A stretch of DNA of 64,000 bases from Nostoc carneum NIES-2107 (GTDB taxonomy: Bacteria; Cyanobacteriota; Cyanobacteriia; Cyanobacteriales; Nostocaceae): the NCBI GenBank assembly GCA_002368155.1, contig AP018180.1, positions 496,001 through 560,000 of the forward strand, read 5' to 3'. The first letter of the stretch is position 1; the number at the start of each line of letters is the position of its first letter. Positions 1-64,000 of this stretch are shown here, piece by piece. Made by a program: the position numbers and the translations under genes. The notes under the pieces are model-generated. The model saw only the letters and a list, made by a program, of their open reading frames with translations. It searched no databases and had not been told where the DNA came from.

Positions 1-727
1 AAATTGGCGCGCCTAATTGCGTGGTCGCTTCTGACCAGGCTAATTGGCGAATTTTACCAGGAAAGCCGCGCATTACCCAAGGGTCGGGGTTACCCCACTC
101 CAAAACGGTGACGCTGCGATCCATATTGCCAGAAGCGAGAAATTTGCTATCGGGTGACCATGCCATAGCTACGCTGACAGTAGGCATGGATAAAATATAT
201 GGTTCATCATCCCAATCTTGAGTTTGCCAAATTTTGACACCCTGATAACCGCTAATGGCTAAGTATTGCCCATCCCTGCGCCAGTCAATCCCCAAGACTG
301 AAGAGTTATCGAAATTCAAAGTAACGACAATATCATTAGTCTCTGCATCCCAAACTTGCACATAACGCCCCAAACTAAATGCTAGTTGGTTACTAGTGTG
401 GTTCCAAGCTAGTTTATCAACCCATGCAGGCGCATTTTCCAAGGTGGTAATTAATTCGTCACCTTGCCAAATTTTTACCTGTCCATCCTGTCCGCCAATA
501 GCTAAGAATTTGCTATCAGGGGAAAAGGAGATGCAGTCTGCTGATTTACCATTCGCAGCTTGCAAGGTGATTAAATCGGCATCATTCCACAGTATCACCT
601 CCCCAGCCGCAGAAGTTGCCGCTAAGTTTTTGCCATCAGGCGACCAAGCGATCGCAGTTACATAATCTGATAACAGTCCCGAAGAGTATTCTTCAAATTC
701 TTGGGTTTTGCTAGTTGTGGGGTTCAT
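1..727 (-). CDS. WD40-repeat protein, 3' end outside window
   Basis: The frame opens at an ATG at 727 and runs without a stop through the left edge, giving about 242 N-terminal residues. Several WD40-type blades are readable, with repeated W-S-P-D-G/S-K-x-L-A and V-K-I-W / V-Q-V-W strand signatures roughly every 40 residues, so it is a beta-propeller scaffold. No enzymatic domain is visible in the part present. It lies 144 bp downstream of the COG0523 GTPase on the same strand, and the two could be co-transcribed, although a heptamer repeat block sits between them. The propeller may act with the zinc-type GTPase; that link is inference from position only. Total length and C-terminus are unknown. 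Confidence 0.85.
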   Translation of the reverse strand, partial: MNPTTSKTQEFEEYSSGLLSDYVTAIAWSPDGKNLAATSAAGEVILWNDADLITLQAANGKSADCISFSPDSKFLAIGGQDGQVKIWQGDELITTLENAPAWVDKLAWNHTSNQLAFSLGRYVQVWDAETNDIVVTLNFDNSSVLGIDWRRDGQYLAISGYQGVKIWQTQDWDDEPYILSMPTVSVAMAWSPDSKFLASGNMDRSVTVLEWGNPDPWVMRGFPGKIRQLAWSEATTQLGAPI

Positions 728-738
728 AGGTTCGGTAT

Positions 739-868
739 GGGGGGATTGGGGACTGGGGATTGGGGACTGGGGATTGGGAAAGGGGGAAAGGAAAATTACC
801 AATTACCAATTACCCATTACCAAAATATCCTATGCCCTATGCCCCATGCCCCATGCCCTATGCTTATA
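739..868. repeat. Tandem heptamer and short-motif repeats
   Basis: From 739 to 778 the sequence alternates GGGGATT and GGGGACT heptamers. It is followed by AATTACC-type repeats near 797-824 and CCTATGCCC / CCCATGCCC repeats near 830-861. This is the short tandem repeat style common in intergenic DNA of Nostoc-type cyanobacteria. It occupies the gap between the GTPase and WD40 genes. Confidence 0.85.
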
Positions 869-871
869 TTT

Positions 872-1843
872 TCAAACTAAACAGGCTAAGAAATCTTGTT
901 TGAGTTTGGCTTCGTCAAGATTGCGACCGATGAAGACTAGTTCGTTTTTGGGGGTTTCGTTGGGTTTCCAAGGGCGATCGGGTCTGCCATCAAAGATCAT
1001 ATGCACACCTTGGAAGACAAAGCGATTTTCTTCCCCAGCAATATTTAAAATGCCTTTCATGCGGAAAATGTCGGGGCCTTGAGTACGTAGTAACTCGGTC
1101 ATCCAATTGTTTAATTTTTGCCCATCAATTGCGCCTTTTTCTACCAAAGCTACAGAATAAACTGTTTCGTCATGTTCGTGGGCATCTTCGCCTAAAAAGT
1201 TAGGATCGATTTCTAAAGCACGATTTAAATCAAAGGCGTTAACACCCAATAAGGCATCCATTGATAATTCCGAATTGCGGGTACGGTAGATTTTTGCTAA
1301 TGCATTCATAACCCGAATCCGTCTTTCTAGTTCTTCAAGAACATCGGGTGTGACTAAATCAGTTTTATTTAATAAAATGACATCTGCAAAAGCAATCTGT
1401 TCTTGAGCTTCGTCGGCTTCCCAATGCTGCCAGATATGTTTGGCATCAACCACTGTCACGACTGCATCTAAAGCCAGTTGGCTTTGCATATCTTCATCGA
1501 CAAAGAAGGTTTGAATTACTGGCGCAGGGTCAGCCAAACCTGTAGTTTCAATGACTAAATGGTCAAACTTATCGCGCCGCTTCATTAAGTTGCCAATGAT
1601 GCGAATTAAGTCGCCTCGAACTGTACAACAAATACAGCCGTTATTCATCTCAAAAATTTCTTCATCGGCATCGATAACTAATTGATTATCAATGCCGACT
1701 TCCCCAAATTCATTGACGATGACAGCGACTTTTTTACCGTGTTCGTAGGTGAGGATGTGATTTAGTAAGGTGGTTTTACCTGCACCAAGATAGCCAGTTA
1801 AAACGGTTACAGGTACGGAATTAGATGTTTCAGCAGAGATCAT
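872..1843 (-). CDS. COG0523 (CobW/ZNG1-type) GTP-binding metallochaperone
   Basis: A 323-residue G3E GTPase. Walker A is GYLGAGKTT at residues 17-25, the metal-binding CICC motif is at 70-73 inside GCICCTVRGDL, and the guanine-specificity motif reads NKTD. The C-terminal CobW domain (about 230-320) includes the IxRMKGIL and VFQGVH signatures. Members of this family deliver or manage zinc or other metals. A Zur-box-like palindrome lies about 20 bp upstream of the ATG, which argues for the zinc-responsive branch rather than the cobalamin one; no cobalamin genes are nearby. The start is the ATG at 1843. The WD40 gene follows on the same strand. Confidence 0.93.
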   Translation of the reverse strand: MISAETSNSVPVTVLTGYLGAGKTTLLNHILTYEHGKKVAVIVNEFGEVGIDNQLVIDADEEIFEMNNGCICCTVRGDLIRIIGNLMKRRDKFDHLVIETTGLADPAPVIQTFFVDEDMQSQLALDAVVTVVDAKHIWQHWEADEAQEQIAFADVILLNKTDLVTPDVLEELERRIRVMNALAKIYRTRNSELSMDALLGVNAFDLNRALEIDPNFLGEDAHEHDETVYSVALVEKGAIDGQKLNNWMTELLRTQGPDIFRMKGILNIAGEENRFVFQGVHMIFDGRPDRPWKPNETPKNELVFIGRNLDEAKLKQDFLACLV

Positions 1844-1862
1844 AATCTCAAAGTAATTGTAG

Positions 1863-1877
1863 TGATAATCATTATCT
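1863..1877. promoter_or_regulatory. Probable Zur box upstream of COG0523 gene
   Basis: The sequence TGATAATCATTATCT is a near-perfect palindrome matching the cyanobacterial Zur box form TGATAATNATTATCA at all but the last base. It sits 19 bp upstream of the GTPase ATG, where a repressor would block transcription. A Fur site is the alternative reading, because the two repressors recognise similar AT-rich palindromes. Confidence 0.7.
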
Positions 1878-2172
1878 GCCTATGATAGCGCTTGTTAAAG
1901 TTTAGCTACACTACCGTCAGCAGCTTGGGCTGAAGATTATTTTAACCAAGGAGTTCCTTGGAGGTATGTTAGGCGTTATGCTCAGGAATCCTACTCTTGC
2001 AATAATGTTTTTAACTGAAAATTCCTACAAAATGCAACCGCCAGTCCTCAGCAGTTGGCTGTTGTTATTTATATTATCAAATTTGAAATTGTAGCATTTT
2101 TGAGAGAACTGCCTCTTTCTAATCGAATATCCTCTTAAATACGATTGTTTTTGCAGTAAAAGTAAGTTTAAA

Positions 2173-2197
2173 AGACAAAACTACTGGAATTATGTCT
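2173..2197. promoter_or_regulatory. 25-nt inverted-repeat element, copy 1
   Basis: The element begins AGACAAAACT and ends TTATGTCT, so its outer arms AGACA/TGTCT form an imperfect inverted repeat. A second copy 112 bp downstream matches it at 21 of 25 positions. Paired copies upstream of a small peptide gene suggest binding sites for one regulator; this is inference. Confidence 0.5.
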
Positions 2198-2284
2198 CGA
2201 GTAATTTTTCTCTATAAAACCCTAATGCATTATCCATCAAGAAAATTTTTAGCTCATTAATATTTGTTTATCTGATTAATTAAA

Positions 2285-2309
2285 AGACAAAACTCCTTTA
2301 GTTATGTCT
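2285..2309. promoter_or_regulatory. 25-nt inverted-repeat element, copy 2
   Basis: Same AGACAAAACT...TTATGTCT layout as the copy at 2173-2197, with differences only at four central positions. It ends 115 bp before the ATG of the double-glycine peptide gene. Confidence 0.5.
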
Positions 2310-2424
2310 TATCTCTTATTTTTAACTATTGAATACTCATTTGATATCGTTGAAAATAGATTCAAGAGTTAAGCAAACGAAAGCTTAATTCACAAACAAA
2401 TTACTTATACCAGGTACACAACTC

Positions 2425-2637
2425 ATGTCTAGAATTACAATCTCTGACTTAGCAATCGAATCCAATTCTTTCATCAATGAAGTAGCTGAAAATGAAGCTG
2501 CATTTGTAAATGGTGGTTATAATATTGAATTGGTAGCTGGTTTTCTTCAAGGTTATGGTGAATTTGCATTTAAAATAGCTGATCTATTGGCTAAGACATA
2601 TTTGAAAGCTCTGAAACTTCTATTAAAGGCATCATAA
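2425..2637 (+). CDS. Double-glycine leader peptide, candidate exported bacteriocin-like peptide
   Basis: A 70-residue protein. Residues 1-31 look like a leader: MSRITISDLAI at the start, an acidic stretch NEVAENEAAFV, then NGG ending at residue 31, the type of site cut by C39 peptidases. The 39-residue remainder starts YNIELVAGF, contains no cysteine, and ends in a lysine- and leucine-rich, helix-prone tail (TYLKALKLLLKAS), so it could be a membrane-active amphipathic peptide or a signal peptide. It converges on an operon that encodes exactly the machinery needed (C39 peptidase/ABC exporter, HlyD adaptor). No modification enzyme is present, so an unmodified peptide is likely. That it is the cargo is inferred from leader form and position. 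Confidence 0.75.
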   Translation: MSRITISDLAIESNSFINEVAENEAAFVNGGYNIELVAGFLQGYGEFAFKIADLLAKTYLKALKLLLKAS

Positions 2638-2740
2638 TTACTGTTGATTAAATTACCAGTTATTGCTGAATTTATAATCAGATAATATCTGAATCAATTA
2701 AGCAATCAAATCGGTAATTGCTCCAGGAAAATACCATTAT

Positions 2741-2778
2741 TTTATCCAGATATAAAATGCATTTTATATCTGGATAAA
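2741..2778 (+). terminator. 38-bp perfect palindrome, probable terminator of the peptide gene
   Basis: TTTATCCAGATATAAAAT is followed by a GC centre and its exact reverse complement, giving an 18-bp perfect stem. A T-rich run (TTATTTTTT) follows on the plus strand. It lies 104 bp after the peptide stop. The stem is AT-rich, so a binding-site role is also possible. Confidence 0.6.
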
Positions 2779-2903
2779 TTATTTTTTGTGAACCACTTAT
2801 CAATCAGTCTGAGATGAACTTAGTAAAAATTATTTTGAGAAGTTCATAGATAGGTGTAAAATTTTTTCATTAGGACTGCTTGGCAATTTACTGTATTATT
2901 ACT

Positions 2904-2936
2904 AGAACCCAGAATTATTAAAGAATTCGGGGTTCT
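2904..2936 (-). terminator. Hairpin after the exporter operon
   Basis: AGAACCCAGAATT pairs with AATTCGGGGTTCT at 12 of 13 positions around a short loop. It lies 24 bp downstream of the PpiC-type gene stop and is the likely end of the minus-strand operon. The following T-run is weak. Confidence 0.5.
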
Positions 2937-2959
2937 AAGCTATATGTATAATCTAAATA

Positions 2960-3745
2960 TTATGAAGCTATCCTGAGCAATTCCTGAACTGGTTGAGAAT
3001 AGGAATCTGATTCAAAATGGGGAATAATCTCTAATTGAGCGATTTGTTGTTTTAACCAATCTGTGAATAAATCACCCATAATCTTTAAGCATAACTGCTC
3101 GTCTAATTTTGGTTGAATAATTTCCTCTACCCAAATTAGATGCACTTTTTGGCCGATCGCAATCGGTTTGAGTAACTCTGGAGGATTAGCAATAAACACC
3201 GCTGATGCAATATCTGGTTTAAATTCATGACGATGTTTAATTCCCTTATAACCTCCAGCGCGACGGAGTTCGGGATTTTGGATATGTTGACGAGTTATGT
3301 CTTGGAAAGTGATTTCACCTTCACTAACTGCATAAAATAATTCCCAAGCTAAATCTTCATCATCTAAGACAACTTCATAGGTAACAGCAGCTAAATAATT
3401 GAGTTGATTTTCATAAAAGTAAGGCTCAACTTTATCAGCAAATAAATGATGGGCTAATTTTACTGATATCAAGTTTCTTTCTGCTAGTTGTTCAAAATCT
3501 TCTAAAGAAAGATAATGTTTTTGTAGCCAATTCCAAGTATCTTCGGCTTTGATGAGTCTGTTGGCTGTGCGCAAAGCATCAGCCGCCTGTTGGAGTTCTT
3601 CTACCTCTACTTTAATACCTGCTTCTCTGGCTGTATTAGAGATAATTTTGTGAGTGGCGATCGCTTCTAATAAATTAGGTACTTGACAAGAAATTTTTAC
3701 TTGTTCAATGATTTCTTTTTGAGATATGTTCAAAATTTTTGACAT
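2960..3745 (-). CDS. PpiC/SurA-type peptidylprolyl isomerase-like protein
   Basis: A 261-residue protein with a SurA-like helical N-terminal region and a parvulin-like segment around 150-215, where GEITFQDITRQHIQNP, RRAGGYKGI and AVFIANPPELLKPI can be read. No signal peptide or transmembrane segment is evident, so it probably acts on the cytoplasmic side. It is the last gene of the exporter operon, 44 bp after the HlyD gene. Proteins of this kind often accompany HlyD and C39 exporters in cyanobacteria, where they presumably help hold or fold the peptide before export. Function as an active isomerase is not proven by the residues seen. Confidence 0.75.
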   Translation of the reverse strand: MSKILNISQKEIIEQVKISCQVPNLLEAIATHKIISNTAREAGIKVEVEELQQAADALRTANRLIKAEDTWNWLQKHYLSLEDFEQLAERNLISVKLAHHLFADKVEPYFYENQLNYLAAVTYEVVLDDEDLAWELFYAVSEGEITFQDITRQHIQNPELRRAGGYKGIKHRHEFKPDIASAVFIANPPELLKPIAIGQKVHLIWVEEIIQPKLDEQLCLKIMGDLFTDWLKQQIAQLEIIPHFESDSYSQPVQELLRIAS

Positions 3746-3789
3746 TTGCTATTTCTCCAATATTTTGAATTAACTTAATCAGCTATTAA

Positions 3790-5316
3790 TTACAGATCTA
3801 AACCACCTTTTTGCAATTGTTTAAATGGATCTAAGATAAAATCTATGAGGCGACGCTGACGGACAATTACTTCTGCTGTTGCAGTTTGTCCAGGGGTTAA
3901 GGGTATACGTTTATTACCAACTTGGATATCAGACTGATTTAGAGCAATTTCCATTTCAAAAACTTCTATTTTACCTTGGGGAGTTTCTATCAATTTGGAA
4001 TCTGGTGAAAGTCGGATAACTTTACCTGTAATTACTCCATAATCTTGGAATGGATAAGCATCAAACTTAACTTTGACTGGCATTCCTACCTTTAAAAAAC
4101 CACTTTCTTGACTAGGGATGTTCGCTTTCATCGCAAATGGAACGCCTTGCGGAGAAATTCGGGCAATTGTTTCACCAGTTTGGACAAATACCCCTGGCTT
4201 TTTAATTGGCATATTAAAAATTACACCATTAATCGGTGATTTTATTAATCTTTGTACTAGTTGAATTTTGATAGAAGTAATTTGGCTTTTGGTTTGGGCG
4301 ATTTCTGATTTAAGACTAGTAATTTGGGTTTGCATATCTTTCAGTTGTTCCTGATTTTTTAGCAAAGCCAATTTACCTGCATGGACTACAGTTTTGTAAC
4401 TATTTTGTTCCTCCTGTAGTCGCAATTTTGCTTGCTGAATATCTGCTTGGGCTTGACGCATTATGCCCTGGTAACGGTTTCTTTCTTCTTGAAAGCGTAA
4501 TTTTGCTTGTTTAACATCTGATTCGCTTTGTTCAAAGAGTCTTTCACTTTCATCAGCAATTTTTTCTAGTTCTACAACTTTAATTTGAGGCACTGCACCC
4601 TGGTTTCCTAGAGGTCGATAACGCTGGATTTCTAATAAATCTCTTTGCCAACGACTGGTAGATAACTTATAAGCAGTCTGAGTAGAAATTTGGTTTTGTT
4701 CAGCCTGACTAACTAATGCTAATTTCTCCAGCTTTTGTAGATTATAAGTACTCTGTCTCGCATCTAAATTTTGCTGTGCTTGATTGACTTGGGCAAGTTT
4801 TTCTAATTCTTGAGATTGGTTTTGTTGTTCTTGAACACCAATTGCTAGTCGTAATTGGTTTTTGAGTAGTTCTAGTTGTGCTAATCGATTTTGTAATCCC
4901 TCTAACTTTGCTTGTCCCTGTTGTAAATCGGTTTTAAGGACATTAGAATCTAGTTCTGCAAGTAACTGGCCAGCTTTGACAGTTTCGCCTTCCTTCACCT
5001 TGACAGCAATAATATTACCAGCCGCTTGAGAGTCTAATCTGAGAGTTTCACCTAATGGTTCAATACGACCTCTTGCGCTTCCTGTCTCATCTACTTGTGA
5101 AAGCATTGCCCAAGGTAAAGCGATCGCACTAAAAACCACCAGTAAATATAATAAGGATCTTGTCCAACGTCTGGGTAAGGCATCTAGTAGTTCTTCTGTA
5201 CCGTAATGCCAATCATGAGTATGATCTGCTTTAGCATGATTGTCTTCAATACTTGTTGATTTATTACTTGCTTGCTCAGTTAATATCGATGATGAATTAC
5301 TAGCAGGATTAGGCAT
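3790..5316 (-). CDS. HlyD-family membrane fusion protein
   Basis: A 508-residue periplasmic adaptor. A cytoplasmic N-terminus of about 48 residues precedes one transmembrane helix (about 49-72, SLLYLLVVFSAIALPWAML). A lipoyl-type half-motif follows (IIAVKVKEGETVKAGQLLAE), then a long coiled coil of about 130-345 rich in Q, L, E and K, the second lipoyl half (SPINGVIF...GVFVQTGETIARI) and a C-terminal beta-barrel region. It would link the inner-membrane ABC exporter to an outer-membrane channel; no TolC-like gene is in the window. It lies between the C39-ABC gene (121 bp upstream) and the isomerase gene on the same strand. Confidence 0.93.
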   Translation of the reverse strand: MPNPASNSSSILTEQASNKSTSIEDNHAKADHTHDWHYGTEELLDALPRRWTRSLLYLLVVFSAIALPWAMLSQVDETGSARGRIEPLGETLRLDSQAAGNIIAVKVKEGETVKAGQLLAELDSNVLKTDLQQGQAKLEGLQNRLAQLELLKNQLRLAIGVQEQQNQSQELEKLAQVNQAQQNLDARQSTYNLQKLEKLALVSQAEQNQISTQTAYKLSTSRWQRDLLEIQRYRPLGNQGAVPQIKVVELEKIADESERLFEQSESDVKQAKLRFQEERNRYQGIMRQAQADIQQAKLRLQEEQNSYKTVVHAGKLALLKNQEQLKDMQTQITSLKSEIAQTKSQITSIKIQLVQRLIKSPINGVIFNMPIKKPGVFVQTGETIARISPQGVPFAMKANIPSQESGFLKVGMPVKVKFDAYPFQDYGVITGKVIRLSPDSKLIETPQGKIEVFEMEIALNQSDIQVGNKRIPLTPGQTATAEVIVRQRRLIDFILDPFKQLQKGGLDL

Positions 5317-5437
5317 AGTATAATAATGAATTTTTCAGATTTACTGAAACAATAAACTGCTATTTAACTTGTGTACTAGCGACAAACTTGCAGGAAAATT
5401 ATGCTGAATATATGCCCCAAAAAGTCTGAATTTATAA

Positions 5438-8152
5438 TCAAACTGCTTGGGCAAGTTGTTGTTGATTTAGGTAGTAATAATGACCTTTCTTGGCGATTAA
5501 TTCGTCATGAGTACCGCTTTCTATTAATAAGCCGCGATCTAAGACCAAAATTAAATCAGCATTGCGAATTGTAGAGAGTCGATGAGCAATAATTAAGCTA
5601 GTACGCCCACATAATATTGTGTTTAAATTGTTCTGAATGATGCGTTCTGACTCTGCATCTAAATGACTTGTAGCTTCGTCAAAAATTAATAAGCGCGGAT
5701 TACCTAACAACGCACGTGCAATTGCTAGACGTTGGCGTTGTCCACCAGATAGCATCCCACCACCTTCTCCGATTTGGGTTTCGTAACCCATTGGTAATTG
5801 TTGAATAAATTCATCTGCACCAGCTAAACGCGCCGCTGCAATAATTTCTGCTAAAGAAGCTTCTGGAACAGCGATACTGATATTTTCGCGAATTGTACCG
5901 CCAAATAAAAACGTATCTTGATCGACAACACCAATTTGAGAACGCAGCGATCGCAACGCTAAACTATTGACATCATGACCATCAATGAGAATTTTGCCGT
6001 CTGTGGACGGATATAAACCTAAAATTAGTTTGGCTAGGGTGGTTTTCCCGGAACCGCTACGTCCTACCAAGGCTACTGTTTGTTCTGGCTGAATTTCAAA
6101 ATTCAGATTTTCCAGGACATTAATATCACTATCGGGATGATAGCGGAAGCTCATATTCTCAAAGCGAATATGACCGCGAATTGCTGATAAAAATTGACGT
6201 GGTTGATGGTGTAAATCTTCTTCTGGTTCGGCTGCAAGTACATCATTAATTCGTTCCGTAGAAATAATTACTTCTTGTAATTCATTCCAGAGAACAGTGA
6301 GACGTTGAAAGGGATTAATGACGTTACCTAACAACATATTGAAAGCAACTAATTGCCCAATTGTCAGTTGATTTTGAATTACTAACCAAGCACCAAACCA
6401 GAGTAATCCTGTAGTGGCTAAAGTTTCAATGGTCGAACTAAAAACTTGCATTCGGTTACCAATTACTTGACCACCAAACATTTTTTTAGTCAAATTATTC
6501 AGTAATTCTTCCCAACGCCAGCGCACAGTTTGTTCAATTGCCATTGAGCGAATAGAACGAATACCAGTGAGAGATTGAATTAAATAACTATTCTCTTTAG
6601 CTAAAGCCTGAAAAACTTCTCGACTAATCCGGCGAAAAAAGGGTGTAGCAACTATTGCTAAAATTAAAAATGGTGGTACGATTGCTAGTGCTAGCAATGC
6701 CATTTGCCAGCTATACCAAAACATTAATCCTACATAGATAAATACTGTCAATAAATCTAAAATAATTGACAGTGCTTCACCTGTAAGAAAACGCTGAATT
6801 TTCTGATTTTCTTGCACGCGAGAAACAATATCACCGACGTAGCGCGACTCAAAAAATGCTAAAGGTAAGCGGAATGTATGTTTAATAAAACCTACCATTA
6901 ACGCTACACCGATGCGGTTAGCTGTGTGATCTAGCAAGTATTGTCTGAGTCCATTGAGGGCGACACGGAATAAACCAAAAATTACCAAACCGCAACCTAC
7001 AGCAGTTAAGGTGAGAGTGCTACCTTGAACAATTACTCTATCCAAAAGTAATTGAGTAAATAGAGGTGTAATTAATCCAAATAACTGGATAAATACAGAA
7101 GCGATAAAGACTTCTAGTAAGACTAACCAATGAGGTTTAACTAACTCAAATAACTGCCAAAATGGTGTATTAGCTTCCTCGCTTTCTTTGAAGAGGGCGG
7201 TAGGTTGCAATAATAAAGCATAACCAGTCCACCCAGATTGAAATTGAGTATGGGTAAGGGTACGTTGACCGATCGCCGGATCGCCTACAATTACCTGTTT
7301 TTTGGTAACCTCATAAACGACAATATAATGATTACCCTCCCAATGAGCGATCGCAGGTAGTGGTTGTTGGGCTAATTTATCTAGGCTAGCTTTAACTGGA
7401 CGGCTAGCAAAACCAATACTTTCAGCGGCTGTGGCTAAACCTCGCAGTGAAACCCCGACGCGGTTGACGTTAGCTAACTCTCGCAATCTATTGATACTAA
7501 AGCGTTTACCCCAATAGCGCCCTAGCATTACTAAGCAAGCTACACCACAATCGGTAGCACTCTGTTGTTCAAAGAAGGGATAGCGTTGAGTTAATTTTGC
7601 CCATAAATGTTTGGCTTTGACTTGAGGAGTGGGGAAATAAGCCCGTGGTTGGGGCTTCTTGGGGGTAATGTTGGCAGGAAAGGGGATAACATTAGGAATT
7701 GCAGTTTGGCGATGATTTTGAGCTTCCTGAGAATTAGTCAACTGTGCTAATTGCTTTGCACGTATCAAAAGGCGATCGCAGATTTTGGGATATTTAACCA
7801 TCAAAGTCTGCAATATCTCGATGTTGAGATAACAGAGTTTTAAATTTGTTGAAGCCCTCGCCGCATAAAAGCTCAAGTTTTCTTGAGGAAACAAGGTGAT
7901 TTCACCAAATGATGACCCAGCTGCAAGAGTAGAAATTAAGTTACCATCAATATCTAGTAATCTGACTTTACCCGTCAGCACTACATAAATTCCCGCTAGA
8001 GTATCTTTTGATTGCCAAAATAGTTTTGCTACGGCTGGTTCCACAATTTCAGTTTTTGCCCAGCAAGTCTGTAGTTCCCTCTCTGTAAGCTTTTCACCTA
8101 AAGCTTGATTCAGTAATTGACCTAATTGTTCTTGGGAAAAATTTGTTGTCAT
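5438..8152 (-). CDS. Peptidase-containing ABC exporter with N-terminal cNMP-binding domain
   Basis: A 904-residue protein with four parts. A cyclic-nucleotide-binding-like domain lies at about 25-140 (GKVRLLDIDG, SFGEITLF). A C39 peptidase follows at about 190-320, with catalytic Cys202 in TDCGVAC, His in GNHYIVV and Asp in VGDPAIG. A six-helix exporter domain spans about 340-620. The ATPase at about 660-900 has Walker A GRSGSGKTT and signature LSGGQRQRLAIARALL. All key residues are present, so it should cleave double-glycine leaders and export the mature peptide. The layout resembles HetC of heterocystous cyanobacteria, but this protein is shorter and has no hetP neighbour. The N-terminal domain may couple export to a cyclic nucleotide; this is inference. 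Confidence 0.94.
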   Translation of the reverse strand: MTTNFSQEQLGQLLNQALGEKLTERELQTCWAKTEIVEPAVAKLFWQSKDTLAGIYVVLTGKVRLLDIDGNLISTLAAGSSFGEITLFPQENLSFYAARASTNLKLCYLNIEILQTLMVKYPKICDRLLIRAKQLAQLTNSQEAQNHRQTAIPNVIPFPANITPKKPQPRAYFPTPQVKAKHLWAKLTQRYPFFEQQSATDCGVACLVMLGRYWGKRFSINRLRELANVNRVGVSLRGLATAAESIGFASRPVKASLDKLAQQPLPAIAHWEGNHYIVVYEVTKKQVIVGDPAIGQRTLTHTQFQSGWTGYALLLQPTALFKESEEANTPFWQLFELVKPHWLVLLEVFIASVFIQLFGLITPLFTQLLLDRVIVQGSTLTLTAVGCGLVIFGLFRVALNGLRQYLLDHTANRIGVALMVGFIKHTFRLPLAFFESRYVGDIVSRVQENQKIQRFLTGEALSIILDLLTVFIYVGLMFWYSWQMALLALAIVPPFLILAIVATPFFRRISREVFQALAKENSYLIQSLTGIRSIRSMAIEQTVRWRWEELLNNLTKKMFGGQVIGNRMQVFSSTIETLATTGLLWFGAWLVIQNQLTIGQLVAFNMLLGNVINPFQRLTVLWNELQEVIISTERINDVLAAEPEEDLHHQPRQFLSAIRGHIRFENMSFRYHPDSDINVLENLNFEIQPEQTVALVGRSGSGKTTLAKLILGLYPSTDGKILIDGHDVNSLALRSLRSQIGVVDQDTFLFGGTIRENISIAVPEASLAEIIAAARLAGADEFIQQLPMGYETQIGEGGGMLSGGQRQRLAIARALLGNPRLLIFDEATSHLDAESERIIQNNLNTILCGRTSLIIAHRLSTIRNADLILVLDRGLLIESGTHDELIAKKGHYYYLNQQQLAQAV

Positions 8153-8173
8153 TCTTGCTTTGATATTACAAAT

Positions 8174-8752
8174 TTATCTATTAATTTGAACTAGATTGAA
8201 TGATTGATATATATGAGCATCACTGTGAGATTGTAAGTCACTGATTCTCACACCAGTAGCCTTGAGTTCTTGAGACTCTACTTTTTTAGATGAGCGTTGT
8301 TTTTGAGTAGCTAAACCCATATCTTTGAGTAAGCGATTAATGTGGCGATTGCTAATCTCAATACCAAATTCAGTAGCCAAATGTTTGCTTAACCATTGAG
8401 ATGTCCAACTACTAAATGCATAACCATAATTCCGGGGGCTATGACTGAGCAATTCTTTTAATCTGGCTATATATTGTTGATTTACTGTTTTTGGTCTACC
8501 GATTGGTTTTTGTTGCCATTGATCCGCTAAACCTGCTTTGGCAATAGTAATCCAGTAACGTGCCATTTCCTGAGAACAACCTAAAATCTGGCAAATTTCT
8601 GTTTGGGATTTGCCCATATCTGCCAACAGCATAATTTCTAATCTCTTACGATATTCTGGTTGCAGATTCGCTTGTAAATTTTTTAATAAATTCTGATGCT
8701 GTTCTGGTGTAAAAAACTTATTTCCAATATTTTCCAAGTTATTATGTGGCAT
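8174..8752 (-). CDS. Helix-turn-helix protein heading the exporter operon
   Basis: A 192-residue protein when started at the ATG at 8752; an in-frame TTG at 8821 would add 23 residues. A Homeodomain-like HTH is readable (MGKSQTEICQILGCSQEMARYWI), then a winged-helix part (AFSSWTSQWLSKHLATEFGI, ISNRHINRLLKDMGL). This matches the DNA-binding half of IS630-type transposases, but there is no DDE catalytic domain and no terminal repeats. It therefore looks like a domesticated regulator. The C-terminal tail has VRISDLQSHSD, which resembles the ITISDL start of the exported peptide. It lies 21 bp upstream of the C39-ABC gene, so it probably regulates or belongs to that operon. Confidence 0.8.
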   Translation of the reverse strand: MPHNNLENIGNKFFTPEQHQNLLKNLQANLQPEYRKRLEIMLLADMGKSQTEICQILGCSQEMARYWITIAKAGLADQWQQKPIGRPKTVNQQYIARLKELLSHSPRNYGYAFSSWTSQWLSKHLATEFGIEISNRHINRLLKDMGLATQKQRSSKKVESQELKATGVRISDLQSHSDAHIYQSFNLVQINR

Positions 8753-9666
8753 ACAATTTACCGCTAAATTTAAATTGTGTCCCAATAAATCTACCGTTGT
8801 GCTGTCATGAAGATTGCACAAACTATTGAGTAATACTCAAACTTTTTATCTCATTTACCCATTGATGAATTTGTTACCTCGTGAGACAACATTACTCGCT
8901 TCTTTGCAAGAGTAAGCGCAGCGTCTCACAGACAAAAACGCCAAGAGCAGAAGATAATCATTAAGTAAATTTAATACAAAACTGGTATCAGAAATAATTA
9001 CCCGTCAATAATTATCTCTGTTAATTTATGCCATTGTTCAACAACAAATAGAAACGCCAGGACGTAAAAATCATAACAGAGCAGTTATGTTTAACTGTTA
9101 TGCTGGGTAGTTGTAGATGCTCAACCCATATGATTTTTTGGTTAACAGATTTATGTAATTAGTAGCTATCTGAAAACCAGTTAATTGTGGTAGCAACAAA
9201 GCATCAGACTGTGTATTCACGCACTATATTGTTGTAGTCTCTCATCTGAAAGAATGTCAAGCCTTAATTGCAGGAAAAATCTGATTTTTAACGATTATTT
9301 CTGTTAATTGAACAAATTTATGGACATCAAAGGCTTGAAAATAGGCATTTATATTTGTGCATCTATCTAAAGATAGAAATTAAATTAAAATTTTATATGT
9401 ATTAATTTAGACTCAATTTTTGTTCAGAAGAACCTGCAATATTTTCGGAAATTTTAGCTGCAAGTTCTTGTGAATTGTAACTTACAAAAGTTAGCTTGAT
9501 GCAGAATTAAGGTGACAACTAAGCTGATTAATGAGCAAAGAATCAGATAAAAAATCACGTTAAAATAATTTGCATACTTAATTTAGAAATTTAAATAGCA
9601 GAAACATAGGCAAATAAAAACATAAATTGACTTATATAAGTCAATTTACGCTTTCAATAGATACAT
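8753..9666. other. Gene-free region between exporter operon and IS630 element
   Basis: About 900 AT-rich bases. I see no coding frame with recognisable content. A short inverted repeat (CATAACAG at 9072-9079 with CTGTTATG at 9095-9102) and a GCGCAGCGTCTCACA fragment near 8919, of a repeat type common in these genomes, are present. The promoter of the exporter operon should lie at the left end. Confidence 0.5.
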
Positions 9667-9746
9667 TATAGCGTTTCTCAGGCTAGTGGAGTACGCTTAT
9701 AACTTAGACTGTAAGATTAAATCTGAGCATCTCCTCAAGTATAAAA

Positions 9747-10142
9747 ATGAAACCATATTCCCTAGACTTTCGCCAAAAAATATTTGATACCTATAAGATA
9801 GGTGAAATATCACAACGTGATTTAGCCAAAAGATTTTGTGTCAGTTTAAGTTTTATTGAGAAACTACTAAAACAATATAGAGAAACAAACAATATTGCTC
9901 CAAAAACCAGAACTAAGCAAACTCCACCAAAGTTAAATGAGGAACAATTGGATGTTCTTTTTGAAATAGTAGAAGCCAAGAACGATGCCACTTTGGAAGA
10001 AATTCGTGAGAGCCTCTTTGATAAAATAGGGATAACGATTAGTATCGCTACAGTAGACCGAATGCTCAAAAAAATGGAAATCAGCGTCAAAAAAAAACAT
10101 TGCACGCTGACGAAAAAGAGACTGAAAGAGTTCAATCATTAA
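9747..10142 (+). CDS. IS630 transposase OrfA (DNA-binding part)
   Basis: 131 residues starting MKPYSLDFRQKIFD, the usual opening of this family. An HTH (ISQRDLAKRFCVSLSFIEKLLKQY) is followed by a winged-helix part (DATLEEIRESL, ISIATVDRMLKKM). The frame ends in a non-family tail just after nine A residues at 10089-10097. A -1 slip there joins the OrfB frame through KKTLHADEKE and would make one full transposase. Confidence 0.88.
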   Translation: MKPYSLDFRQKIFDTYKIGEISQRDLAKRFCVSLSFIEKLLKQYRETNNIAPKTRTKQTPPKLNEEQLDVLFEIVEAKNDATLEEIRESLFDKIGITISIATVDRMLKKMEISVKKKHCTLTKKRLKEFNH

Positions 10143-10702
10143 GAGTAGAATTTTGGCTTAAAATTAATGGTATACCCACTGAAAACCTTATATTTCTTGA
10201 CGAAGCAGGAGCTAATCTATCTTTAATAAGACATTCAGCCCGTGCCAAAAAGGGTAAAAGAGCGCATGGCTCACGACCTCAGAAGCGTAGTAAAAATGTC
10301 TCTATAATTGGTGCAATTGGTCTTTGTGGTTTGATTAGTCAATATAGCATTTTAGGTGCAACTGACGGGCTGACATTTGAAGCTTATATTTCTCAAAAAT
10401 TAGTTCCAAAACTGTGGGAGGGTGCCTACGTAGTCATGGACAATTGCTCAATTCATAAAGGCAAAGAGGTTGAAAAACTAATCGAGTCCGCCGGAGCAAA
10501 ATTGATTTATTTACCACCATATTCTCCTGATTTTTCGCCAATAGAAAATTGTTGGTCAAAAGTTAAAAATCTACTCCGTTCTATTGGAGCTAGAAGTTAT
10601 CCAGATTTAGCAAAAGCGATTGAAACTGCTTTTAATCAAGTTTCATTGAATGATATTTATAATTGGTTTACCCATTGTTGCTACTGTACTTCACCAGACT
10701 GA
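10100..10702 (+). CDS. IS630 transposase OrfB (DDE catalytic part)
   Basis: About 200 residues in the -1 frame relative to OrfA. The DDE residues are visible: D in ENLIFLDEAGANLSL, D in YVVMDNCSIHKG, and E in SPIENCWSKVK. It probably has no start of its own (the first codon is TTG right after the A-run) and is expressed by ribosomal frameshifting from OrfA. Its stop lies inside the right terminal repeat. All parts look intact, so the element may still move. Confidence 0.88.
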   Translation: MHADEKETERVQSLRVEFWLKINGIPTENLIFLDEAGANLSLIRHSARAKKGKRAHGSRPQKRSKNVSIIGAIGLCGLISQYSILGATDGLTFEAYISQKLVPKLWEGAYVVMDNCSIHKGKEVEKLIESAGAKLIYLPPYSPDFSPIENCWSKVKNLLRSIGARSYPDLAKAIETAFNQVSLNDIYNWFTHCCYCTSPD

Positions 10703-10799
10703 GAAACGCTATATTTGGAAGAACACAAAAGTATTTGTGTCCTTAACCATCTGTTGCCATCACCAGAAACATAACCGTATAATTGCTAGCTCTAAGATA

Positions 10800-10914
10800 A
10801 GGGACTTCCAGAAAATAAATTATCCAAATATAGTCCGAGAATATTTTTATTCTCCCCCTGCTCCCTGCCCCCTGCCAAGAAAGCGATAGTATATTTTTTT
10901 AGTTGGAAGTCCCT
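10800..10914. mobile_element. MITE-like element with 11-bp terminal inverted repeats
   Basis: AGGGACTTCCA at 10800-10810 is matched by TGGAAGTCCCT at 10904-10914. The 115-bp unit has an AT-rich core plus a CCCCCTGCTCCCTGCC repeat block and no coding frame. The form fits a non-autonomous transposon remnant. Confidence 0.55.
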
Positions 10915-10976
10915 AATTGATTTCATGGTCTTTCCTGACAACAGCGTTTAATACACAAGAAAATATTATTTCGGGT

Positions 10977-11882
10977 TTAATTGAGTAAAAAAGGGAGTAC
11001 GGCTTCAAGAACCTCTGCGGGGTATTCCTCATGTAGACCTAAAGAACCAGGAAGCACAACGCTAGTTACTCCAGGTAACGCCGCCATAGCTTGCATTTCG
11101 GCTGTTGATTTGGGCGGGCCAGATTCGGAAATTATCATCATCAGTGGCACAGAAAGCGATCGCATCAATGCCAAAAACTCCGATTGCTCATGTACTGCAT
11201 CGATGTTACCAGTCACAAAGGCAGCGGAAGCAAATCGCGCTCCTGGTTTTTGAGTAGTTTGCCATTTCTTTTCCATGAAATGAGGAGTCAGTCTCGCCGC
11301 ATCCACAAAGACATGGCGACGGTACATAAAATTTAAAAAAGATGGCAGAGTATTGAGTTTGTAGAGGAATTGACCCACAATAGGCGATCGCACTAATCCT
11401 CTCACCATACCCGCAATTTCAGGATTTGCCCCCATTGTCGGTAAAGGGCCGCGCCAAGTGGGAGCAACTAATACAATTTTAGTAAAAGCCGTAGGTTGTT
11501 TGACAGCTAATTGCAACACATAACTAGCCGCATGACCAGCAGCCAACACATTAATTGCTGTTTTAAATACAGAGTTAATAAAATCTGCTAAAAATTGCTG
11601 ATATAACTCTGGACGGTAATCTAAACTGGGGCGAGAAGATTCGCCAAAACCAGGCCAATCTACAGCGATAACTTGAAAATGGGGTGCTAATAACCTAGCT
11701 AGTTCACCCATTTCTTCACGAGTGGATACGCTGCTGAAAGCTGGGAGTAGCAAAAGTGGCGTACCTTGTCCCAGGGTTTCGTAAACCACCCGCAAAGATT
11801 GGTTTTCCCAATTCCAGAGAAATTCTTTAACTACTCCACCAAATCCAACAGCGTCATCGGTGGATAATAAATTGGTAGACAT
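10977..11882 (-). CDS. Alpha/beta-hydrolase-fold protein lacking the nucleophile serine
   Basis: A 301-residue single-domain protein with the hydrolase fold (LLLLPAFSSVS near the oxyanion strand, VIAVDWPGFGESSRP, and a late H in GSLGLHEEYP). The nucleophile elbow, normally G-x-S-x-G, reads GHAAS at 116-120, so alanine replaces the serine at 118. Classic ester hydrolysis is therefore unlikely; it may be a binding protein or use another chemistry. It follows sufE by 24 bp on the same strand and is probably co-transcribed with it, which hints at a link to iron-sulfur metabolism; that is inference. Confidence 0.8.
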   Translation of the reverse strand: MSTNLLSTDDAVGFGGVVKEFLWNWENQSLRVVYETLGQGTPLLLLPAFSSVSTREEMGELARLLAPHFQVIAVDWPGFGESSRPSLDYRPELYQQFLADFINSVFKTAINVLAAGHAASYVLQLAVKQPTAFTKIVLVAPTWRGPLPTMGANPEIAGMVRGLVRSPIVGQFLYKLNTLPSFLNFMYRRHVFVDAARLTPHFMEKKWQTTQKPGARFASAAFVTGNIDAVHEQSEFLALMRSLSVPLMMIISESGPPKSTAEMQAMAALPGVTSVVLPGSLGLHEEYPAEVLEAVLPFLLN

Positions 11883-11906
11883 GAGTTTTTACTCGGCACT
11901 CAGTAT

Positions 11907-12341
11907 TTATTCTTCTAACTTACATTCCAGCGCTTTTTTTTGCATTGTTTTAAAAATGTTATAAAAACCGTTAGCGCGGGAAGGTGTGAGGCTGACATTT
12001 AAACCAGTGTCTTGAATAAAATCTGGTGTCAGTTGCACAATTTCTGTAGGAGATAAGCCATTTAACCCTTCAATTAATAGTGCTACTAATCCCTTAGTTA
12101 ATTGAGAATCAGAATCTCCTTGATATTTAACTTTCCCATCCTCCAAGATGGCGGTGACATAAACCTGAGAAACACAACCAGGTACTTTATTTTCTGCTAC
12201 CTTGTCAGCTTCTGGGAACTCTGGCAACTTTTGAGCATACCAGATGAGCTGTTCATAGCGCCGCTTTGGGTCAGAAGCGCGTTGAAAGCGTTGCACAATT
12301 TTAGCAAGAGCAGGTGGTAAAGAGTTTGTAGAAGAAGACAT
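11907..12341 (-). CDS. sufE: SufE family sulfur acceptor
   Basis: 144 residues spanning the whole SufE domain. The sulfur-accepting cysteine is Cys56 in KVPGCVSQVYV. SKYEQ-like SufE helices are seen as RRYEQLIWYAQKLPEFPE, and a C-terminal helix ends in KTMQKKALECK. The protein takes persulfide sulfur from the SufS cysteine desulfurase for Fe-S cluster assembly in the cytosol. No other suf gene is adjacent; the hydrolase-fold gene follows 24 bp downstream. The length is typical. Confidence 0.92.
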   Translation of the reverse strand: MSSSTNSLPPALAKIVQRFQRASDPKRRYEQLIWYAQKLPEFPEADKVAENKVPGCVSQVYVTAILEDGKVKYQGDSDSQLTKGLVALLIEGLNGLSPTEIVQLTPDFIQDTGLNVSLTPSRANGFYNIFKTMQKKALECKLEE

Positions 12342-12443
12342 AAAAGCAGCTGCAAATAAATCAGTCTTCTCTTGAGTGTAAATTATCTAGAGAGCGATCG
12401 CGTTTGTCATGAGCATTTCCCAAAACTTCATCAGTGGTATTGA

Positions 12444-12602
12444 AAAGTGGGTATTTTCCAGCCTACTAAAGTTGCTTGCTACATACTTTTAGGTATGAGT
12501 GATTCACTACGTTTATTATTGGTGTGTCATATTTATCAGGACAGTGAGGAAGTTATCCGCATCATCTCGGCTCGAAAGGCTACGAAAAAAGAGCGTCAGT
12601 AA
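12444..12602 (+). pseudogene. brnT: Decayed brnT toxin gene (3' part only)
   Basis: This frame begins after an in-frame stop at 12441 and gives only the C-terminal half of a BrnT-type RNase toxin: GMSDSLRLLLVCH, then EEVIRIISARKATKKERQ and stop. The N-terminal half with the catalytic region is not found upstream in any frame I could read. It stops 17 bp before the brnA ATG, which is the normal toxin-antitoxin order. Toxin function is almost certainly lost. Confidence 0.75.
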
Positions 12603-12619
12603 TACCAAAGTTTTTTCTT

Positions 12620-12838
12620 ATGAAACAAGAGTACGATTTCTCCCAATCTGTTAAAAGTCCATATTTGAAGAAGCTGAAGAAGCAGGTGACAATTCGGCTG
12701 ACAGAAGATGTGGTTGATTATTTTAAAGCCTTAGCTGAAGAAACAGGCATTTCCTATCAAAGTCTCATCAATCTTTATTTACAGGATTGTGTAAAATCTC
12801 AGCGCAAGCCGTCTTTAGAGTGGGTAAGTAAGGTCTAA
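12620..12838 (+). CDS. brnA: BrnA-type antitoxin
   Basis: 72 residues. The N-terminal MKQEYDFSQSVKSPY is the toxin-binding segment, and KKQVTIRLTEDVVDYFKALA with ISYQSLINLYLQDCV is the ribbon-helix-helix DNA-binding domain. Length and motifs fit the family. Its normal partner brnT, just upstream, is truncated, so the antitoxin is orphaned. It may persist as an autoregulatory DNA-binding protein. Confidence 0.88.
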   Translation: MKQEYDFSQSVKSPYLKKLKKQVTIRLTEDVVDYFKALAEETGISYQSLINLYLQDCVKSQRKPSLEWVSKV

Positions 12839-13034
12839 AAACTAAATTTCGCTTTTGTGTAAAATGCAGCATTAGCATTTTTGGGGGAGCAATATTTCAA
12901 AAAATCTATGAAATAGCCAAACCCCTTCAATGAAAAAACATATAAGCTCTGCCACAACAGTTCCGAGACGCGGTAAAGTACAAATTAAAGTGTCCCACCT
13001 AACTTTAAATTAAGTACATAAGGAGCATACACAG

Positions 13035-13622
13035 ATGGGGAAGGGGAGGTTAGAAGCATTCAGTGATGCCGTGATTGCGATCATTATTACAATCATGGTG
13101 TTAGAACTGAAGGTGCCGCATGGTGCTGATTTAACTGCTCTGCGTCCGCTCATTCCAGTATTTTTTAGCTATGTGCTAAGTTTTATTTTTCTTGGTATTT
13201 ACTGGAACAACCACCATCACTTATTGCAAGCAGTCCGTCACGTAAATGGACGTATTCTTTGGGCTAACGCACATCTGCTGTTCTGGTTGTCGGTAATTCC
13301 TTTCGCTACCGCTTGGATGGGCGAGAACCACTTTGCCCCTGTACCAGTTGCCCTTTATGGTACGGTACTTTTATTCTCTGCGATCGCTTACTATATTCTC
13401 ACCTTGAGTTTGATTGGTCATCACGGTAAAGATTCAACTTTAGCGTCTGCACTCGGTCGAGACTTAAAGGGCAAGATATCACTAGTATTGTATGCTGTGG
13501 CAATTCCACTTTCCTTTGTTAACTCATGGTTAGCTTGTGGGCTATACATTATGGTTGCGGTGATGTGGTTGATTCCTGACCGTCGCATTGAAAGACATTT
13601 GACTTCGGAAAAAGCGCGATAA
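13035..13622 (+). CDS. TMEM175-family (DUF1211) potassium channel protein
   Basis: 195 residues and about six transmembrane helices. The diagnostic pore-helix motif RLEAFSDAVIAIIIT lies at the N-terminus, followed by LGIYWNNHHHLL, WANAHLLFWLSVIPF and a C-terminal pair of helices. Bacterial members form tetrameric potassium-permeable channels in the plasma membrane. An AAGGAG ribosome-binding site lies 10 bp before the ATG. It is a single gene with a hairpin 44 bp after its stop. Confidence 0.9.
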   Translation: MGKGRLEAFSDAVIAIIITIMVLELKVPHGADLTALRPLIPVFFSYVLSFIFLGIYWNNHHHLLQAVRHVNGRILWANAHLLFWLSVIPFATAWMGENHFAPVPVALYGTVLLFSAIAYYILTLSLIGHHGKDSTLASALGRDLKGKISLVLYAVAIPLSFVNSWLACGLYIMVAVMWLIPDRRIERHLTSEKAR

Positions 13623-13665
13623 GATAACGCAATACCATTGTTGCGATTGCTATAACCAATGGATA

Positions 13666-13684
13666 GGGGCTAGAGATTAGCCCC
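13666..13684 (+). terminator. Short GC hairpin after the TMEM175 gene
   Basis: GGGGCTA and TAGCCCC form a 7-bp stem around a GAGAT loop. The T-run that follows is weak, so termination is only probable. Confidence 0.45.
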
Positions 13685-13833
13685 TAATTCATATCTATAA
13701 TTAAGGCTCAGAATAACATTCGTATTTTTTGAAGGTTTTAGTTGAGGAATCAACACCATTGCCGGCTTCAGGGGAACTGATAACACAGCTACAATAGTAC
13801 CCTAAAGAAGGATTATGCCCGATTTTTGATTTT

Positions 13834-15309
13834 ATGACTTCTGCTACAACCGTCAAAACTGAATACGAAGCGATTATTGGTTTAGAAACTCATTGTCAGC
13901 TGAGTACCAACACCAAGATTTTCTCTAGCAGTTCTACAGCATTCGGTGGTGACCCTAATACTAACATTGACCCGATTTGTATGGGTTTACCTGGGGTTTT
14001 ACCTGTACTCAACCAAAAAGTATTAGAATATGCCGTCAAAGCGGGTTTAGCTTTGAATTGCCAAATTGCAAAATATAGCAAATTTGACCGTAAACAGTAT
14101 TTTTATCCTGATTTACCCAAAAATTACCAAATATCTCAATATGACTTGCCAATCGCTGAACATGGTTGGTTAGAAATTGAATTGGTAGATGCTGATGGTA
14201 ATCCCACTCGCAAACGGATTGGGATTACCCGTCTGCACATGGAAGAAGATGCAGGTAAATTAGTACACGCCGGAAGCGATCGCCTTTCTGGTTCTACCTA
14301 TTCTTTGGTAGATTACAATCGCGCGGGTGTCCCCTTGGTAGAAATTGTTTCGGAACCTGATTTACGTTCTGGACAAGAAGCAGCAGAATATGCTGAAGAA
14401 CTACGGCGGATTTTACGCTATCTGGGCGTAAGCGATGGCAATATGCAAGAAGGTTCTCTACGTTGCGATGTCAACATCTCTGTGCGTCCTGTAGGACAAA
14501 AAGAGTTTGGCACAAAAGTAGAGATTAAAAACATGAACTCATTCAACGCCATCCAAAGGGCGATTGAATATGAAATTGAACGCCAAATTGCGGCTGTAGA
14601 AGCCGGAGAACGCATTATCCAAGAAACACGGCTGTGGGAAGAAGGTTCGCAACGTACAGTTAGTATGCGGACTAAAGAGGGTTCTAGCGATTACCGCTAT
14701 TTCCCCGAACCAGATTTAGCACCCATTGAGGTTTCTAACGAACAATTAAACAACTGGCGCGGCGAACTTCCCGAACTACCCGCGCAAAAACGCCATCGTT
14801 ATGAAACTGAGTTAGGGCTTTCGCCTTACGATACCAGAGTTTTGACAGAAGATCGCCCCGTCGCTGACTATTTTGAAGCTGCGATCGCAGCTGGTGCAAA
14901 TGCTAAAGCCGCAGCAAACTGGATTACGCAAGATATCGCAGCTTACCTCAATAAGCAAAAACTCAGCATCAGCGAAATTGCTTTGACTCCCCACAATCTC
15001 GCTGATGTGATTGTTCGCATCGAAAAAGGTAAAATCAGCAACGCTCAAGCTAAACAAAAGTTACCAGATTTGCTCAATGGTGTGCCGCCAGAGAAAGCTT
15101 TTGCTGGACAAGAACTCATCAGTGATCCGGCTGTCTTACAACCCATCATTGATGAAGTAATCGCCGCCAATCCCAAAGAACTAGAAAAATACCGCAGTGG
15201 TAATGTTAACCTCAAAGGCTTCTTTGTAGGACAAGTTCTGAAAAAGACCGAAAAACGAGCAGATCCAAAGCTGACTAATGAGTTAGTTGAAAAAGCGTTG
15301 AATTCTTAG
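13834..15309 (+). CDS. gatB: Asp-tRNA(Asn)/Glu-tRNA(Gln) amidotransferase subunit B
   Basis: 491 residues, full length for GatB. It starts with the conserved YEAIIGLETHCQLST and contains RIGITRLHMEEDAGK and LVDYNRAGVPLVEIVSEPD, the cradle domain that binds tRNA and the kinase site. The helical and YqeY-like C-terminal region ends in GFFVGQVLKKT. With GatA and GatC it amidates mischarged Glu-tRNA(Gln) and Asp-tRNA(Asn). The partners are not in the window, which is normal in cyanobacteria, where gat genes are scattered. Confidence 0.97.
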   Translation: MTSATTVKTEYEAIIGLETHCQLSTNTKIFSSSSTAFGGDPNTNIDPICMGLPGVLPVLNQKVLEYAVKAGLALNCQIAKYSKFDRKQYFYPDLPKNYQISQYDLPIAEHGWLEIELVDADGNPTRKRIGITRLHMEEDAGKLVHAGSDRLSGSTYSLVDYNRAGVPLVEIVSEPDLRSGQEAAEYAEELRRILRYLGVSDGNMQEGSLRCDVNISVRPVGQKEFGTKVEIKNMNSFNAIQRAIEYEIERQIAAVEAGERIIQETRLWEEGSQRTVSMRTKEGSSDYRYFPEPDLAPIEVSNEQLNNWRGELPELPAQKRHRYETELGLSPYDTRVLTEDRPVADYFEAAIAAGANAKAAANWITQDIAAYLNKQKLSISEIALTPHNLADVIVRIEKGKISNAQAKQKLPDLLNGVPPEKAFAGQELISDPAVLQPIIDEVIAANPKELEKYRSGNVNLKGFFVGQVLKKTEKRADPKLTNELVEKALNS

Positions 15310-15327
15310 GGGAATTGGTAATGGGTA

Positions 15328-15450
15328 ATTTGTCATTTGTCATTTGTCATTTGTCATTTGTCATTTGGTGTTTTTCCCCATTACTCATTACTCATTACTC
15401 ATTCCCCAGTCCCCAATCCCCAATCCCCAATCCCCAATCCCTAATCCCCA
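15328..15450. repeat. Tandem heptamer repeats (CATTTGT, CATTACT, CCCCAAT)
   Basis: Three successive arrays: CATTTGT units at about 15328-15367, CATTACT units at about 15379-15403, and CCCCAGT/CCCCAAT units at about 15403-15450. They fill the space between convergent gatB and ndhD, followed by two GCGATCGC sites. Confidence 0.85.
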
Positions 15451-15515
15451 AAAAAAGCGATCGCCCTACAAAAGAGCGATCGCTACGCTTCGACAGATAA
15501 TCTAGATGGGAAAGC

Positions 15516-17204
15516 TTACTTCATCGTTGCTAAAACAGGTGCTACCTCAGGTTCTGCAATTTTTGGTGTTAACAAGCCACTAGCATAAATCTGGGGGTTT
15601 GCTTGGGAGATGATGGTATAAGATTGGCGAACTTGAGTATTCACTGCTACAGTCTTCACATCGTACATTTGCATAGCTACCTTAGGATAGAAGCCAATCC
15701 CAACAATCAGCACTATGAAGCAGGCAGCAATAAACACTTCGCGCAGATTAGCATCTCTGTATACTGCTTCCGTAGGTAGAACGCAATCTGTACCAAAACA
15801 AACTGCTTCATCTGCTTCCTGATTCTTAAAGCCTGCATCTGTTAGGTCGCAGGTAAGCGCTTTACCAGTGCCGTAGAACACTTGGCGTAACATGGAAAGC
15901 AGATAAATTGGTGTGAGAATCACCCCTACTGCGGCTAAGAAAACTGTAACTGTGCAGAAAGTGGAACTGTAAACATCGCTGGTGGTGATACCCAAGAACA
16001 CCGAAAGTTCACCAGCAAAGCCACTCATACCCGGAAGCGCTAGAGAAGCCATCGCACCGATAGTAATTAAAGCAAATACTTTAGGCATTGCTTGACCCAT
16101 ACCACCCATTTCGTCCATCGCCATTGTGTGGGTGCGGTCATAAGTTACCCCTGCTAGGAAGAATAGCAGCGATGCAATCAAACCGTGGGAAATCATCTGC
16201 AACATCGCACCGTTGATTCCCAAATCGGTGAAGGATGCAATTCCTAGCAGGACAAAACCCATGTGGGAAATTGAAGAGTACGCCAAACGACGCTTCATGT
16301 TTGTTTGGGCAAAGGAATTTAACGCCCCGTAGATAATGTTGACTACGCCCAGAATTGCAATTACAGGTGCAAAGTAAACATGAGCATTGGGTAAAAGTTC
16401 AAGATTTAAGCGAATTAATCCATAACCGCCCATTTTCAATAGCACACCTGCCAAAATCATCGATACTGGCGCAGATGCTTCACCGTGAGCATCAGGCAAC
16501 CAAGTGTGCATCGGGAAAATAGCCAGCTTGACACCAAAAGCAATTAACAATCCTGCATATAACAGCAATTCTAGAGCTATGGGGTAATCTTTCATCCCCA
16601 AGGCGGTAATATCAAAAGTCATTGTACCGCCACCGTAGAGCGCCATTGCGAGCGCTGCCACGAGAATAAATATAGAAGCAGCTGCAGTATATAGTAAGAA
16701 TTTTGTGGCTGCGTAACGACGCTTCTGTCCACCCCAAATGCAGACGAGTAGATAAACAGGAATCAACTCGACTTCCCACATGATGAAAAACAGTAGCAAG
16801 TCTTTAGCAACAAATACCCCTATTTGTGCTGCATACAGCACCAGCATTAGAAAGTAAAATAACTTGGGTCTGCGATCAACTCGCCAAGCAGAAAACATTG
16901 ACAGTGTTGTCACAAAACCTGCTAGCAACACCAACGGGAATGATAACCCATCAACCGATACAGCCCAGCTAAGGCCTAACTGCGGCATCCAGGCATAACT
17001 TTCCACGAGTTGAAAACTAGCACTACTGGTATCGTAATGCTTCCAAAAGGCGTAGCACATCAAAACAAAATCTGCGATACCTACACCTAGGGCATACCAC
17101 CGCACGCGCTTGCCATCTTTATCAGGCAGCACAGGGATGAGCAGGGAAGCAACCAGTGGTAGTAGGACAATCGCGGTAAGCCAAGGAAATTGAGCCGCTA
17201 TCAT
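15516..17204 (-). CDS. ndhD: NAD(P)H-quinone oxidoreductase subunit 4 (NdhD)
   Basis: 562 residues with about fourteen transmembrane helices. Antiporter-like signatures are clear: the conserved glutamate in [15 protein letters not shown], the lysine region [20 protein letters not shown], and [18 protein letters not shown]. NdhD is a proton-pumping membrane subunit of the thylakoid NDH-1 complex in respiration and cyclic electron flow around photosystem I. The sequence fits the NdhD1/D2 type rather than the CO2-uptake NdhD3/D4 type, but I cannot prove the subtype by eye. No ndhF is adjacent. Confidence 0.95.
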
Positions 17205-17410
17205 GTCAATGAGAAAAAATACTTATCTGTGAATAAAGCTATTCTACTAGGCTTTGTTAACAAATATGAATAAATATTTACTTCTATAGGCATAGAAAAA
17301 TTTATATCTGCTAGATAGTTGTCAAAATCAGCAAAAAATTCTCAATGCATGAAGTGCAAAAAATTTTCTTAAAATATGTTAAGTATGCAAATCTTAATAA
17401 AGAATTATCT

Positions 17411-17884
17411 ATGTCCTCAGCCAATACCCAAAGTTACAGTTATGATGCAGTGACTTCACCCTCATGGCAAATAGAACTGCTGTATGACGGTGAATGTCCT
17501 TTATGTATGCGCGAAGTGAATTTTCTGCAAAAACGGGATGCTGGACGAGGATTAGTAAATTTTGTAGATATCGCCAACGATAACTACAACCCCGAAGCAC
17601 ATGGCGGAGTTGACTATGAAACCGCAATGGGTCGTATCCATGCAGTCTTACCAGATGGCACACTCGTAAAAAATATAGAAGTATTTCGCCGTATTTACGA
17701 AATTTTAGGTATGGGCTGGGTCTATAGCCTCACTAAGTTACCAGTAATTGGTGCGATCGCAGATTTTCTCTATGGAATTTGGGCAAACTGGCGACTAGCT
17801 GTCACAGGAAGACCCAACTTAAAAACAATCATCACCCATCGTCAACAAAAAATTGCCTGTAATACAGAAGGGCGTTGTCGGTAA
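17411..17884 (+). CDS. DCC-family (DUF393) thiol-disulfide oxidoreductase-like protein
   Basis: 157 residues from the ATG at 17411 (MSSANTQ); an upstream in-frame ATG at 17345 would add 22 residues of poor composition, so the inner start is preferred. The family hallmark LLYDGECPLCMREVNFLQ holds a C-x-x-C pair, and the later VFRRIYEILGMGW and PVIGAIADFLYGIWANWR segments are also typical. The fold is thioredoxin-like and a redox role is assumed for the family, but no substrate is known. A single gene, divergent from ndhD. Confidence 0.87.
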   Translation: MSSANTQSYSYDAVTSPSWQIELLYDGECPLCMREVNFLQKRDAGRGLVNFVDIANDNYNPEAHGGVDYETAMGRIHAVLPDGTLVKNIEVFRRIYEILGMGWVYSLTKLPVIGAIADFLYGIWANWRLAVTGRPNLKTIITHRQQKIACNTEGRCR

Positions 17885-17946
17885 GTTGTCATTTGTCATT
17901 TGTCATTTGGTAATTGGTAATTGGTAATTGGTAATTGGTAATTGGA
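17885..17946. repeat. CATTTGT and GGTAATT tandem repeats
   Basis: Right after the DCC stop come three CATTTGT-type units and then five GGTAATT heptamers ending near 17946. A pyrimidine-rich block (CCCCCTTGCTCCCTGCTTCC) follows up to the end of the convergent kinase gene. Confidence 0.85.
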
Positions 17947-18008
17947 ATTAACAATTTCCCCCTTGCTCCCTGCTTCCTGCTCCCCTGCTTCTTACCAGTC
18001 CCCAATCC

Positions 18009-19484
18009 CTACTTCCGACAACTATCCTTCATGCGGCTTTTCCAAATCCAGCCGGGTTCGGGAGAACTAATTTCTATCCAGCCACCTTCTGTTCTCCCGG
18101 TAGTTGTTACCTGAGTACCGGCTTTGACTACTTTTCCTGTTTTGCGCTGTCCGGAACCAGATAAAGAACGTAAGTTTGAAGAACTCACAACTACAAGACA
18201 ACCTTGTTTCTGTTCAGCAGGTTGATTGGTGGGAGTATTTGCAGTTGCAACAGGCTTCACTTCATTTTGAGCAGGCTTGGAAGCGGTTTTTTGGGAATTA
18301 TTAGCAGTTACAATCCCCATAGTAACTAATGCGATCGCAGCGCCAGAACCAATCAGCCAGCGCAATTTTGTAGATGATTGACCCACAGAACCCCAGCCTG
18401 GTTGTAAAATGCTAGGCGATCGCGTGGGATTATTTAAAGTAGTAGTTGAAAGTTGATTCTCTGCGTCTGGAGCACGTAAAGTAGAAGCATTTGTAAATGC
18501 TTGTGGTGTAGCGCTATTTGTGCCGTTATCTGGGGGAGTATAGCTAGGTTTAGCCAGTTCTTGCAGATAGTGCATGACTTTGGTTGCAGTCACATAGCCA
18601 TCTTTTAAATAGTGACCCATTACTTGACCTACAACAGCTGCTACAGCTGCGGGTGTATTGGCATTGGTAATCGTAGCCACTGCTTGCAGTGCTTCAGTGG
18701 CTGTTTGGTAACGGAATTTAAAGTAATGCCGCACCATTTTATTTAACACAGATGCTAATTGCTCACTAACTTGGGCGTGATGCTGCCATAATATTTCGCC
18801 ACTAGCCGCATCTTCGCCAAATTGCTTGGGATTTAAGCCTGTCAGCGCTTGAATGCAAGTCATACCTAGCGCATAAATATCACTACAAGGGCGTGGTCTA
18901 CCTTGTCCCTGTTCACTCGGCATATACCCAGGCGTACCAACTGCAACTGTATCATTTTGTAGCTGTTCTGGAGTCATCAGTGAATAGCTTTTTACTTGTT
19001 TCACTGCGCCAAAATCAACCAAGACTATTTTATTGTCGGCAGTACGGCGAATTAAGTTATCGGGTTTGATATCTCGGTGAATTACACCTTGATTATGGAT
19101 AAATTCTAAAATCGGTAAAACATCTTGTAGCAGTTGAATTACCTGCGCTTCATTCCACCTACCAGCTGCCATTTCCGATGATAGTGGATTGCCAGCAATC
19201 AATTCCTGTACTAAGTAAAATTCTTCTTCTTCCTCAAAGTAAGCTAAAAGCCGAGGAATTTGGTCATGATGACCGAGATTTTCTAAACTTTCAGCTTCCC
19301 TATTAAACAAATGTCTCGCCGTTAGCAAGAATTCGCGATCGCTACTAATAGGTTTGAGATGTTTGACAATACAAGTGGGGTTTCCAGGACGGCGAGTGTC
19401 TAAGGCTACATAAGTATGACCAAATCCGCCTTTGCCTAATAATTCGACCACTTGGTAACGCTGGTCTAGTAATCTGCCGATCAT
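18009..19484 (-). CDS. Membrane Ser/Thr protein kinase with C-terminal SH3-like domain
   Basis: 491 residues. A eukaryotic-type kinase domain occupies about 10-275: glycine loop LGKGGFGHTYVAL, HRD loop VIHRDIKPDNLI, metal loop VDFGAVKQ and activation segment GTPGYMPSEQ are all intact, so it should be active. A linker rich in T, N and P leads to one transmembrane helix (about 375-395, WLIGSGAAIALVTMGIVTA). Beyond it lies an SH3b-like domain (SSSNLRSLSGSGQRKTGKVV, GGWIEISSPEPGWIW) with three cysteines, presumably periplasmic and sensing cell-wall or surface ligands. No phosphatase is adjacent. Confidence 0.92.
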   Translation of the reverse strand: MIGRLLDQRYQVVELLGKGGFGHTYVALDTRRPGNPTCIVKHLKPISSDREFLLTARHLFNREAESLENLGHHDQIPRLLAYFEEEEEFYLVQELIAGNPLSSEMAAGRWNEAQVIQLLQDVLPILEFIHNQGVIHRDIKPDNLIRRTADNKIVLVDFGAVKQVKSYSLMTPEQLQNDTVAVGTPGYMPSEQGQGRPRPCSDIYALGMTCIQALTGLNPKQFGEDAASGEILWQHHAQVSEQLASVLNKMVRHYFKFRYQTATEALQAVATITNANTPAAVAAVVGQVMGHYLKDGYVTATKVMHYLQELAKPSYTPPDNGTNSATPQAFTNASTLRAPDAENQLSTTTLNNPTRSPSILQPGWGSVGQSSTKLRWLIGSGAAIALVTMGIVTANNSQKTASKPAQNEVKPVATANTPTNQPAEQKQGCLVVVSSSNLRSLSGSGQRKTGKVVKAGTQVTTTGRTEGGWIEISSPEPGWIWKSRMKDSCRK

Positions 19485-19749
19485 GGTATAGCTGGGCTGC
19501 GGTTAACTGTTAACTAGAATACACTTTTTCCTAAATGAAGAAGTTTATTACGATTTTCCCCCTAACACTGATGTATATCTGAATATAATTGTTTCGGAAT
19601 ATTCACTATATTCAGGACATAAAGTTGTACATATAGTTGTCGGAATGCTAATAACAGTGTCATAAATATAAAGCCCAGAGCTAACCCTTGGGTATACCCT
19701 GGCCCAAAAATGCTAGAACCCCAGATACCAGGATAAATATCTCACACAC

Positions 19750-21378
19750 ATGACTGAACTCAAACTGCGTCTACAAGATGGAGATACTGAAACCGTTGTT
19801 TCAGTTGATCAAGATGTATTCACTATCGGCAGGTTACCAGAATGTAATTTATACTTGCCTTCTGGTGGGGTTTCCCGGACTCATGCTCAAATTGTGAAAA
19901 CGGGTGATGATGTGTGGACTATTGAGGATTTGGGTAGCAAAAATGGCACACAGGTAAATGAACGTCTGCTGACTCGTCCGCAACAGTTGCATCACGGAGA
20001 CGTTGTTTGGTTAGGTAATGTGAGTTTAGTAGTGTTGTTGATCACTCCTCATATACAGTCAGTAGTTCAGCAAAGTACAACTACGAATGATGCCGATCAA
20101 AAAACCATATTGCGTAACGTCAAGCAACTGCAACAGCAATGGATAGAAGCTGATAGCAAAGATGGCGATATCAATAATAATAAGGATAAAACCATTGCTA
20201 GGCTGAAAGATTTGGTAGATATTGCCAAAAATCTTTGTGCAGCCACTTCCATAGAAGAGATTTTCTTCCAGGTACAACAAGTCGTTTTCCGTTACCTGGA
20301 TAGTATTGATCGCTTGGCATTATTAATAGATGTTGCTGGCGGCGGTAATCTAGAATTAATTAATGCGGCAACGCGCAACATTACTCAACAGGAAAATCTG
20401 CCTCCTGATGGTAGTTGGATCAGCCGTAGTATCTGTCAAAAAGTATTTGAAGAAAAAGTTGTTATTCAATCTGCTGATACCCATAAAGATGAACGCTTTG
20501 CTGGAGAACACAGCATTTTGGTAAAAGGTATTCGCAGTGTAATGGCAGTGCCTTTATGGGATGAAAATAAAGTAGTGGGCGTTCTCTACGCTGATGCTCA
20601 TCTTTCTTCTTACCATTGGGCGAATGAAGGTGAAGAAGAACTCAGCTTTTTTTCGGCTTTAGCCAACCTTGTGGCTTCTAGCGTTCAGCGCTGGTTACTG
20701 CTAGATAGACTTAAGCAAGAAGAAGTAATTCGTCACAGATTAGAACGCTATCATTCTCCGGCTGTGGTTCAGCAATTAATTTCTGTAGGTAAGTTACCAG
20801 ATGGACGTTTACCCCCCGAAGAAAGCGAAATTAGCATTTTATTTGCAGATTTGGTAGGTTTTACCGCTATTTCAGAAAGAGTCACACCAACTGCGATCGC
20901 GCAATTACTCAATAGCTTATTTGAAGAAATGCTACAAGAGGTATTTACCTATGGTGGCACTCTAGATAAATATATTGGCGATTGTATTATGGCATTCTTT
21001 GGCGCTCCAGAACCGCAGCCAGATCACGCCGAGCGCGCCACTGCTGCGGCTAAAGGGATGCTAACTCGCTTAGAGCGTCTTAACATTAATGGTTTTTGGC
21101 AAGAACCGCTACAATTACGCATCGCTGTAAATAGCGGTAAAGCCGTTGTCGGAGATGTTGGCAGTTCTCAACGGGTTGAGTATACAGCTTTAGGCGCTAC
21201 TATTAACCTCGCCGCTCGTATGGAACCAATTTGTCCCACTGGTGAATGCGTAATTAGTGAAGAAACTTACAATATGCTTTCCCAACCAGTAGACTTTCAT
21301 GAAATGGGTAGTTACACCTTCAAAGGTATTAATCGCCTAGTGAAAGTTTATCAAACAAAAATGCAAAGTAATTCGTAA
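19750..21378 (+). CDS. FHA-GAF-class III adenylate/guanylate cyclase
   Basis: 542 residues in three domains. The FHA domain (about 1-100) has FTIGRLPECNLYLPSGGVSR followed by THAQI, which binds phosphothreonine. A GAF domain covers about 160-310. A class III cyclase domain covers about 350-540, with metal-binding aspartates in ILFADLVGFT and LDKYIGDCIMAFFG and the dimer strand VEYTALGATINLAARM. The reading TALGATIN leaves ATP versus GTP specificity open. The FHA domain suggests recruitment by Ser/Thr kinases such as the one encoded divergently next door; that is inference. The product may feed proteins with cNMP-binding domains like the C39 exporter in this window. Confidence 0.92.
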   Translation: MTELKLRLQDGDTETVVSVDQDVFTIGRLPECNLYLPSGGVSRTHAQIVKTGDDVWTIEDLGSKNGTQVNERLLTRPQQLHHGDVVWLGNVSLVVLLITPHIQSVVQQSTTTNDADQKTILRNVKQLQQQWIEADSKDGDINNNKDKTIARLKDLVDIAKNLCAATSIEEIFFQVQQVVFRYLDSIDRLALLIDVAGGGNLELINAATRNITQQENLPPDGSWISRSICQKVFEEKVVIQSADTHKDERFAGEHSILVKGIRSVMAVPLWDENKVVGVLYADAHLSSYHWANEGEEELSFFSALANLVASSVQRWLLLDRLKQEEVIRHRLERYHSPAVVQQLISVGKLPDGRLPPEESEISILFADLVGFTAISERVTPTAIAQLLNSLFEEMLQEVFTYGGTLDKYIGDCIMAFFGAPEPQPDHAERATAAAKGMLTRLERLNINGFWQEPLQLRIAVNSGKAVVGDVGSSQRVEYTALGATINLAARMEPICPTGECVISEETYNMLSQPVDFHEMGSYTFKGINRLVKVYQTKMQSNS

Positions 21379-21993
21379 TTCGTAATTCGTAATTCGTAAT
21401 TCGTAGTTAAGAATTTTTTGATAATTTTATAATAGTATTACCAAATATAGATTTTTTAAGTTCACGTAGGATGCGTTAGCGATAGCGTAACGCATCAGTG
21501 CCAATTCATTAGCTGCAAATAATAAATATTCTGGATTAGGCATCTTTTTCGCCCTAAGCATACAAACTAAATATTGAAAATTATCTGATACCAATTTGAA
21601 AAAAGAATGCGACAGATTGTAGGGGCATGGCACTGCCATGACCTCTAGAATATATTAATGTGTTGCAAATATGATTTGATTTGCTATGAGTTCATTGGAT
21701 TGTTGAACTACAGGTAATTTCGTCTCTATTCCCTGGTAAGCGTTCTCTTCTATATCTTTACCAGTGACACCAAAATGTAAGAAATTCCTGACAAATAGCT
21801 AGCATATCCATAAGAATATATCGCATCTTGCAAATTGCATAATTTTGCCTTGATGCTAATAGATTTAATTATTGTTAGATGGGTGTTTAACTTTATTTGC
21901 TTATCATTCAACCAATCAGGTGTCAATGAGTACATTTTTCATGTACTGATCAGAATATAGTAAAAATGAAGTTTTGTGAAGCGAGGACTAGGG
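21374..21993. other. Intergenic, GTAATTC repeats and dispersed palindromes
   Basis: GTAATTC units run from about 21374 to 21405 directly at the cyclase stop. Further on are small palindromic repeats (GATGCGTTAGCGATAGC with GTAACGCATC near 21470-21495, and GGCATGGCACTGCCATG near 21626). A weak minus-strand frame of 70 codons covers these repeats and has no recognisable content. The glgA promoter should lie at the right end. Confidence 0.6.
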
Positions 21994-23472
21994 ATGTACA
22001 TTGTACAGATTGCCTCGGAATGTGCTCCTGTAATTAAAGCAGGAGGATTAGGGGATGTTGTCTACGGACTGAGTCGGGAATTAGAGATTCGCGGACATTG
22101 CGTCGAGCTAATTTTGCCCAAATATGACTGTATGCGCTATGACCATATTTGGGGTATGCACGATGCCTATCGCAATTTATCGGTACCCTGGTATGGTGGG
22201 GCTATTAACTGCTCAGTATACTGCGGTTGGGTACACGGACGGGTATGTTTCTTTATTGAACCCCAGTCCCAAGATAATTTCTTCAACCGTGGCTGCTATT
22301 ACGGTTGTGATGATGATAATATGCGCTTTGCATTTTTCAGCAAAGCCGCTTTGGAGTTTTTACTACAAAGTAATAAGCGTCCTGATGTCATCCATTGTCA
22401 TGATTGGCAAACAGGCTTAGTACCAGTCATGCTCAGTGAAATGTACAAGTACTATGGCATGGAGTATCAGCGCGCTTGTTACACCATTCATAACTTTAAA
22501 CATCAGGGAATGGGAGGTGTAGAAACTCTCGAAGCTACAGGTTTAAATCGCCCAGAATATTACTTCCAATACGATAAACTGCGTGACAACTTCAATCCCT
22601 TTGCCATTAATTTTATGAAGGCGGGTATTGTTTATTCCAATGCTGTCACTACAGTTTCACCCAATCACGCTTGGGAAGCCAGTACAAGCGATGTAGGTTG
22701 TGGTTTGGGCCATACTTTGCATTTACATAGAGATAAATTCCGTGGAGTGCTGAACGGTATTGATTACGATTTTTGGAACCCAGAAATAGACCGCTACATT
22801 CCTTCTAACTATAGTAAGGACGATTTTGATAAAAAATTTGATAACAAAAAAGCTTTGCAAGAGCGGCTTTTACTCCGCCAAGAAGATAAACCAATTGTTG
22901 CTTACATTGGTCGCTTAGATAATCAAAAAGGCGTGCATCTTGTACATCACGCTATTTATTATGCTCTCAATAAAGGAGCGCAATTTGTATTACTCGGTTC
23001 AGCAACAGAACCAGCAATTAATGCTAAATTCCAACATGAGAAACAATTTTTAAATAACAACCCAGATGTACATTTAGAACTGGGCTTTAACGAAGAATTA
23101 TCCCACTTAATTTATGCTGGGGCAGATATGATTGTTGTCCCTAGTAATTACGAACCTTGTGGGTTAACTCAAATGATTGGCTTGAAGTATGGCACAGTCC
23201 CCATTGTGCGTGGTGTAGGTGGATTAGTAAATACAGTATTTGACCGTAACTACGACGAAAATCTCCCACCAGAAAAACGTAATGGTTTTGTGTTCTATCA
23301 AAGCGATAATCAGGCGCTGGAATCAGCAATGAATCGGGCTATTGATTTGTGGAATTACTCGCCTGAAGAATTTCGCCAACTAGCTATTCAGGGTATGGAG
23401 TATGACTACTCGTGGAATATTCCCGGAGGAGAATATATAGAAATTTACGACTGGATTAAACACAAGTGGTAA
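21994..23472 (+). CDS. glgA: Glycogen synthase, GT5 family (GlgA)
   Basis: 492 residues from the ATG at 21994, which is preferred over an in-frame GTG at 21976 because the family starts MYIVQIASECAPVIKAGGLG and a GAGG-type site lies just upstream. The ADP-glucose-binding KAGGLGDV motif is at residues 15-22. The C-terminal half has YIGRLDNQKGVHL and PSNYEPCGLTQMIGLKYGT with the catalytic glutamate. It extends alpha-1,4-glucan chains from ADP-glucose. It resembles the GlgA2 type of cyanobacteria; subtype is inference. A single gene, far from the GH13 gene at 56.8 kb. Confidence 0.94.
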   Translation: MYIVQIASECAPVIKAGGLGDVVYGLSRELEIRGHCVELILPKYDCMRYDHIWGMHDAYRNLSVPWYGGAINCSVYCGWVHGRVCFFIEPQSQDNFFNRGCYYGCDDDNMRFAFFSKAALEFLLQSNKRPDVIHCHDWQTGLVPVMLSEMYKYYGMEYQRACYTIHNFKHQGMGGVETLEATGLNRPEYYFQYDKLRDNFNPFAINFMKAGIVYSNAVTTVSPNHAWEASTSDVGCGLGHTLHLHRDKFRGVLNGIDYDFWNPEIDRYIPSNYSKDDFDKKFDNKKALQERLLLRQEDKPIVAYIGRLDNQKGVHLVHHAIYYALNKGAQFVLLGSATEPAINAKFQHEKQFLNNNPDVHLELGFNEELSHLIYAGADMIVVPSNYEPCGLTQMIGLKYGTVPIVRGVGGLVNTVFDRNYDENLPPEKRNGFVFYQSDNQALESAMNRAIDLWNYSPEEFRQLAIQGMEYDYSWNIPGGEYIEIYDWIKHKW

Positions 23473-23911
23473 GCACTGAATTTTAGATTTTGGATTTTGC
23501 GTTCGCGTAGCGTGTCGTTGGCGCAGCCTCTCGTAGAGAAGACAAAAGTTGCGTGCGGGGGTTCCCCCGTTGAGCAAACTTTTCAAGACGGATTTTGGAT
23601 TTTGGATTTAAGATTCAAAATCCAAAATTTTAAAAAGTCTGCTCTGTAAAGATACCCGACTTTTTTGAAAAAGTCGGGTATCTAAATTCGGTTAAAGTCA
23701 GCGTCGCGCTACGAGTCATATTGCATAACTTATTCCCCTGGCGGGGATGGAAAATATAGTACTGGAGGGTCAATTCCTTTAACTGCTTGACTCTCCAGTT
23801 TTGGGGCTACCAGATATCCCCATGATTAAAATCTCAACTATAGTGTGTTGCTTCTTGGCTAATTTTGTTCAACAGCAAAGATAATTATCTGGTGTTCGCA
23901 ATTGCTGCTAA
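23473..23911. other. Intergenic with dispersed repeats and a strong hairpin
   Basis: Contains GCGTAGCGTGTCG- and CTCGTAGAGAAG-type dispersed repeats near 23505-23540, TTTTGGATT repeats near 23590, and a strong hairpin at 23650-23683. No coding content is seen. It separates convergent glgA and petE. Confidence 0.6.
23650..23683. terminator. Strong hairpin between convergent glgA and petE
   Basis: AGATACCCGACTTTTT pairs with AAAAAGTCGGGTATCT around a 2-nt loop, a near-perfect 16-bp stem. It may serve as a bidirectional terminator, though the same sequence type also occurs as a dispersed repeat in such genomes. Confidence 0.55.
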
Positions 23912-24328
23912 TTATTGGACAGTGATTGTACCAACCATACCAGCACCACGGTGAGGTTCGCAGTAGAAGGTGTAGTCACCAGCAGGTGCATCTGTGGGGA
24001 TGGTGGTGGTTTGCTTTTGACCAGGATTCATCAACAATTGCTTGTGAGACAAGGATTTAGCTAAATCAGCGCTCTTTGCAGGGTTTTTAGCTGCATCAAA
24101 TACAACGTTGTGGGGAGGAACTTTGTTGTTTACCCATTCAATGGTGTCGCCAGGTTTAACGCTTAATTTTTTGGGTTCAAATGCCAACATTCCTTTGTCA
24201 GTCCCTAGCTTGATTTGGTATGTGTCAGCCGATGCGCTGGGAGTAAAAACAGCAAAGCTGCTCACGACTAAAAGAATTGTCAAAACAGCTAGGCTAAAAC
24301 GCCGCCAGCTTGCTGCAATTAATTTCAT
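23912..24328 (-). CDS. petE: Plastocyanin
   Basis: 138 residues from the ATG at 24328, which has an AGGAG site 8 bp upstream; a TTG further out is not needed. The signal peptide (MKLIAASWRRFSLAVLTILL to the ASA cleavage region) directs it to the thylakoid lumen. The type 1 copper ligands are visible: His in PPHNVVFD, then Cys, His and Met in FYCEPHRGAGMVGTI. It carries electrons from cytochrome b6f to photosystem I. It lies downstream of psbV and psbV2 on the same strand but 410 bp from psbV2, with its own upstream region, so separate (probably copper-dependent) control is likely. Confidence 0.97.
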   Translation of the reverse strand: MKLIAASWRRFSLAVLTILLVVSSFAVFTPSASADTYQIKLGTDKGMLAFEPKKLSVKPGDTIEWVNNKVPPHNVVFDAAKNPAKSADLAKSLSHKQLLMNPGQKQTTTIPTDAPAGDYTFYCEPHRGAGMVGTITVQ

Positions 24329-24738
24329 GGCTTCTCCTAACAAACAGTTTTTAATTTCTCTTTCCTATTTTAAATACAAATAACGCCAAATACGACAAAC
24401 TGTCATAGATAATTTTTTTTGTAAAATATCGCCAACCAATACTGACGCAAAATCTGAAAAAATGTAAACCTGGAACGGCTTCCCGCAGACTAGGAAAGAG
24501 AAATTCCTAGTTTCTTACCCTATATGACGTATATAAGAGCCAGGAACAAGAATTTTAGAGATTTATTGCATCAATCCTATCAACTCACATTCATAAAAAG
24601 TTGTGCAATCAGTAATAAATACTAGATTGACATATAGCAAAATATCTGCATATGAAAAGGTTTAGTACTCAGGTAAAAATAAAAAGCAAGTATTTTTATA
24701 TTTTTTTAGAAATTTTTATAGAAAAGCCGCATCAATGT
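24329..24738. other. Intergenic upstream of petE
   Basis: AT-rich. ACTAGGAA at 24489-24496 pairs with TTCCTAGT at 24504-24511, a possible terminator for psbV2 on the minus strand. The petE promoter should lie to its left. No gene seen. Confidence 0.5.
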
Positions 24739-25236
24739 TCAAAAATCTTCTTTACCCCAACCAGGAGCTTTTTTTGCAGCGGCCAGAACAAAAGCAGCTA
24801 AACTTTCTATTTGCTGTTGTGGTAGAAAATTGGGAGTTAACTGCCGACACCAATAAGTTTCTTGACTACCATCATAGGTCATTGGCTGGCGCATAAATTC
24901 TACCAGCGCGTTAATGCGATCGCGTGGCGGATTCGCACCCTTGAGTGTTGTCAGCGCCAGCGATACTTGAGGATCGGGCAAAGTTGCACCACCAACATGG
25001 CAATTAATGCAGTTGGCTTCAAACAGTTTTTTGCCCACAGATAATTCTACAGGCGAGAACAGACGCGTATTACCCTGTTCATCCATTTCCAGGGCAATTG
25101 GCTCGGTGACGTGTAAATATCTACCTATATAAGGGTCAATATTGGCAGCGTGAGCTATTAAGCTACTACTGTCATAAAAAACAAAGAAAATCACCAAAAC
25201 CAGGAAAACACAACGAGCAAAAAATTTATCCAACAT
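24739..25236 (-). CDS. psbV2: PsbV2, low-abundance c-type cytochrome
   Basis: 165 residues from the ATG at 25236. A signal peptide (MLDKFFARCVFLVLVIFFVF...AHAA) precedes a mature domain homologous to cytochrome c-550. The haem site is CINCH in EANCINCHVGGATL. Where PsbV has its distal histidine region (SELHPS), this protein reads TYWCRQLTP, with a cysteine near the ligand position. The Thermosynechococcus PsbV2 structure is known to have His/Cys haem coordination, which fits. Its role is not settled. It sits 148 bp downstream of psbV on the same strand, as expected for a psbV duplication. Confidence 0.9.
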   Translation of the reverse strand: MLDKFFARCVFLVLVIFFVFYDSSSLIAHAANIDPYIGRYLHVTEPIALEMDEQGNTRLFSPVELSVGKKLFEANCINCHVGGATLPDPQVSLALTTLKGANPPRDRINALVEFMRQPMTYDGSQETYWCRQLTPNFLPQQQIESLAAFVLAAAKKAPGWGKEDF

Positions 25237-25389
25237 ACACAAGCAGTATATTGCGATCGCGTTACCAAGGTACTGAGATCTAGATTCTCAGTCCTGAGTC
25301 TTTTAGGAAGGGAATTAGCGGGTAATCTCAAATCCCCAGTCCCTCAGTTTCAGAACTCAGCACCCAGACCTCAGCACTAATGACTAGAT

Positions 25390-25881
25390 TTAGTAGTAAA
25401 TCTTACCGCCGCCCCACTTGCTACCTACAACTTTGGGTTGTAGAAGAATATGACCAGCGATCGCTTTTAAGTCTTCATCAGTCAGGTTTCTCATTTCTGT
25501 GAAAATATCTGCACTCTTGGTGCTGGGGTGTAATTCTGAGATATCTTCTTCACCGTCATAAGTAGTAGGATTCTTCATGTAATCCACCAAACCTTCAATA
25601 CTGTTACGGTTTGGTGTAGCCAGTGATAATGCTTCTGGTTCCAGCCCTACGTTTTGGTTAGTTTTGGTTACACCACCAACGTGACATTGAGCGCAAGCGT
25701 ATTGAAATAAACGTTTACCTTCTTTAACTTGTTTCAAGCTCAATACAGTTGTATCACCCTGGTCATTTAATGTTACTGTCCGGGTGGCTTTATCCAGTTC
25801 TACGGCTGTCGCATTACCGACAAACAATTGAAACGTTAATAAAACAGTAGCTACAACAACGCCAATTAATCTTCTAAACAT
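25390..25881 (-). CDS. psbV: Photosystem II cytochrome c-550
   Basis: 163 residues from the ATG at 25881, chosen because an AAGGGGA site lies just upstream and the protein then begins MFRRLIGVVVATVLL, a clean signal peptide; an upstream in-frame start adds eight residues. Haem attachment is CAQCH in QYACAQCHVGG, the distal ligand region is ISELHPSTKSAD, and the C-terminus ends WGGGKIYY. PsbV is an extrinsic lumenal subunit that stabilises the oxygen-evolving manganese cluster. It is the first gene of the psbV-psbV2-petE series. Confidence 0.97.
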   Translation of the reverse strand: MFRRLIGVVVATVLLTFQLFVGNATAVELDKATRTVTLNDQGDTTVLSLKQVKEGKRLFQYACAQCHVGGVTKTNQNVGLEPEALSLATPNRNSIEGLVDYMKNPTTYDGEEDISELHPSTKSADIFTEMRNLTDEDLKAIAGHILLQPKVVGSKWGGGKIYY

Positions 25882-26520
25882 GTTTCCCCTTAAAGATTTT
25901 GACACTCAACACAGCTATTTAGCGTGACTCAATCTCCATGTTGTTATTTGTTCATTGCTATAAGCCAAAGCCCCAGCAAGAAAGCCCTTCAGGTGGCTTC
26001 AGTTTCACCCAACAAGCCGCTAGTACTTATGGGATATTTTTCAGCCAATATGTGGGAAATAATTGCCTTTGCAGCCGCCAACGCCAAATGGGTCTTTTGG
26101 TGTTTATCGGCAATTAAGAGGTGGTTGTACAGAGAAAACCCTTTCTCCACAGTATTCCTGCGGTCTGCTGCTATCTCTGCGATCCATAGGTCTGCAAAAC
26201 CCATAATGTTTTCTTAACTGATATATAGAGATTGAGTCGCTGTAATACCAATATCACGTTAAGAGTGCAATTTGTCGCCCAAAATACTGTTCTTGTAGTG
26301 GGGAGTGGGGATTGGGGGCTGGGGACTGGGGATTGGGGACTGGGGACTGGGGACTGGGGACTGGGGACTGGGGACTGGGGACTGGGGACTGGGGGGATGA
26401 GGAGGATGAGGGAGTAGGGGAAAAATAATTAATGACAAACACTAAACACCCAATTACCAATTACCAATTACCCATTACCCAATGACAAAGGACAAATGAC
26501 CAATGACCAATGACAACGCC
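25882..26520. other. Intergenic with uncertain short frames and a long heptamer array
   Basis: Two overlapping short frames on opposite strands occupy 25924-26217; neither has a recognisable domain. The minus-strand one (MGFADLWIAEIAADR..., 71 codons, 25989-26204) reads somewhat like protein and could be a gene remnant. A 97-bp GGGGACT array follows, then CAATTACC and GACCAAT repeats up to the end of the ABC permease gene. Confidence 0.5.
26299..26396. repeat. Long GGGGACT tandem heptamer array
   Basis: About fourteen head-to-tail heptamers, mostly GGGGACT with a few GGGGATT and GGGGGCT. This is the longest uninterrupted array in the window. It reads as GTCCCCA on the other strand. Confidence 0.9.
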
Positions 26521-27357
26521 TTACCCCTTCCCCCCCGTAAATGTGACACTTTGAATAAAGTAACGGTTGAAAAAGGCGTAAATTCCCAAAGCTGGTAGGG
26601 TGAATACCATCGAAGCTGCCATGATGTAGTTCCAATAGCTGATGTATTGACCTTTGAAGGTGTTCAGCCCTAAGGGAAGGGTAAACATTTCTGGGTCGAA
26701 TAAAATTACTACAGGAAGCAAAAAATTATTCCAGCTACCCATGAATACAAAAACTGCTTGAGCAGCAAGGGCTGGTTTAGCTAATGGTAAGACAATATGC
26801 CGGAAAATCTGTAAGGTATTTAAGCCATCAAGTTGTGCGGCTTCTTCTAGTTCTTTAGGAAAATTAATGAAAAACTGCCGCATCATGAAAATGAAAGTGG
26901 CATTAACCATACTGGGCACAATCATGCCTTGGTAAGTATTGAGCCAGCCGATCGCTTTTAAAATTAAAAAGGTAGGAATCAAGGTAATCTGAGCAGGAAC
27001 GGCTAACACAGCTAAAATCAGCAAGAACCAGAAACGTTTACCCGCAAAGCGCAATCTAGCTAAGGCATAACCTGCCATTGAGTTCAGTAGTAAATTTAAA
27101 ATTGTGACGCTGAAGGCAATTAGTACACTGTTGAATAGCCAACGCCAAAAAAGGGGTTCTTGTAAGAATATTTGCTTGTAGTTATCAAAAGTGAAATTTT
27201 GTGGTACCAAATTCGGCTCTCCACTAACAATTTCTGACAGCGGCTTAAATGAGGCTGAAAGCGCCCATAAAAAAGGAATTAAGGTGATGACAGCATAGAG
27301 CGTGAGTAAGCCATAGAGAAGTATTTTCAGCCAGGGAAAGCGCAAGATTTTAGTCAA
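26521..27357 (-). CDS. Carbohydrate ABC transporter permease, MalG type
   Basis: 278 residues and six transmembrane helices. The EAA loop that contacts the ATPase reads EEAAQLDGLNTLQIFRHIVLPLAKPALA, and the N-terminus has the typical SFKPLSEI segment of MalG/UgpE permeases. It overlaps the partner permease gene by 4 bp, a sign of translational coupling. Together they would form the membrane channel of a sugar or glycerol-phosphate importer. The binding protein and ATPase are not in the window, and the substrate cannot be told from sequence. Confidence 0.92.
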   Translation of the reverse strand: MTKILRFPWLKILLYGLLTLYAVITLIPFLWALSASFKPLSEIVSGEPNLVPQNFTFDNYKQIFLQEPLFWRWLFNSVLIAFSVTILNLLLNSMAGYALARLRFAGKRFWFLLILAVLAVPAQITLIPTFLILKAIGWLNTYQGMIVPSMVNATFIFMMRQFFINFPKELEEAAQLDGLNTLQIFRHIVLPLAKPALAAQAVFVFMGSWNNFLLPVVILFDPEMFTLPLGLNTFKGQYISYWNYIMAASMVFTLPALGIYAFFNRYFIQSVTFTGGKG

Positions 27358-28262
27358 ATTCTGTCACCTCCAAACAATCGCTGCTGAATCAAAGTAATCG
27401 CAATAATAATTGCTGCTAGCAAAAAAGCGATCGCAGCTGCATAACCCATCTGTAAATTCCGAAATACAGCTTGGTAGATTAACAGTACAACAGTGAGGGT
27501 GGCATTATTTGGCCCGCCAGTCCCACCAGAGAAAATATAAGACTGATCGAATAATTGAAACGTGCCAATTATCCCCATAGCGATAACAAAGAAGGTAACA
27601 GGCTTGAGTATGGGGATAGTCACATGGATAAATTTTTGCCAGCCATTCGCCCCATCCAGTTCTGCAGCTTCGTAAAGCGATTGGGGAATATCCTGCAACG
27701 CTGCTAGATAAATCACCATGAAAAACGGCGCTGTAGACCAAATATTCATAATCATGATGCCTTTGAGGGCGACAGATGGATCTCCTAACCAGTTATATGT
27801 AGGTAGCCCTAAAGCAGCGAGAAAATCATTGAGTAGCCCATCGGTATTGTAAATCCACATAAAAATCAGCGTTAATACTGCTGAAGATGTGACTGTAGGT
27901 AAAAAATAAAGGATACGCCACCAATTTTTTCCCCGAATGCCAGAATTCAGCGTTACCGCTAAAATTAAAGCCAGGATAGTTTGGCTGGGAACAACGATCG
28001 CAACATATTCTGCTGTATTTCTTAAAGCAATCCCAACGCGCTCATCTTCAACCAAGCGTGAAAAATTGCGAAAGCCGATAAACTGGTACTCAATACCACC
28101 AAGCAGCTGGACTTTGTGCAAGGAAAGAAAGACAGCATAGAGAATCGGCAGAATCACAAAAATGCCCAAAACTAAAATAGTGGGCATCATAAATAGATAT
28201 CCAGCCAGGTTTTCTGTCATACTCCACCTGGGATTTCTCTGCCTTCTCCTACTTTCCAACAC
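27354..28262 (-). CDS. Carbohydrate ABC transporter permease, MalF type
   Basis: 302 residues and six transmembrane helices with the EAA loop YEAAELDGANGWQKFIHVTIP. The start is taken as the GTG at 28262 because a GGGGGAGG ribosome-binding site lies 6 bp upstream; an ATG at 28220 is the alternative. It is the first gene of the two-gene unit and overlaps the MalG-type gene by 4 bp. Similarity is to UgpA/LacF-type permeases. Confidence 0.92.
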   Translation of the reverse strand: MLESRRRQRNPRWSMTENLAGYLFMMPTILVLGIFVILPILYAVFLSLHKVQLLGGIEYQFIGFRNFSRLVEDERVGIALRNTAEYVAIVVPSQTILALILAVTLNSGIRGKNWWRILYFLPTVTSSAVLTLIFMWIYNTDGLLNDFLAALGLPTYNWLGDPSVALKGIMIMNIWSTAPFFMVIYLAALQDIPQSLYEAAELDGANGWQKFIHVTIPILKPVTFFVIAMGIIGTFQLFDQSYIFSGGTGGPNNATLTVVLLIYQAVFRNLQMGYAAAIAFLLAAIIIAITLIQQRLFGGDRI

Positions 28263-28630
28263 AATTAACCTCCCCCTGAATCTCGCATCAACCCAGCTGT
28301 AGCGAATGGCCGTGCATGATTATTGATCGTACTGCTTATGAGGGAGACTGGTAAAAGCAAGGGGGCAGGGAGCAGGGAGAAAAAGGCAGGGGCAGGGGGC
28401 AGGGTGCAGGGGGAGAAAGAGTGTTATTATCTCACGCAGAGGCGCAGAGACGCGGAGGAGAAAGCCAGAGAATCTCTTCCCCATTACCCATTCCCCAGTC
28501 CCCAGTCCCCAGTCCCCATTCAATTACTCTATGGAAACCGACAAAAAGGTTTATGGAACTTTAGTTCAGAACAATAGATAGAATGAACAAAGTTAGCCTT
28601 GATGTCTAATCGCCAAAACCTATACAACTC
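28263..28630. repeat. Intergenic filled with short repeats upstream of ndhB
   Basis: A purine-rich block of GGGGGCAGGGAGCAGGGAG type lies at about 28361-28416, an ACGCAGAGGCGCAGAGACGC dispersed repeat at about 28434-28458, and CCCCAGTCCCC heptamers at about 28480-28520. The ndhB promoter must lie in the last 100 bp or within the repeats. Confidence 0.75.
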
Positions 28631-30193
28631 ATGGATTTTGCTAATCTTGCATCCCAGTTAAATGCTGGAACGATTTTACCAGAGGGTATTGTCATACTCA
28701 CCCTTTTGGGGGTTTTGATTGTTGATTTGATTTTAGGGCGTACATCTTCGCGCTGGATTGGGTATCTAGCGATCGCAGGTTTGCTTGCGTCGATTGTCGC
28801 CCTGTATTTTCAATGGGATTCTACTAATCCCATTGCCTTTAGCGGTGGCTTTAATAGTGACGACCTTAGTCTGGTCTTCCGCGGGATTATTGCCTTATCT
28901 GCCGTAGTCACCATCTTAATGTCCATTCGCTACGTGGAACAGAGTGGCACGGCTTTAGCAGAATTCATTGCGATTTTGCTTACCGCTACCCTAGGAGGAA
29001 TGTTCTTATCTGGGGCTAGTGAGTTGGTGATGATTTTCATCTCCTTAGAAACCCTGAGTATTTCCTCTTATTTGTTAACTGGTTATACCAAGCGTGACCC
29101 GCGCTCTAATGAAGCGGCGCTGAAATACTTGTTGATTGGCGCTTCCAGTACAGCAGTATTTTTATATGGCGTATCGCTGCTGTATGGTTTATCAGGTGGA
29201 CAAACAGAACTGAGTGCGATCGCTAATGGCATTGCTACAGCTCACATTGGTCAATCATTAGGTATTGTGATTGCCTTGGTGTTTGTGATTGCCGGGATTG
29301 GCTTTAAAATTTCTGCTGCACCCTTCCACCAATGGACTCCAGACGTTTATGAAGGCGCACCCACCCCAGTGATTGCCTTTTTATCTGTTGGTTCCAAAGC
29401 AGCAGGTTTTGCCTTAGCTATCCGCTTACTCACCACCGTCTTCCCCTTGGTTGCTGACGAGTGGAGATTTGTCTTCACCGCCCTTGCTGTTCTCAGCATG
29501 ATTTTGGGTAACGTAGTCGCCCTAGCCCAAACCAGCATGAAACGGATGCTGGCTTATTCATCCATTGCCCAAGCTGGCTTTGTGATGCTTGGCTTGATTG
29601 CTGGTACTGAAGCCGGATACGCCAGTATGATATTTTACTTGCTGGTCTATCTGTTCATGAACCTGTGCGGTTTTACCTGCATTATTCTGTTCTCCCTCCG
29701 GACAGGAACCGACCAGATTGCCGAATACTCTGGTTTGTATCAAAAAGACCCACTGCTCACCTTGGGTTTAAGCATTTCCCTGCTATCGTTAGGCGGTATT
29801 CCCCCACTAGCCGGATTCTTCGGGAAAATTTACCTATTCTGGGCTGGTTGGCAAGCAGGCCTTTACTGGCTAGTCTTGTTAGGCTTAGTTACTAGCGTTG
29901 TCTCCATCTACTACTACATCCGCGTAGTCAAGATGATGGTAGTCAAAGAACCGCAAGAAATGTCTGATGTGGTAAAAAATTACCCTGCCATCAATTGGAA
30001 TTTACCAGGCTATAGACCTTTGCAGGTAGGGTTGGTAGTAACTTTAATCGCTACTACCATTGCCGGGATTTTGTCAAATCCCTTATTTACCTTAGCTAAC
30101 AATTCAGTTGCTCATACAGCCATATTGCAAACAGCTACAATTGTCAGCTCGCAAGCAAGTGCAGTTACTATCAAGCAACCCGAAGAGTTATAA
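28631..30193 (+). CDS. ndhB: NAD(P)H-quinone oxidoreductase subunit 2 (NdhB)
   Basis: 520 residues with about fourteen transmembrane helices. Antiporter-family signatures: the glutamate in [17 protein letters not shown], the lysine region [38 protein letters not shown] and [16 protein letters not shown]. It is a proton-pumping membrane subunit of NDH-1, working with NdhD and NdhF proteins. A single gene, convergent with the histidine kinase pair, with a large stem-loop between. Confidence 0.97.
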
Positions 30194-30206
30194 ATTTCTT
30201 CATATT

Positions 30207-30279
30207 GATCCCCCTACCCCTTTAAGAAGGGGGAAAAATTTTTTAAAGTCCCCCTTTTTAAGGGGGATTTAGGGGGATC
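30207..30279. terminator. Large stem-loop between ndhB and histidine kinase gene
   Basis: GATCCCCCTA at 30207 pairs with TAGGGGGATC ending at 30279. Inside are further complementary C-rich and G-rich runs (CCCCTTTAAGAAGGGGG and CCCCCTTTTTAAGGGGG). It is placed to stop transcription from both convergent genes. The AGGGGGATTTAGGGGGAT type is also a dispersed repeat in cyanobacteria. Confidence 0.65.
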
Positions 30280-30317
30280 TAAAACCTGTTACTACCAATT
30301 AGAGGACTTTTAAAACG

Positions 30318-31592
30318 TCAAATCGGCAAAGTAATTACAAATTCCGAACCATGCCCTGGGATAGAACTTACCTCTATACTACCCCCGTGATTTTCCACAA
30401 TTATTTGACGAGTAATAGATAAGCCTAAACCTGTACCTTTCCCTACTGCTTTAGTTGTGAATAAATGTTCAAATACTTGTGATTTAATATCATCGGGAAT
30501 ACCTAAACCATTATCTTTAAATTTAATCACAATATAATTTTTATCTTCAGTTAAATTAGTTTGAACTTTAATATAATTAGGATTATTTTCTATTTCTTGA
30601 TAACTCCGCCCTTCATTAGACTCTTCTAAAGCATCAATAGCATTAGCTAATATATTCATAAATACTTGATTGAGTTGCCCAGCAAAGCATTTTACCTCAG
30701 GTAAATTACCGTAATCACAAATAACTTCAATAGCGGGACGAGTCTCACAAGCTTTTAAGCGATGCTTCAGAATTAAAATCGTACTGTCGATGCCATCATG
30801 AATGTTAAAAGGAATTTTTACAGTGCTATCAGCACGAGCAAAGGTGCGAAGAGAAGCACTAATATCAGATATTCTTTCTACTCCCTGCTGCATAGAAGTA
30901 AGTATGTGAGGGAAGTCTTCTAGGAGAAAATCTAAATCAATTTTTTTAGCATGTTGAGCAATTTCTGGTGCTGTAGCCTGATTTTTATAAAGGTGAATGT
31001 GGTCTATCAGGTCTTGCATATATTTTTGAGCATAGGTGAGATTGCCCCCAATAAAACCAGCCGGATTATTAATTTCGTGGGCAATTCCTGCTACCAACTG
31101 CCCTAAAGAAGACATTTTTTCACTCTCTACTAAGCGCTGCTGAGACTGTTTGAGTTGCGCGACAGTATTAGTTAATTCTGCTGCTCGTTGTTCTAGCTTT
31201 TGGTTGAGATGGCACAATTTTAAGTGAACATTTACACGTGCCAATACATCTTCTGGTTGAAATGGCTTGGTAATATAATCTACAGCACCCAGAGTTAAAC
31301 CCTTAACTTTATCGACCACATCTGATAAAGCTGTCATAAAAATAACTGGAATATCACGGGTCGATTCTTGTTCTTTTAATCGGCGGCAAGTTTCAAAGCC
31401 ATCAATTCCCGGCATCATCACATCTAATAATATTAGGTCTGGAGACACTAGTTGTAATTTTTCCAGAGCGCTTTCGCCATTTTTAGCAACTAAGACACGA
31501 AAACCAGATGCTTGCAAAAACTCAAACAGTACCTTGGCATTAACTGGGTTATCCTCAACAATCATAATTAAATTTTGTTTATCACTAAGCAT
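30318..31592 (-). CDS. Response regulator-histidine kinase hybrid
   Basis: 424 residues. The N-terminal receiver (about 8-125) has the phospho-acceptor aspartate in LILLDVMMPGIDGF and lysine in DYITKPF. A coiled coil leads to a HisKA-like box LVAGIAHEINNPAGFIGGN with the phospho-accepting histidine, then a HATPase domain with DNGLGIPDDIKSQVF and GKGTGLGLSITRQI. There is no membrane segment, so it is cytosolic. It starts 2 bp after the stop of the upstream membrane hybrid kinase, so the two are surely co-expressed and probably form one phosphorelay. Output domain and target are unknown. Confidence 0.92.
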   Translation of the reverse strand: MLSDKQNLIMIVEDNPVNAKVLFEFLQASGFRVLVAKNGESALEKLQLVSPDLILLDVMMPGIDGFETCRRLKEQESTRDIPVIFMTALSDVVDKVKGLTLGAVDYITKPFQPEDVLARVNVHLKLCHLNQKLEQRAAELTNTVAQLKQSQQRLVESEKMSSLGQLVAGIAHEINNPAGFIGGNLTYAQKYMQDLIDHIHLYKNQATAPEIAQHAKKIDLDFLLEDFPHILTSMQQGVERISDISASLRTFARADSTVKIPFNIHDGIDSTILILKHRLKACETRPAIEVICDYGNLPEVKCFAGQLNQVFMNILANAIDALEESNEGRSYQEIENNPNYIKVQTNLTEDKNYIVIKFKDNGLGIPDDIKSQVFEHLFTTKAVGKGTGLGLSITRQIIVENHGGSIEVSSIPGHGSEFVITLPI

Positions 31593-31594
31593 AT

Positions 31595-34393
31595 TTACAG
31601 CTGACCAATGTACTGTTTGACTAGTTTAATAATTGCTTCTTCATCCAGATTTTGAGTAAGTTCTAGAAGCTTGGTTGTAAAAGCTAAATATTTATGATCT
31701 AAATTTTGTAGTCTTTGCGCTTCCTGCTCAACTCCTGTAATATCGCCAATAGTGGCAGCATTCACCAAATTTTTTAATTCATCTGTGGCAGGAAATACCC
31801 ATTCTGCAGTAGAATCTTCACTGAAAATTACTGATTCTGGGATAGTATGATTAGATTCTTGATAAATCCAATTTATTTTTAAATGCTGTTGAATTTTGGC
31901 TAATAATTCTTCTGATTCCACAGGTTTAGGGACAAAATCATTGCAGCCTGAATCACAACTTTGTTGTCGGTCAGCTTTGGATACATTAGCTGAAGATGCA
32001 ATAATGATTAAGTCAGAAAATTGTTGTTGAGAACGTAAATTTCGCGTCATTTCCCAACCATTAAGTAAGGGCATCACGATATCAGTGATGATTAAGTCAG
32101 GACTCCAAGCCAAGGCTTTCTCTAATCCTTCTTGACCATTGGCAGCTTCCATCAATGTAAAACCAAGAGGTTCTAAAAAATTAATAATCACAGAGCGATT
32201 TTCCCATCGGTCATCAACAACTAGAACCTTGATAGGGTAATTACCTTCATAGCCAACAATGTTATGAGTAGTCTTCTTAATAGCTAAATCAATCCATTGC
32301 TGTGATACTTGTAAGTCCACATCAAACCAAAACTTACTCCCTTGACCGAAAGCACTTTCTACATGAATTTCACTACCCATCATTTGCACGATTTGCTGGC
32401 TAATAGCTAGTCCAAGTCCAGTTCCCTCCGCCATGCGCTGCTTATTGCCTACTTGTTCAAAAGGAAGGAATATTTTGTGTAATTGCTCTGGACTCATGCC
32501 TACGCCTGTATCTTCAATTTGAAATCTAATTCTAATTATAGGTAATTGTTTATGGTCGCTATTATCTGTGATTCCTGGTACTGATTGCTTTGACAGATTG
32601 TCAAATTTAGCCGCATTACTAAGCACATCGACTTTAAAAATTACTTGCCCAGAATCTGTAAATTTGATAGCATTACCTAATAAATTTAGCAAAACTTGGC
32701 GTAAGCGTTTTTCATCAGCAAATAAAGCTGTAGGCAGTTTATTAATTTCTTGGTAAATAAAATTAATTTCTTTTTGTTCAGCTTTAATACGACAAATTTC
32801 AAAAATGCTTTTGAGAAAATTAGCGAAGTTAAAATCGTGAGGAAATAATTCTAGCCTGCGTGCTTCAATTTTTGATATATCCAAAATATCGTTGATCAGC
32901 GTTAATAGATGGGAACCACATTGGTAAATAATGTCCAGTCCTTCCTGTTGTTTGAGAGTCACATTTTCTTCCATCCCTAGAATCTGAGCATATCCCAAAA
33001 TACCGTTGAGTGGTGTGCGAAGTTCATGGCTCATATTTGCCAGAAATTCAGTTTTGGCGTTGTTTGCACTGTCAGCAATTTCTTTCGCTGCTTTTAATTC
33101 GGCGGTACGTTCTTCAACCCTAGCTTCTAGTTCAATAAAAGCAGTTGCTAACTGTGTAGCCATTTGATTAAAAGATTGTGCCAAACTTTCTAGTTCATCT
33201 ATACCTTTAATTTCGACTTTCTGGTCGAGTTTTCCGGAAGCGATCGCTAAACTCGCAGCCTGTAAACTTAAAATTGGTTGTGTAATCCACCGGGATGTGA
33301 AAATGCCGATCACAGTGGCCCATGCCAAGGCTATTAAACATAAAATTATGCTGGTGCGGGTATTTTCGTTGATTTTGGCCATAAATTCTGATTCTGGCAC
33401 AACCACAACTACTAACCAATCCAAACCAAATTTATCCCGCCAAGGGTTAATTTGGACATACTGTCTTTCACCTTGCAAGAGAAAACTTGTGTCTTGACTT
33501 CCTTGTATCTGCCGAAAATCACCATATTTATGTTGTAAATACTGGGCTGTTGCTTTAATTAAAGAGTCTTGACTATTTAAGGCTGATAGTCTTTCTGCTT
33601 TGCCATTAATCACCTTGTATGGTAATTCATTGGCAGAAGAAGCTACTATTAATCCAGAACGCTCCAAAATAAAAGTTTGACCAGCTTGACCAATTTTCAA
33701 ATTAGCTAAAAAAGTACTAATCTGTGACAATATCAAATCAACGCTTAATACTCCAGCTATCTGATTATCCCGATTGTAAACAGGATAACTAGAAGATATC
33801 GAAAAAATATCTGGTTTATCTTCCCATTGATAAATTTGACTCCAGAGGGGTTTATTAGCTTTAACTGCATCTGCATACCAAGCTTCTTGACGCGGATCGT
33901 AATCTTTGACTTCTTTTAATTGATTAATATTGCCTTGCCTGTCTGAACTATAAACATAAAGTTTACCAAGACGAGTTTTTTGAGAAACTTCATTAATTAA
34001 CAAATTGCCATCATTTAATCTTTCAACGCCAATAAACTCACCTTTAGGGTTAGCAAAGCTAATATAGCCAATATTAAACACCTGCATTTGCTTCCAAAAA
34101 TAAGTTTCTGACTTGCGGAAATCTTGCAAGTTGAGCATTCCCAGTTTCCTGGCATCAAGGTTGATTTGATTAATTTGATGAGGAGTTACTAAATAAGTAT
34201 CAAGATGCTGAGTAACAATTCTGTTGACTTTTTTGATCAACTGGCTAGCCAGGTCATTAACTGCTTGTTCACCATTCCTCAAAGAAAGATAGCCTACTAG
34301 TCCCACAGCAGTAAATATCTGAATTACAAAAGGCAGAATCAGAATCAGTCGCAGTGGTACTTTTTTTGATTTATTTAGTATAAAGTTAGCCAT
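31595..34393 (-). CDS. Membrane hybrid sensor histidine kinase (dCache-HAMP-HisKA-HATPase-REC)
   Basis: 932 residues from the ATG at 34393 (MANFILNKSKK); an upstream start at 34453 would add 20 residues. A first membrane helix (LRLILILPFVIQIFTAVGLV) is followed by an extracytoplasmic double-Cache sensor with YDPRQEAWYADAV, a second helix (IILCLIALAWATVIGIF) and a HAMP domain. HisKA has FLANMSHELRTPLNGILGY, HATPase has DTGVGMSPEQL and GTGLGLAISQQI, and the receiver has LIITDIVMPLLNGW. A C-terminal helical tail is reminiscent of an Hpt module. Cache domains sense small extracellular molecules; the ligand is unknown. Confidence 0.92.
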   Translation of the reverse strand: MANFILNKSKKVPLRLILILPFVIQIFTAVGLVGYLSLRNGEQAVNDLASQLIKKVNRIVTQHLDTYLVTPHQINQINLDARKLGMLNLQDFRKSETYFWKQMQVFNIGYISFANPKGEFIGVERLNDGNLLINEVSQKTRLGKLYVYSSDRQGNINQLKEVKDYDPRQEAWYADAVKANKPLWSQIYQWEDKPDIFSISSSYPVYNRDNQIAGVLSVDLILSQISTFLANLKIGQAGQTFILERSGLIVASSANELPYKVINGKAERLSALNSQDSLIKATAQYLQHKYGDFRQIQGSQDTSFLLQGERQYVQINPWRDKFGLDWLVVVVVPESEFMAKINENTRTSIILCLIALAWATVIGIFTSRWITQPILSLQAASLAIASGKLDQKVEIKGIDELESLAQSFNQMATQLATAFIELEARVEERTAELKAAKEIADSANNAKTEFLANMSHELRTPLNGILGYAQILGMEENVTLKQQEGLDIIYQCGSHLLTLINDILDISKIEARRLELFPHDFNFANFLKSIFEICRIKAEQKEINFIYQEINKLPTALFADEKRLRQVLLNLLGNAIKFTDSGQVIFKVDVLSNAAKFDNLSKQSVPGITDNSDHKQLPIIRIRFQIEDTGVGMSPEQLHKIFLPFEQVGNKQRMAEGTGLGLAISQQIVQMMGSEIHVESAFGQGSKFWFDVDLQVSQQWIDLAIKKTTHNIVGYEGNYPIKVLVVDDRWENRSVIINFLEPLGFTLMEAANGQEGLEKALAWSPDLIITDIVMPLLNGWEMTRNLRSQQQFSDLIIIASSANVSKADRQQSCDSGCNDFVPKPVESEELLAKIQQHLKINWIYQESNHTIPESVIFSEDSTAEWVFPATDELKNLVNAATIGDITGVEQEAQRLQNLDHKYLAFTTKLLELTQNLDEEAIIKLVKQYIGQL

Positions 34394-34903
34394 GAAATTT
34401 GTACTATTAAAATTTATATATATAGCAGTTCCCATATTAGTGAGGTACAGCATTCAACAATTAATGACCTTTGTCCTTTGTCAGAGGATAAACGCAGAGA
34501 AACAAGGCAGTGTAGTCAGAACCCGCAGGGTAGCAACTACCGTGTCAATAAATTTGTAATTCACTAGACTAGGAACCGCCATAGAACTCATATTTGATTT
34601 TGAAAAAAGTAAGTACACTGTTATTTCTTCTTGCCTGTTACCCATTCTCTCTTTCCTCCCTATCGCGCTTGCGCTGCGCTACACGCATCACGCAAATAAT
34701 TTGAGGAATTAAAACAGATTCCTATATCATGGAGATAACTAAGTATAAAAATTCTCATAATCGTAAAATCAAAGTAGGGTTTAAAGATTATTCTTCTTGG
34801 CTAATAGATTGCTACATGGGAATAGCGATCGCAAATTTATCACCCTGCTCTAGTACAAAATATACCTTCTAGTTTTTGTTCCAGAGTACCAACTGCGATC
34901 GCA
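34394..34903. other. Intergenic between sensor kinase and its truncated copy
   Basis: No intact frame. It carries a CGCTTGCGCTGCGCTACACGC dispersed repeat near 34668 and two GCGATCGC sites near 34825 and 34893. It may hold eroded remains of the truncated paralogue, but I could not align any. Confidence 0.45.
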
Positions 34904-35347
34904 CTACTTGCTGGTACTCATCTCAAAATCAGCTGAGCAATCCCAGGATAAATAGAGAGGGTTTGAGATTCTTTCCAGCCAACGTCCTACATCTGTTATC
35001 AAAGCATAGCCGTTGTAGTCAATATCCTTAAATACCTGTATTTGTTTACAAAAATAACGACCTGAACCTCGGAAATTACGTAAGTTGACGAGTCCTACTT
35101 CTATCGCATCAGCATTGATTTGATGAATTTGATGAGGCGTTGCCAGATATGTATTTAAATGCTGATTGACAAGTTTGTTAACCTGACTCATCAACTGTTC
35201 AACAAGGCTGTTGACAGCTTTCTGCCGATTTTTAAAACAGAGATCACCTACAAGTCCCACTGCGGCAAAGACTGGGATTAAGAATGAGACAACAACTATC
35301 AGCCGTAGAGGTAACTTCTGGCAATTAGCAACACCAGGATATGTCAT
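34904..35347 (-). pseudogene. Truncated paralogue of the Cache sensor kinase
   Basis: 147 codons. The first 115 or so parallel the N-terminus of the hybrid kinase next door: LPLRLIVVVSF against VPLRLILILPF, FAAVGLVGDL against FTAVGLVGYL, and HLNTYLATPHQIHQINADA against HLDTYLVTPHQINQINLDA. After QVFKDI the similarity ends, the sequence turns unrelated, and it stops. There is no kinase, HAMP or second membrane helix. It is best read as the leftover of a tandem duplication. A short membrane sensor fragment that still makes protein cannot be excluded. Confidence 0.75.
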
Positions 35348-36813
35348 GGTTTTCGGTTGTGAGCATTTAGAACAATGAAGAGTAAACTCTTACCAGCATT
35401 AGTTTGCCCATTCTCCGAGTGTAGATATCATAAAGTGTCATGGACTGGGAATTGAGGCGATCGCTGAAAAATTAATTTCCTCATCTAGCTTTTTTGTTTT
35501 GTCTTCTGCCATTAGTATTACTTCTTGGAGATAAAACTGTTATTTAATTACTTAGTATAATATATGACTGAAGTTGTTATGAATTTATCTTTTGTATGAT
35601 GTAGCTGTTTTTACAGGTTTTATTTGTGAACAAATATCTAAAATATAAATATTTCTTAAGTAGAAATCAGCAATTTTTCATTCCAAAAAGTTCTTGATAT
35701 CTGCGTCAACAAAGTAGATATGTTAAGCAATCATGACATTTAAGTAATCTATTCCGATTTATCTGTTATTTAAATCACCACTTTATATAATTTATTATTA
35801 TGATTTATATTAAAAAAATAAATAATTATTTTGATATTTGTTATCTCTAATACATCTTGCTCAGCAATTTACAGACAAATATTGAGCATTTAATGCCAAG
35901 AAAGCTATGTTTGCATTCCTCTTAACCCTAGGCTAAAACAAATATAGCTTTATGATAATTTAGTATATTTTGTAACAAGGTACTTAATGAGTTTAATTTA
36001 TGCATATTAAACCCATGTAATCACGGATCTCATTTTTCATAAAAAATTAAAAAATGATTACATTAAGCAAAGCGAAGCTTTTCAGCTCTACCTTTGAACC
36101 CCCACGCGAGACCAGGAGCAGCCAATAATATTCCCTGACTGTATCAATTCTGGTGTGTCCGTTACTGTTGAACAATTATCATTTTAACTCATCCAGACAT
36201 CAATTTCTTACACGGTCAAGCATATTTACGGATTTTTGCTGCACAGTTGGAGAAGAGGCTGTATGTTGCTAACAGCATATCTGCAACTGCTAAAAGCAAG
36301 GGTAAAGATTGACGCTTTAACGCCAACCTTAACAATCTATAAGTTAAATATGCATTAGCTGATGAATTAAGTCTCAGCTTTAAAAGCTGAGTATGGATGA
36401 GGATTTCACTTCTCTAGTAAGGAGAAAGCTTATTTTATTTATGGCTCAATATGTGAGTCATAATTTCAAGAAATTATTTTGGATTGATCAGAAATTTATT
36501 ACTGATTTAATTAGTTCAATGGGAGCTAATTACATCAGCAGTTTACACCATTAATTACGATAGATGATTGCCAAGAATTAATTGCTGCTGTTCGGCATAG
36601 TCTTGCCTGCATAGTTATCAATCATAATTAATTTTGTAAATCGCTAGCATATTTGATGAGAATGCTAGTAATTTTCTGCTTTTTCTTGGATTATCTCCGA
36701 AAGTATATTTTTGGAGATAGTAATCTTAGCTGTTAATTGCAGTAATTCCCAAAAGATAACTTTGGAGTTAACAGGTTTCCTATCTATAAACATTCAAAAT
36801 CGGAACAATTGGC
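35348..36813. other. Long gene-poor region upstream of the halogenase cluster
   Basis: About 1.46 kb, very AT-rich, without a full gene. Protein-like fragments are readable: THPDINFLHGQAYLRIF and following residues at about 36187-36315, a 53-codon frame at 36393-36554 containing MAQYVSHNFKKLFW, and a 1-nt-shifted continuation at 36536-36634 (FTPLITIDDCQELIAAV). A hairpin CTCAGCTTTAAAAGCTGAG lies at 36373-36391. The fragments look like one or more eroded genes. The promoter of the halogenase cluster should lie at the right end. Confidence 0.5.
36393..36554 (+). CDS. Uncertain 53-codon small frame
   Basis: A frame from an ATG at 36393, with a second in-frame ATG at 36441 that has AAGGAG 16 bp upstream. 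The product includes MAQYVSHNFKKLFWIDQKF and ends ANYISSLHH. I do not recognise it. A 1-nt shift near 36530 continues into another protein-like stretch, so a frameshifted remnant is at least as likely as a real peptide gene. It is the only candidate small peptide just upstream of the halogenase cluster. Confidence 0.25.
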   Translation: MDEDFTSLVRRKLILFMAQYVSHNFKKLFWIDQKFITDLISSMGANYISSLHH

Positions 36814-37527
36814 ATGAAAGAAGTTCTAGATTTAATCGAAAATAAAAAGCAAGAATTTGCTCAGTTGCCATTATTTAACTTCATGCGTGACCAAAACATA
36901 GACCCCAGGCAAAGATTAGCTTGGGCACCATGTGCGGCTCATTTCATCATGAATTTTGGTGAACTGAACAAATATTTTCTCCGGGTAGAACCCACTGAAG
37001 ATCCTTTGCAAATCATAATTAATAACCATACTTATGAAGATGATCATCATTGGCTATGGTTTTTGGAAGATCTCAAGCATTTAAAACTCGATCAATCACT
37101 AAAATTTAGCGAAGCATTGAAATTTCTTTGGAGTGAAGAAACTAAAAATGCTCGTTGGCTAAACTATCAACTTTATAAATATACTGCACAAGCTACTCCT
37201 ATTCAGAAAATCATCGTCATAGAAGTGACTGAAGCCACAGGTAATGTAATGTTCTCCACAGCCGCAGATATTGCTAAACAAATTAAAGCAATTACACAAA
37301 AAGAATGCAGATATTTTGCAGATTTTCATTTGAATGTTGAGACAGGTCACATTACAGGTTCAGCCGGAATCCGACAATTACTACAAGATATTCAACTACC
37401 AGAGTCTAACCAAATAGAAGCTTTGGAATTAGTTGATACTTTATTTGCTGTGTTTGCGAAATTTACCAATGACCTTTTGCTTTATGCTGAAACTCACAAA
37501 ATTGAGCAGATATTGACATCTGTATGA
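36814..37527 (+). CDS. Haem-oxygenase-fold diiron (HDO-type) protein
   Basis: 237 residues, all-helical in appearance. Possible diiron ligands occur in the expected order: E and H in NHTYEDDHHWLWF, E in VIEVTEATGNVMF, and H-x(3)-E-x(2)-H in FADFHLNVETGHITG. The family (TenA/CADD-like iron-containing redox enzymes) includes oxygenases that act in natural-product pathways. It is the first gene of the halogenase cluster, 44 bp ahead of the halogenase, and is presumably co-transcribed with it. The reaction is unknown. Homology to the CADD/UndA group is inferred from motif spacing only. Confidence 0.7.
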   Translation: MKEVLDLIENKKQEFAQLPLFNFMRDQNIDPRQRLAWAPCAAHFIMNFGELNKYFLRVEPTEDPLQIIINNHTYEDDHHWLWFLEDLKHLKLDQSLKFSEALKFLWSEETKNARWLNYQLYKYTAQATPIQKIIVIEVTEATGNVMFSTAADIAKQIKAITQKECRYFADFHLNVETGHITGSAGIRQLLQDIQLPESNQIEALELVDTLFAVFAKFTNDLLLYAETHKIEQILTSV

Positions 37528-37571
37528 AATTCTTTATGGCTCGTTAATTTATTTTTGAAAAGGAAGGTTTT

Positions 37572-39233
37572 ATGATGTCAGACAATGTACGGCAAATTGT
37601 AATTGTTGGCGGTGGTTCAGCAGGTTGGATGACAGCAGCTTATTTGAGTAAAGCCTTAGATGAAAGGGTAAAAATTACTTTAATTGAATCATCTAATATT
37701 ACAAAAATTGGAGTAGGTGAAGCAACTTTCAGTACTATCAAAGTATTCTTTGATTTTCTAGGGCTAAAAGAACAGGATTGGATGCCCAAATGTAATGCCA
37801 CCTACAAAATGGCAATTAAGTTTATGAATTGGAATGCCAAGGGTCAACATTTCTATCATCCCTTCCAGAGATATGAGGTAATTGATAGCTTCGATATCTC
37901 AGAATGGTGGCTAAAAATGAAAAGAGCACAAGAAGCATTTGATTATGCCTGCTTTGTAATTCCTTGGTTATGCGACAATCAAAAATCTCCTAGATATCTT
38001 GATGGCAAAGTTTTTGATGATAAAGTTCAAAATGAATTTTCTCAAGAGCAGATCGCCAAGAAAAATATCTTGGATAATTTAAAAGTTCAATACCCCTATG
38101 CATATCATTTTGATGCGAACCTACTAGCAAAGTTCATGAAAGATTATGCAATGCAAAGAGGTGTGCAGCAAATTGTTGATGATGTGGTAGATGTTCAGTT
38201 AACCGAAGATGGGAATATAGATAGTCTTAACACCAAAAAGTATGGCCTTCTTCAAGGAGACCTTTTCATTGACTGTACTGGGTTTCAGGGTCTGTTAATC
38301 AACAAAACTCTAAATGAGCCATTCATTTCTTTTTCAGAGTCACTGCTGTGCGATCGCGCGATCGCTATGCAAATACCCAGCGATATGCAAAAAAATGGCA
38401 TTAACCCTTACACAACATCAACTGCACTGTCTTCTGGTTGGGTTTGGGACATACCTTTGTATGGCAGAAATGGTACAGGGTATGTTTACTCTAGTGCTTT
38501 TATTTCTGAAGAGGAAGCAGAACAGGAATTTCGCCAGCATTTAGGAGAAGTTGCAAATAACAGCAAAGCATCTCATATCAAAATGAGGATTGGACGCAAC
38601 AGAAATTCATGGGTGAAAAACTGCGTAGCAATTGGTCTTTCCAGTGGATTTGTCGAGCCATTAGAATCTACGGGTATCTTCTTTATTCAACATGCTATTG
38701 AAGAGTTAGTTAATCACTTCCCAGGCAAATGTTTCAATGAAGAGCTGATTCGCAGTTACAACAAAGCTGTTGCTGACTGCATAGATGGTGTCCGAGATTT
38801 CTTGATCCTTCATTACTGTGCTAGCGATCGCGCTGATACAAAGTTCTGGCAAGCAACCAAGAACGATATCAAAGTTCCAGAAGAACTACAGGAAAAATTA
38901 AGATTATGGAAAAATAGACTCCCAAGCAACAAGAGTATCAACCCGAAATACCACGGCTTCGAGTCTTACTCTTATTCGGTAATGTTGCTAGGACTAAATT
39001 ACATCCCTGAAAGCAGCCTTCCTGTTTTAGAGCATATCCGAAATCACAATGCCCAAGCTGTATTCCAAGCCATCAAGGAAAGAGCCGATTACCTAATTTC
39101 CACGTTGCCTTCTCAATATGAATACTTGACTTATGTAATCCAGTCTCAAGAACATTCAGAATATCTCAGAGATAATCATTTCCCTACTGCATTGGTGAAC
39201 GATATGGCCCAGATATCTGTACCAATTTCATAA
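37572..39233 (+). CDS. FAD-dependent tryptophan halogenase family protein
   Basis: 553 residues, the usual size. FAD-binding VGGGSAGWMTAAYL is at residues 12-25. Lys79 in NATYKMAIKF matches the lysine that carries or guides hypohalous acid in PrnA/RebH. The halogenase motif WxWxIP is present as GWVWDIPL near residue 288. The catalytic glutamate-serine pair lies in GFVEPLESTGIFF. An AAGGAAGG site precedes a double ATG (37572 or 37575). All hallmark residues are intact, so an active chlorinase or brominase is expected. It needs a flavin reductase, and none is adjacent. Substrate could be free tryptophan, an indole or a peptide; sequence does not decide. Confidence 0.93.
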   Translation: MMSDNVRQIVIVGGGSAGWMTAAYLSKALDERVKITLIESSNITKIGVGEATFSTIKVFFDFLGLKEQDWMPKCNATYKMAIKFMNWNAKGQHFYHPFQRYEVIDSFDISEWWLKMKRAQEAFDYACFVIPWLCDNQKSPRYLDGKVFDDKVQNEFSQEQIAKKNILDNLKVQYPYAYHFDANLLAKFMKDYAMQRGVQQIVDDVVDVQLTEDGNIDSLNTKKYGLLQGDLFIDCTGFQGLLINKTLNEPFISFSESLLCDRAIAMQIPSDMQKNGINPYTTSTALSSGWVWDIPLYGRNGTGYVYSSAFISEEEAEQEFRQHLGEVANNSKASHIKMRIGRNRNSWVKNCVAIGLSSGFVEPLESTGIFFIQHAIEELVNHFPGKCFNEELIRSYNKAVADCIDGVRDFLILHYCASDRADTKFWQATKNDIKVPEELQEKLRLWKNRLPSNKSINPKYHGFESYSYSVMLLGLNYIPESSLPVLEHIRNHNAQAVFQAIKERADYLISTLPSQYEYLTYVIQSQEHSEYLRDNHFPTALVNDMAQISVPIS

Positions 39234-39249
39234 ATTAGGAATACCCAAC

Positions 39250-40788
39250 ATGAAAGCAACAAAAATATGCGTCATTGGGGCTGGAGTTAGTGGATTAGTC
39301 TCAGCAAAGACATTTCTTGAAGAGGGTTACGAAGTTACATTGTTCGAGAAGCGGCAAGGACTCGGCGGTGTGTGGGAAAAGTCCAGAGCTTATCCTGGAC
39401 TAGCTATCCAAAATCCCAGAGATACATATGCTTTTTCTGACTATCCCATGCCAGCCTCTTATCCAGAGTGGCCTTCAGGTGAGCAAATATGTGCTTATCT
39501 AGAATCCTATGCAACACACTTTGGTGTAACGCCAAGAATTCAATTTAGAGCGCTAGTCACTAAAGTTGAGCGCAAATCCGGAAATCAACCTGGATGGATA
39601 GTTAGTGTGAGCTTTCACGAGGATGGCCAAGAGGCTAGAAAGGAAAAGTATGAGTTTGACTTTGTAATTGTGTGCAATGGCACTTATGACATTCCCTATG
39701 TGCCAAACTTGCCGGGTATGGATGAATTCATTGCCTCTGGAGGAAAAGTAATTCATACCAACAACTTTAATGATGGCTCTGTAGTTGAAGGTAAACGAGT
39801 CGTAGTTGTAGGTTTTGGCAAGTCTGCTACTGATGTTGCCAATTTTGCTGCCACCAAAGCCAAGGAATGTACCCTTGTCTTCCGTCAAGCATTGTGGAAA
39901 GTTCCTAATTTCTTTCTCGGTCTAGTTAACCTTAAATATATTTTCTTAACTCGATTCGCAGAATTTTGGATGCCCTATCATAAACTGCAAGGATGGGAAA
40001 AGTGGCTACATAGTTTTGGCAAACCACTGGTGTGGGCTTTCTGGCGGATCAACGAGACACTCTTACGCTTACAGTTTCCTTTTGATGCTTGTGGAATGCT
40101 GCCCAAACAGCCGATGAACAAATTGATTGGCTGTAGTATCAGCTTGGTGCCTAAAGGCTTCTTTGAGCATATACGTGCTGGCAAAATTCGTACCATCAAG
40201 ACAAAAATCAACAAGTTTTCTGCTGATGGGGTGGAATTGGAGAACGGCGAGGAAGTGCCAGCAGATATCGTCGTCTTTGGCACCGGATTTCTTCAGGATA
40301 TAGCATTTTTAGATGAGCAGTACCGCAGACAGGTATTCGATCGCCAAGGTATTATCCATCTTTATCGCCACCTCATTCATCCCCACGTTCCCCAAATGGG
40401 TTTTGTTGGTTATAACTATACCTTCTGTGCCCAGTTATCAGCAGAAATTGGTGCCCGGTGGTTATCAGAGTATGTCAAAGGAAATATTAATCTACCATCT
40501 CCGCAAGAGATGCTCAATGAAGTCAACACAGAGTTGGAATGGAGGCAAAAAGATAGACCCTATGCTTTCGTAAGTGGAGCATGTGTAACTCCTTTTACTT
40601 TCCATTATATTGATGAGTTGCTTCAGGATATGGGTCTCAATACCCACCGCAACTCAGGAAACTTGATTGGAGAATACCTGATGCCAATAGATCCATCCGC
40701 TTACAAGAACCTCCGACAGGAACTACAGGCCAAAAGATATTCATCTGTCAATAACTCAGGAAGCGCTGAAACTTTGGCAGTAACTTAA
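39250..40788 (+). CDS. Flavin-containing monooxygenase (FMO-like)
   Basis: 512 residues. FAD-binding VIGAGVSGLVSAKTF near the N-terminus, NADPH-binding VVVVGFGKSATDVA in the middle, and an FMO/BVMO-type segment GGKVIHTNNFND before it. GVWEKSRAYPGLAIQNPRD also fits the family. Such enzymes oxygenate nitrogen or sulfur, or insert oxygen next to ketones. It begins 16 bp after the halogenase stop, so the two are transcribed together. Tailoring of the halogenated product is the simplest role; the exact chemistry is not evident. Confidence 0.9.
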   Translation: MKATKICVIGAGVSGLVSAKTFLEEGYEVTLFEKRQGLGGVWEKSRAYPGLAIQNPRDTYAFSDYPMPASYPEWPSGEQICAYLESYATHFGVTPRIQFRALVTKVERKSGNQPGWIVSVSFHEDGQEARKEKYEFDFVIVCNGTYDIPYVPNLPGMDEFIASGGKVIHTNNFNDGSVVEGKRVVVVGFGKSATDVANFAATKAKECTLVFRQALWKVPNFFLGLVNLKYIFLTRFAEFWMPYHKLQGWEKWLHSFGKPLVWAFWRINETLLRLQFPFDACGMLPKQPMNKLIGCSISLVPKGFFEHIRAGKIRTIKTKINKFSADGVELENGEEVPADIVVFGTGFLQDIAFLDEQYRRQVFDRQGIIHLYRHLIHPHVPQMGFVGYNYTFCAQLSAEIGARWLSEYVKGNINLPSPQEMLNEVNTELEWRQKDRPYAFVSGACVTPFTFHYIDELLQDMGLNTHRNSGNLIGEYLMPIDPSAYKNLRQELQAKRYSSVNNSGSAETLAVT

Positions 40789-40896
40789 TAGCTCACCCAA
40801 GGAACTTGGCGCTATCAAGGTTAAGGGAACAGGAAAAGGTCTTTTATCCCTCACCCTTTTCCCTTTACCCATCTCGGTTTTACCTGACATCTCTTG

Positions 40897-40956
40897 AGTT
40901 GTCACAATCGATAAAAGCAGCAACGGTTATTGATTGTGACAACTTGATAAAAGCAG
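40897..40956. promoter_or_regulatory. 13-bp inverted repeat with flanking direct repeat
   Basis: AGTTGTCACAATC at 40897-40909 and GATTGTGACAACT at 40932-40944 are perfect complements. GATAAAAGCAG occurs right after each arm (40910-40920 and 40946-40956). The structure lies 40 bp before the hydrolase ATG, so it may be an operator, an attenuator or a terminator for the upstream genes. Confidence 0.5.
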
Positions 40957-40995
40957 TTTTAATTCCGTGCAAAATCCTTCTTCTTCCCAAACTCA

Positions 40996-41874
40996 ATGCT
41001 TTATCGAAATTTTACAACCCAAGCTGAGCTAGATGCTCAATACAATCCAGCCGAGTCAGGCATGGATATACCTGCATATTTGACTTGGTATGTTACTGAA
41101 AGTCAAAAAGTACGCCAAGAGCTAAATTGCCATCTCAATATTCCCTTCGGCCCTAGCCTAGCAGAAACTCTCGACATATTTCCCGCAGCGCAACCTCAAG
41201 CTCCCATCTTAGTATTTATCCACGGTGGCTACTGGATGATGGCTAGCAGTCAAGATTTTAGTTTTGTTGCTAAAGGTTTGGTAGCTGCTGATGTTACTAC
41301 CATCGTCATTAACTATGCTTTATGCCCACAAGTCACTATTGACGAGATTGTCCGTCAAACTCGAGCTGCTATGGTTTGGATTTATCGTCACGCCGAAACC
41401 TTCGGAGGAGATCCTAACCGCATCTACGTATCTGGTCACTCAGCAGGTGGTCACCTAACTGCTATGGTCATGGGAACAGACTGGAAAAATGACTATGGGC
41501 TACCCGATGACATTATTAAAGGCGGCTGTGCTATTAGTGGCTTGTTTGACTTGATGCCGTTTCCTTACACCTGGCTACAACCTAAAATACAACTCACTTG
41601 GGGTCAAGTTGTCCGCAATAGCCCAATTAATAACATTCCTGAAAAGGCAGGGTCTTTAATTGTTACTTATGGCAGTGAAGAAACCTACGAGTTCCATCGT
41701 CAGTCACAAGAGTTCTTGGTTGCATGGAAAGCAAAATCACTTGTAGGTGAGTATTTACCACAACCAGGAAAAAACCATTTCACTGCGATCGATGGTTTCC
41801 TTAATCCTAATAGTCAACTTTGCACTGCTATTTTCAAACAGATGGGAGTAGCCCCTGAAAATACTCAAAATTAA
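40996..41874 (+). CDS. Arylformamidase-like alpha/beta hydrolase
   Basis: 292 residues. The oxyanion motif HGGYW (His76 onward) is the hallmark of kynurenine formamidase-type hydrolases. The nucleophile is Ser149 in VSGHSAGGHLTAM, an acidic residue lies in TYGSEETYEF, and the catalytic His is in GKNHFTAID. The first residues (YRNFTTQAELDAQYNP) also match that group. It follows the FMO gene by 207 bp on the same strand. In the cluster it could deformylate an N-formyl aromatic intermediate such as a halogenated N-formylkynurenine; that is inference. A general carboxylesterase is the alternative. Confidence 0.85.
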   Translation: MLYRNFTTQAELDAQYNPAESGMDIPAYLTWYVTESQKVRQELNCHLNIPFGPSLAETLDIFPAAQPQAPILVFIHGGYWMMASSQDFSFVAKGLVAADVTTIVINYALCPQVTIDEIVRQTRAAMVWIYRHAETFGGDPNRIYVSGHSAGGHLTAMVMGTDWKNDYGLPDDIIKGGCAISGLFDLMPFPYTWLQPKIQLTWGQVVRNSPINNIPEKAGSLIVTYGSEETYEFHRQSQEFLVAWKAKSLVGEYLPQPGKNHFTAIDGFLNPNSQLCTAIFKQMGVAPENTQN

Positions 41875-41894
41875 ATAACTGTAAGTAGCTACAT

Positions 41895-41924
41895 CAACCT
41901 CTCCTCAAGCAGAGGAGAGGGTTG
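41895..41924. terminator. Hairpin between convergent hydrolase and trifunctional kinase genes
   Basis: CAACCTCTCCTC pairs with GAGGAGAGGGTTG (one extra G) around AAGCA. It is positioned to end both transcripts. Confidence 0.6.
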
Positions 41925-41938
41925 CTTGTGGTAAGACA

Positions 41939-44900
41939 TCATACCGGAATCTCAATCACAAACTCAGTTCCTTGTTCTGGAGTGGAATTACAGATTAACT
42001 TACCTTTGTGTTTGTCCACAACAACTTGATAACTAATAGACAATCCCAAACCTGTACCCCTTCCTATAGGTTTTGTGGTAAAAAATGGCTCAAAAACTTT
42101 CTGCTGTATCTGTGCAGTCATACCATGACCATTATCAGCAATCCGAATTCTCACAATTTTCTCATCTTGAAGTTCAGTGTGAATGCGAATTTCAGGATTG
42201 AATGTTACAGAATCTAGCTGATGATTGTACTCATCTAAAGCATCAATCGCATTACTTAAGATATTCATAAATACTTGATTGAGTTGCCCAGCATAACAAC
42301 TAATTTCTGGTATCTTGGCGTATTGTTTCACGATTTCAATTTCGGGACGAATACTATTTTCTTTGATGCGATGCTGCAAAATCATCAAAGTGCTATCAAT
42401 TCCCTCATGAATATTAACAGGCTTCATTTCCGATTCATCTAGACGAGAGAAGTTGCGTAACCCTAAAATGATATTGCGGATACGAGAACTGCCCAGCTTC
42501 ATAGAATCAAGAACCTTGGGTAAATCTTCTGCCAGGAAATCTAAATCCATTTCCTCAACCTTGTTGCTGATTAAATCAGAAGTCACAGGGTATTCTTGCT
42601 GATAAATACTGACTAAATCTAGCAAGTCTTGCACATATTCATGAGCATGGGTAATATTGCCATGAATAAAATTGATAGGATTATTAATCTCATGAGCAAT
42701 ACCTGCTACCATTTGCCCTAAAGAAGACATTTTTTCACTTTGGATTAATTGGCTTTGCGTACTACGTAATTCTTCTAGAGCCTGTTGCAAATGGTAATTC
42801 TTTTCATTAATTTCTTGGGTTCTTTCTGCCACCTTTGTTTCTAAATCGTGATTGTATTCTGCTAATTGGGTATTGGCAGCCTCTAAATTTTGATAAAGAA
42901 GAGCATTCTCTAATGAAATAGCCGCTTGGGTAATAATTAACTTCAAAACTTCTAAGCGCTCTTGGGTAAATGCTTCCGTCGTTAAATTATTTTCTAGGTA
43001 AATGATGCCTAGCAATTTACTTTGGTTAATAATAGGAATACATAATATACTCTTTGGCTCCTCACGAGTAATATATATATCTAATGCAAAGGCCGCTTGA
43101 GTTTTAATATCATCAATCACCAATATCTCTTGAGTTCGTTTTACATAATTGATTAAAGTAATGGGTACATGATCGCTAGACTCTAAAGGAATAGATAAAA
43201 ACTCTGTGTAATGGGCGGCAAAGTTTCCATGAGAACTAACTGCGGTAATAGTTAAATCTAAGTTATTGACATCACTCAGAATCAGTACACATTTAGAAGC
43301 TCCTGCATTCTCCATTACAACTTTTATCAAAGTAGAAAGAAGCGCCTTAAGTTCAATTTCTCCGGAGACTGCTTGGGAAGCTTTAATGACAGCAGCCAAA
43401 TCTAGCATATCCGAAATGCTCGTATTAGAACCGAGAATAGTTTCATGAGTAGCTATGGTAGATTGATGGCTAGTTGTAGATAAGTATGCTCTCTGTTCTA
43501 GTAAGTTATTTTCACTAGAAGATGACTTCAGTTTCTCCTGCTGAATAATCGGTGTAAGTAATTGAGGGTAGCGTTTTTTCAAGTCATTAATTTTGGCTTT
43601 TGCACCCCAGCGAATATAGGAATAGTAAGCATCAATGAGGTAGGTTTGGGCAATTTTTTGTTTGCCCCATTCAAGATAAAATTTAGCCGCTAGTTCATAA
43701 GCGAGGGCTTCTTCTGTGATGTAACCGTTTTCTTTGGCATGGGCAATAGCATACTCATAATTATCTATAGCTGCGAGATATTGACCAAGAACTCTACACT
43801 TTTCTGCTTCTACCAAATAAAATTTATGCAAGTGATTCATCGGGGCGTGGTCTGCCCAATTCTGCATCTTGCGTTGATTTTCAGTTACTTTTTGCAGAAT
43901 TTGTTCTTGTTCCGCTTCCTCGGATTCACTATATATTGCCAAATGTGCTAATGAATTGTAGAAGTAGAACTGAGGAGTCACTAACATACCGACTCCAGCA
44001 TATAAGTATTTTTCTCCCTGAACCGCATTTCTCATAGCTTCATGATAATCGTTCAGCAGATAACATAAGTGAAGTTTGCAGAAATACAGGAAGAAAAGCG
44101 CTACACCATCCTTAGCTTCAAGATGAATAGGTAGCATTTTTTCTTCGTTATATGCTTCCCCGATTAAGTTAACTGGTTTTTCCACAGTTCCCAGCAAATT
44201 CAAAATGGTCTGCCGAAATATTTCATTCCACTGAAATACTCTTTCTTGTTTAATCTGTCTAATTGTATTGCTGTATGTTGCTATCTCTCTTTGCAGATCT
44301 CCTAATTCTTGACCAAGGAAATAGGCATGATACGAGTAACCATAAAGAGCATAAGCTGCAAATTCCATATCTCCTGCTTCGAGATTTACAGTGTATGCCT
44401 CTAGTAAAGGTTTTAATGTTGTTCTGACATGTTCTTTCCAATGCTTGACAAGATGATTAAATGTTTCAATAACCTTGCCTGTAACTTCTTTCGCCTGGAA
44501 TTTTGGCAACAAACTTTCAGCCAGCTTACCAAATTTATAACCAGAATCAATTTCTTCCACTATCCCACATAGCATGACTCCATACATCACATATGCAAAA
44601 GCAGATAAAGGAGCATTACCATATTTGATTGATAAATTAATTTGTTTGAGGATAATCAACAGCAATAGTTCAGGCGCAACCGTATATGTCATACCAATTG
44701 TACTAGCCAAAATATCGAGGATTATCAGTGGTTGCACCTCTGTGATTTCTGGCAGGTCGATTAAGTTTTCAATGTTTATATCAGCCAACTTTGCAGATGT
44801 TCTTTCCATTTCTAACTGCACATCTATTTGGCTAGGATTATCGGGAAACTCTACTCCCAAAATTCTCAAAATGGTTTTTGCAATATTGACAGCTTCTAGT

Positions 44901-47530
44901 TCTTTACCCTGTGCCCCATAGGCCTGTATTTGAACTTCATAAGCCTTAATTTTATCTAACAACGTTGTTGCTTTTTGCAACACTACTTGGATTAGATGCT
45001 CTGTTAACTCAAAATTACCACTAAGATATGCTGCTTCTGCTGCTGTCTCATATAAAGCTAGGGCTAGCTCATATTTAGTATCCCAACAATCATCTGTCAG
45101 CAGTTCGATTCCTGTAGTTAAATACTTGCTTGCAGATGAGTAAGCTGTTGATATCAAAGCTTTACGTCCTGCAGTCAAATTCATCACAGCTAGCTCATCA
45201 CGTTGAGCTTGATTAGTAATGAATTCACGTGCAATATTGAACTGATTGACAAGCTCAAAAATCTTGTCTTCCCGTTCTGCTATTGGGATATTACTTGACA
45301 AAAGTAACCCAATTTTTAAATGGATTGGCTTTCTTTGCTCTTCAGGAATGAGAGAATAAGCGGCTTGTTGTACTCTATCATGTACAAATTTGTATTTCGG
45401 TAATTGGTAACTACTAATTGTTAAGTCATCTAATGCTTGATTATCATCTGTCGAAATTAAATTGTATCCATCAGTCAAAGGTAAAATTAGCCCTTCAAAT
45501 AAGGCTGTCCATAAGTCTGATGCTGTATCCATGACAGACTTCTCATTGACAATCGCCAAAGTTTTTAAATCAAATTCATTACCTATGCAAGCAGCAAACT
45601 TTAACACATTTTGTGTATTTATGGGCAATTTTTCTATTTGAATGCCCATGAATTCCACAACATCATCTGTCAGAGATAAAGTTTTTATTTTAGCAATATC
45701 GTACTGCCAATAACCAACATCAAGATTTAATTTAATCAGTCCATCATCGCATAATGACTTGAGAAATTGAGAGGCAAAAAATGGGTTACCTTTGGTTTTG
45801 GCAAACACCATCTGAGTTAAAGGAACAGCAATTACCTCACGGCAATGAAGTGTATCAGCAATTAAATGGTTTAAATCAACTTGATTAAGAGGTGAAAGTT
45901 GAATTTGATTAATGACTGCTCCCGTTTGAGCAATTTCCTTGAGAGTTAAATTCAAGGGATGTAAATTTGAGACTTCATTATCTCTATAAGCACCAATCAG
46001 TAGTAAATTTCCCTTATTTTCAGAGCCTTTTTCTATCTCATCTGTAATCTGAGCAGCAGTTTCACGCATTAATAATTCGATAAATTTTAAAGAAGCATTA
46101 TCCGCCCATTGCAAATCATCTAGAAAAATTACTAGAGGATGTTCTTTAGTAGTGAAAACTTGGATAAATCTCTGAAATAATAAGTTAAATCGATTTTGAG
46201 CAGCGACACCAGCAAGTTCAGCTACTGACGATTGTTGACCAATAATTTTTTCTAATTCAGGAATTACATCAACGATTACCTGACATTGTGTACCTAGTGC
46301 CGATATAATTTTGGCTTTCCAATCTTGAATTTGGGCATCTGTTTCTGAGAGTATTTGGCCAATTAAGTTACGTAATGCTTGTACCAAACCTGACAAAGGA
46401 ATATCTCGTTGCATCTGGTCAAACTTGCCTTTGATAAAGTAACTCCGTTGCCGTGCTATGGGTTTGTGAATTTCATTGACTACAGCGGTTTTACCAATAC
46501 CAGAAAAACCAGAAACTAAAATCATTTCTGTTTTATCGTTGCTGACTCGCTCAAAGGTAGTCAGTAATGTTTCAATTTCTTTTTGGCGACCATAAAGTTT
46601 TTCTGGAATCGCAAATTGATTAGAGATATCTCTAACTCCTAATGCAAAAGATGCAATATTTTCTTTCTCTTGCCATTGCCTTTGGCATATTTCTAAGTCA
46701 TGTCTGATTCCATGCACACTCTGATATCTATCTTCAGCATTTTTTGCCATTAGCTTGTTGATAATATCAGCTAAAATTTGGGGAATTTTAGAGTTTACCA
46801 AGCTAGCTTTTGGTGCTTCTTTAGCAATGTGTGAATAGACTAACTCCATTGGATCATTAGTGTTGAAGGGTAACTGTCCAGTGAGCAGTTCAAAAAAGGT
46901 AACACCCAAAGAGTAAAAATCTGTACGGTAGTCAATACCTCTGTTCATGCGTCCCGTTTGTTCAGGAGAAATGTAAGCTAGAGTTCCTTCTAAAACATTA
47001 GGATTCTTAATAGATTGAATTTCTTTTGGTAATAAAGTCGCAAGACTAAAGTCTATCAGCTTAATTTCTCTAGTTGTGGGATGAACTAGAATATTTGCAG
47101 GTTTAATGTCTTTATGAATTATACGATGGCTATGCAGTTGTTCCAGAGTAGAGCAAATTGACAGCGCTATCTTAAAAAATTCTTTTAATGGAACAAAATT
47201 ATTGCCCTGTTCTCGCTCTCTTGTTTGCCAATCTTTGAGGGATATAGCTTCATAATCCTCCATGAGCAGAACATAGCCATTGCGGTAATTTTCTAAGCTG
47301 AGGGGTCTGACTATGCCTGGAATATCCAGATTTTGAGTAATAGTATATTGATTGCGAAATTGACTAATTTCTGCAAATGTAGGATATTCATTTCGCATCA
47401 ATTTCAGGATGACCCTCTGCTCGTCTTGTTCTCTGATACCTCGATAAACTACAGTCTTTTTACCTGAATAGAGTTGCTCAGTGATGCGATAGCCAATGAT
47501 AGGAGATACTGTATCTGATACGAGTAACAT
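41939..47530 (-). CDS. Trifunctional Ser/Thr kinase - AAA ATPase - GAF - histidine kinase
   Basis: 1,863 residues. Residues 10-270 form a Ser/Thr kinase with HRD-type loop IIHKDIKPANILV and metal loop IDFSLATLL (DFS, not DFG). A predicted ATPase module follows (Walker A GFSGIGKTAVV near 340, IFLDDLQWAD for Walker B). A long helical, TPR-like region spans about 620-1,350. A GAF domain at about 1,380-1,530 is followed by HisKA (MVAGIAHEINNPINF) and HATPase (ADNGHGMTAQIQQKVF, GRGTGLGLSISYQ). No membrane segment is seen. This architecture is a known cyanobacterial signalling type. A receiver protein gene lies 760 bp upstream on the same strand. The signal is unknown. Confidence 0.94.
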   Translation of the reverse strand: MLLVSDTVSPIIGYRITEQLYSGKKTVVYRGIREQDEQRVILKLMRNEYPTFAEISQFRNQYTITQNLDIPGIVRPLSLENYRNGYVLLMEDYEAISLKDWQTREREQGNNFVPLKEFFKIALSICSTLEQLHSHRIIHKDIKPANILVHPTTREIKLIDFSLATLLPKEIQSIKNPNVLEGTLAYISPEQTGRMNRGIDYRTDFYSLGVTFFELLTGQLPFNTNDPMELVYSHIAKEAPKASLVNSKIPQILADIINKLMAKNAEDRYQSVHGIRHDLEICQRQWQEKENIASFALGVRDISNQFAIPEKLYGRQKEIETLLTTFERVSNDKTEMILVSGFSGIGKTAVVNEIHKPIARQRSYFIKGKFDQMQRDIPLSGLVQALRNLIGQILSETDAQIQDWKAKIISALGTQCQVIVDVIPELEKIIGQQSSVAELAGVAAQNRFNLLFQRFIQVFTTKEHPLVIFLDDLQWADNASLKFIELLMRETAAQITDEIEKGSENKGNLLLIGAYRDNEVSNLHPLNLTLKEIAQTGAVINQIQLSPLNQVDLNHLIADTLHCREVIAVPLTQMVFAKTKGNPFFASQFLKSLCDDGLIKLNLDVGYWQYDIAKIKTLSLTDDVVEFMGIQIEKLPINTQNVLKFAACIGNEFDLKTLAIVNEKSVMDTASDLWTALFEGLILPLTDGYNLISTDDNQALDDLTISSYQLPKYKFVHDRVQQAAYSLIPEEQRKPIHLKIGLLLSSNIPIAEREDKIFELVNQFNIAREFITNQAQRDELAVMNLTAGRKALISTAYSSASKYLTTGIELLTDDCWDTKYELALALYETAAEAAYLSGNFELTEHLIQVVLQKATTLLDKIKAYEVQIQAYGAQGKELEAVNIAKTILRILGVEFPDNPSQIDVQLEMERTSAKLADINIENLIDLPEITEVQPLIILDILASTIGMTYTVAPELLLLIILKQINLSIKYGNAPLSAFAYVMYGVMLCGIVEEIDSGYKFGKLAESLLPKFQAKEVTGKVIETFNHLVKHWKEHVRTTLKPLLEAYTVNLEAGDMEFAAYALYGYSYHAYFLGQELGDLQREIATYSNTIRQIKQERVFQWNEIFRQTILNLLGTVEKPVNLIGEAYNEEKMLPIHLEAKDGVALFFLYFCKLHLCYLLNDYHEAMRNAVQGEKYLYAGVGMLVTPQFYFYNSLAHLAIYSESEEAEQEQILQKVTENQRKMQNWADHAPMNHLHKFYLVEAEKCRVLGQYLAAIDNYEYAIAHAKENGYITEEALAYELAAKFYLEWGKQKIAQTYLIDAYYSYIRWGAKAKINDLKKRYPQLLTPIIQQEKLKSSSSENNLLEQRAYLSTTSHQSTIATHETILGSNTSISDMLDLAAVIKASQAVSGEIELKALLSTLIKVVMENAGASKCVLILSDVNNLDLTITAVSSHGNFAAHYTEFLSIPLESSDHVPITLINYVKRTQEILVIDDIKTQAAFALDIYITREEPKSILCIPIINQSKLLGIIYLENNLTTEAFTQERLEVLKLIITQAAISLENALLYQNLEAANTQLAEYNHDLETKVAERTQEINEKNYHLQQALEELRSTQSQLIQSEKMSSLGQMVAGIAHEINNPINFIHGNITHAHEYVQDLLDLVSIYQQEYPVTSDLISNKVEEMDLDFLAEDLPKVLDSMKLGSSRIRNIILGLRNFSRLDESEMKPVNIHEGIDSTLMILQHRIKENSIRPEIEIVKQYAKIPEISCYAGQLNQVFMNILSNAIDALDEYNHQLDSVTFNPEIRIHTELQDEKIVRIRIADNGHGMTAQIQQKVFEPFFTTKPIGRGTGLGLSISYQVVVDKHKGKLICNSTPEQGTEFVIEIPV

Positions 47531-48290
47531 AGAAGCTTATGAGGGTAATTATAATTCTTTCATTATTATTCCCATTGGCAAGCAAGGACTAGCAGAAAAT
47601 AATGGTGAAATTCTGTGAAATACATAGATTTTAGCTAAAAAGTTAGCAATTTTAAGTTGGGTTTCCTAATCAAAGTAAGAGTAAACTGGCAATCTCTGAT
47701 ATTAGTCCCTGACAAAAGTGCTTTTTGCAAGAGGTGGGATAAGGGAAAATATAAAATTTTTCTCCCTTATCCCTTCTTATTTCCCCAACTTATGTAAGAA
47801 GTATATTGAAATGACAGACCCAATAGAGAGTATAAACAAACTGCCTTTATCCTCGTGATTCTGAATGCTGGCAGGTGTTTTGATAATTATTGATGGCACT
47901 AAAAATAGTTATCTCAAGAAATTTTGAAAACTGGAGTTGCTCAAAAGTAACAGTGTAAGATTTTTAAATGAAATCCGATTCTCAACAACTAGCGGTTTCA
48001 TTGGCTAATAACACTAGTACAACAGGGCAAAAGTAAAAAGTGAGCCAATACCATAGATATGCTGTTCGGCTCACTCTCCAAAATAATTTATTTCTGAGAT
48101 CTCCCTTAGTTTTATCAAATTAAGAGCATATTTATTTGCGTATAGAATGCTACGCGTAAGTCAACAGTCAAAAAGTTTCTATATCAATAAAGGCTTTTGG
48201 CTAGTTGAAATGGTTACTTTATTTATGCCGTATTGTACTAGTCCTTAGTCTCTACTTTTATGCGTGAATGTTCTACGCATTTAATGACGA
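47531..48290. other. Intergenic with two hairpins
   Basis: No gene recognised. GGGATAAGGGA (47736-47746) pairs with TCCCTTATCCC (47763-47773). GTGAGCC (48040-48046) pairs with GGCTCAC (48068-48074), which could terminate the response regulator gene on the minus strand. The promoter of the trifunctional kinase should be near 47,550. Confidence 0.5.
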
Positions 48291-48926
48291 CTATTTGACT
48301 TTCTGTTTAATGAAGGTCACAACCTGCGTTAGCTGTTTCTTCAAGCTCTCTATTTCTGCTTGCATCTTGGCAATTTTTTCATTTAACAGCTCAATTTCTC
48401 CAGAGGATGCGGGAGCAACACTTGGAGCAGTAACTGTAGCATTACTATTAACAGCAGCTGGAGCTGTGGCAAAACTATGGCTAGAAGTTACAGTTGCACT
48501 ATTAGCAACAGCAACGCCTGCTCCTACTAGAACTGGTTCTGGGCGTACCTGTTTAGCTTTCGCCATTGCTGACTTAATGGCACCAATGAGTTGCTTCTGG
48601 TCAAACGGCTTACCCAGAAATTCAAAATATTCAAAGGGTTCTGAAATTTTTTCAGTTACCTCTTCCTTACGACCAGACATCATTACTAGAGGAATCTTCC
48701 TTAACTCAGGTTGGGCTTGAATTTGCTGGAACACTTCCCAACCGCTCATTTTCGGTAGTAGAAAATCTAACATGATTAAACTAAATTTATCTTTAAGGAT
48801 GTAATTTAGTCCTTCTAAGCCGTCTTTTGCTTCTACTACCTCGAAATTGCCAGGCGGCAACATCTCTCGTACTTTTACCCTGACAACTGTGGTGTCATCA
48901 ATAACTAGAATTTTGTTACTTGCCAC
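48291..48926 (-). CDS. Response regulator with coiled-coil tail
   Basis: 211 residues. A receiver domain (about 1-125) has acidic residues in VIDDTTVVR, the phospho-acceptor aspartate in LIMLDFLLPKMSGW and the lysine in FLGKPFDQ. A low-complexity A/V/S/T linker (about 130-175) leads to a coiled coil (EIELLNEKIAKMQAEIESLK). No DNA-binding or enzymatic output domain is present, so it probably acts through protein contacts. It lies on the same strand as the trifunctional kinase, a possible partner. Confidence 0.9.
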   Translation of the reverse strand: MASNKILVIDDTTVVRVKVREMLPPGNFEVVEAKDGLEGLNYILKDKFSLIMLDFLLPKMSGWEVFQQIQAQPELRKIPLVMMSGRKEEVTEKISEPFEYFEFLGKPFDQKQLIGAIKSAMAKAKQVRPEPVLVGAGVAVANSATVTSSHSFATAPAAVNSNATVTAPSVAPASSGEIELLNEKIAKMQAEIESLKKQLTQVVTFIKQKVK

Positions 48927-49179
48927 GACTTATTACTCTAACAGAAACTATAGGTGTAGATGGCTATTATGCCCATTGACATTGAGAATGCTCTTACTAT
49001 ATCCAACATTTATCTTGATTGGGGGAGAGTATATTTTCGGTATAAGTGATTTTCGGGGATGTGTTTTCTAGAACCTCTGCTCGTCTTCTGGTCAATTTAT
49101 GTCATGGTAATATTTAAGGCTTTAACCTTGCTCTAGAGCATAGAGAATTTGCTCCACAGTACCTTTGGATCTCCCGTGG

Positions 49180-50088
49180 ATGTCTATGAATTCGTCACAA
49201 CAAGCCCAACTCAAGTCAGAAATAATGGCCATGCCCAGCTGGTTACGTCGTTCTATCGGCAAAGCCAGCGAAATTTCTACAGTACAACGGATTATTAAGC
49301 AGCGCCAAATTCATACAATTTGCGAGGAAGGACGTTGTCCCAACCGAGGAGAGTGCTATGCCCAAAAAACTGCTACTTTTCTGCTAATGGGCCCTACTTG
49401 TACTCGTTATTGTGCATTTTGTCAAGTAGATAAAGGTCATGCACCAATGCCCATAGATTTAGAGGAACCGCAAAAGGTGGCAGAAGCTGTTAAGCTTTTG
49501 GGTTTACGTTATGTGGTACTGACTTCTGTAGCCCGTGATGACTTGGCAGACCAGGGAGCAGGGCATTTTGTCCAAACAATGGAAACTATCCGCAAGTTGA
49601 ACCCAGAAACTCAAATAGAAGTGCTGACACCAGATTTTTGGGGTGGTATCGGTGCTGGGGAGGAAGGACAACGCCAAAGGATAGAGATGATTGTCAAGGC
49701 GAAGCCTGCTTGTTTTAACCACAATATTGAGACGGTGCGACGCTTAACTGGGCCTGTGCGCCGGGGCGCAAAATACGATCGCTCGCTGCATGTACTTGAA
49801 CTAGTCAAAGAAATCGACTCCTCTATCCCTACCAAATCTGGTTTAATGCTGGGACATGGCGAAACCTTTGATGAAATCATAGAAGCGATGAAAGATTTAA
49901 GAGCAGTGGGATGCGATCGCTTAACTATTGGTCAGTATATGCGACCTTCCCTAGAACATCTGCCAGTTCAAAAATACTGGACTCCAGAAGAATTTGATCA
50001 ACTTGCCAGCCACGCATGGCAAATGGGATTTAGCCACGTCCGTTCTGGGCCTCTGGTTCGGAGTTCCTATCATGCGGGGGAGGATTGA
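49180..50088 (+). CDS. lipA: Lipoyl synthase
   Basis: 302 residues from the ATG at 49180 (MSMNSSQQ); ATG 49186 is equally possible and an upstream TTG is unlikely. The auxiliary cluster cysteines are in [12 protein letters not shown] and the radical-SAM CxxxCxxC is in [13 protein letters not shown]. The C-terminal RSSYHAGE supplies the conserved serine ligand. It inserts two sulfurs into octanoyl groups on lipoyl-dependent enzymes. Cyanobacteria commonly carry two lipA copies; I cannot tell which this is. A single gene followed by a repeat block and psaX. Confidence 0.95.
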
Positions 50089-50092
50089 GGAG

Positions 50093-50198
50093 GTAGGGGG
50101 CAGGGAGCAGGGAGAGGAGGGGAATAAATATCCCATTACCCAGTCCCCAGTCCCCAGTCCCCAGTCCCCAGTCCCCAGTCCCCATTCCCCATTCCCCT
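50093..50198. repeat. Heptamer repeats between lipA and psaX
   Basis: A GGGGGCAGGGAGCAGGGAG purine block at about 50096-50116 is followed by CCCCAGT heptamers from about 50139 to 50184 and CCCCATT units to 50198. Confidence 0.85.
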
Positions 50199-50288
50199 AA
50201 CTTCTCACAAATATTTTTAAAGAAACTAGCTAATCGGTACCGCTGTTTGGTATTTCTTAAACAGTCCTGAAATTTAGGAGAACAGCCA

Positions 50289-50426
50289 ATGACTGCTAAA
50301 AGCAAAAGTTCACCAGTAGCAGATAGTGGAGCTAAACCCCCCTATCCCTTCCGTACTGGTTGGGCATTATTCTTATTAGCGCTCAACTTATTAGTTGCAG
50401 CTTACTACTTCCATATCATCGAGTAA
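50289..50426 (+). CDS. psaX: Photosystem I subunit PsaX
   Basis: 45 residues: MTAKSKSSPVADSGAKPPYP, then FRTGWALFLLALNLLVAAYY and FHIIE. One transmembrane helix follows a polar N-terminus, and the FRTxWAxxLLAxNxLVAAYYF pattern is the PsaX signature. An AGGAG site lies 8 bp before the ATG. PsaX is a small peripheral subunit of cyanobacterial photosystem I that binds chlorophyll near PsaA/PsaB. The gene converges on the ABC permease gene with a gap of only 21 bp. Confidence 0.88.
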   Translation: MTAKSKSSPVADSGAKPPYPFRTGWALFLLALNLLVAAYYFHIIE

Positions 50427-50447
50427 TTAGAAGCTGATTGGTGCTGC

Positions 50448-51314
50448 TCAAATCGTGCCTTTAAATAAACCCTTGGGACGAATGAGCAGCACCAAAATCA
50501 TGATTAACAGCGCTACTCCTTGTTTATACTGAGAACCAAGCCAAGGGGTGCTGACTTCTTGCACTATGCCAATGATAAAAGCAGCTGCGATCGCTCCGTA
50601 AGGATTACCTATCCCCCCCAAAATTACTGAGGCAAATAAAGGCAGAATCAAAAACCACCCCATATTTGGGCGCACTGCTGTGATTAAACCGTACATACTG
50701 CCACCCAAGGATGTGAGTGTCCCAGCAATTAACCATGTCCAGAGGATTACTTGCTCTACATTAATTCCCGACACTCTAGCTAAATCTAAATCGTCAGCAA
50801 CTGCTCGCATTGCCTTGCCAATTTTTGTATTTTGCAGCAGGTAATGCAGTGCCAAAATCGCCAGTACTGCTAACCCCAACACTAATAACTGATTTTGTGG
50901 TACCTTTAAGCCGAAGATATCTAAAGCTTGGGTCACAGGTAAATTGTAATTTTGGTTCTTGCCTCCCCAAATGAGGATAATGCCATTGCGGAGGAATAAG
51001 GCCAATCCAATAGAAATGATAATTAGCGTCGTGGAAGTAGCACGGAGACTACGCATTCTTGACCACAGTAATTTTTCTGATACCAGCATCATTACTACTG
51101 TTCCCGCTGCAGCTAGTACCATTGATAGCCAAATATTTACGCCTGCACTGTTAACTAGCAGCGTTAGATAAGCTCCCAAAGTCAGAAAATCTCCGTGGGC
51201 AAAATTAGACAACCGTAAAATCCCATAGGTAAGGGTAAGTCCGACTGCGCCCAGAGCAATAATACTCCCTACAGCAATTCCATTAATAATTAATTGAGCA
51301 AGTTGTAGATCCAT
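50448..51314 (-). CDS. Branched-chain/neutral amino acid ABC permease, LivH type
   Basis: 288 residues and about eight transmembrane helices. It opens with LAQLIINGIAVGSIIALGAV and has LRLSNFAHGDFLTLGAY, AMRAVADDLDLARVSGIN (the ATPase-contact loop) and FASVILGGIGNPYGAI, all LivH signatures. It would form the channel with a LivM-type partner. In Anabaena the nearest system known to me is the Nat neutral amino acid importer (NatD is its LivH protein), but the urea-type UrtB is excluded only by lack of urt neighbours. No binding protein or ATPase is adjacent. Confidence 0.9.
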   Translation of the reverse strand: MDLQLAQLIINGIAVGSIIALGAVGLTLTYGILRLSNFAHGDFLTLGAYLTLLVNSAGVNIWLSMVLAAAGTVVMMLVSEKLLWSRMRSLRATSTTLIIISIGLALFLRNGIILIWGGKNQNYNLPVTQALDIFGLKVPQNQLLVLGLAVLAILALHYLLQNTKIGKAMRAVADDLDLARVSGINVEQVILWTWLIAGTLTSLGGSMYGLITAVRPNMGWFLILPLFASVILGGIGNPYGAIAAAFIIGIVQEVSTPWLGSQYKQGVALLIMILVLLIRPKGLFKGTI

Positions 51315-51496
51315 AGTGTTGTGTTAAGCAGCTCTTAAGAATTTACTAGTTAGTGATTTCATACATTAAATTGGTGGGATCATCGTCACATTCGACACTA
51401 TAGGTTATGCTTTATAAATAAGCAGGAATTGTGCGCTAATATACATAGAATCCTGTTCGCACTTTTGTGCGAAGCTCCACTTGTTCAGCGGTCTAG

Positions 51497-53302
51497 TTGA
51501 CCATGCAGCAGTATTCAAGCTTACCAGAACAGAACTCACAGATAGATACAACCCAAACACTTTTGACCACAATACAGCAACTTCGAGCCGAGTTGTGGCT
51601 AGAAGGTGGCTTGAACCAGTTGCAAAGCCATCTCAATGATTGCTTGCTTTCTGCTTGTACCACCTTGCCACAGCCAAGAGCTACAGAAGCAGAAATTTTT
51701 CAAATTTTGGTCAACGAGATCAGCCATGCTTTAAATACTAGTAAGGTGGCGATCGCGCTGTTCCAACCACAAGAGACAACTGGTAAAATTTTTTATGTTC
51801 CACCATCCCCCTCCCGACGTTCACAACTTCTACACCTAGAAGCGTTATCCAAAAAAGGCAAAAAGTTACGCCTAAAATTGGATGAGGTGATAGAACTTGA
51901 GGATTTACAGCACCTAGAGAATCAAGCAACGCCCGGCGCTTGGCAATTGCCCAATGATTGTGGCGGTATAACTGCTTGGCTAATTGTGGCGACAGCGCCT
52001 GTGAGAGCTGATGGGGAGCTATGTAACACAGCAGAAATAGAACTGCGATCGCAATTTATCGCACGGGCTGTGAAATATTGCTCTGTAGCGTTGGCAAAAC
52101 TCAGACATCTCCAATCCTGGCAACAAAAGTCGCAATATTTAGGTAGTTCTAATCGCGAACTGGAGCGTACTAATCAACTTAAGAACCAGTTTTTGGCAAA
52201 TACCAGTCACGAAATTCGCACACCGCTGAGTTCGATTATCGGCTTTACTCATCTGCTGTTGGCGCAAGGCTACGATCCAACTAGAGAACGCCATCAAGAG
52301 TATTTAAATATTATTCAATCTAGCAGTAAGCATTTGCTAGCACTAATAAATGATATTTTGGATCTTTCTAAAATTGAAGCTAATCAACTAGATGTCCAGT
52401 GGGAAATTGTCAATGTACCGACATTGTGCCGCAATGTGTTGGCACTAGTAAAAGAAAAAGCTGCTAATAAAGGTTTAAAATTACTATTAGATATTGAGCC
52501 GGAAGTAACAACGATAGTTGCTGATCCTTTAAGGCTCAAACAAATGTTATTAAATTTACTTTTTAATGCTCTTAAGTTTACAACTATAGGCACTGTAGGT
52601 TTACAAGTAATTGCTAAAGGTAGCTTTTTGCATTTTACAGTTTGGGATACTGGTAGTGGTATTTCTCCGATAGACCAGGCAAAACTTTTTCAACCCTATT
52701 TCCAAATTGCTAATCCTACAGTTAACCGCAATGAAGGTACTGGTTTGGGTTTAGCTGTAACGCGTAAACTCGCTGAAGTGCATGGCGGTTGTATAGAAGT
52801 CGAATCTAAAGTTGATTGCGGCTCGCGTTTTACGATCATACTTCCCTTAAATCCTGTGGGAGAATTAGCGGGAATTGTGGGTGATGTTACTGCTGCATCC
52901 CCTGCCATGCCTTTAGACATTGCGCCTAGCTGTTTTTTAGAAATTTTGCTAGTAGAAAACGACTTAAACAATGCTAAGTTAATGCAAATTTATTTAGAAA
53001 AACTAGGTTATCAAGTCACTGTAGCCAAGAATGCTGCTGAAATGTGGGAAGCATTGAAAGATATTAACCCAGCAGTAATTTTAATGGATGTAAATCTGCC
53101 GGATGATAATGGTTTAAATTTAGTGCGGCAGTTGCGAGAAAATCCCCAATATCAAATGACTCCGGTAATTGCCCAAACAGCAATGGCCATGAAAGGCGAT
53201 CGCGACATTTGTCTGGCAGCTGGAGTGAATGATTATATTTCTAAACCTATTGATTTACCACTGTTAGCTAGTTTGGTAGCTAAATATAGTAAACCTCAGT
53301 AA
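51497..53302 (+). CDS. Cytosolic hybrid histidine kinase with C-terminal receiver
   Basis: 601 residues. The N-terminal 200 residues look like a GAF-type sensor (AEIFQILVNEISHALNTSKV) without known ligand residues. HisKA has FLANTSHEIRTPLSSIIGF, HATPase has WDTGSGISPIDQ and GTGLGLAVTRKL, and the receiver has VILMDVNLPDDNGLNLV and YISKPIDLP. There is no membrane helix. Upstream, LivH lies divergently with about 180 bp between, so the two could share a control region. The target is unknown. The first in-frame start is TTG-poor DNA at 51497; an ATG at 51503 is close by. Confidence 0.88.
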   Translation: MTMQQYSSLPEQNSQIDTTQTLLTTIQQLRAELWLEGGLNQLQSHLNDCLLSACTTLPQPRATEAEIFQILVNEISHALNTSKVAIALFQPQETTGKIFYVPPSPSRRSQLLHLEALSKKGKKLRLKLDEVIELEDLQHLENQATPGAWQLPNDCGGITAWLIVATAPVRADGELCNTAEIELRSQFIARAVKYCSVALAKLRHLQSWQQKSQYLGSSNRELERTNQLKNQFLANTSHEIRTPLSSIIGFTHLLLAQGYDPTRERHQEYLNIIQSSSKHLLALINDILDLSKIEANQLDVQWEIVNVPTLCRNVLALVKEKAANKGLKLLLDIEPEVTTIVADPLRLKQMLLNLLFNALKFTTIGTVGLQVIAKGSFLHFTVWDTGSGISPIDQAKLFQPYFQIANPTVNRNEGTGLGLAVTRKLAEVHGGCIEVESKVDCGSRFTIILPLNPVGELAGIVGDVTAASPAMPLDIAPSCFLEILLVENDLNNAKLMQIYLEKLGYQVTVAKNAAEMWEALKDINPAVILMDVNLPDDNGLNLVRQLRENPQYQMTPVIAQTAMAMKGDRDICLAAGVNDYISKPIDLPLLASLVAKYSKPQ

Positions 53303-53433
53303 ATCGTAAATCGTAATTTCTAATTCGTAATTAAATTTTAGAGAATTGGGATAACACCATGCGAAGGTCTCAAGCCGATTATTTCTAGTACTATAGATAT
53401 ATTTGCTGCGGGCTATCCTACTGGTGAACAGCC

Positions 53434-54267
53434 ATGTCAGAAACTACTTTACCTTTACCCCTAGTTGACATTCCCCCTACGCAAGCCGAACTTCCCTTGG
53501 ATGATGGTGTCCCAATGGAAAGCGCAAGGCATAAAGCTCAAATTGACTTGCTGATAGATGCTTTAATTCCTTGGTTGTCGCAGCGGGAAGATGGGTTTGT
53601 GGGTGGTAATATGTTTGTCTACTACAGTTTGGCGCAGGTGCGAAACAAAGACTTTAAAGGCCCAGACTTTTTTGTGGTGTTGGGTGTCCCCAAAGGTGAA
53701 CGCAAAAGTTGGGTAGTTTGGGAAGAAGGAAAAGCACCGGATGTTGTAATTGAGTTACTTTCTGAAAGTACAGCCACCGCAGACAAAAACGAGAAAAAAC
53801 TAATTTATCAAAATCAAATGCGTGTACCAGAATATTTCTGGTATGACCCATTTAATCCTGATGATTGGGCGGGTTTTTCTATTCAACAAAGAGTTTACCA
53901 ACCATTAGTTACAAATGACCGCAATCAATTGGTAAGTGAATCTTTAGGGTTAGCTTTGCAGCGTTGGCAAGGAAATTACAAAGGGATTGATGCGACTTGG
54001 TTACGCTGGGCGAATTTAGAGGGAGAATTACTACCAACCCCTGAAGAACAGGAACGCCAACGAGCTGAACAGGAACATCAACGAGCGGAACAGCAACGCC
54101 AACGAGCAGATAGAATTGAGGCGCAGTTGTTACAAACAGCACGTAATTTACTGGCTGGTGGTATGACAGTGGAAGAAGTGGTGAGGGTTACAGGTTTGGA
54201 TGTAGAGGCGATGGCTGCGCCAACGTCTGCGACGAACGCACAACTGCTCCCAAAATCTGAGGCGTGA
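53434..54267 (+). CDS. Uma2-family (DUF820) putative endonuclease
   Basis: 277 residues. The PD-(D/E)XK-like core is readable: GPDFFVVLGVPKGERKSWVV, then DVVIELLSESTATADKNEKK and YFWYDPFNPDD. After it comes a short R/A/E/Q-rich coiled segment with three near-identical units (RAEQEHQ, RAEQQRQ, RADRIEAQ) and a C-terminal HTH-like helix pair (TVEEVVRVTGLDVEAM). Cyanobacteria carry dozens of copies of this family; the natural role is unclear. A single gene in this location. Confidence 0.9.
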   Translation: MSETTLPLPLVDIPPTQAELPLDDGVPMESARHKAQIDLLIDALIPWLSQREDGFVGGNMFVYYSLAQVRNKDFKGPDFFVVLGVPKGERKSWVVWEEGKAPDVVIELLSESTATADKNEKKLIYQNQMRVPEYFWYDPFNPDDWAGFSIQQRVYQPLVTNDRNQLVSESLGLALQRWQGNYKGIDATWLRWANLEGELLPTPEEQERQRAEQEHQRAEQQRQRADRIEAQLLQTARNLLAGGMTVEEVVRVTGLDVEAMAAPTSATNAQLLPKSEA

Positions 54268-54335
54268 GAAAATTCTATCAGCAGTAAAAATCTTTCAGTT
54301 TCAACTGTGGTTTAACCACACTCTTTTTAATATAC

Positions 54336-54524
54336 AAGGTTGGGTTTCACTCCGTACCCCTAATGTGAAGCCATCTACAAACTAACCCAATACTTTTTGG
54401 TTAAGGGAAAAAAGGGGAATGGGAAAAGGAAAAGAAAAACCTTTAACCCTTAACCTTTCACCTTTTCCCCAAAACCAATTTTGAGTTTAAAACGCTTAAC
54501 CAAGTGCTATTGCAACCCAACCTT
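54336..54524. repeat. 189-bp nested inverted-repeat element
   Basis: AAGGTTGGGTT at 54336-54346 is matched by AACCCAACCTT at 54514-54524. Inside, TTTTGGTTAAG is mirrored by CTTAACCAAG, and a GGGAAAAGG block faces a CCTTTTCCC block, so the whole unit can fold into one long stem. It is probably a non-autonomous element. It fills the gap between the Uma2 and NB-ARC genes. Confidence 0.55.
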
Positions 54525-54555
54525 ACATTTATCCTGAACTGAAAAGTATTGCTAT

Positions 54556-55980
54556 TTAACCGACAATTTGGAGTTGATGCTGTTGTTCAAGCCAGAGACT
54601 TGGCTGGATTTGGATATTTTGTTCTGGGATGAGTTGGGAATTAACATATTCCATTACTAAAGGATGTAGCGAAAACTTAGCTCCCTTGGTTTCAATCAGC
54701 GATCGCGCTTGCAAAGACTCAAGTGCGGCAAATAAACTTTGAGGTGAGATGGAAGATACCAGGTGCGATCGCAATTGAGCAAATGAAATTGGTTGGCAAT
54801 GAAATGCTAAAGATTTAAGTACTTCTTTTTGTTTATCTGATAAGCATTGCCATTGCTGTGCTAACAAGTTGGATACTTCTCCAAAAATCGGGGTTTGTTG
54901 CTGCAAAAATTCGCCAATATTGCCAGCAAATAAATTTTGAATAGTGGTGGAAACAAGATTTAAAGCCAGAGGATGGCCTGCATAACACTCTACCAATTTC
55001 TGCCAATCTTCTGGAGTTCCCTCAAAATTACCTTTGGCGTTGAAAAGTTTTTGAACATCTGGCGTTTGTAAGCCATCGAGATGAAAGACTCTCACAGGGC
55101 AAGTTTCACCTTCCAAAGGCGTAATTTCCTTAGGTTTATCACAACTTGTGAGGATGACACAGCTGTGATGAGCCACTTCTCCCAGACGCTTAAAAAATTC
55201 CCGATACTCTTGATCTCCTTTCTCTGGAAAACAGAAGCAACTCCCACAAGGAGACTTGTAAGTTGCACAATCTTCTAACACAGCCTCCGCTCCATCTAAT
55301 ACCAAAAGACAACGGTGGCGTTGTAAATAATAGATGAAACGTGAAATTCTGCTATGCAAGTTATCGGGTAAATTTGTGTCTTGTCCCTTCGATAGGAAAC
55401 TGATGAGGTCAGATAATAAATCTTTAAGGGGAGGACGAGGTAAGAGCGATCGCCAAATCACAAACTCAAACTGATCCTGAAGCTGTTGCGTGAGTTTTAC
55501 AGATATCCAAGTTTTGCCAATACCACCCATACCCAATAAAGTAATAAAACGGCAGGGTACTGCTTTATTTGTAGGAGATTCATTTAAAATCCACTGCTTT
55601 AGGGTTGCTAGTTCTTCACTACGTCCGCAAAAAAGGGAGACATCTGGTGCTTCTCCCCAATCTAGCGAATTTTGGATTTTTGTACGAAACTTCTCGAAAT
55701 TGCGATCGGAATTGGCAAATTGATAGTCTGGAGATTCGAGTTGTAAATTAAATGCACCGAAACAATACTTCAAAGTTTGCTGATCTACCCCCACTTCACA
55801 AGCAAAGACCTTGGCTACTGTATCTGGATCTAAGCCTATACGAAAGCCTAAAGCTTCGTGGGAATAACGTTTATCGAAATTTTCATTCCGTTCTGATTGA
55901 GATTTGGCATCTTGGAGTTTTTGCAATCCTTGGGGTGTTAGAATGACACCACGTCTACGGCTCCTTTGTTGGGATGTCAT
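54556..55980 (-). CDS. NB-ARC (STAND) ATPase with N-terminal helical domain
   Basis: 474 residues from the ATG at 55980, chosen for a GAGG site 7 bp upstream; an earlier start adds 33 residues of poor composition. The N-terminal domain (about 1-85, RGVILTPQGLQKLQDAK, DPDTVAKVFACEVGVDQ) is the kind placed ahead of WD40-NTPase proteins in cyanobacteria. The NB-ARC core has Walker A LLGMGGIGKTW, Walker B LLVLDGAEAVLED and the winged-helix part (SLAFHCQPISFAQLR). No C-terminal WD40 or TPR sensor follows, unlike most relatives, so it is short for the class. It may be a signalling or defence-type switch. Confidence 0.85.
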   Translation of the reverse strand: MTSQQRSRRRGVILTPQGLQKLQDAKSQSERNENFDKRYSHEALGFRIGLDPDTVAKVFACEVGVDQQTLKYCFGAFNLQLESPDYQFANSDRNFEKFRTKIQNSLDWGEAPDVSLFCGRSEELATLKQWILNESPTNKAVPCRFITLLGMGGIGKTWISVKLTQQLQDQFEFVIWRSLLPRPPLKDLLSDLISFLSKGQDTNLPDNLHSRISRFIYYLQRHRCLLVLDGAEAVLEDCATYKSPCGSCFCFPEKGDQEYREFFKRLGEVAHHSCVILTSCDKPKEITPLEGETCPVRVFHLDGLQTPDVQKLFNAKGNFEGTPEDWQKLVECYAGHPLALNLVSTTIQNLFAGNIGEFLQQQTPIFGEVSNLLAQQWQCLSDKQKEVLKSLAFHCQPISFAQLRSHLVSSISPQSLFAALESLQARSLIETKGAKFSLHPLVMEYVNSQLIPEQNIQIQPSLWLEQQHQLQIVG

Positions 55981-56841
55981 TGGGAACCTCACAGATGATA
56001 AATGTATTGTTTGATAGATAGGCATGAGCATTTCTAATGCATTGCTAAAACGCACTAGTAAACAGAAGATGATCAACAAAAACTAGCAGTAAATAACTTA
56101 AGCTGCGAAACCTACAAAGTTACCTACCATTCAAGTTTTCATCCTAAAAAATGCACTCATAGAAAGTATGTTTTCCAGAACTTTTCTACTTAACGCAGAT
56201 GCAGCACAGAATTTTAAACTAAAAAGTACGTCAGAGCTTAAACTAGATAAAACATATTTATGCAGCCAAATTAATGTTACTTGCTTTATGCCTGCATAGA
56301 CATTAAGTAATTTTACGGTTAGTGATTTAGTAGGCGATCGCAAATTCCTAGTTTATTAGGTCAGTTTCATGGCTGAGTCTGGTTAAAATTACATACAAAT
56401 GTGTCGGCTTGATGGGTGTGCTCATACAATTGATACCAACATCAGAGTCTTGAGAACAATGGTATTACTGGGCGATCGCCTACTGAATCACTCCTCTAGC
56501 AGGCTCCGCTAAAGGATTTAAATGGCATTTAATGCCGTAGTTAAAAAACTTTAAACATGAATAAGATAGTTTGGTGCTGTAGTTAAAGAACTTTTCCCGA
56601 TTTTAAGTATGTTTCCTCAAGCTATGGGGTGAGTTTCTCATGAGCTGAAATGCTTATTGATGGTCGCTTCTGGAAGTTAATGGAAAGATGGTTTTAAGTT
56701 CGTTCTTAAATTCCTAAACTTCGGTTGTTTCGAGCGAACTGAATGTGCATACTAGACAGATGCAGGCAACATTCCAAAACATGATTTTGCTAGCTTTCTC
56801 TTGATGAGTGCGAGCCTATCAATTTAATTCTGCATAAAACC
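55981..56841. other. Gene-free region upstream of the GH13 gene
   Basis: About 860 bases. A weak minus-strand frame at 56131-56343 has no recognisable content. GCGATCGC sites occur near 56334 and 56474. A CTCCTCTAGCAGGCTCCGCTAAAGG dispersed-repeat-like segment lies near 56490. Nothing else supported. Confidence 0.45.
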
Positions 56842-58554
56842 ATGAATAATCCAACTTCAGTTCGGGAAATCGATTTAAGTCCAATTCCTGGCAAACGCTA
56901 TTGGAATTGTGATCGCGAATGGCGGGAAGAGTTCGTTTACTTCTTACTTGTAGACCGCTTTCACGATGATTCAGATCGCACTCCTGTTAATACATCTTCT
57001 CGCTCTGCTGGTAGTGGAACTCAATCTCAACTGAAAAAATTTTGTGGTGGCAAACTCAAAGGAGTTAAAAATCACTTAGATTACATTCAAAATTTAGGCT
57101 GCACCGCCATCTGGTTAAGCCCCATTTTTGAAAACAACGATGCTCCGAATCCAAATTCGGACAAATACCACGGATACTCAATTCAAAACTATCTGAATAT
57201 AGACCCCCGCTTTGGTACTAAAGATGATCTGATCGAGCTAGTAAATGCAGCACATGATAAGGGAATACGAGTTTTTCTTGATGTCGTTGTCAATCACTCA
57301 GGAGATAACTGGTCTTACCCTGGTGGCTATGACTATTATTATTACAAGGATCAACAATTCAATCTCGGATCTTGGCGGCAGCAAGACCGACCAATTCCCC
57401 AGGAACTAAGAAACCCAGATTATTATCATCGCCGGGGTCAAATTGGTAACTGGGATGCTTATCCTGAATACCAGCACGGTGATTTTTTCTCACTGAAAGA
57501 TTTCAATAACGATGAAGATCAAGCTGGTAGAGAATTGCAAGAAATTCTGATCAAATCTCACTGCTACTGGATACGAGAAGCAGACATCGACGGATTTCGT
57601 ATGGATGCGGTAAAACACATAGGTGAATTAGCAATATCTCGCTTTTCTTCGGCAGTGCGAGAGTACGCCTATAGTTTGGGTAAAAAGTGGTTTTTCTTGT
57701 TTGGTGAATTAATCGCTGGAGATAGCACAGTAGACCGTTATATTGGAGCAAATACTCCTACAACAATAGATGATAAAACCGTTTATTTTGGTCTTTCATC
57801 AGTTCTAGATTTTCCCCTTTACTGGACTTTACCAAGTGTTATTAAAGGTCTTAACAATCCTATAAATCTAATCGATCGTTATGAATCTCTAAGAAATTCA
57901 GCATTGAATCGAGGAGAACTGGGGCGATATCGAGTAACTTTTGTTGATAATCATGATCAGATCGGGGCAAACCCCAAAAGACGATTTGCCGCCGATGCAC
58001 CTGATAAGCAAGTAATTGCTGGGATAGGTTATCTGCTTTGTGCGTTAGGAATGGCTTGTATTTACTATGGAACTGAGCAAGGTTTTGCTGGTAAAGGTGA
58101 TGATGATGGATTAATCCGAGAAGCTATGTTTGATTTAGATAAACCACAGGTTAATTATCTAAATCAGCAATGCAATATTTACCAAGAAATTGCGAAAATT
58201 GCATATATTTATCGGCACACAGAACCTTTGCGGTTCGGTCGAATGTATTTTCGAGAAATTTCCGGTAATGGTCGTGATTTTGGCTTACCTCAAGGACACC
58301 CTTGTACCTTGGCATTTTCTCGAATTCTCGGTTACGAAGAGATTTTGATCGCCTACAATACATCGATTACCGAACATCGGGCAGATTTTGTCATGGTTGA
58401 TGGTAATTTGCAAACAAAGGGAGGGAAAATGAAATTCCTTTACGGTCAAGAAGGTACAGTTCCGATTTTAGGCCATCCCGATCCTAACAATCCTTCGTTA
58501 TTCATAAAACTCGAACTTGAGCCAATGCAGTTTGTAATTCTGCGTGGTTTGTAG
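56842..58554 (+). CDS. GH13 family alpha-amylase-type glycoside hydrolase
   Basis: 570 residues covering a (beta/alpha)8 barrel. Conserved regions: FLDVVVNHSGD (region I), DGFRMDAVKHIGE with the nucleophile aspartate (region II), FLFGELIAGD with the acid/base glutamate (region III) and FVDNHDQIG with the transition-state aspartate (region IV). A C-terminal beta domain follows. There is no signal peptide, so it acts on intracellular glycogen or maltodextrins. The exact specificity (amylase, trehalose-type or sucrose-type) is not clear by eye. A single gene. Confidence 0.93.
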   Translation: MNNPTSVREIDLSPIPGKRYWNCDREWREEFVYFLLVDRFHDDSDRTPVNTSSRSAGSGTQSQLKKFCGGKLKGVKNHLDYIQNLGCTAIWLSPIFENNDAPNPNSDKYHGYSIQNYLNIDPRFGTKDDLIELVNAAHDKGIRVFLDVVVNHSGDNWSYPGGYDYYYYKDQQFNLGSWRQQDRPIPQELRNPDYYHRRGQIGNWDAYPEYQHGDFFSLKDFNNDEDQAGRELQEILIKSHCYWIREADIDGFRMDAVKHIGELAISRFSSAVREYAYSLGKKWFFLFGELIAGDSTVDRYIGANTPTTIDDKTVYFGLSSVLDFPLYWTLPSVIKGLNNPINLIDRYESLRNSALNRGELGRYRVTFVDNHDQIGANPKRRFAADAPDKQVIAGIGYLLCALGMACIYYGTEQGFAGKGDDDGLIREAMFDLDKPQVNYLNQQCNIYQEIAKIAYIYRHTEPLRFGRMYFREISGNGRDFGLPQGHPCTLAFSRILGYEEILIAYNTSITEHRADFVMVDGNLQTKGGKMKFLYGQEGTVPILGHPDPNNPSLFIKLELEPMQFVILRGL

Positions 58555-58811
58555 TGTAGATGATAAAGTGCGATCGCGCAGCGTGCCGTAGGCAATCGCA
58601 TCTGTTGAAAACCTTACCTGTTAGCGAACAAGATGCGATCACATTTCTTGTCGTTACTGACTGTCTCTGTGAAAGTGCGATCGCTATCAAGCGCATTATT
58701 TCTCATGCTGGGCGATCGCGTGCAGCAGGGGCAAAAAATATACTGCATCGACCTGCAATTGAATTACTCCAATTTCAGTGCGATTGTAGCCAAAATCGCT
58801 GTTGATATATC
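58555..58811. other. HIP1-rich intergenic segment
   Basis: Four HIP1-like GCGATCGC or TGCGATC sites occur in about 170 bp. Overlapping plus-strand frames of 60-80 codons arise from them but show no protein character. Confidence 0.5.
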
Positions 58812-59168
58812 TCAATAAATCCTCCCACTCTCAATTCGTTGATCATCAAATTCTCTAACTTTTTCTTGATTGACAAACTCTTCAAATAAGCTAAAAAATC
58901 GCTCGATAGCACTGCGTTCATCTGCGGAATGGAAAAGCAAAATACTTGCCCATAATTGACCTGTTTCTACCTGAAATTTCTGGCGTATCCATTGCAAAAA
59001 CTCTTGAAATTCATGCTCTTGTTCCGTCAAAGGTACGCCAAGTTCGCGCCTAGCAAAATAGTATCCATCTAAAAATGCCTGAAGACTGAAAATAGAATGC
59101 CTGCCCAAATACATAGCAGGTCTTTTTCTTATCTTTTGTAGCAAATCGTAAAAATTATCCATATCCAA
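58812..59168 (-). CDS. Probable immunity protein partner of papain-fold toxin
   Basis: 118 residues. The N-terminal signature NFYDLLQKIRKRPAMYLG followed by FLDGYYFARRELG belongs to a small protein family often found beside secreted-toxin cassettes. It is acidic and helical, with no signal peptide or membrane helix. It starts 17 bp after the papain-fold gene stop on the same strand, the usual toxin-immunity order. Function as an inhibitor of that toxin is inferred from context; a biochemical role for the family is not known to me. Confidence 0.65.
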   Translation of the reverse strand: MDMDNFYDLLQKIRKRPAMYLGRHSIFSLQAFLDGYYFARRELGVPLTEQEHEFQEFLQWIRQKFQVETGQLWASILLFHSADERSAIERFFSLFEEFVNQEKVREFDDQRIESGRIY

Positions 59169-59185
59169 CTCCCAACAAGTGAACG

Positions 59186-59557
59186 CTAAAATATCTTTTC
59201 TGTTAGCTGAAATTCTCTACCAACTTCCAAAATAGGTGAATAGAGATTTTGCATCCAAAGCGAACGAAGAATTCCTTGTGGGTGAATGTTGTCAACCACA
59301 ATTTCCTCTCCCTCAATTTCAATTAGAATTCCTTCATGATGTCCAGTCGTGGCAATTAGTTCACCTACACTATCATCATAAATACGCCCGTATAGCGGAT
59401 CTTGTGAACCTGTATCCAGCTTGATATGCTTTCCTGGAATTCCTTGTTCTCGTAAAAATTCTTTGATAGCTCTAGCACAGGGAATACAATCAAAAATTCC
59501 AAAGCCACTAGCGATCCTAACAACTTCTTGCAAAACTGGATCGTTACTACTCAGCAT
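59186..59557 (-). CDS. Papain-fold toxin domain protein
   Basis: 123 residues from the ATG at 59557; a TTG two codons earlier is less likely. The layout fits the papain-fold toxin 2 type: cysteine region FDCIPCARAIKEFL, GIPGKHIKLDTGS, histidine in TTGHHEGILI, and VVDNIHPQGI with the third catalytic-type residue. In this family the fold acts as a cysteine protease or deamidase-type toxin delivered as the tip of a polymorphic toxin. Here it stands alone, without a secretion or repeat region in front. It may be a leftover toxin tip with its immunity gene, or an orphan cassette. Confidence 0.75.
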   Translation of the reverse strand: MLSSNDPVLQEVVRIASGFGIFDCIPCARAIKEFLREQGIPGKHIKLDTGSQDPLYGRIYDDSVGELIATTGHHEGILIEIEGEEIVVDNIHPQGILRSLWMQNLYSPILEVGREFQLTEKIF

Positions 59558-59563
59558 TATCAA

Positions 59564-59847
59564 AACAATACAAAATTACTGCGATCGCGTAAATAAGTAT
59601 TACAAACAACCGTCACAGATACCCCACAGCATTGAATTCGAGGATTTTTGCCTCAACTCTTACCACATCATCAAATACCGGGATTTGCCGCCGTGCGATC
59701 CTGAATTGCCATGACTGTATCCAGCTTAACAGGTGAGCCATGAGCATAGGTAGTGTGCGATCGCCTGCAAAACAACTCTGCTTACTTTTTACCAGTTACT
59801 AGAATAGAATTTGTTGGGTGCTATAGGATTGCGGTAGGACTGGAAAA
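59564..59847. other. Intergenic between toxin pair and larE
   Basis: HIP1 sites near 59579 and 59757. A short plus-strand frame overlaps the toxin gene on the other strand and is a shadow. No other feature is seen. The larE promoter should lie just left of 59848. Confidence 0.45.
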
Positions 59848-60678
59848 ATGACACAGAAAGAAAAACTTGAGCGACTAAAAGCTATCTTTGCAGAAATGGA
59901 GCAAGCGCTAATTGCTTACTCTGGGGGTGTTGATAGTACTTTGGTTGCCAAGATTGCTTATGATGTTTTAGGCGATCGCGCTTTGGCTGTGACGGCTGTT
60001 TCACCGTCATTATTGCCGGAAGAATTGGAAGATGCGAAAATTCAAGCGGCAACTATTGGGATTCCTCATCAAATTGTCCAGACTAACGAAATGGACAATC
60101 CCAATTACACATCTAACCCTGTGAACCGTTGCTATTTCTGCAAAAGCGAATTGCACGACACCCTCAAGCCTTTAGCTAGGGAATTGGGTTATCCATACGT
60201 CGTGGATGGCGTGAATGCTGATGATTTACACGATTATCGCCCAGGAATTCAAGCAGCGAAAGAAAGAGGTGCGCGATCGCCTCTAGCGGAAGTCGGTGTG
60301 ACTAAAATGGAAGTCCGCCAGCTTTCCCAAGAACTCGGTTTACCTTGGTGGGATAAACCAGCGCAACCTTGTCTTAGTTCCCGCTTTCCCTATGGTGAAG
60401 AGATTACTGTTGCGAAGTTACAACGCGTTGGGAGAGCAGAAATTTACCTGCGTAAGTTGGGTTTGAAAAATTTGCGTGTGCGTTCCGAAGGCGATACAGC
60501 ACGCATTGAATTACCACCAGAACAAATCAAAGAGTTTGTGTTGACGATAGATTTACTGCAAGTCGTGTCTGCTTTTCAAGAGTTTGGTTTTATCTATGTA
60601 ACACTCGATTTGGAAGGTTATCGCAGTGGTAAGTTAAATCAAGTTTTGCAACCGCAAGCCTTGAGCTTTAAAAATTAG
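59848..60678 (+). CDS. larE: ATP-dependent sacrificial sulfur transferase LarE
   Basis: 276 residues. The PP-loop SGGVDSTLVAKIAYD near residue 30 binds ATP. RCYFCKSELHDTL and the cysteine in QPCLSSRFPYGE correspond to the LarE cysteine region; the latter matches the sacrificial cysteine of the Lactobacillus enzyme. LarE donates sulfur to the nickel-pincer nucleotide cofactor made from nicotinate adenine dinucleotide by LarB and processed by LarC. Neither larB nor larC is in the window, but cyanobacterial larE genes often stand apart. A C-terminal family region (RLGLKNLRVRSEGDTARIEL-like) is present. Confidence 0.93.
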   Translation: MTQKEKLERLKAIFAEMEQALIAYSGGVDSTLVAKIAYDVLGDRALAVTAVSPSLLPEELEDAKIQAATIGIPHQIVQTNEMDNPNYTSNPVNRCYFCKSELHDTLKPLARELGYPYVVDGVNADDLHDYRPGIQAAKERGARSPLAEVGVTKMEVRQLSQELGLPWWDKPAQPCLSSRFPYGEEITVAKLQRVGRAEIYLRKLGLKNLRVRSEGDTARIELPPEQIKEFVLTIDLLQVVSAFQEFGFIYVTLDLEGYRSGKLNQVLQPQALSFKN

Positions 60679-61184
60679 AGCTAATCGGATAGCGATCGCT
60701 CATGGCCCAGTCACCCGTCCTACTGGTAGAGATATATATTTTTACTATCAAGATAGCTTTATCATTGAAATTTGCTGCCATCCTCAATCAAGCTGACACT
60801 TTCACAGAAAAACTACGAAAATTGACTTTGATAGTCAATACCGTTGCCAATTTACGAGGGTGGGTTGATGATGCTTTCACCATTAACTCGCTGTTATCTA
60901 ATGTTTGGCAAAAACAATAAGTCCTAAAAATTCCCTCCAGGTTTCCCACAAGGATTTTTTTGGCCTATTGTCGCAGTATAAAGGGTTTGATCTGACAACC
61001 TCCCTTGTAAGCTGAACGCTTATATATGGGTCAAGTAGGCATTTTTGCCAAAATTTGTTTACCCTCTTATTTTGGCAAAGGTATTGATAGTTATATTCTT
61101 TTGATTAAATTCCGAAAAAATGCTTGCATAATTACCTCAAAGGTTACCTAATATACCTTACAACTGCAAGCCAATATTTTATCG
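60679..61184. other. Intergenic upstream of the split secreted-protein gene
   Basis: About 500 bases. A plus-strand frame of 72 codons at 60702-60920 has no recognisable domain and poor composition; I do not call it a gene. Nothing else is supported; the promoter for the split gene should lie near 61,100. Confidence 0.45.
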
Positions 61185-61376
61185 ATGAAAAAGTTTATTG
61201 TATTATTTTTCATCAGCTTATTGCTAGTTACAGCAACACCAGCAATGGCTCAATTTTCTCTACCTATCCCCATCCCAACAGTCCCCATCCCCATACCTGA
61301 GATCCCAACACCACAACTTCCTATCCCCGATATTACCAAACTGTTAGAGGATGTTTTAAAAGTCAGAGCGAGCTAA
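61185..61376 (+). pseudogene. 5' fragment of IS5-split secreted protein gene
   Basis: The gene starts MKKFIVLFFISLLLVTATPA, a clear signal peptide cut after AMA. A proline-rich spacer of PIPIPxxP type follows (SLPIPIPTVPIPIPEIPTPQ), then PIPDITKLLE. The genuine coding part ends at 61346 (codon 54, TTA). The remaining codons DVLKVRAS and the stop come from the end of the inserted IS5 element. A short secreted peptide could still be made from this fragment. The other part resumes at 62261 in the same frame. Confidence 0.85.
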
Positions 61377-62257
61377 AAATTATGCAAGTCGTCGAACCAT
61401 GAGACGAATCATGGCAATATAGATGAACGTTTCTGAAGTTTCAGGTAGCCTTTCATAATCCTTACTTAAACGCCGACACCAATTTAGCCAGCCAAAAGTG
61501 CGCTCAACAACCCAGCGCTTAGGTAAATGGACAAAACCCTTTTTCTCTAAGGGTCTAAGAACAATTGTCACAATCCAGCGAAACATATCCATTACCCAAT
61601 GCATAAATTCTTCGCCTCTGTATCCTCCATCCATCCAAATGATGTTCAAGCGTTTTACTTGATTGCCTGTATCGTGAACTCGGTTGAGGACTTTTTTGGC
61701 TCCTTCACGTTCTGGAAGACTAGCAGAGGTTACCAACACCCGCAAAACCAACCCTAACAGATCCACACTTAGATGTCGCTTGCGTCCATGTATCTTTTTA
61801 CCTGCGTCATAGCCCACATCAATGGAAATCATTGTTGCGGTTTCCACTGATTGGCTATCAACTGCGGCTTCTGATGGACTGGGTTCCCGTCCCGCAGCAA
61901 CCCGAACCCACTGGTAAAGCTTGTCGTGAACCTTTAACCATGTACCATCTTTGCTCCATCGCCAAAAATAACCATAGACAGTTTGCCAAGGTGGAAAATC
62001 CCCTGGCAAGCCTCTCCATGTACATCCCTCACAGAGCACATATAGAATTGCATTGACCACGGCAAATAAAGCTACAGTCCGTGGACGACCACCGGCTTTT
62101 CCTGATGGGAACTCTCCTTCAATCAATTCCCACTGTTCCCATGTCAAATTGCTATTGTATGCTTTACTCATTCGCTCACTTGGTGCTGTTATCTACAAAT
62201 CTCAGCATAAGCCTTGTGAGCTTTCTTACAATAGCTCCCCACTTTTAAAACATCCTC
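61347..62257 (-). mobile_element. IS5-family insertion sequence with TTA target duplication
   Basis: A 911-bp element. The terminal repeats are GAGGATGTTTTAAAAGT at 61347 and its exact complement ending at 62257 (17 bp perfect). TTA is duplicated at 61344-61346 and 62258-62260. It carries one transposase gene on the minus strand. Perfect ends and duplication point to a recent insertion. Confidence 0.92.
61380..62171 (-). CDS. IS5-family transposase
   Basis: 263 residues in one frame. The N-terminal part has LTWEQWELIEGEFPSG and CEGCTWRGLPGDFPPWQTV, typical of this family (DUF4096-like). The catalytic residues are D in AAVDSQSVETATM, D in IIWMDGGYRG and E in WVVERTFGWLNWCRRL. It is a single full-length frame with no frameshift, so probably active. 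It occupies most of the 911-bp element. Confidence 0.92.
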   Translation of the reverse strand: MSKAYNSNLTWEQWELIEGEFPSGKAGGRPRTVALFAVVNAILYVLCEGCTWRGLPGDFPPWQTVYGYFWRWSKDGTWLKVHDKLYQWVRVAAGREPSPSEAAVDSQSVETATMISIDVGYDAGKKIHGRKRHLSVDLLGLVLRVLVTSASLPEREGAKKVLNRVHDTGNQVKRLNIIWMDGGYRGEEFMHWVMDMFRWIVTIVLRPLEKKGFVHLPKRWVVERTFGWLNWCRRLSKDYERLPETSETFIYIAMIRLMVRRLA

Positions 62258-62260
62258 TTA

Positions 62261-63787
62261 GAGGGAGACCCCCCTATCACCACCAGTTTTTCCGATACTC
62301 GCCAGCAATCTACCCTTCCCGATAACTTTAAACCCCAGAAATTCCAAAGCTTAACACAGCTACCACGTGGTGCTAAAGGTGGTTTTTTATTGCGTCCGGG
62401 GGCTTTTGAATTGGCAGTGGAAAGTTACTGTTTACGAGCTGGTACTCATGGGCCTAGTCAAGGAAACGGCTATCTCTACGCACCTCTAAAAGGTTCCAAA
62501 GCCGGACTGATCCAGCAAATTCTGCAAAACTCCGTCCTTCATCCAGAAATTCCTCAAAAAGATATACAAATGTTGCTATGGGCTATTATTGCCCGCACAA
62601 AAATTAGTGATACTAACGCAGAAATCCAGCAAACAGCAGCAAAATTACTCACTAAAGATGAGATTTTTCAACTCAATGGTGGTGCTTTGGGCTTAATACC
62701 CAAATCAGTATTAGATAAAGCCACTGCTAATTTGCCTTCTCCATTACGTTTAGTGTTTGAAACAGAAGCACGTATCCGAGAAATGCTCACGATAAAGAGT
62801 ACAAGTTACGCACAACTAGAACAAATTGCAGTGTTGACTGGAGAACCGCAACGAGATGGGCCAGAAATACCAGAGGGTCGTTGGTCACTTAATCCCCAAG
62901 GATTTTACATCCGTTATCTGCCTACTTACTACAGCAAGACATTAATTCAAATTTACGTTCCTGATAATTTTCGTAAGCAAGCAAATGCCAATGTAAACTT
63001 AGCAGCTAAGTCTACAAAACAAGCATTACTTCTAACACAAGATGGGGGCGTAGAATACAATCCAGCTGGTGAAGTTGCTGTTCCTGGTGACACAGGAAGA
63101 CAGCGCTTAGGTTTATCCGCCCGTCCGGCTGATGGAGGTACTGCCGATGCAGGTAACGATACAGGTAATAACCCAGGTAATGACGCAAACGGTACTCCTA
63201 GTACAGGTAATAATGCAAACGGTGCTTCTGGTACAGGTAATGATACAAGTTCACAGCCAGACTCATCTGCTCCCAGAACAGGAAATACTCTAACACCCAC
63301 ACCTAAAGCGCCATCAAAATTAGAAATCTTTTGTAATCCTGTAGTCAGGCAGTCTCTTGACCAAGACTGGCAAGGAACACAAGCTGATAATAGAGAGAGA
63401 CTGAGATGGGTGTTGTGGAATAGCACTACTGGAAAACTTTCAGTCACAAATGTCACAGTAGGAGATCCCATTAGTGGTAGTGTTGCACCAGGAAACACCC
63501 CGCCTGATGAAAATGGTGTATACGTGGTGGGAATATATCATACCCATCCCCCCAAAAATCTAGATTCAGAACCAGGTAGTGTTCAAGTACGTGGCCCTAG
63601 CCCTTTCAATGACATAATTAATGCAGATACAAGGAAAGTACCTTCTCTAGTCAGAGATTATACAGATAATAATCTCACGACCGTTGTGGACTATCTCTAC
63701 GGCCCCAACAAAAGGGGTGAAGCACAACCTGGCGGCGACGTGATGACAAATGTTCATCAATTGCCTTTGGGTACATGTGGTTCTTAA
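62261..63787 (+). pseudogene. 3' fragment of IS5-split secreted protein, HTH-P domain at C-terminus
   Basis: 508 codons open from the IS5 edge, starting EGDPPITTSFSDTRQQST. The TTG at 62390 is not a real start. A conserved-looking domain follows (LTQLPRGAKGGFLLRPGAFE, then AVESYCLRAGTHGPSQGNGY), to about residue 330 of the joined protein, then a linker of G, N, D, T and A repeats (TGNNPGNDANGTPSTGNNAN). The C-terminal domain (about 435-562) has VVGIYHTHPPKNLD and GPSPFNDI, like JAB/MPN-type or DUF4329-type metal sites. This looks like a secreted protein with an effector tip. Joined to the 5' fragment it gives 562 residues. An effector role is inference. Confidence 0.75.
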
Positions 63788-64000
63788 TTCTCTTTTGTCA
63801 GATTGGGAGAATCTAATTCAATACAGGTCAGATAAGATCATTAGTGATTGATTTGTCAGTTGTGGAAACAGCTAGCTCAATTGGGGGATTCTCCCCCAAA
63901 CCCCCGATTGGGTGACGGTTGCGTCCCCCAAACCCCCTCCAAAATTATTGTTCTGTTTTTTGTTGAGTAACTAGTTTTGTGGTTTTGTTGTCAATTAATT
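63788..64000. other. Right-edge intergenic segment
   Basis: No gene is seen before the window ends. A GGGGGATTCTCCCCCAAACC repeat-like palindromic block of the common cyanobacterial type lies at about 63883-63905, followed by CCCCCAAACCCCC. Confidence 0.4.

What the first reader, a model, noticed from the sequence alone, without database searches (positions are those of the whole stretch)
36814..41874. Compact halogenase cluster: diiron oxygenase, tryptophan-type halogenase, FMO and arylformamidase
Four genes on one strand, with gaps of 44, 16 and 207 bp, encode a haem-oxygenase-fold diiron protein, a flavin halogenase with Lys79, GWVWDIPL and EPLEST intact, a flavin monooxygenase, and an HGGYW hydrolase. 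Known chlorokynurenine pathways (taromycin type) use a halogenase, a tryptophan dioxygenase and a formamidase. Here the diiron protein could take the dioxygenase place, which would be a new variant. No NRPS or PKS gene is in the window, so the product could be a small free halo-aromatic.
Basis: partly seen in the sequence, partly recalled or inferred. Interest (0 to 1): 0.82.

Follow-up and report, generated by a model that had tools for sequence, protein, structure and literature searches.

The report
Swappable haloskatole cassette beside sensor kinase
A Nostoc-type cyanobacterium carries a small gene set that probably turns tryptophan into a halogenated skatole (an odour molecule) plus cyanide, and this set sits next to a giant sensor kinase at a chromosomal site where related species carry a terpene-making set or neither.

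Summary
The four genes are real and as described. The diiron protein is probably not a stand-in dioxygenase. It is a relative of AetD (39% identity without gaps, all six iron ligands kept) with the T139/T142/F214 residues that a 2026 review gives for SktA, which turns 5-bromotryptophan into 5-bromoskatole. The halogenase has tryptophan 5-halogenase residues, so the likely product is 5-haloskatole plus cyanide, oxidised further by the FMO. In all 15 diiron neighbourhoods with this halogenase the FMO follows. The hydrolase is an insertion in the window lineage, but close relatives lie near diiron genes in 6 of 13 genomes.

The unexpected part lies outside the given coordinates. The next gene encodes an 1863-residue Ser/Thr-histidine kinase. 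Of the 50 closest such kinases in 60 genomes, 20 lie near a diiron gene, 20 near a terpene synthase and 10 near neither; 20 control kinases lie near neither. At one syntenic site (ndhB - cassette - kinase - response regulator - lipA) the cassette is diiron-type in 16, terpene-type in 10 and neither in 7 of 33 loci; in one relative of the same genus the site is empty. The first two reactions have published parallels. I did not see the kinase-linked cassette exchange described.

The parts
36814..37527 (+). Haem-oxygenase-like diiron oxidase of the AetD/SktA family; probable halotryptophan-to-haloskatole (+ cyanide) enzyme
   Evidence: AetD 176 bits; gapless, 90 of 232 identical, D76 H79 E140 H172 E176 H179 and Y167 F44 F48 kept, S214 to F; T139/T142/F214
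37572..39233 (+). Flavin-dependent tryptophan halogenase, predicted 5-halogenase
   Evidence: PF04820 1.7e-149; best PDB hit tryptophan 5-halogenase 8fov, 610 bits; K79, GWVWDIPL, EPLEST, YHG-FES-YSY
39250..40788 (+). Class B flavin monooxygenase; putative oxidation of haloskatole
   Evidence: PF00743 7e-54; present in 15 of 15 diiron neighbourhoods with this halogenase; alignment of 11
40897..40944 (.). 18-nt inverted repeat, 94% complementary, 12-nt loop, between FMO and hydrolase
40996..41874 (+). HGGYW alpha/beta hydrolase (lipase / kynurenine-formamidase-like); accessory gene
   Evidence: Lipase 1 142 bits, kynurenine formamidase 56 bits; close relatives near diiron genes in 6 of 13 genomes, window included; absent from the sister locus L193
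35478..41944 (.). Stretch (6467 bp) missing from the same site in genome G387 (same genus), which has about 577 unaligned bp there
   Evidence: flank alignment with L194
41939..47530 (-). Giant hybrid kinase: Ser/Thr kinase, AAA/STAND, GAF, histidine-kinase ATPase; convergent with the cassette
   Evidence: Pfam; close relatives lie near diiron or terpene genes
48291..48926 (-). Response regulator, recurrent neighbour of the kinase at this site
   Evidence: PF00072; synteny
28631..30193 (+). ndhB-type NDH subunit, left landmark of the site
   Evidence: PF00361 and PF19530; synteny
49165..50088 (+). Radical SAM protein (lipA-like), right landmark of the site
   Evidence: PF04055; the name lipA is recalled; synteny
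50448..51314 (-). Branched-chain amino acid ABC permease (livH-like), right landmark
   Evidence: PF02653; the name livH is recalled; synteny

Best explanation
This is a haloskatole cassette at a kinase-linked exchange site. (1) The halogenase puts Cl or Br on C5 of tryptophan (inferred from residues). (2) The diiron enzyme, SktA-like, cleaves the side chain of 5-halotryptophan with O2 to 5-haloskatole plus cyanide (inferred from family and residues; reaction in print for SktA). (3) The FMO oxidises the haloskatole, most simply at C2/C3 (inference). (4) In this lineage the added hydrolase may remove a formyl group, for instance from an N-formyl-2-aminoacetophenone made by ring opening, leaving a halo-2-aminoacetophenone (weak inference). 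(5) The adjacent giant kinase and response regulator stay at the site while the cassette beside them differs between species: diiron/halogenase type, terpene synthase type, or neither (shown by synteny and trees). That the kinase senses or controls the cassette is inferred from its recurrence at such genes at other sites too.
For: Diiron protein: AetD homology and all six ligands; T139/T142/F214 as the review states for SktA. Halogenase: a 5-halogenase as best hit and FES in the PyrH F451/E452/T453 position, against LPP in the 6-halogenase SttH. Partners: in 73 neighbourhoods (one contig counted twice, L028 and L078) the diiron gene lies by this halogenase in 15, a CmlS/PltA-type halogenase in 12 and a second flavoenzyme in 8; the 15 form one side of a branch in the tree (support 86). 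Kinase: 46 of 70 cyanobacterial diiron copies have a long match to it in the fetched stretch; in seven genomes that I picked, 8 of 13 diiron genes lie within 6 kb of one, 0.41 expected, P 7e-10; of the 50 closest kinases in a 60-genome search 20 lie near a diiron gene and 20 near a terpene synthase, against 0 of 20 controls. Exchange: one site with 16 diiron, 10 terpene and 7 neither in 33 distinct loci; 9 changes of state on the kinase tree of 33 and 8 on a flanking-gene tree of 20; an empty site in the same genus.
Against: T142 and F214 are common through the family; T139 is the more selective one, and 4 of 15 halogenase-linked copies have L or I there, so the residues speak against AetD-like better than they prove SktA-like. 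I could not read the SktA paper or place SktA in a tree. Identity to AetD is only 39%. Nothing shows the FMO's or hydrolase's substrate; the hydrolase also lies near diiron genes with no FMO. Related kinases at one site go with either cassette kind or neither, which speaks against a receptor for one product. 24 of 70 diiron copies have no such kinase in the stretch (some stretches are cut short), among them the second copy in this genome (L083). 7 of 33 site loci and 10 of the 50 kinases have neither gene.
Confidence: 0.62

Rival explanations
1. AetD-like nitrile route: the diiron enzyme makes 5-haloindole-3-carbonitrile, which the FMO then modifies.
For: AetD is the only close enzyme of solved structure, has the same ligands and pocket residues F44, F48, Y167, and converts 5-bromotryptophan fully.
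Against: The three pocket positions that the review names as differing between AetD and SktA all have the SktA letter here; AetD is a lone long branch apart from the window clade (its place is unsure).
Confidence: 0.17
2. One reading: the diiron enzyme opens the indole ring like tryptophan dioxygenase, and the hydrolase deformylates to a halokynurenine.
For: No PF03301 dioxygenase found in the genome; a formamidase-like hydrolase recurs near diiron genes in several parts of the tree, also without FMO (L080, L183, L186, L191).
Against: AetD binds the amino-acid end of tryptophan at Fe1, SktA is inferred in the review to bind similarly, and both act on the side chain; the hydrolase is absent from 14 of 15 halogenase-linked loci; an FMO would be left without a role.
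Confidence: 0.07
3. The kinase link is only positional: the kinase flank is an insertion hot spot and the kinase has no role in the cassettes.
For: At the ndhB-lipA site the cassette differs among loci whose kinase and flanking genes look vertically inherited; 7 of 33 site loci keep the kinase with neither cassette.
Against: Of 17 of the 40 kinases whose stretch does not show that site, 14 still lie near a diiron gene (6) or terpene synthase (8) (counted; a few stretches are cut short). Diiron genes also lie by kinases of several other lineages, convergent, divergent or on one strand.
Confidence: 0.3

Closest known systems
SktA, 5-bromotryptophan to 5-bromoskatole (Adak et al. 2025, JACS 147:6326; seen only through passages of the review PMC13108848 and titles in reference lists)
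   Same: Same HDO family; T139, T142, F214; a 5-halotryptophan as substrate fits the neighbouring 5-halogenase type.
   Different: SktA sequence and operon not seen. I recall, from no call, that it comes from Nostoc punctiforme NIES-2108, whose locus L008 has the same trio and 76% identity in the diiron protein but no hydrolase.
AetD, nitrile synthase of aetokthonotoxin
   Same: Six ligands, F44, F48, Y167, no gaps.
   Different: 39% identity; M139/A142/S214 against T/T/F; a lone long branch apart from the window clade.
PyrH-type tryptophan 5-halogenases
   Same: K79, WxWxIP, F-E-x motif; 8fov 610 bits.
   Different: Lies in a three- to four-gene cassette with a diiron enzyme.
Cyanobacterial sesquiterpene synthase - P450 - hybrid two-component protein clusters (PMC4558948, passages read; Agger et al. 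2008, recalled, title seen in its reference list)
   Same: A kinase close to the window's beside terpene synthase genes: four loci and 17 of 40. That the published two-component proteins are of this subfamily was not tested.
   Different: Here the kinase position carries a halotryptophan-diiron cassette.
Taromycin-type chlorokynurenine pathway (recalled, not looked up)
   Same: Tryptophan halogenase and a formamidase-like hydrolase.
   Different: No tryptophan dioxygenase found in the genome; a diiron enzyme of a side-chain-cleaving family instead.

Membership tests
AetD/SktA-type HDO | 3-His/3-carboxylate ligands D76, H79, E140, H172, E176, H179 | tested here: met
SktA-type | T139, T142, F214 | tested here: met
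   T142 and F214 are common in the family
SktA-type | halotryptophan to haloskatole plus cyanide | not testable with these tools
   needs enzyme assay
AetD-type nitrile synthase | M139, A142, S214 | tested here: not met
   T, T, F
Flavin-dependent tryptophan halogenase | PF04820 over cut-off, Lys79, WxWxIP | tested here: met
Tryptophan 5-halogenase | F-E-T/S above the substrate amino acid, as in PyrH 451-453 | tested here: met
   FES; regioselectivity itself needs an assay
Class B flavin monooxygenase | PF00743 over cut-off | tested here: met
   183.6 bits against 22
Arylformamidase (kynurenine formamidase) | closer to kynurenine formamidase than to lipases, with HGGYW | tested here: inconclusive
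   HGGYW met; Lipase 1 142 bits, kynurenine formamidase 56 bits; no NCBIfam cut-off reached
Taromycin-type chlorokynurenine pathway | tryptophan 2,3-dioxygenase (PF03301) | tested here: not met
   0 of 1, own genome
Kinase-linked small-metabolite cassette (my grouping) | kinase close to the window's, near a diiron gene or terpene synthase | tested here: met

The most novel reading that the evidence does not exclude
Heterocystous cyanobacteria have a resident sensor-kinase locus at which whole small-odorant pathways (haloskatole or terpene) are exchanged like alleles. The kinase and its response regulator gate or read these volatiles, so strains differ in chemical identity at one site. This would be a chemical signalling system with fixed circuitry and interchangeable messengers.
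Probability: 0.22. Interest if true: 0.85.

Novelty: new variant of a known kind. Interest (0 to 1): 0.62.

Why it matters
It moves a guess about chlorokynurenine to a testable route to haloskatole and cyanide in Nostoc-type cyanobacteria. It shows that relatives of the AetD/SktA diiron enzymes are widespread (34 of 386 genomes sampled from the phylum, E up to 0.001) and have been paired with two different kinds of flavin halogenase. It also ties terpene and haloindole gene sets to one group of giant Ser/Thr-histidine kinases, which gives these numerous kinases (25 long matches in this genome) a concrete job to test. The empty site in a relative of the same genus gives a natural control.

Tried and rejected
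Dioxygenase substitute: rejected as the main reading because of the AetD/SktA relation. Nitrile synthase: my first reading, demoted after the review's residue comparison. Hydrolase as a core gene: rejected, since it is an insertion relative to L193, but kept as a recurrent accessory.

The second flavoenzyme (c5) as an AetF-like halogenase: not shown. Sequence and profile searches against the PDB gave only partial hits to FMO, BVMO, thioredoxin-reductase and similar flavoenzymes, and the AlphaFold model was poor (pLDDT 45), so no fold search was run. Kinase as receptor for one product: weakened. The consensus scan found fewer promoter-like sites than its shuffles and as many terminator-like sites; repeats gave nothing clear apart from the hairpin between FMO and hydrolase; no tRNA at 28000-54000.

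The kinase counts behind one search are those that I counted by eye and are lower bounds, since candidates were capped there; the seven genomes were picked for few contigs among those with a diiron gene.
Full report
What is there. The four ORFs are at the stated places with the stated gaps, and the stated halogenase and hydrolase motifs are present. The genome is 9.36 Mb and the window is G000:C1:496001-560000. It is Nostoc-like: a genome of its own genus, G419, has a contig of the same length (69132) as the Nostoc sp. T09 contig of L003, with the same gene arrangement (inference).

The diiron protein. Its best solved relative is AetD (E 6e-51, 176 bits): 90 of 232 positions identical without a gap, all six iron ligands and Y167, F44 and F48 kept, S214 changed to F (ligands from passages of PMC11611611 and PMC10654658). 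PMC13108848 (passages read) reports that SktA converts 5-bromotryptophan to 5-bromoskatole and differs from AetD by T139, T142 and F214. The window protein has exactly these three. The primary paper, whose title says tryptophan to skatole and cyanide, is not held. Caution: T142 and F214 are common through the family, T139 is not constant even among halogenase-linked copies (L or I in 4 of 15), and AetD itself is the odd long branch.

The halogenase. Best PDB match is a tryptophan 5-halogenase (610 bits). The three residues that distinguish PyrH (5-halogenase) from SttH (6-halogenase) (PMC5071727, passages) are FES here, the PyrH type. AetD is reported to accept 5-bromotryptophan and SktA to use it.

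Conservation. A scan of genome contigs gave 32 loci, and 34 of 386 genomes sampled from the phylum have a relative at E up to 0.001. In 73 neighbourhoods (L002-L033, L064-L103 and the window; L028 and L078 are one contig, and L033 gave no match), this halogenase is present in 15, each time as diiron - halogenase - FMO; a CmlS/PltA-type halogenase is present in 12, a second FMO-like flavoenzyme in 8, and an FMO alone in 3. These neighbourhoods were all found through the diiron gene. The 15 form one side of a branch in a tree of 73 proteins (support 86). The hydrolase is in only 3 of the 73 (window, L015, L080). Searched for on its own, a close hydrolase (E up to 1e-60) occurs in 13 of 145 family genomes, and in 6 of these 13, window included, it lies near a diiron gene, in several parts of the diiron tree (6 changes, of which well-supported branches force 3). 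It is missing from the sister locus L193, where 113 unaligned bp lie between the FMO and kinase matches against 1192 here. So it is a recurrent add-on, and its substrate is open.

The kinase. The convergent neighbour (41939-47530) has protein-kinase, AAA, GAF and histidine-kinase ATPase domains. This genome has 25 long matches to it. Of 70 cyanobacterial diiron copies, 46 have a long match to it in the fetched stretch: 33 downstream convergent, 8 upstream divergent, 5 downstream on the same strand. In seven genomes that I picked, 8 of 13 diiron genes lie within 6 kb of one, with 0.41 expected (P 7e-10). In a tree of 89 kinases (44 near diiron genes, 44 not, 1 other), one group of 35 holds 31 near diiron genes and 4 not; the other 13 near diiron genes lie in further lineages. 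All 4 lie near a terpene synthase (PF19086), 3 of them with a P450 and one with an amine oxidase instead. Terpene synthase - P450 - hybrid two-component clusters are known (PMC4558948, passages).

A sample taken by the kinase, not by the diiron gene. In 60 family genomes I took the 48 listed kinases with at least 2100 bits and two shorter ones with at least 61% identity. Ten lay in stretches already in hand: 7 near a diiron gene, 3 near a terpene synthase. The other 40 gave 13 near a diiron gene, 17 near a terpene synthase and 10 near neither; at least 5 of the 13 (L193, L196, L197, L199, L216) have the contig length of loci already seen under another name. Together 20, 20 and 10 of 50. Twenty controls from just below in the same list (50-54% identity) had 0 of 20. 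The control stretches were 16.6-19.4 kb, the others 9.6-19.4 kb.

One site, several cassettes. The window reads ndhB, two sensor kinases, cassette, giant kinase, response regulator, lipA-like, livH-like. Requiring the kinase plus the response regulator or lipA gives 34 loci, 33 distinct: 16 diiron-type, 10 terpene-type, 7 with neither ('neither' means no match to my queries in the stretch). The kinase tree of these 33 needs at least 9 changes of cassette state. A tree of the two flanking genes in 20 of them needs 8, where diiron and neither are no more clustered than shuffled labels, and the kinase tree of the same 20 needs 7. The simplest reading is a resident kinase and an exchanged cassette; the agreement of the two trees was judged by eye. 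G387, of the same genus, has the flanks at 75-93% DNA identity but about 577 bp where the window has 6467. Of the 17 among the 40 kinases whose stretch does not show this site, 14 still lie near a diiron gene (6) or terpene synthase (8) (counted), which argues against a mere hot spot.

How it most likely works. Tryptophan to 5-halotryptophan (halogenase), then 5-haloskatole plus cyanide (diiron enzyme), then oxidation by the FMO; the added hydrolase may remove a formyl group. The kinase and response regulator probably control the cassette. Shown here: gene content, residues, synteny, differing cassettes. Inferred: every reaction and the control. The first two reactions have published parallels; for the FMO, hydrolase and kinase roles I read none.

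Literature limits. The search for haloskatole terms found only the review and one unrelated paper. I saw no report of diiron/halogenase cassettes beside these kinases or of exchange at one site, but no search was aimed at the exchange itself and most subscription papers are not held.

Noticed in passing
L031, L032, L033: Relatives of the diiron enzyme (26-34% identity) in Serratia rubidaea and two Providencia; L031 and L032 keep the six ligands, T142 and F214. Possible oxygen-dependent skatole formation outside cyanobacteria.
   Followed up: no
G000:C1:1363397-1364071 (L083:9329-10072): A second, distant diiron copy (40% identity) in the window's genome, without halogenase, FMO or giant kinase in the stretch, in a separate branch with L089, L091 and L100.
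   Followed up: partly
L017-L022, L066, L068, L069, L071, L079, L102: Diiron genes paired with a CmlS/PltA-type flavin halogenase; in L017-L022 and L068 the kinase is divergent upstream instead of convergent downstream.
   Followed up: partly
L013, L014, L015, L024, L025, L026, L067, L099: A Pyr_redox_3 flavoenzyme of about 530 aa lies next to the diiron gene where others have the halogenase; function unknown, perhaps a single-component halogenase.
   Followed up: partly
L189:4615-9894: A hydrolase relative follows a gene that looks like trpD, with a trpB-like gene further upstream (names read by eye from the sequence).
   Followed up: no
window 3790-8152: Peptidase C39 ABC transporter with a HlyD-type protein: an exporter of the kind used for double-glycine peptides; precursor not looked for.
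   Followed up: no
window 34904-35347: 147-aa remnant resembling the N-terminus of the neighbouring 952-aa sensor kinase; a similar remnant is at the empty site in L194.
   Followed up: partly
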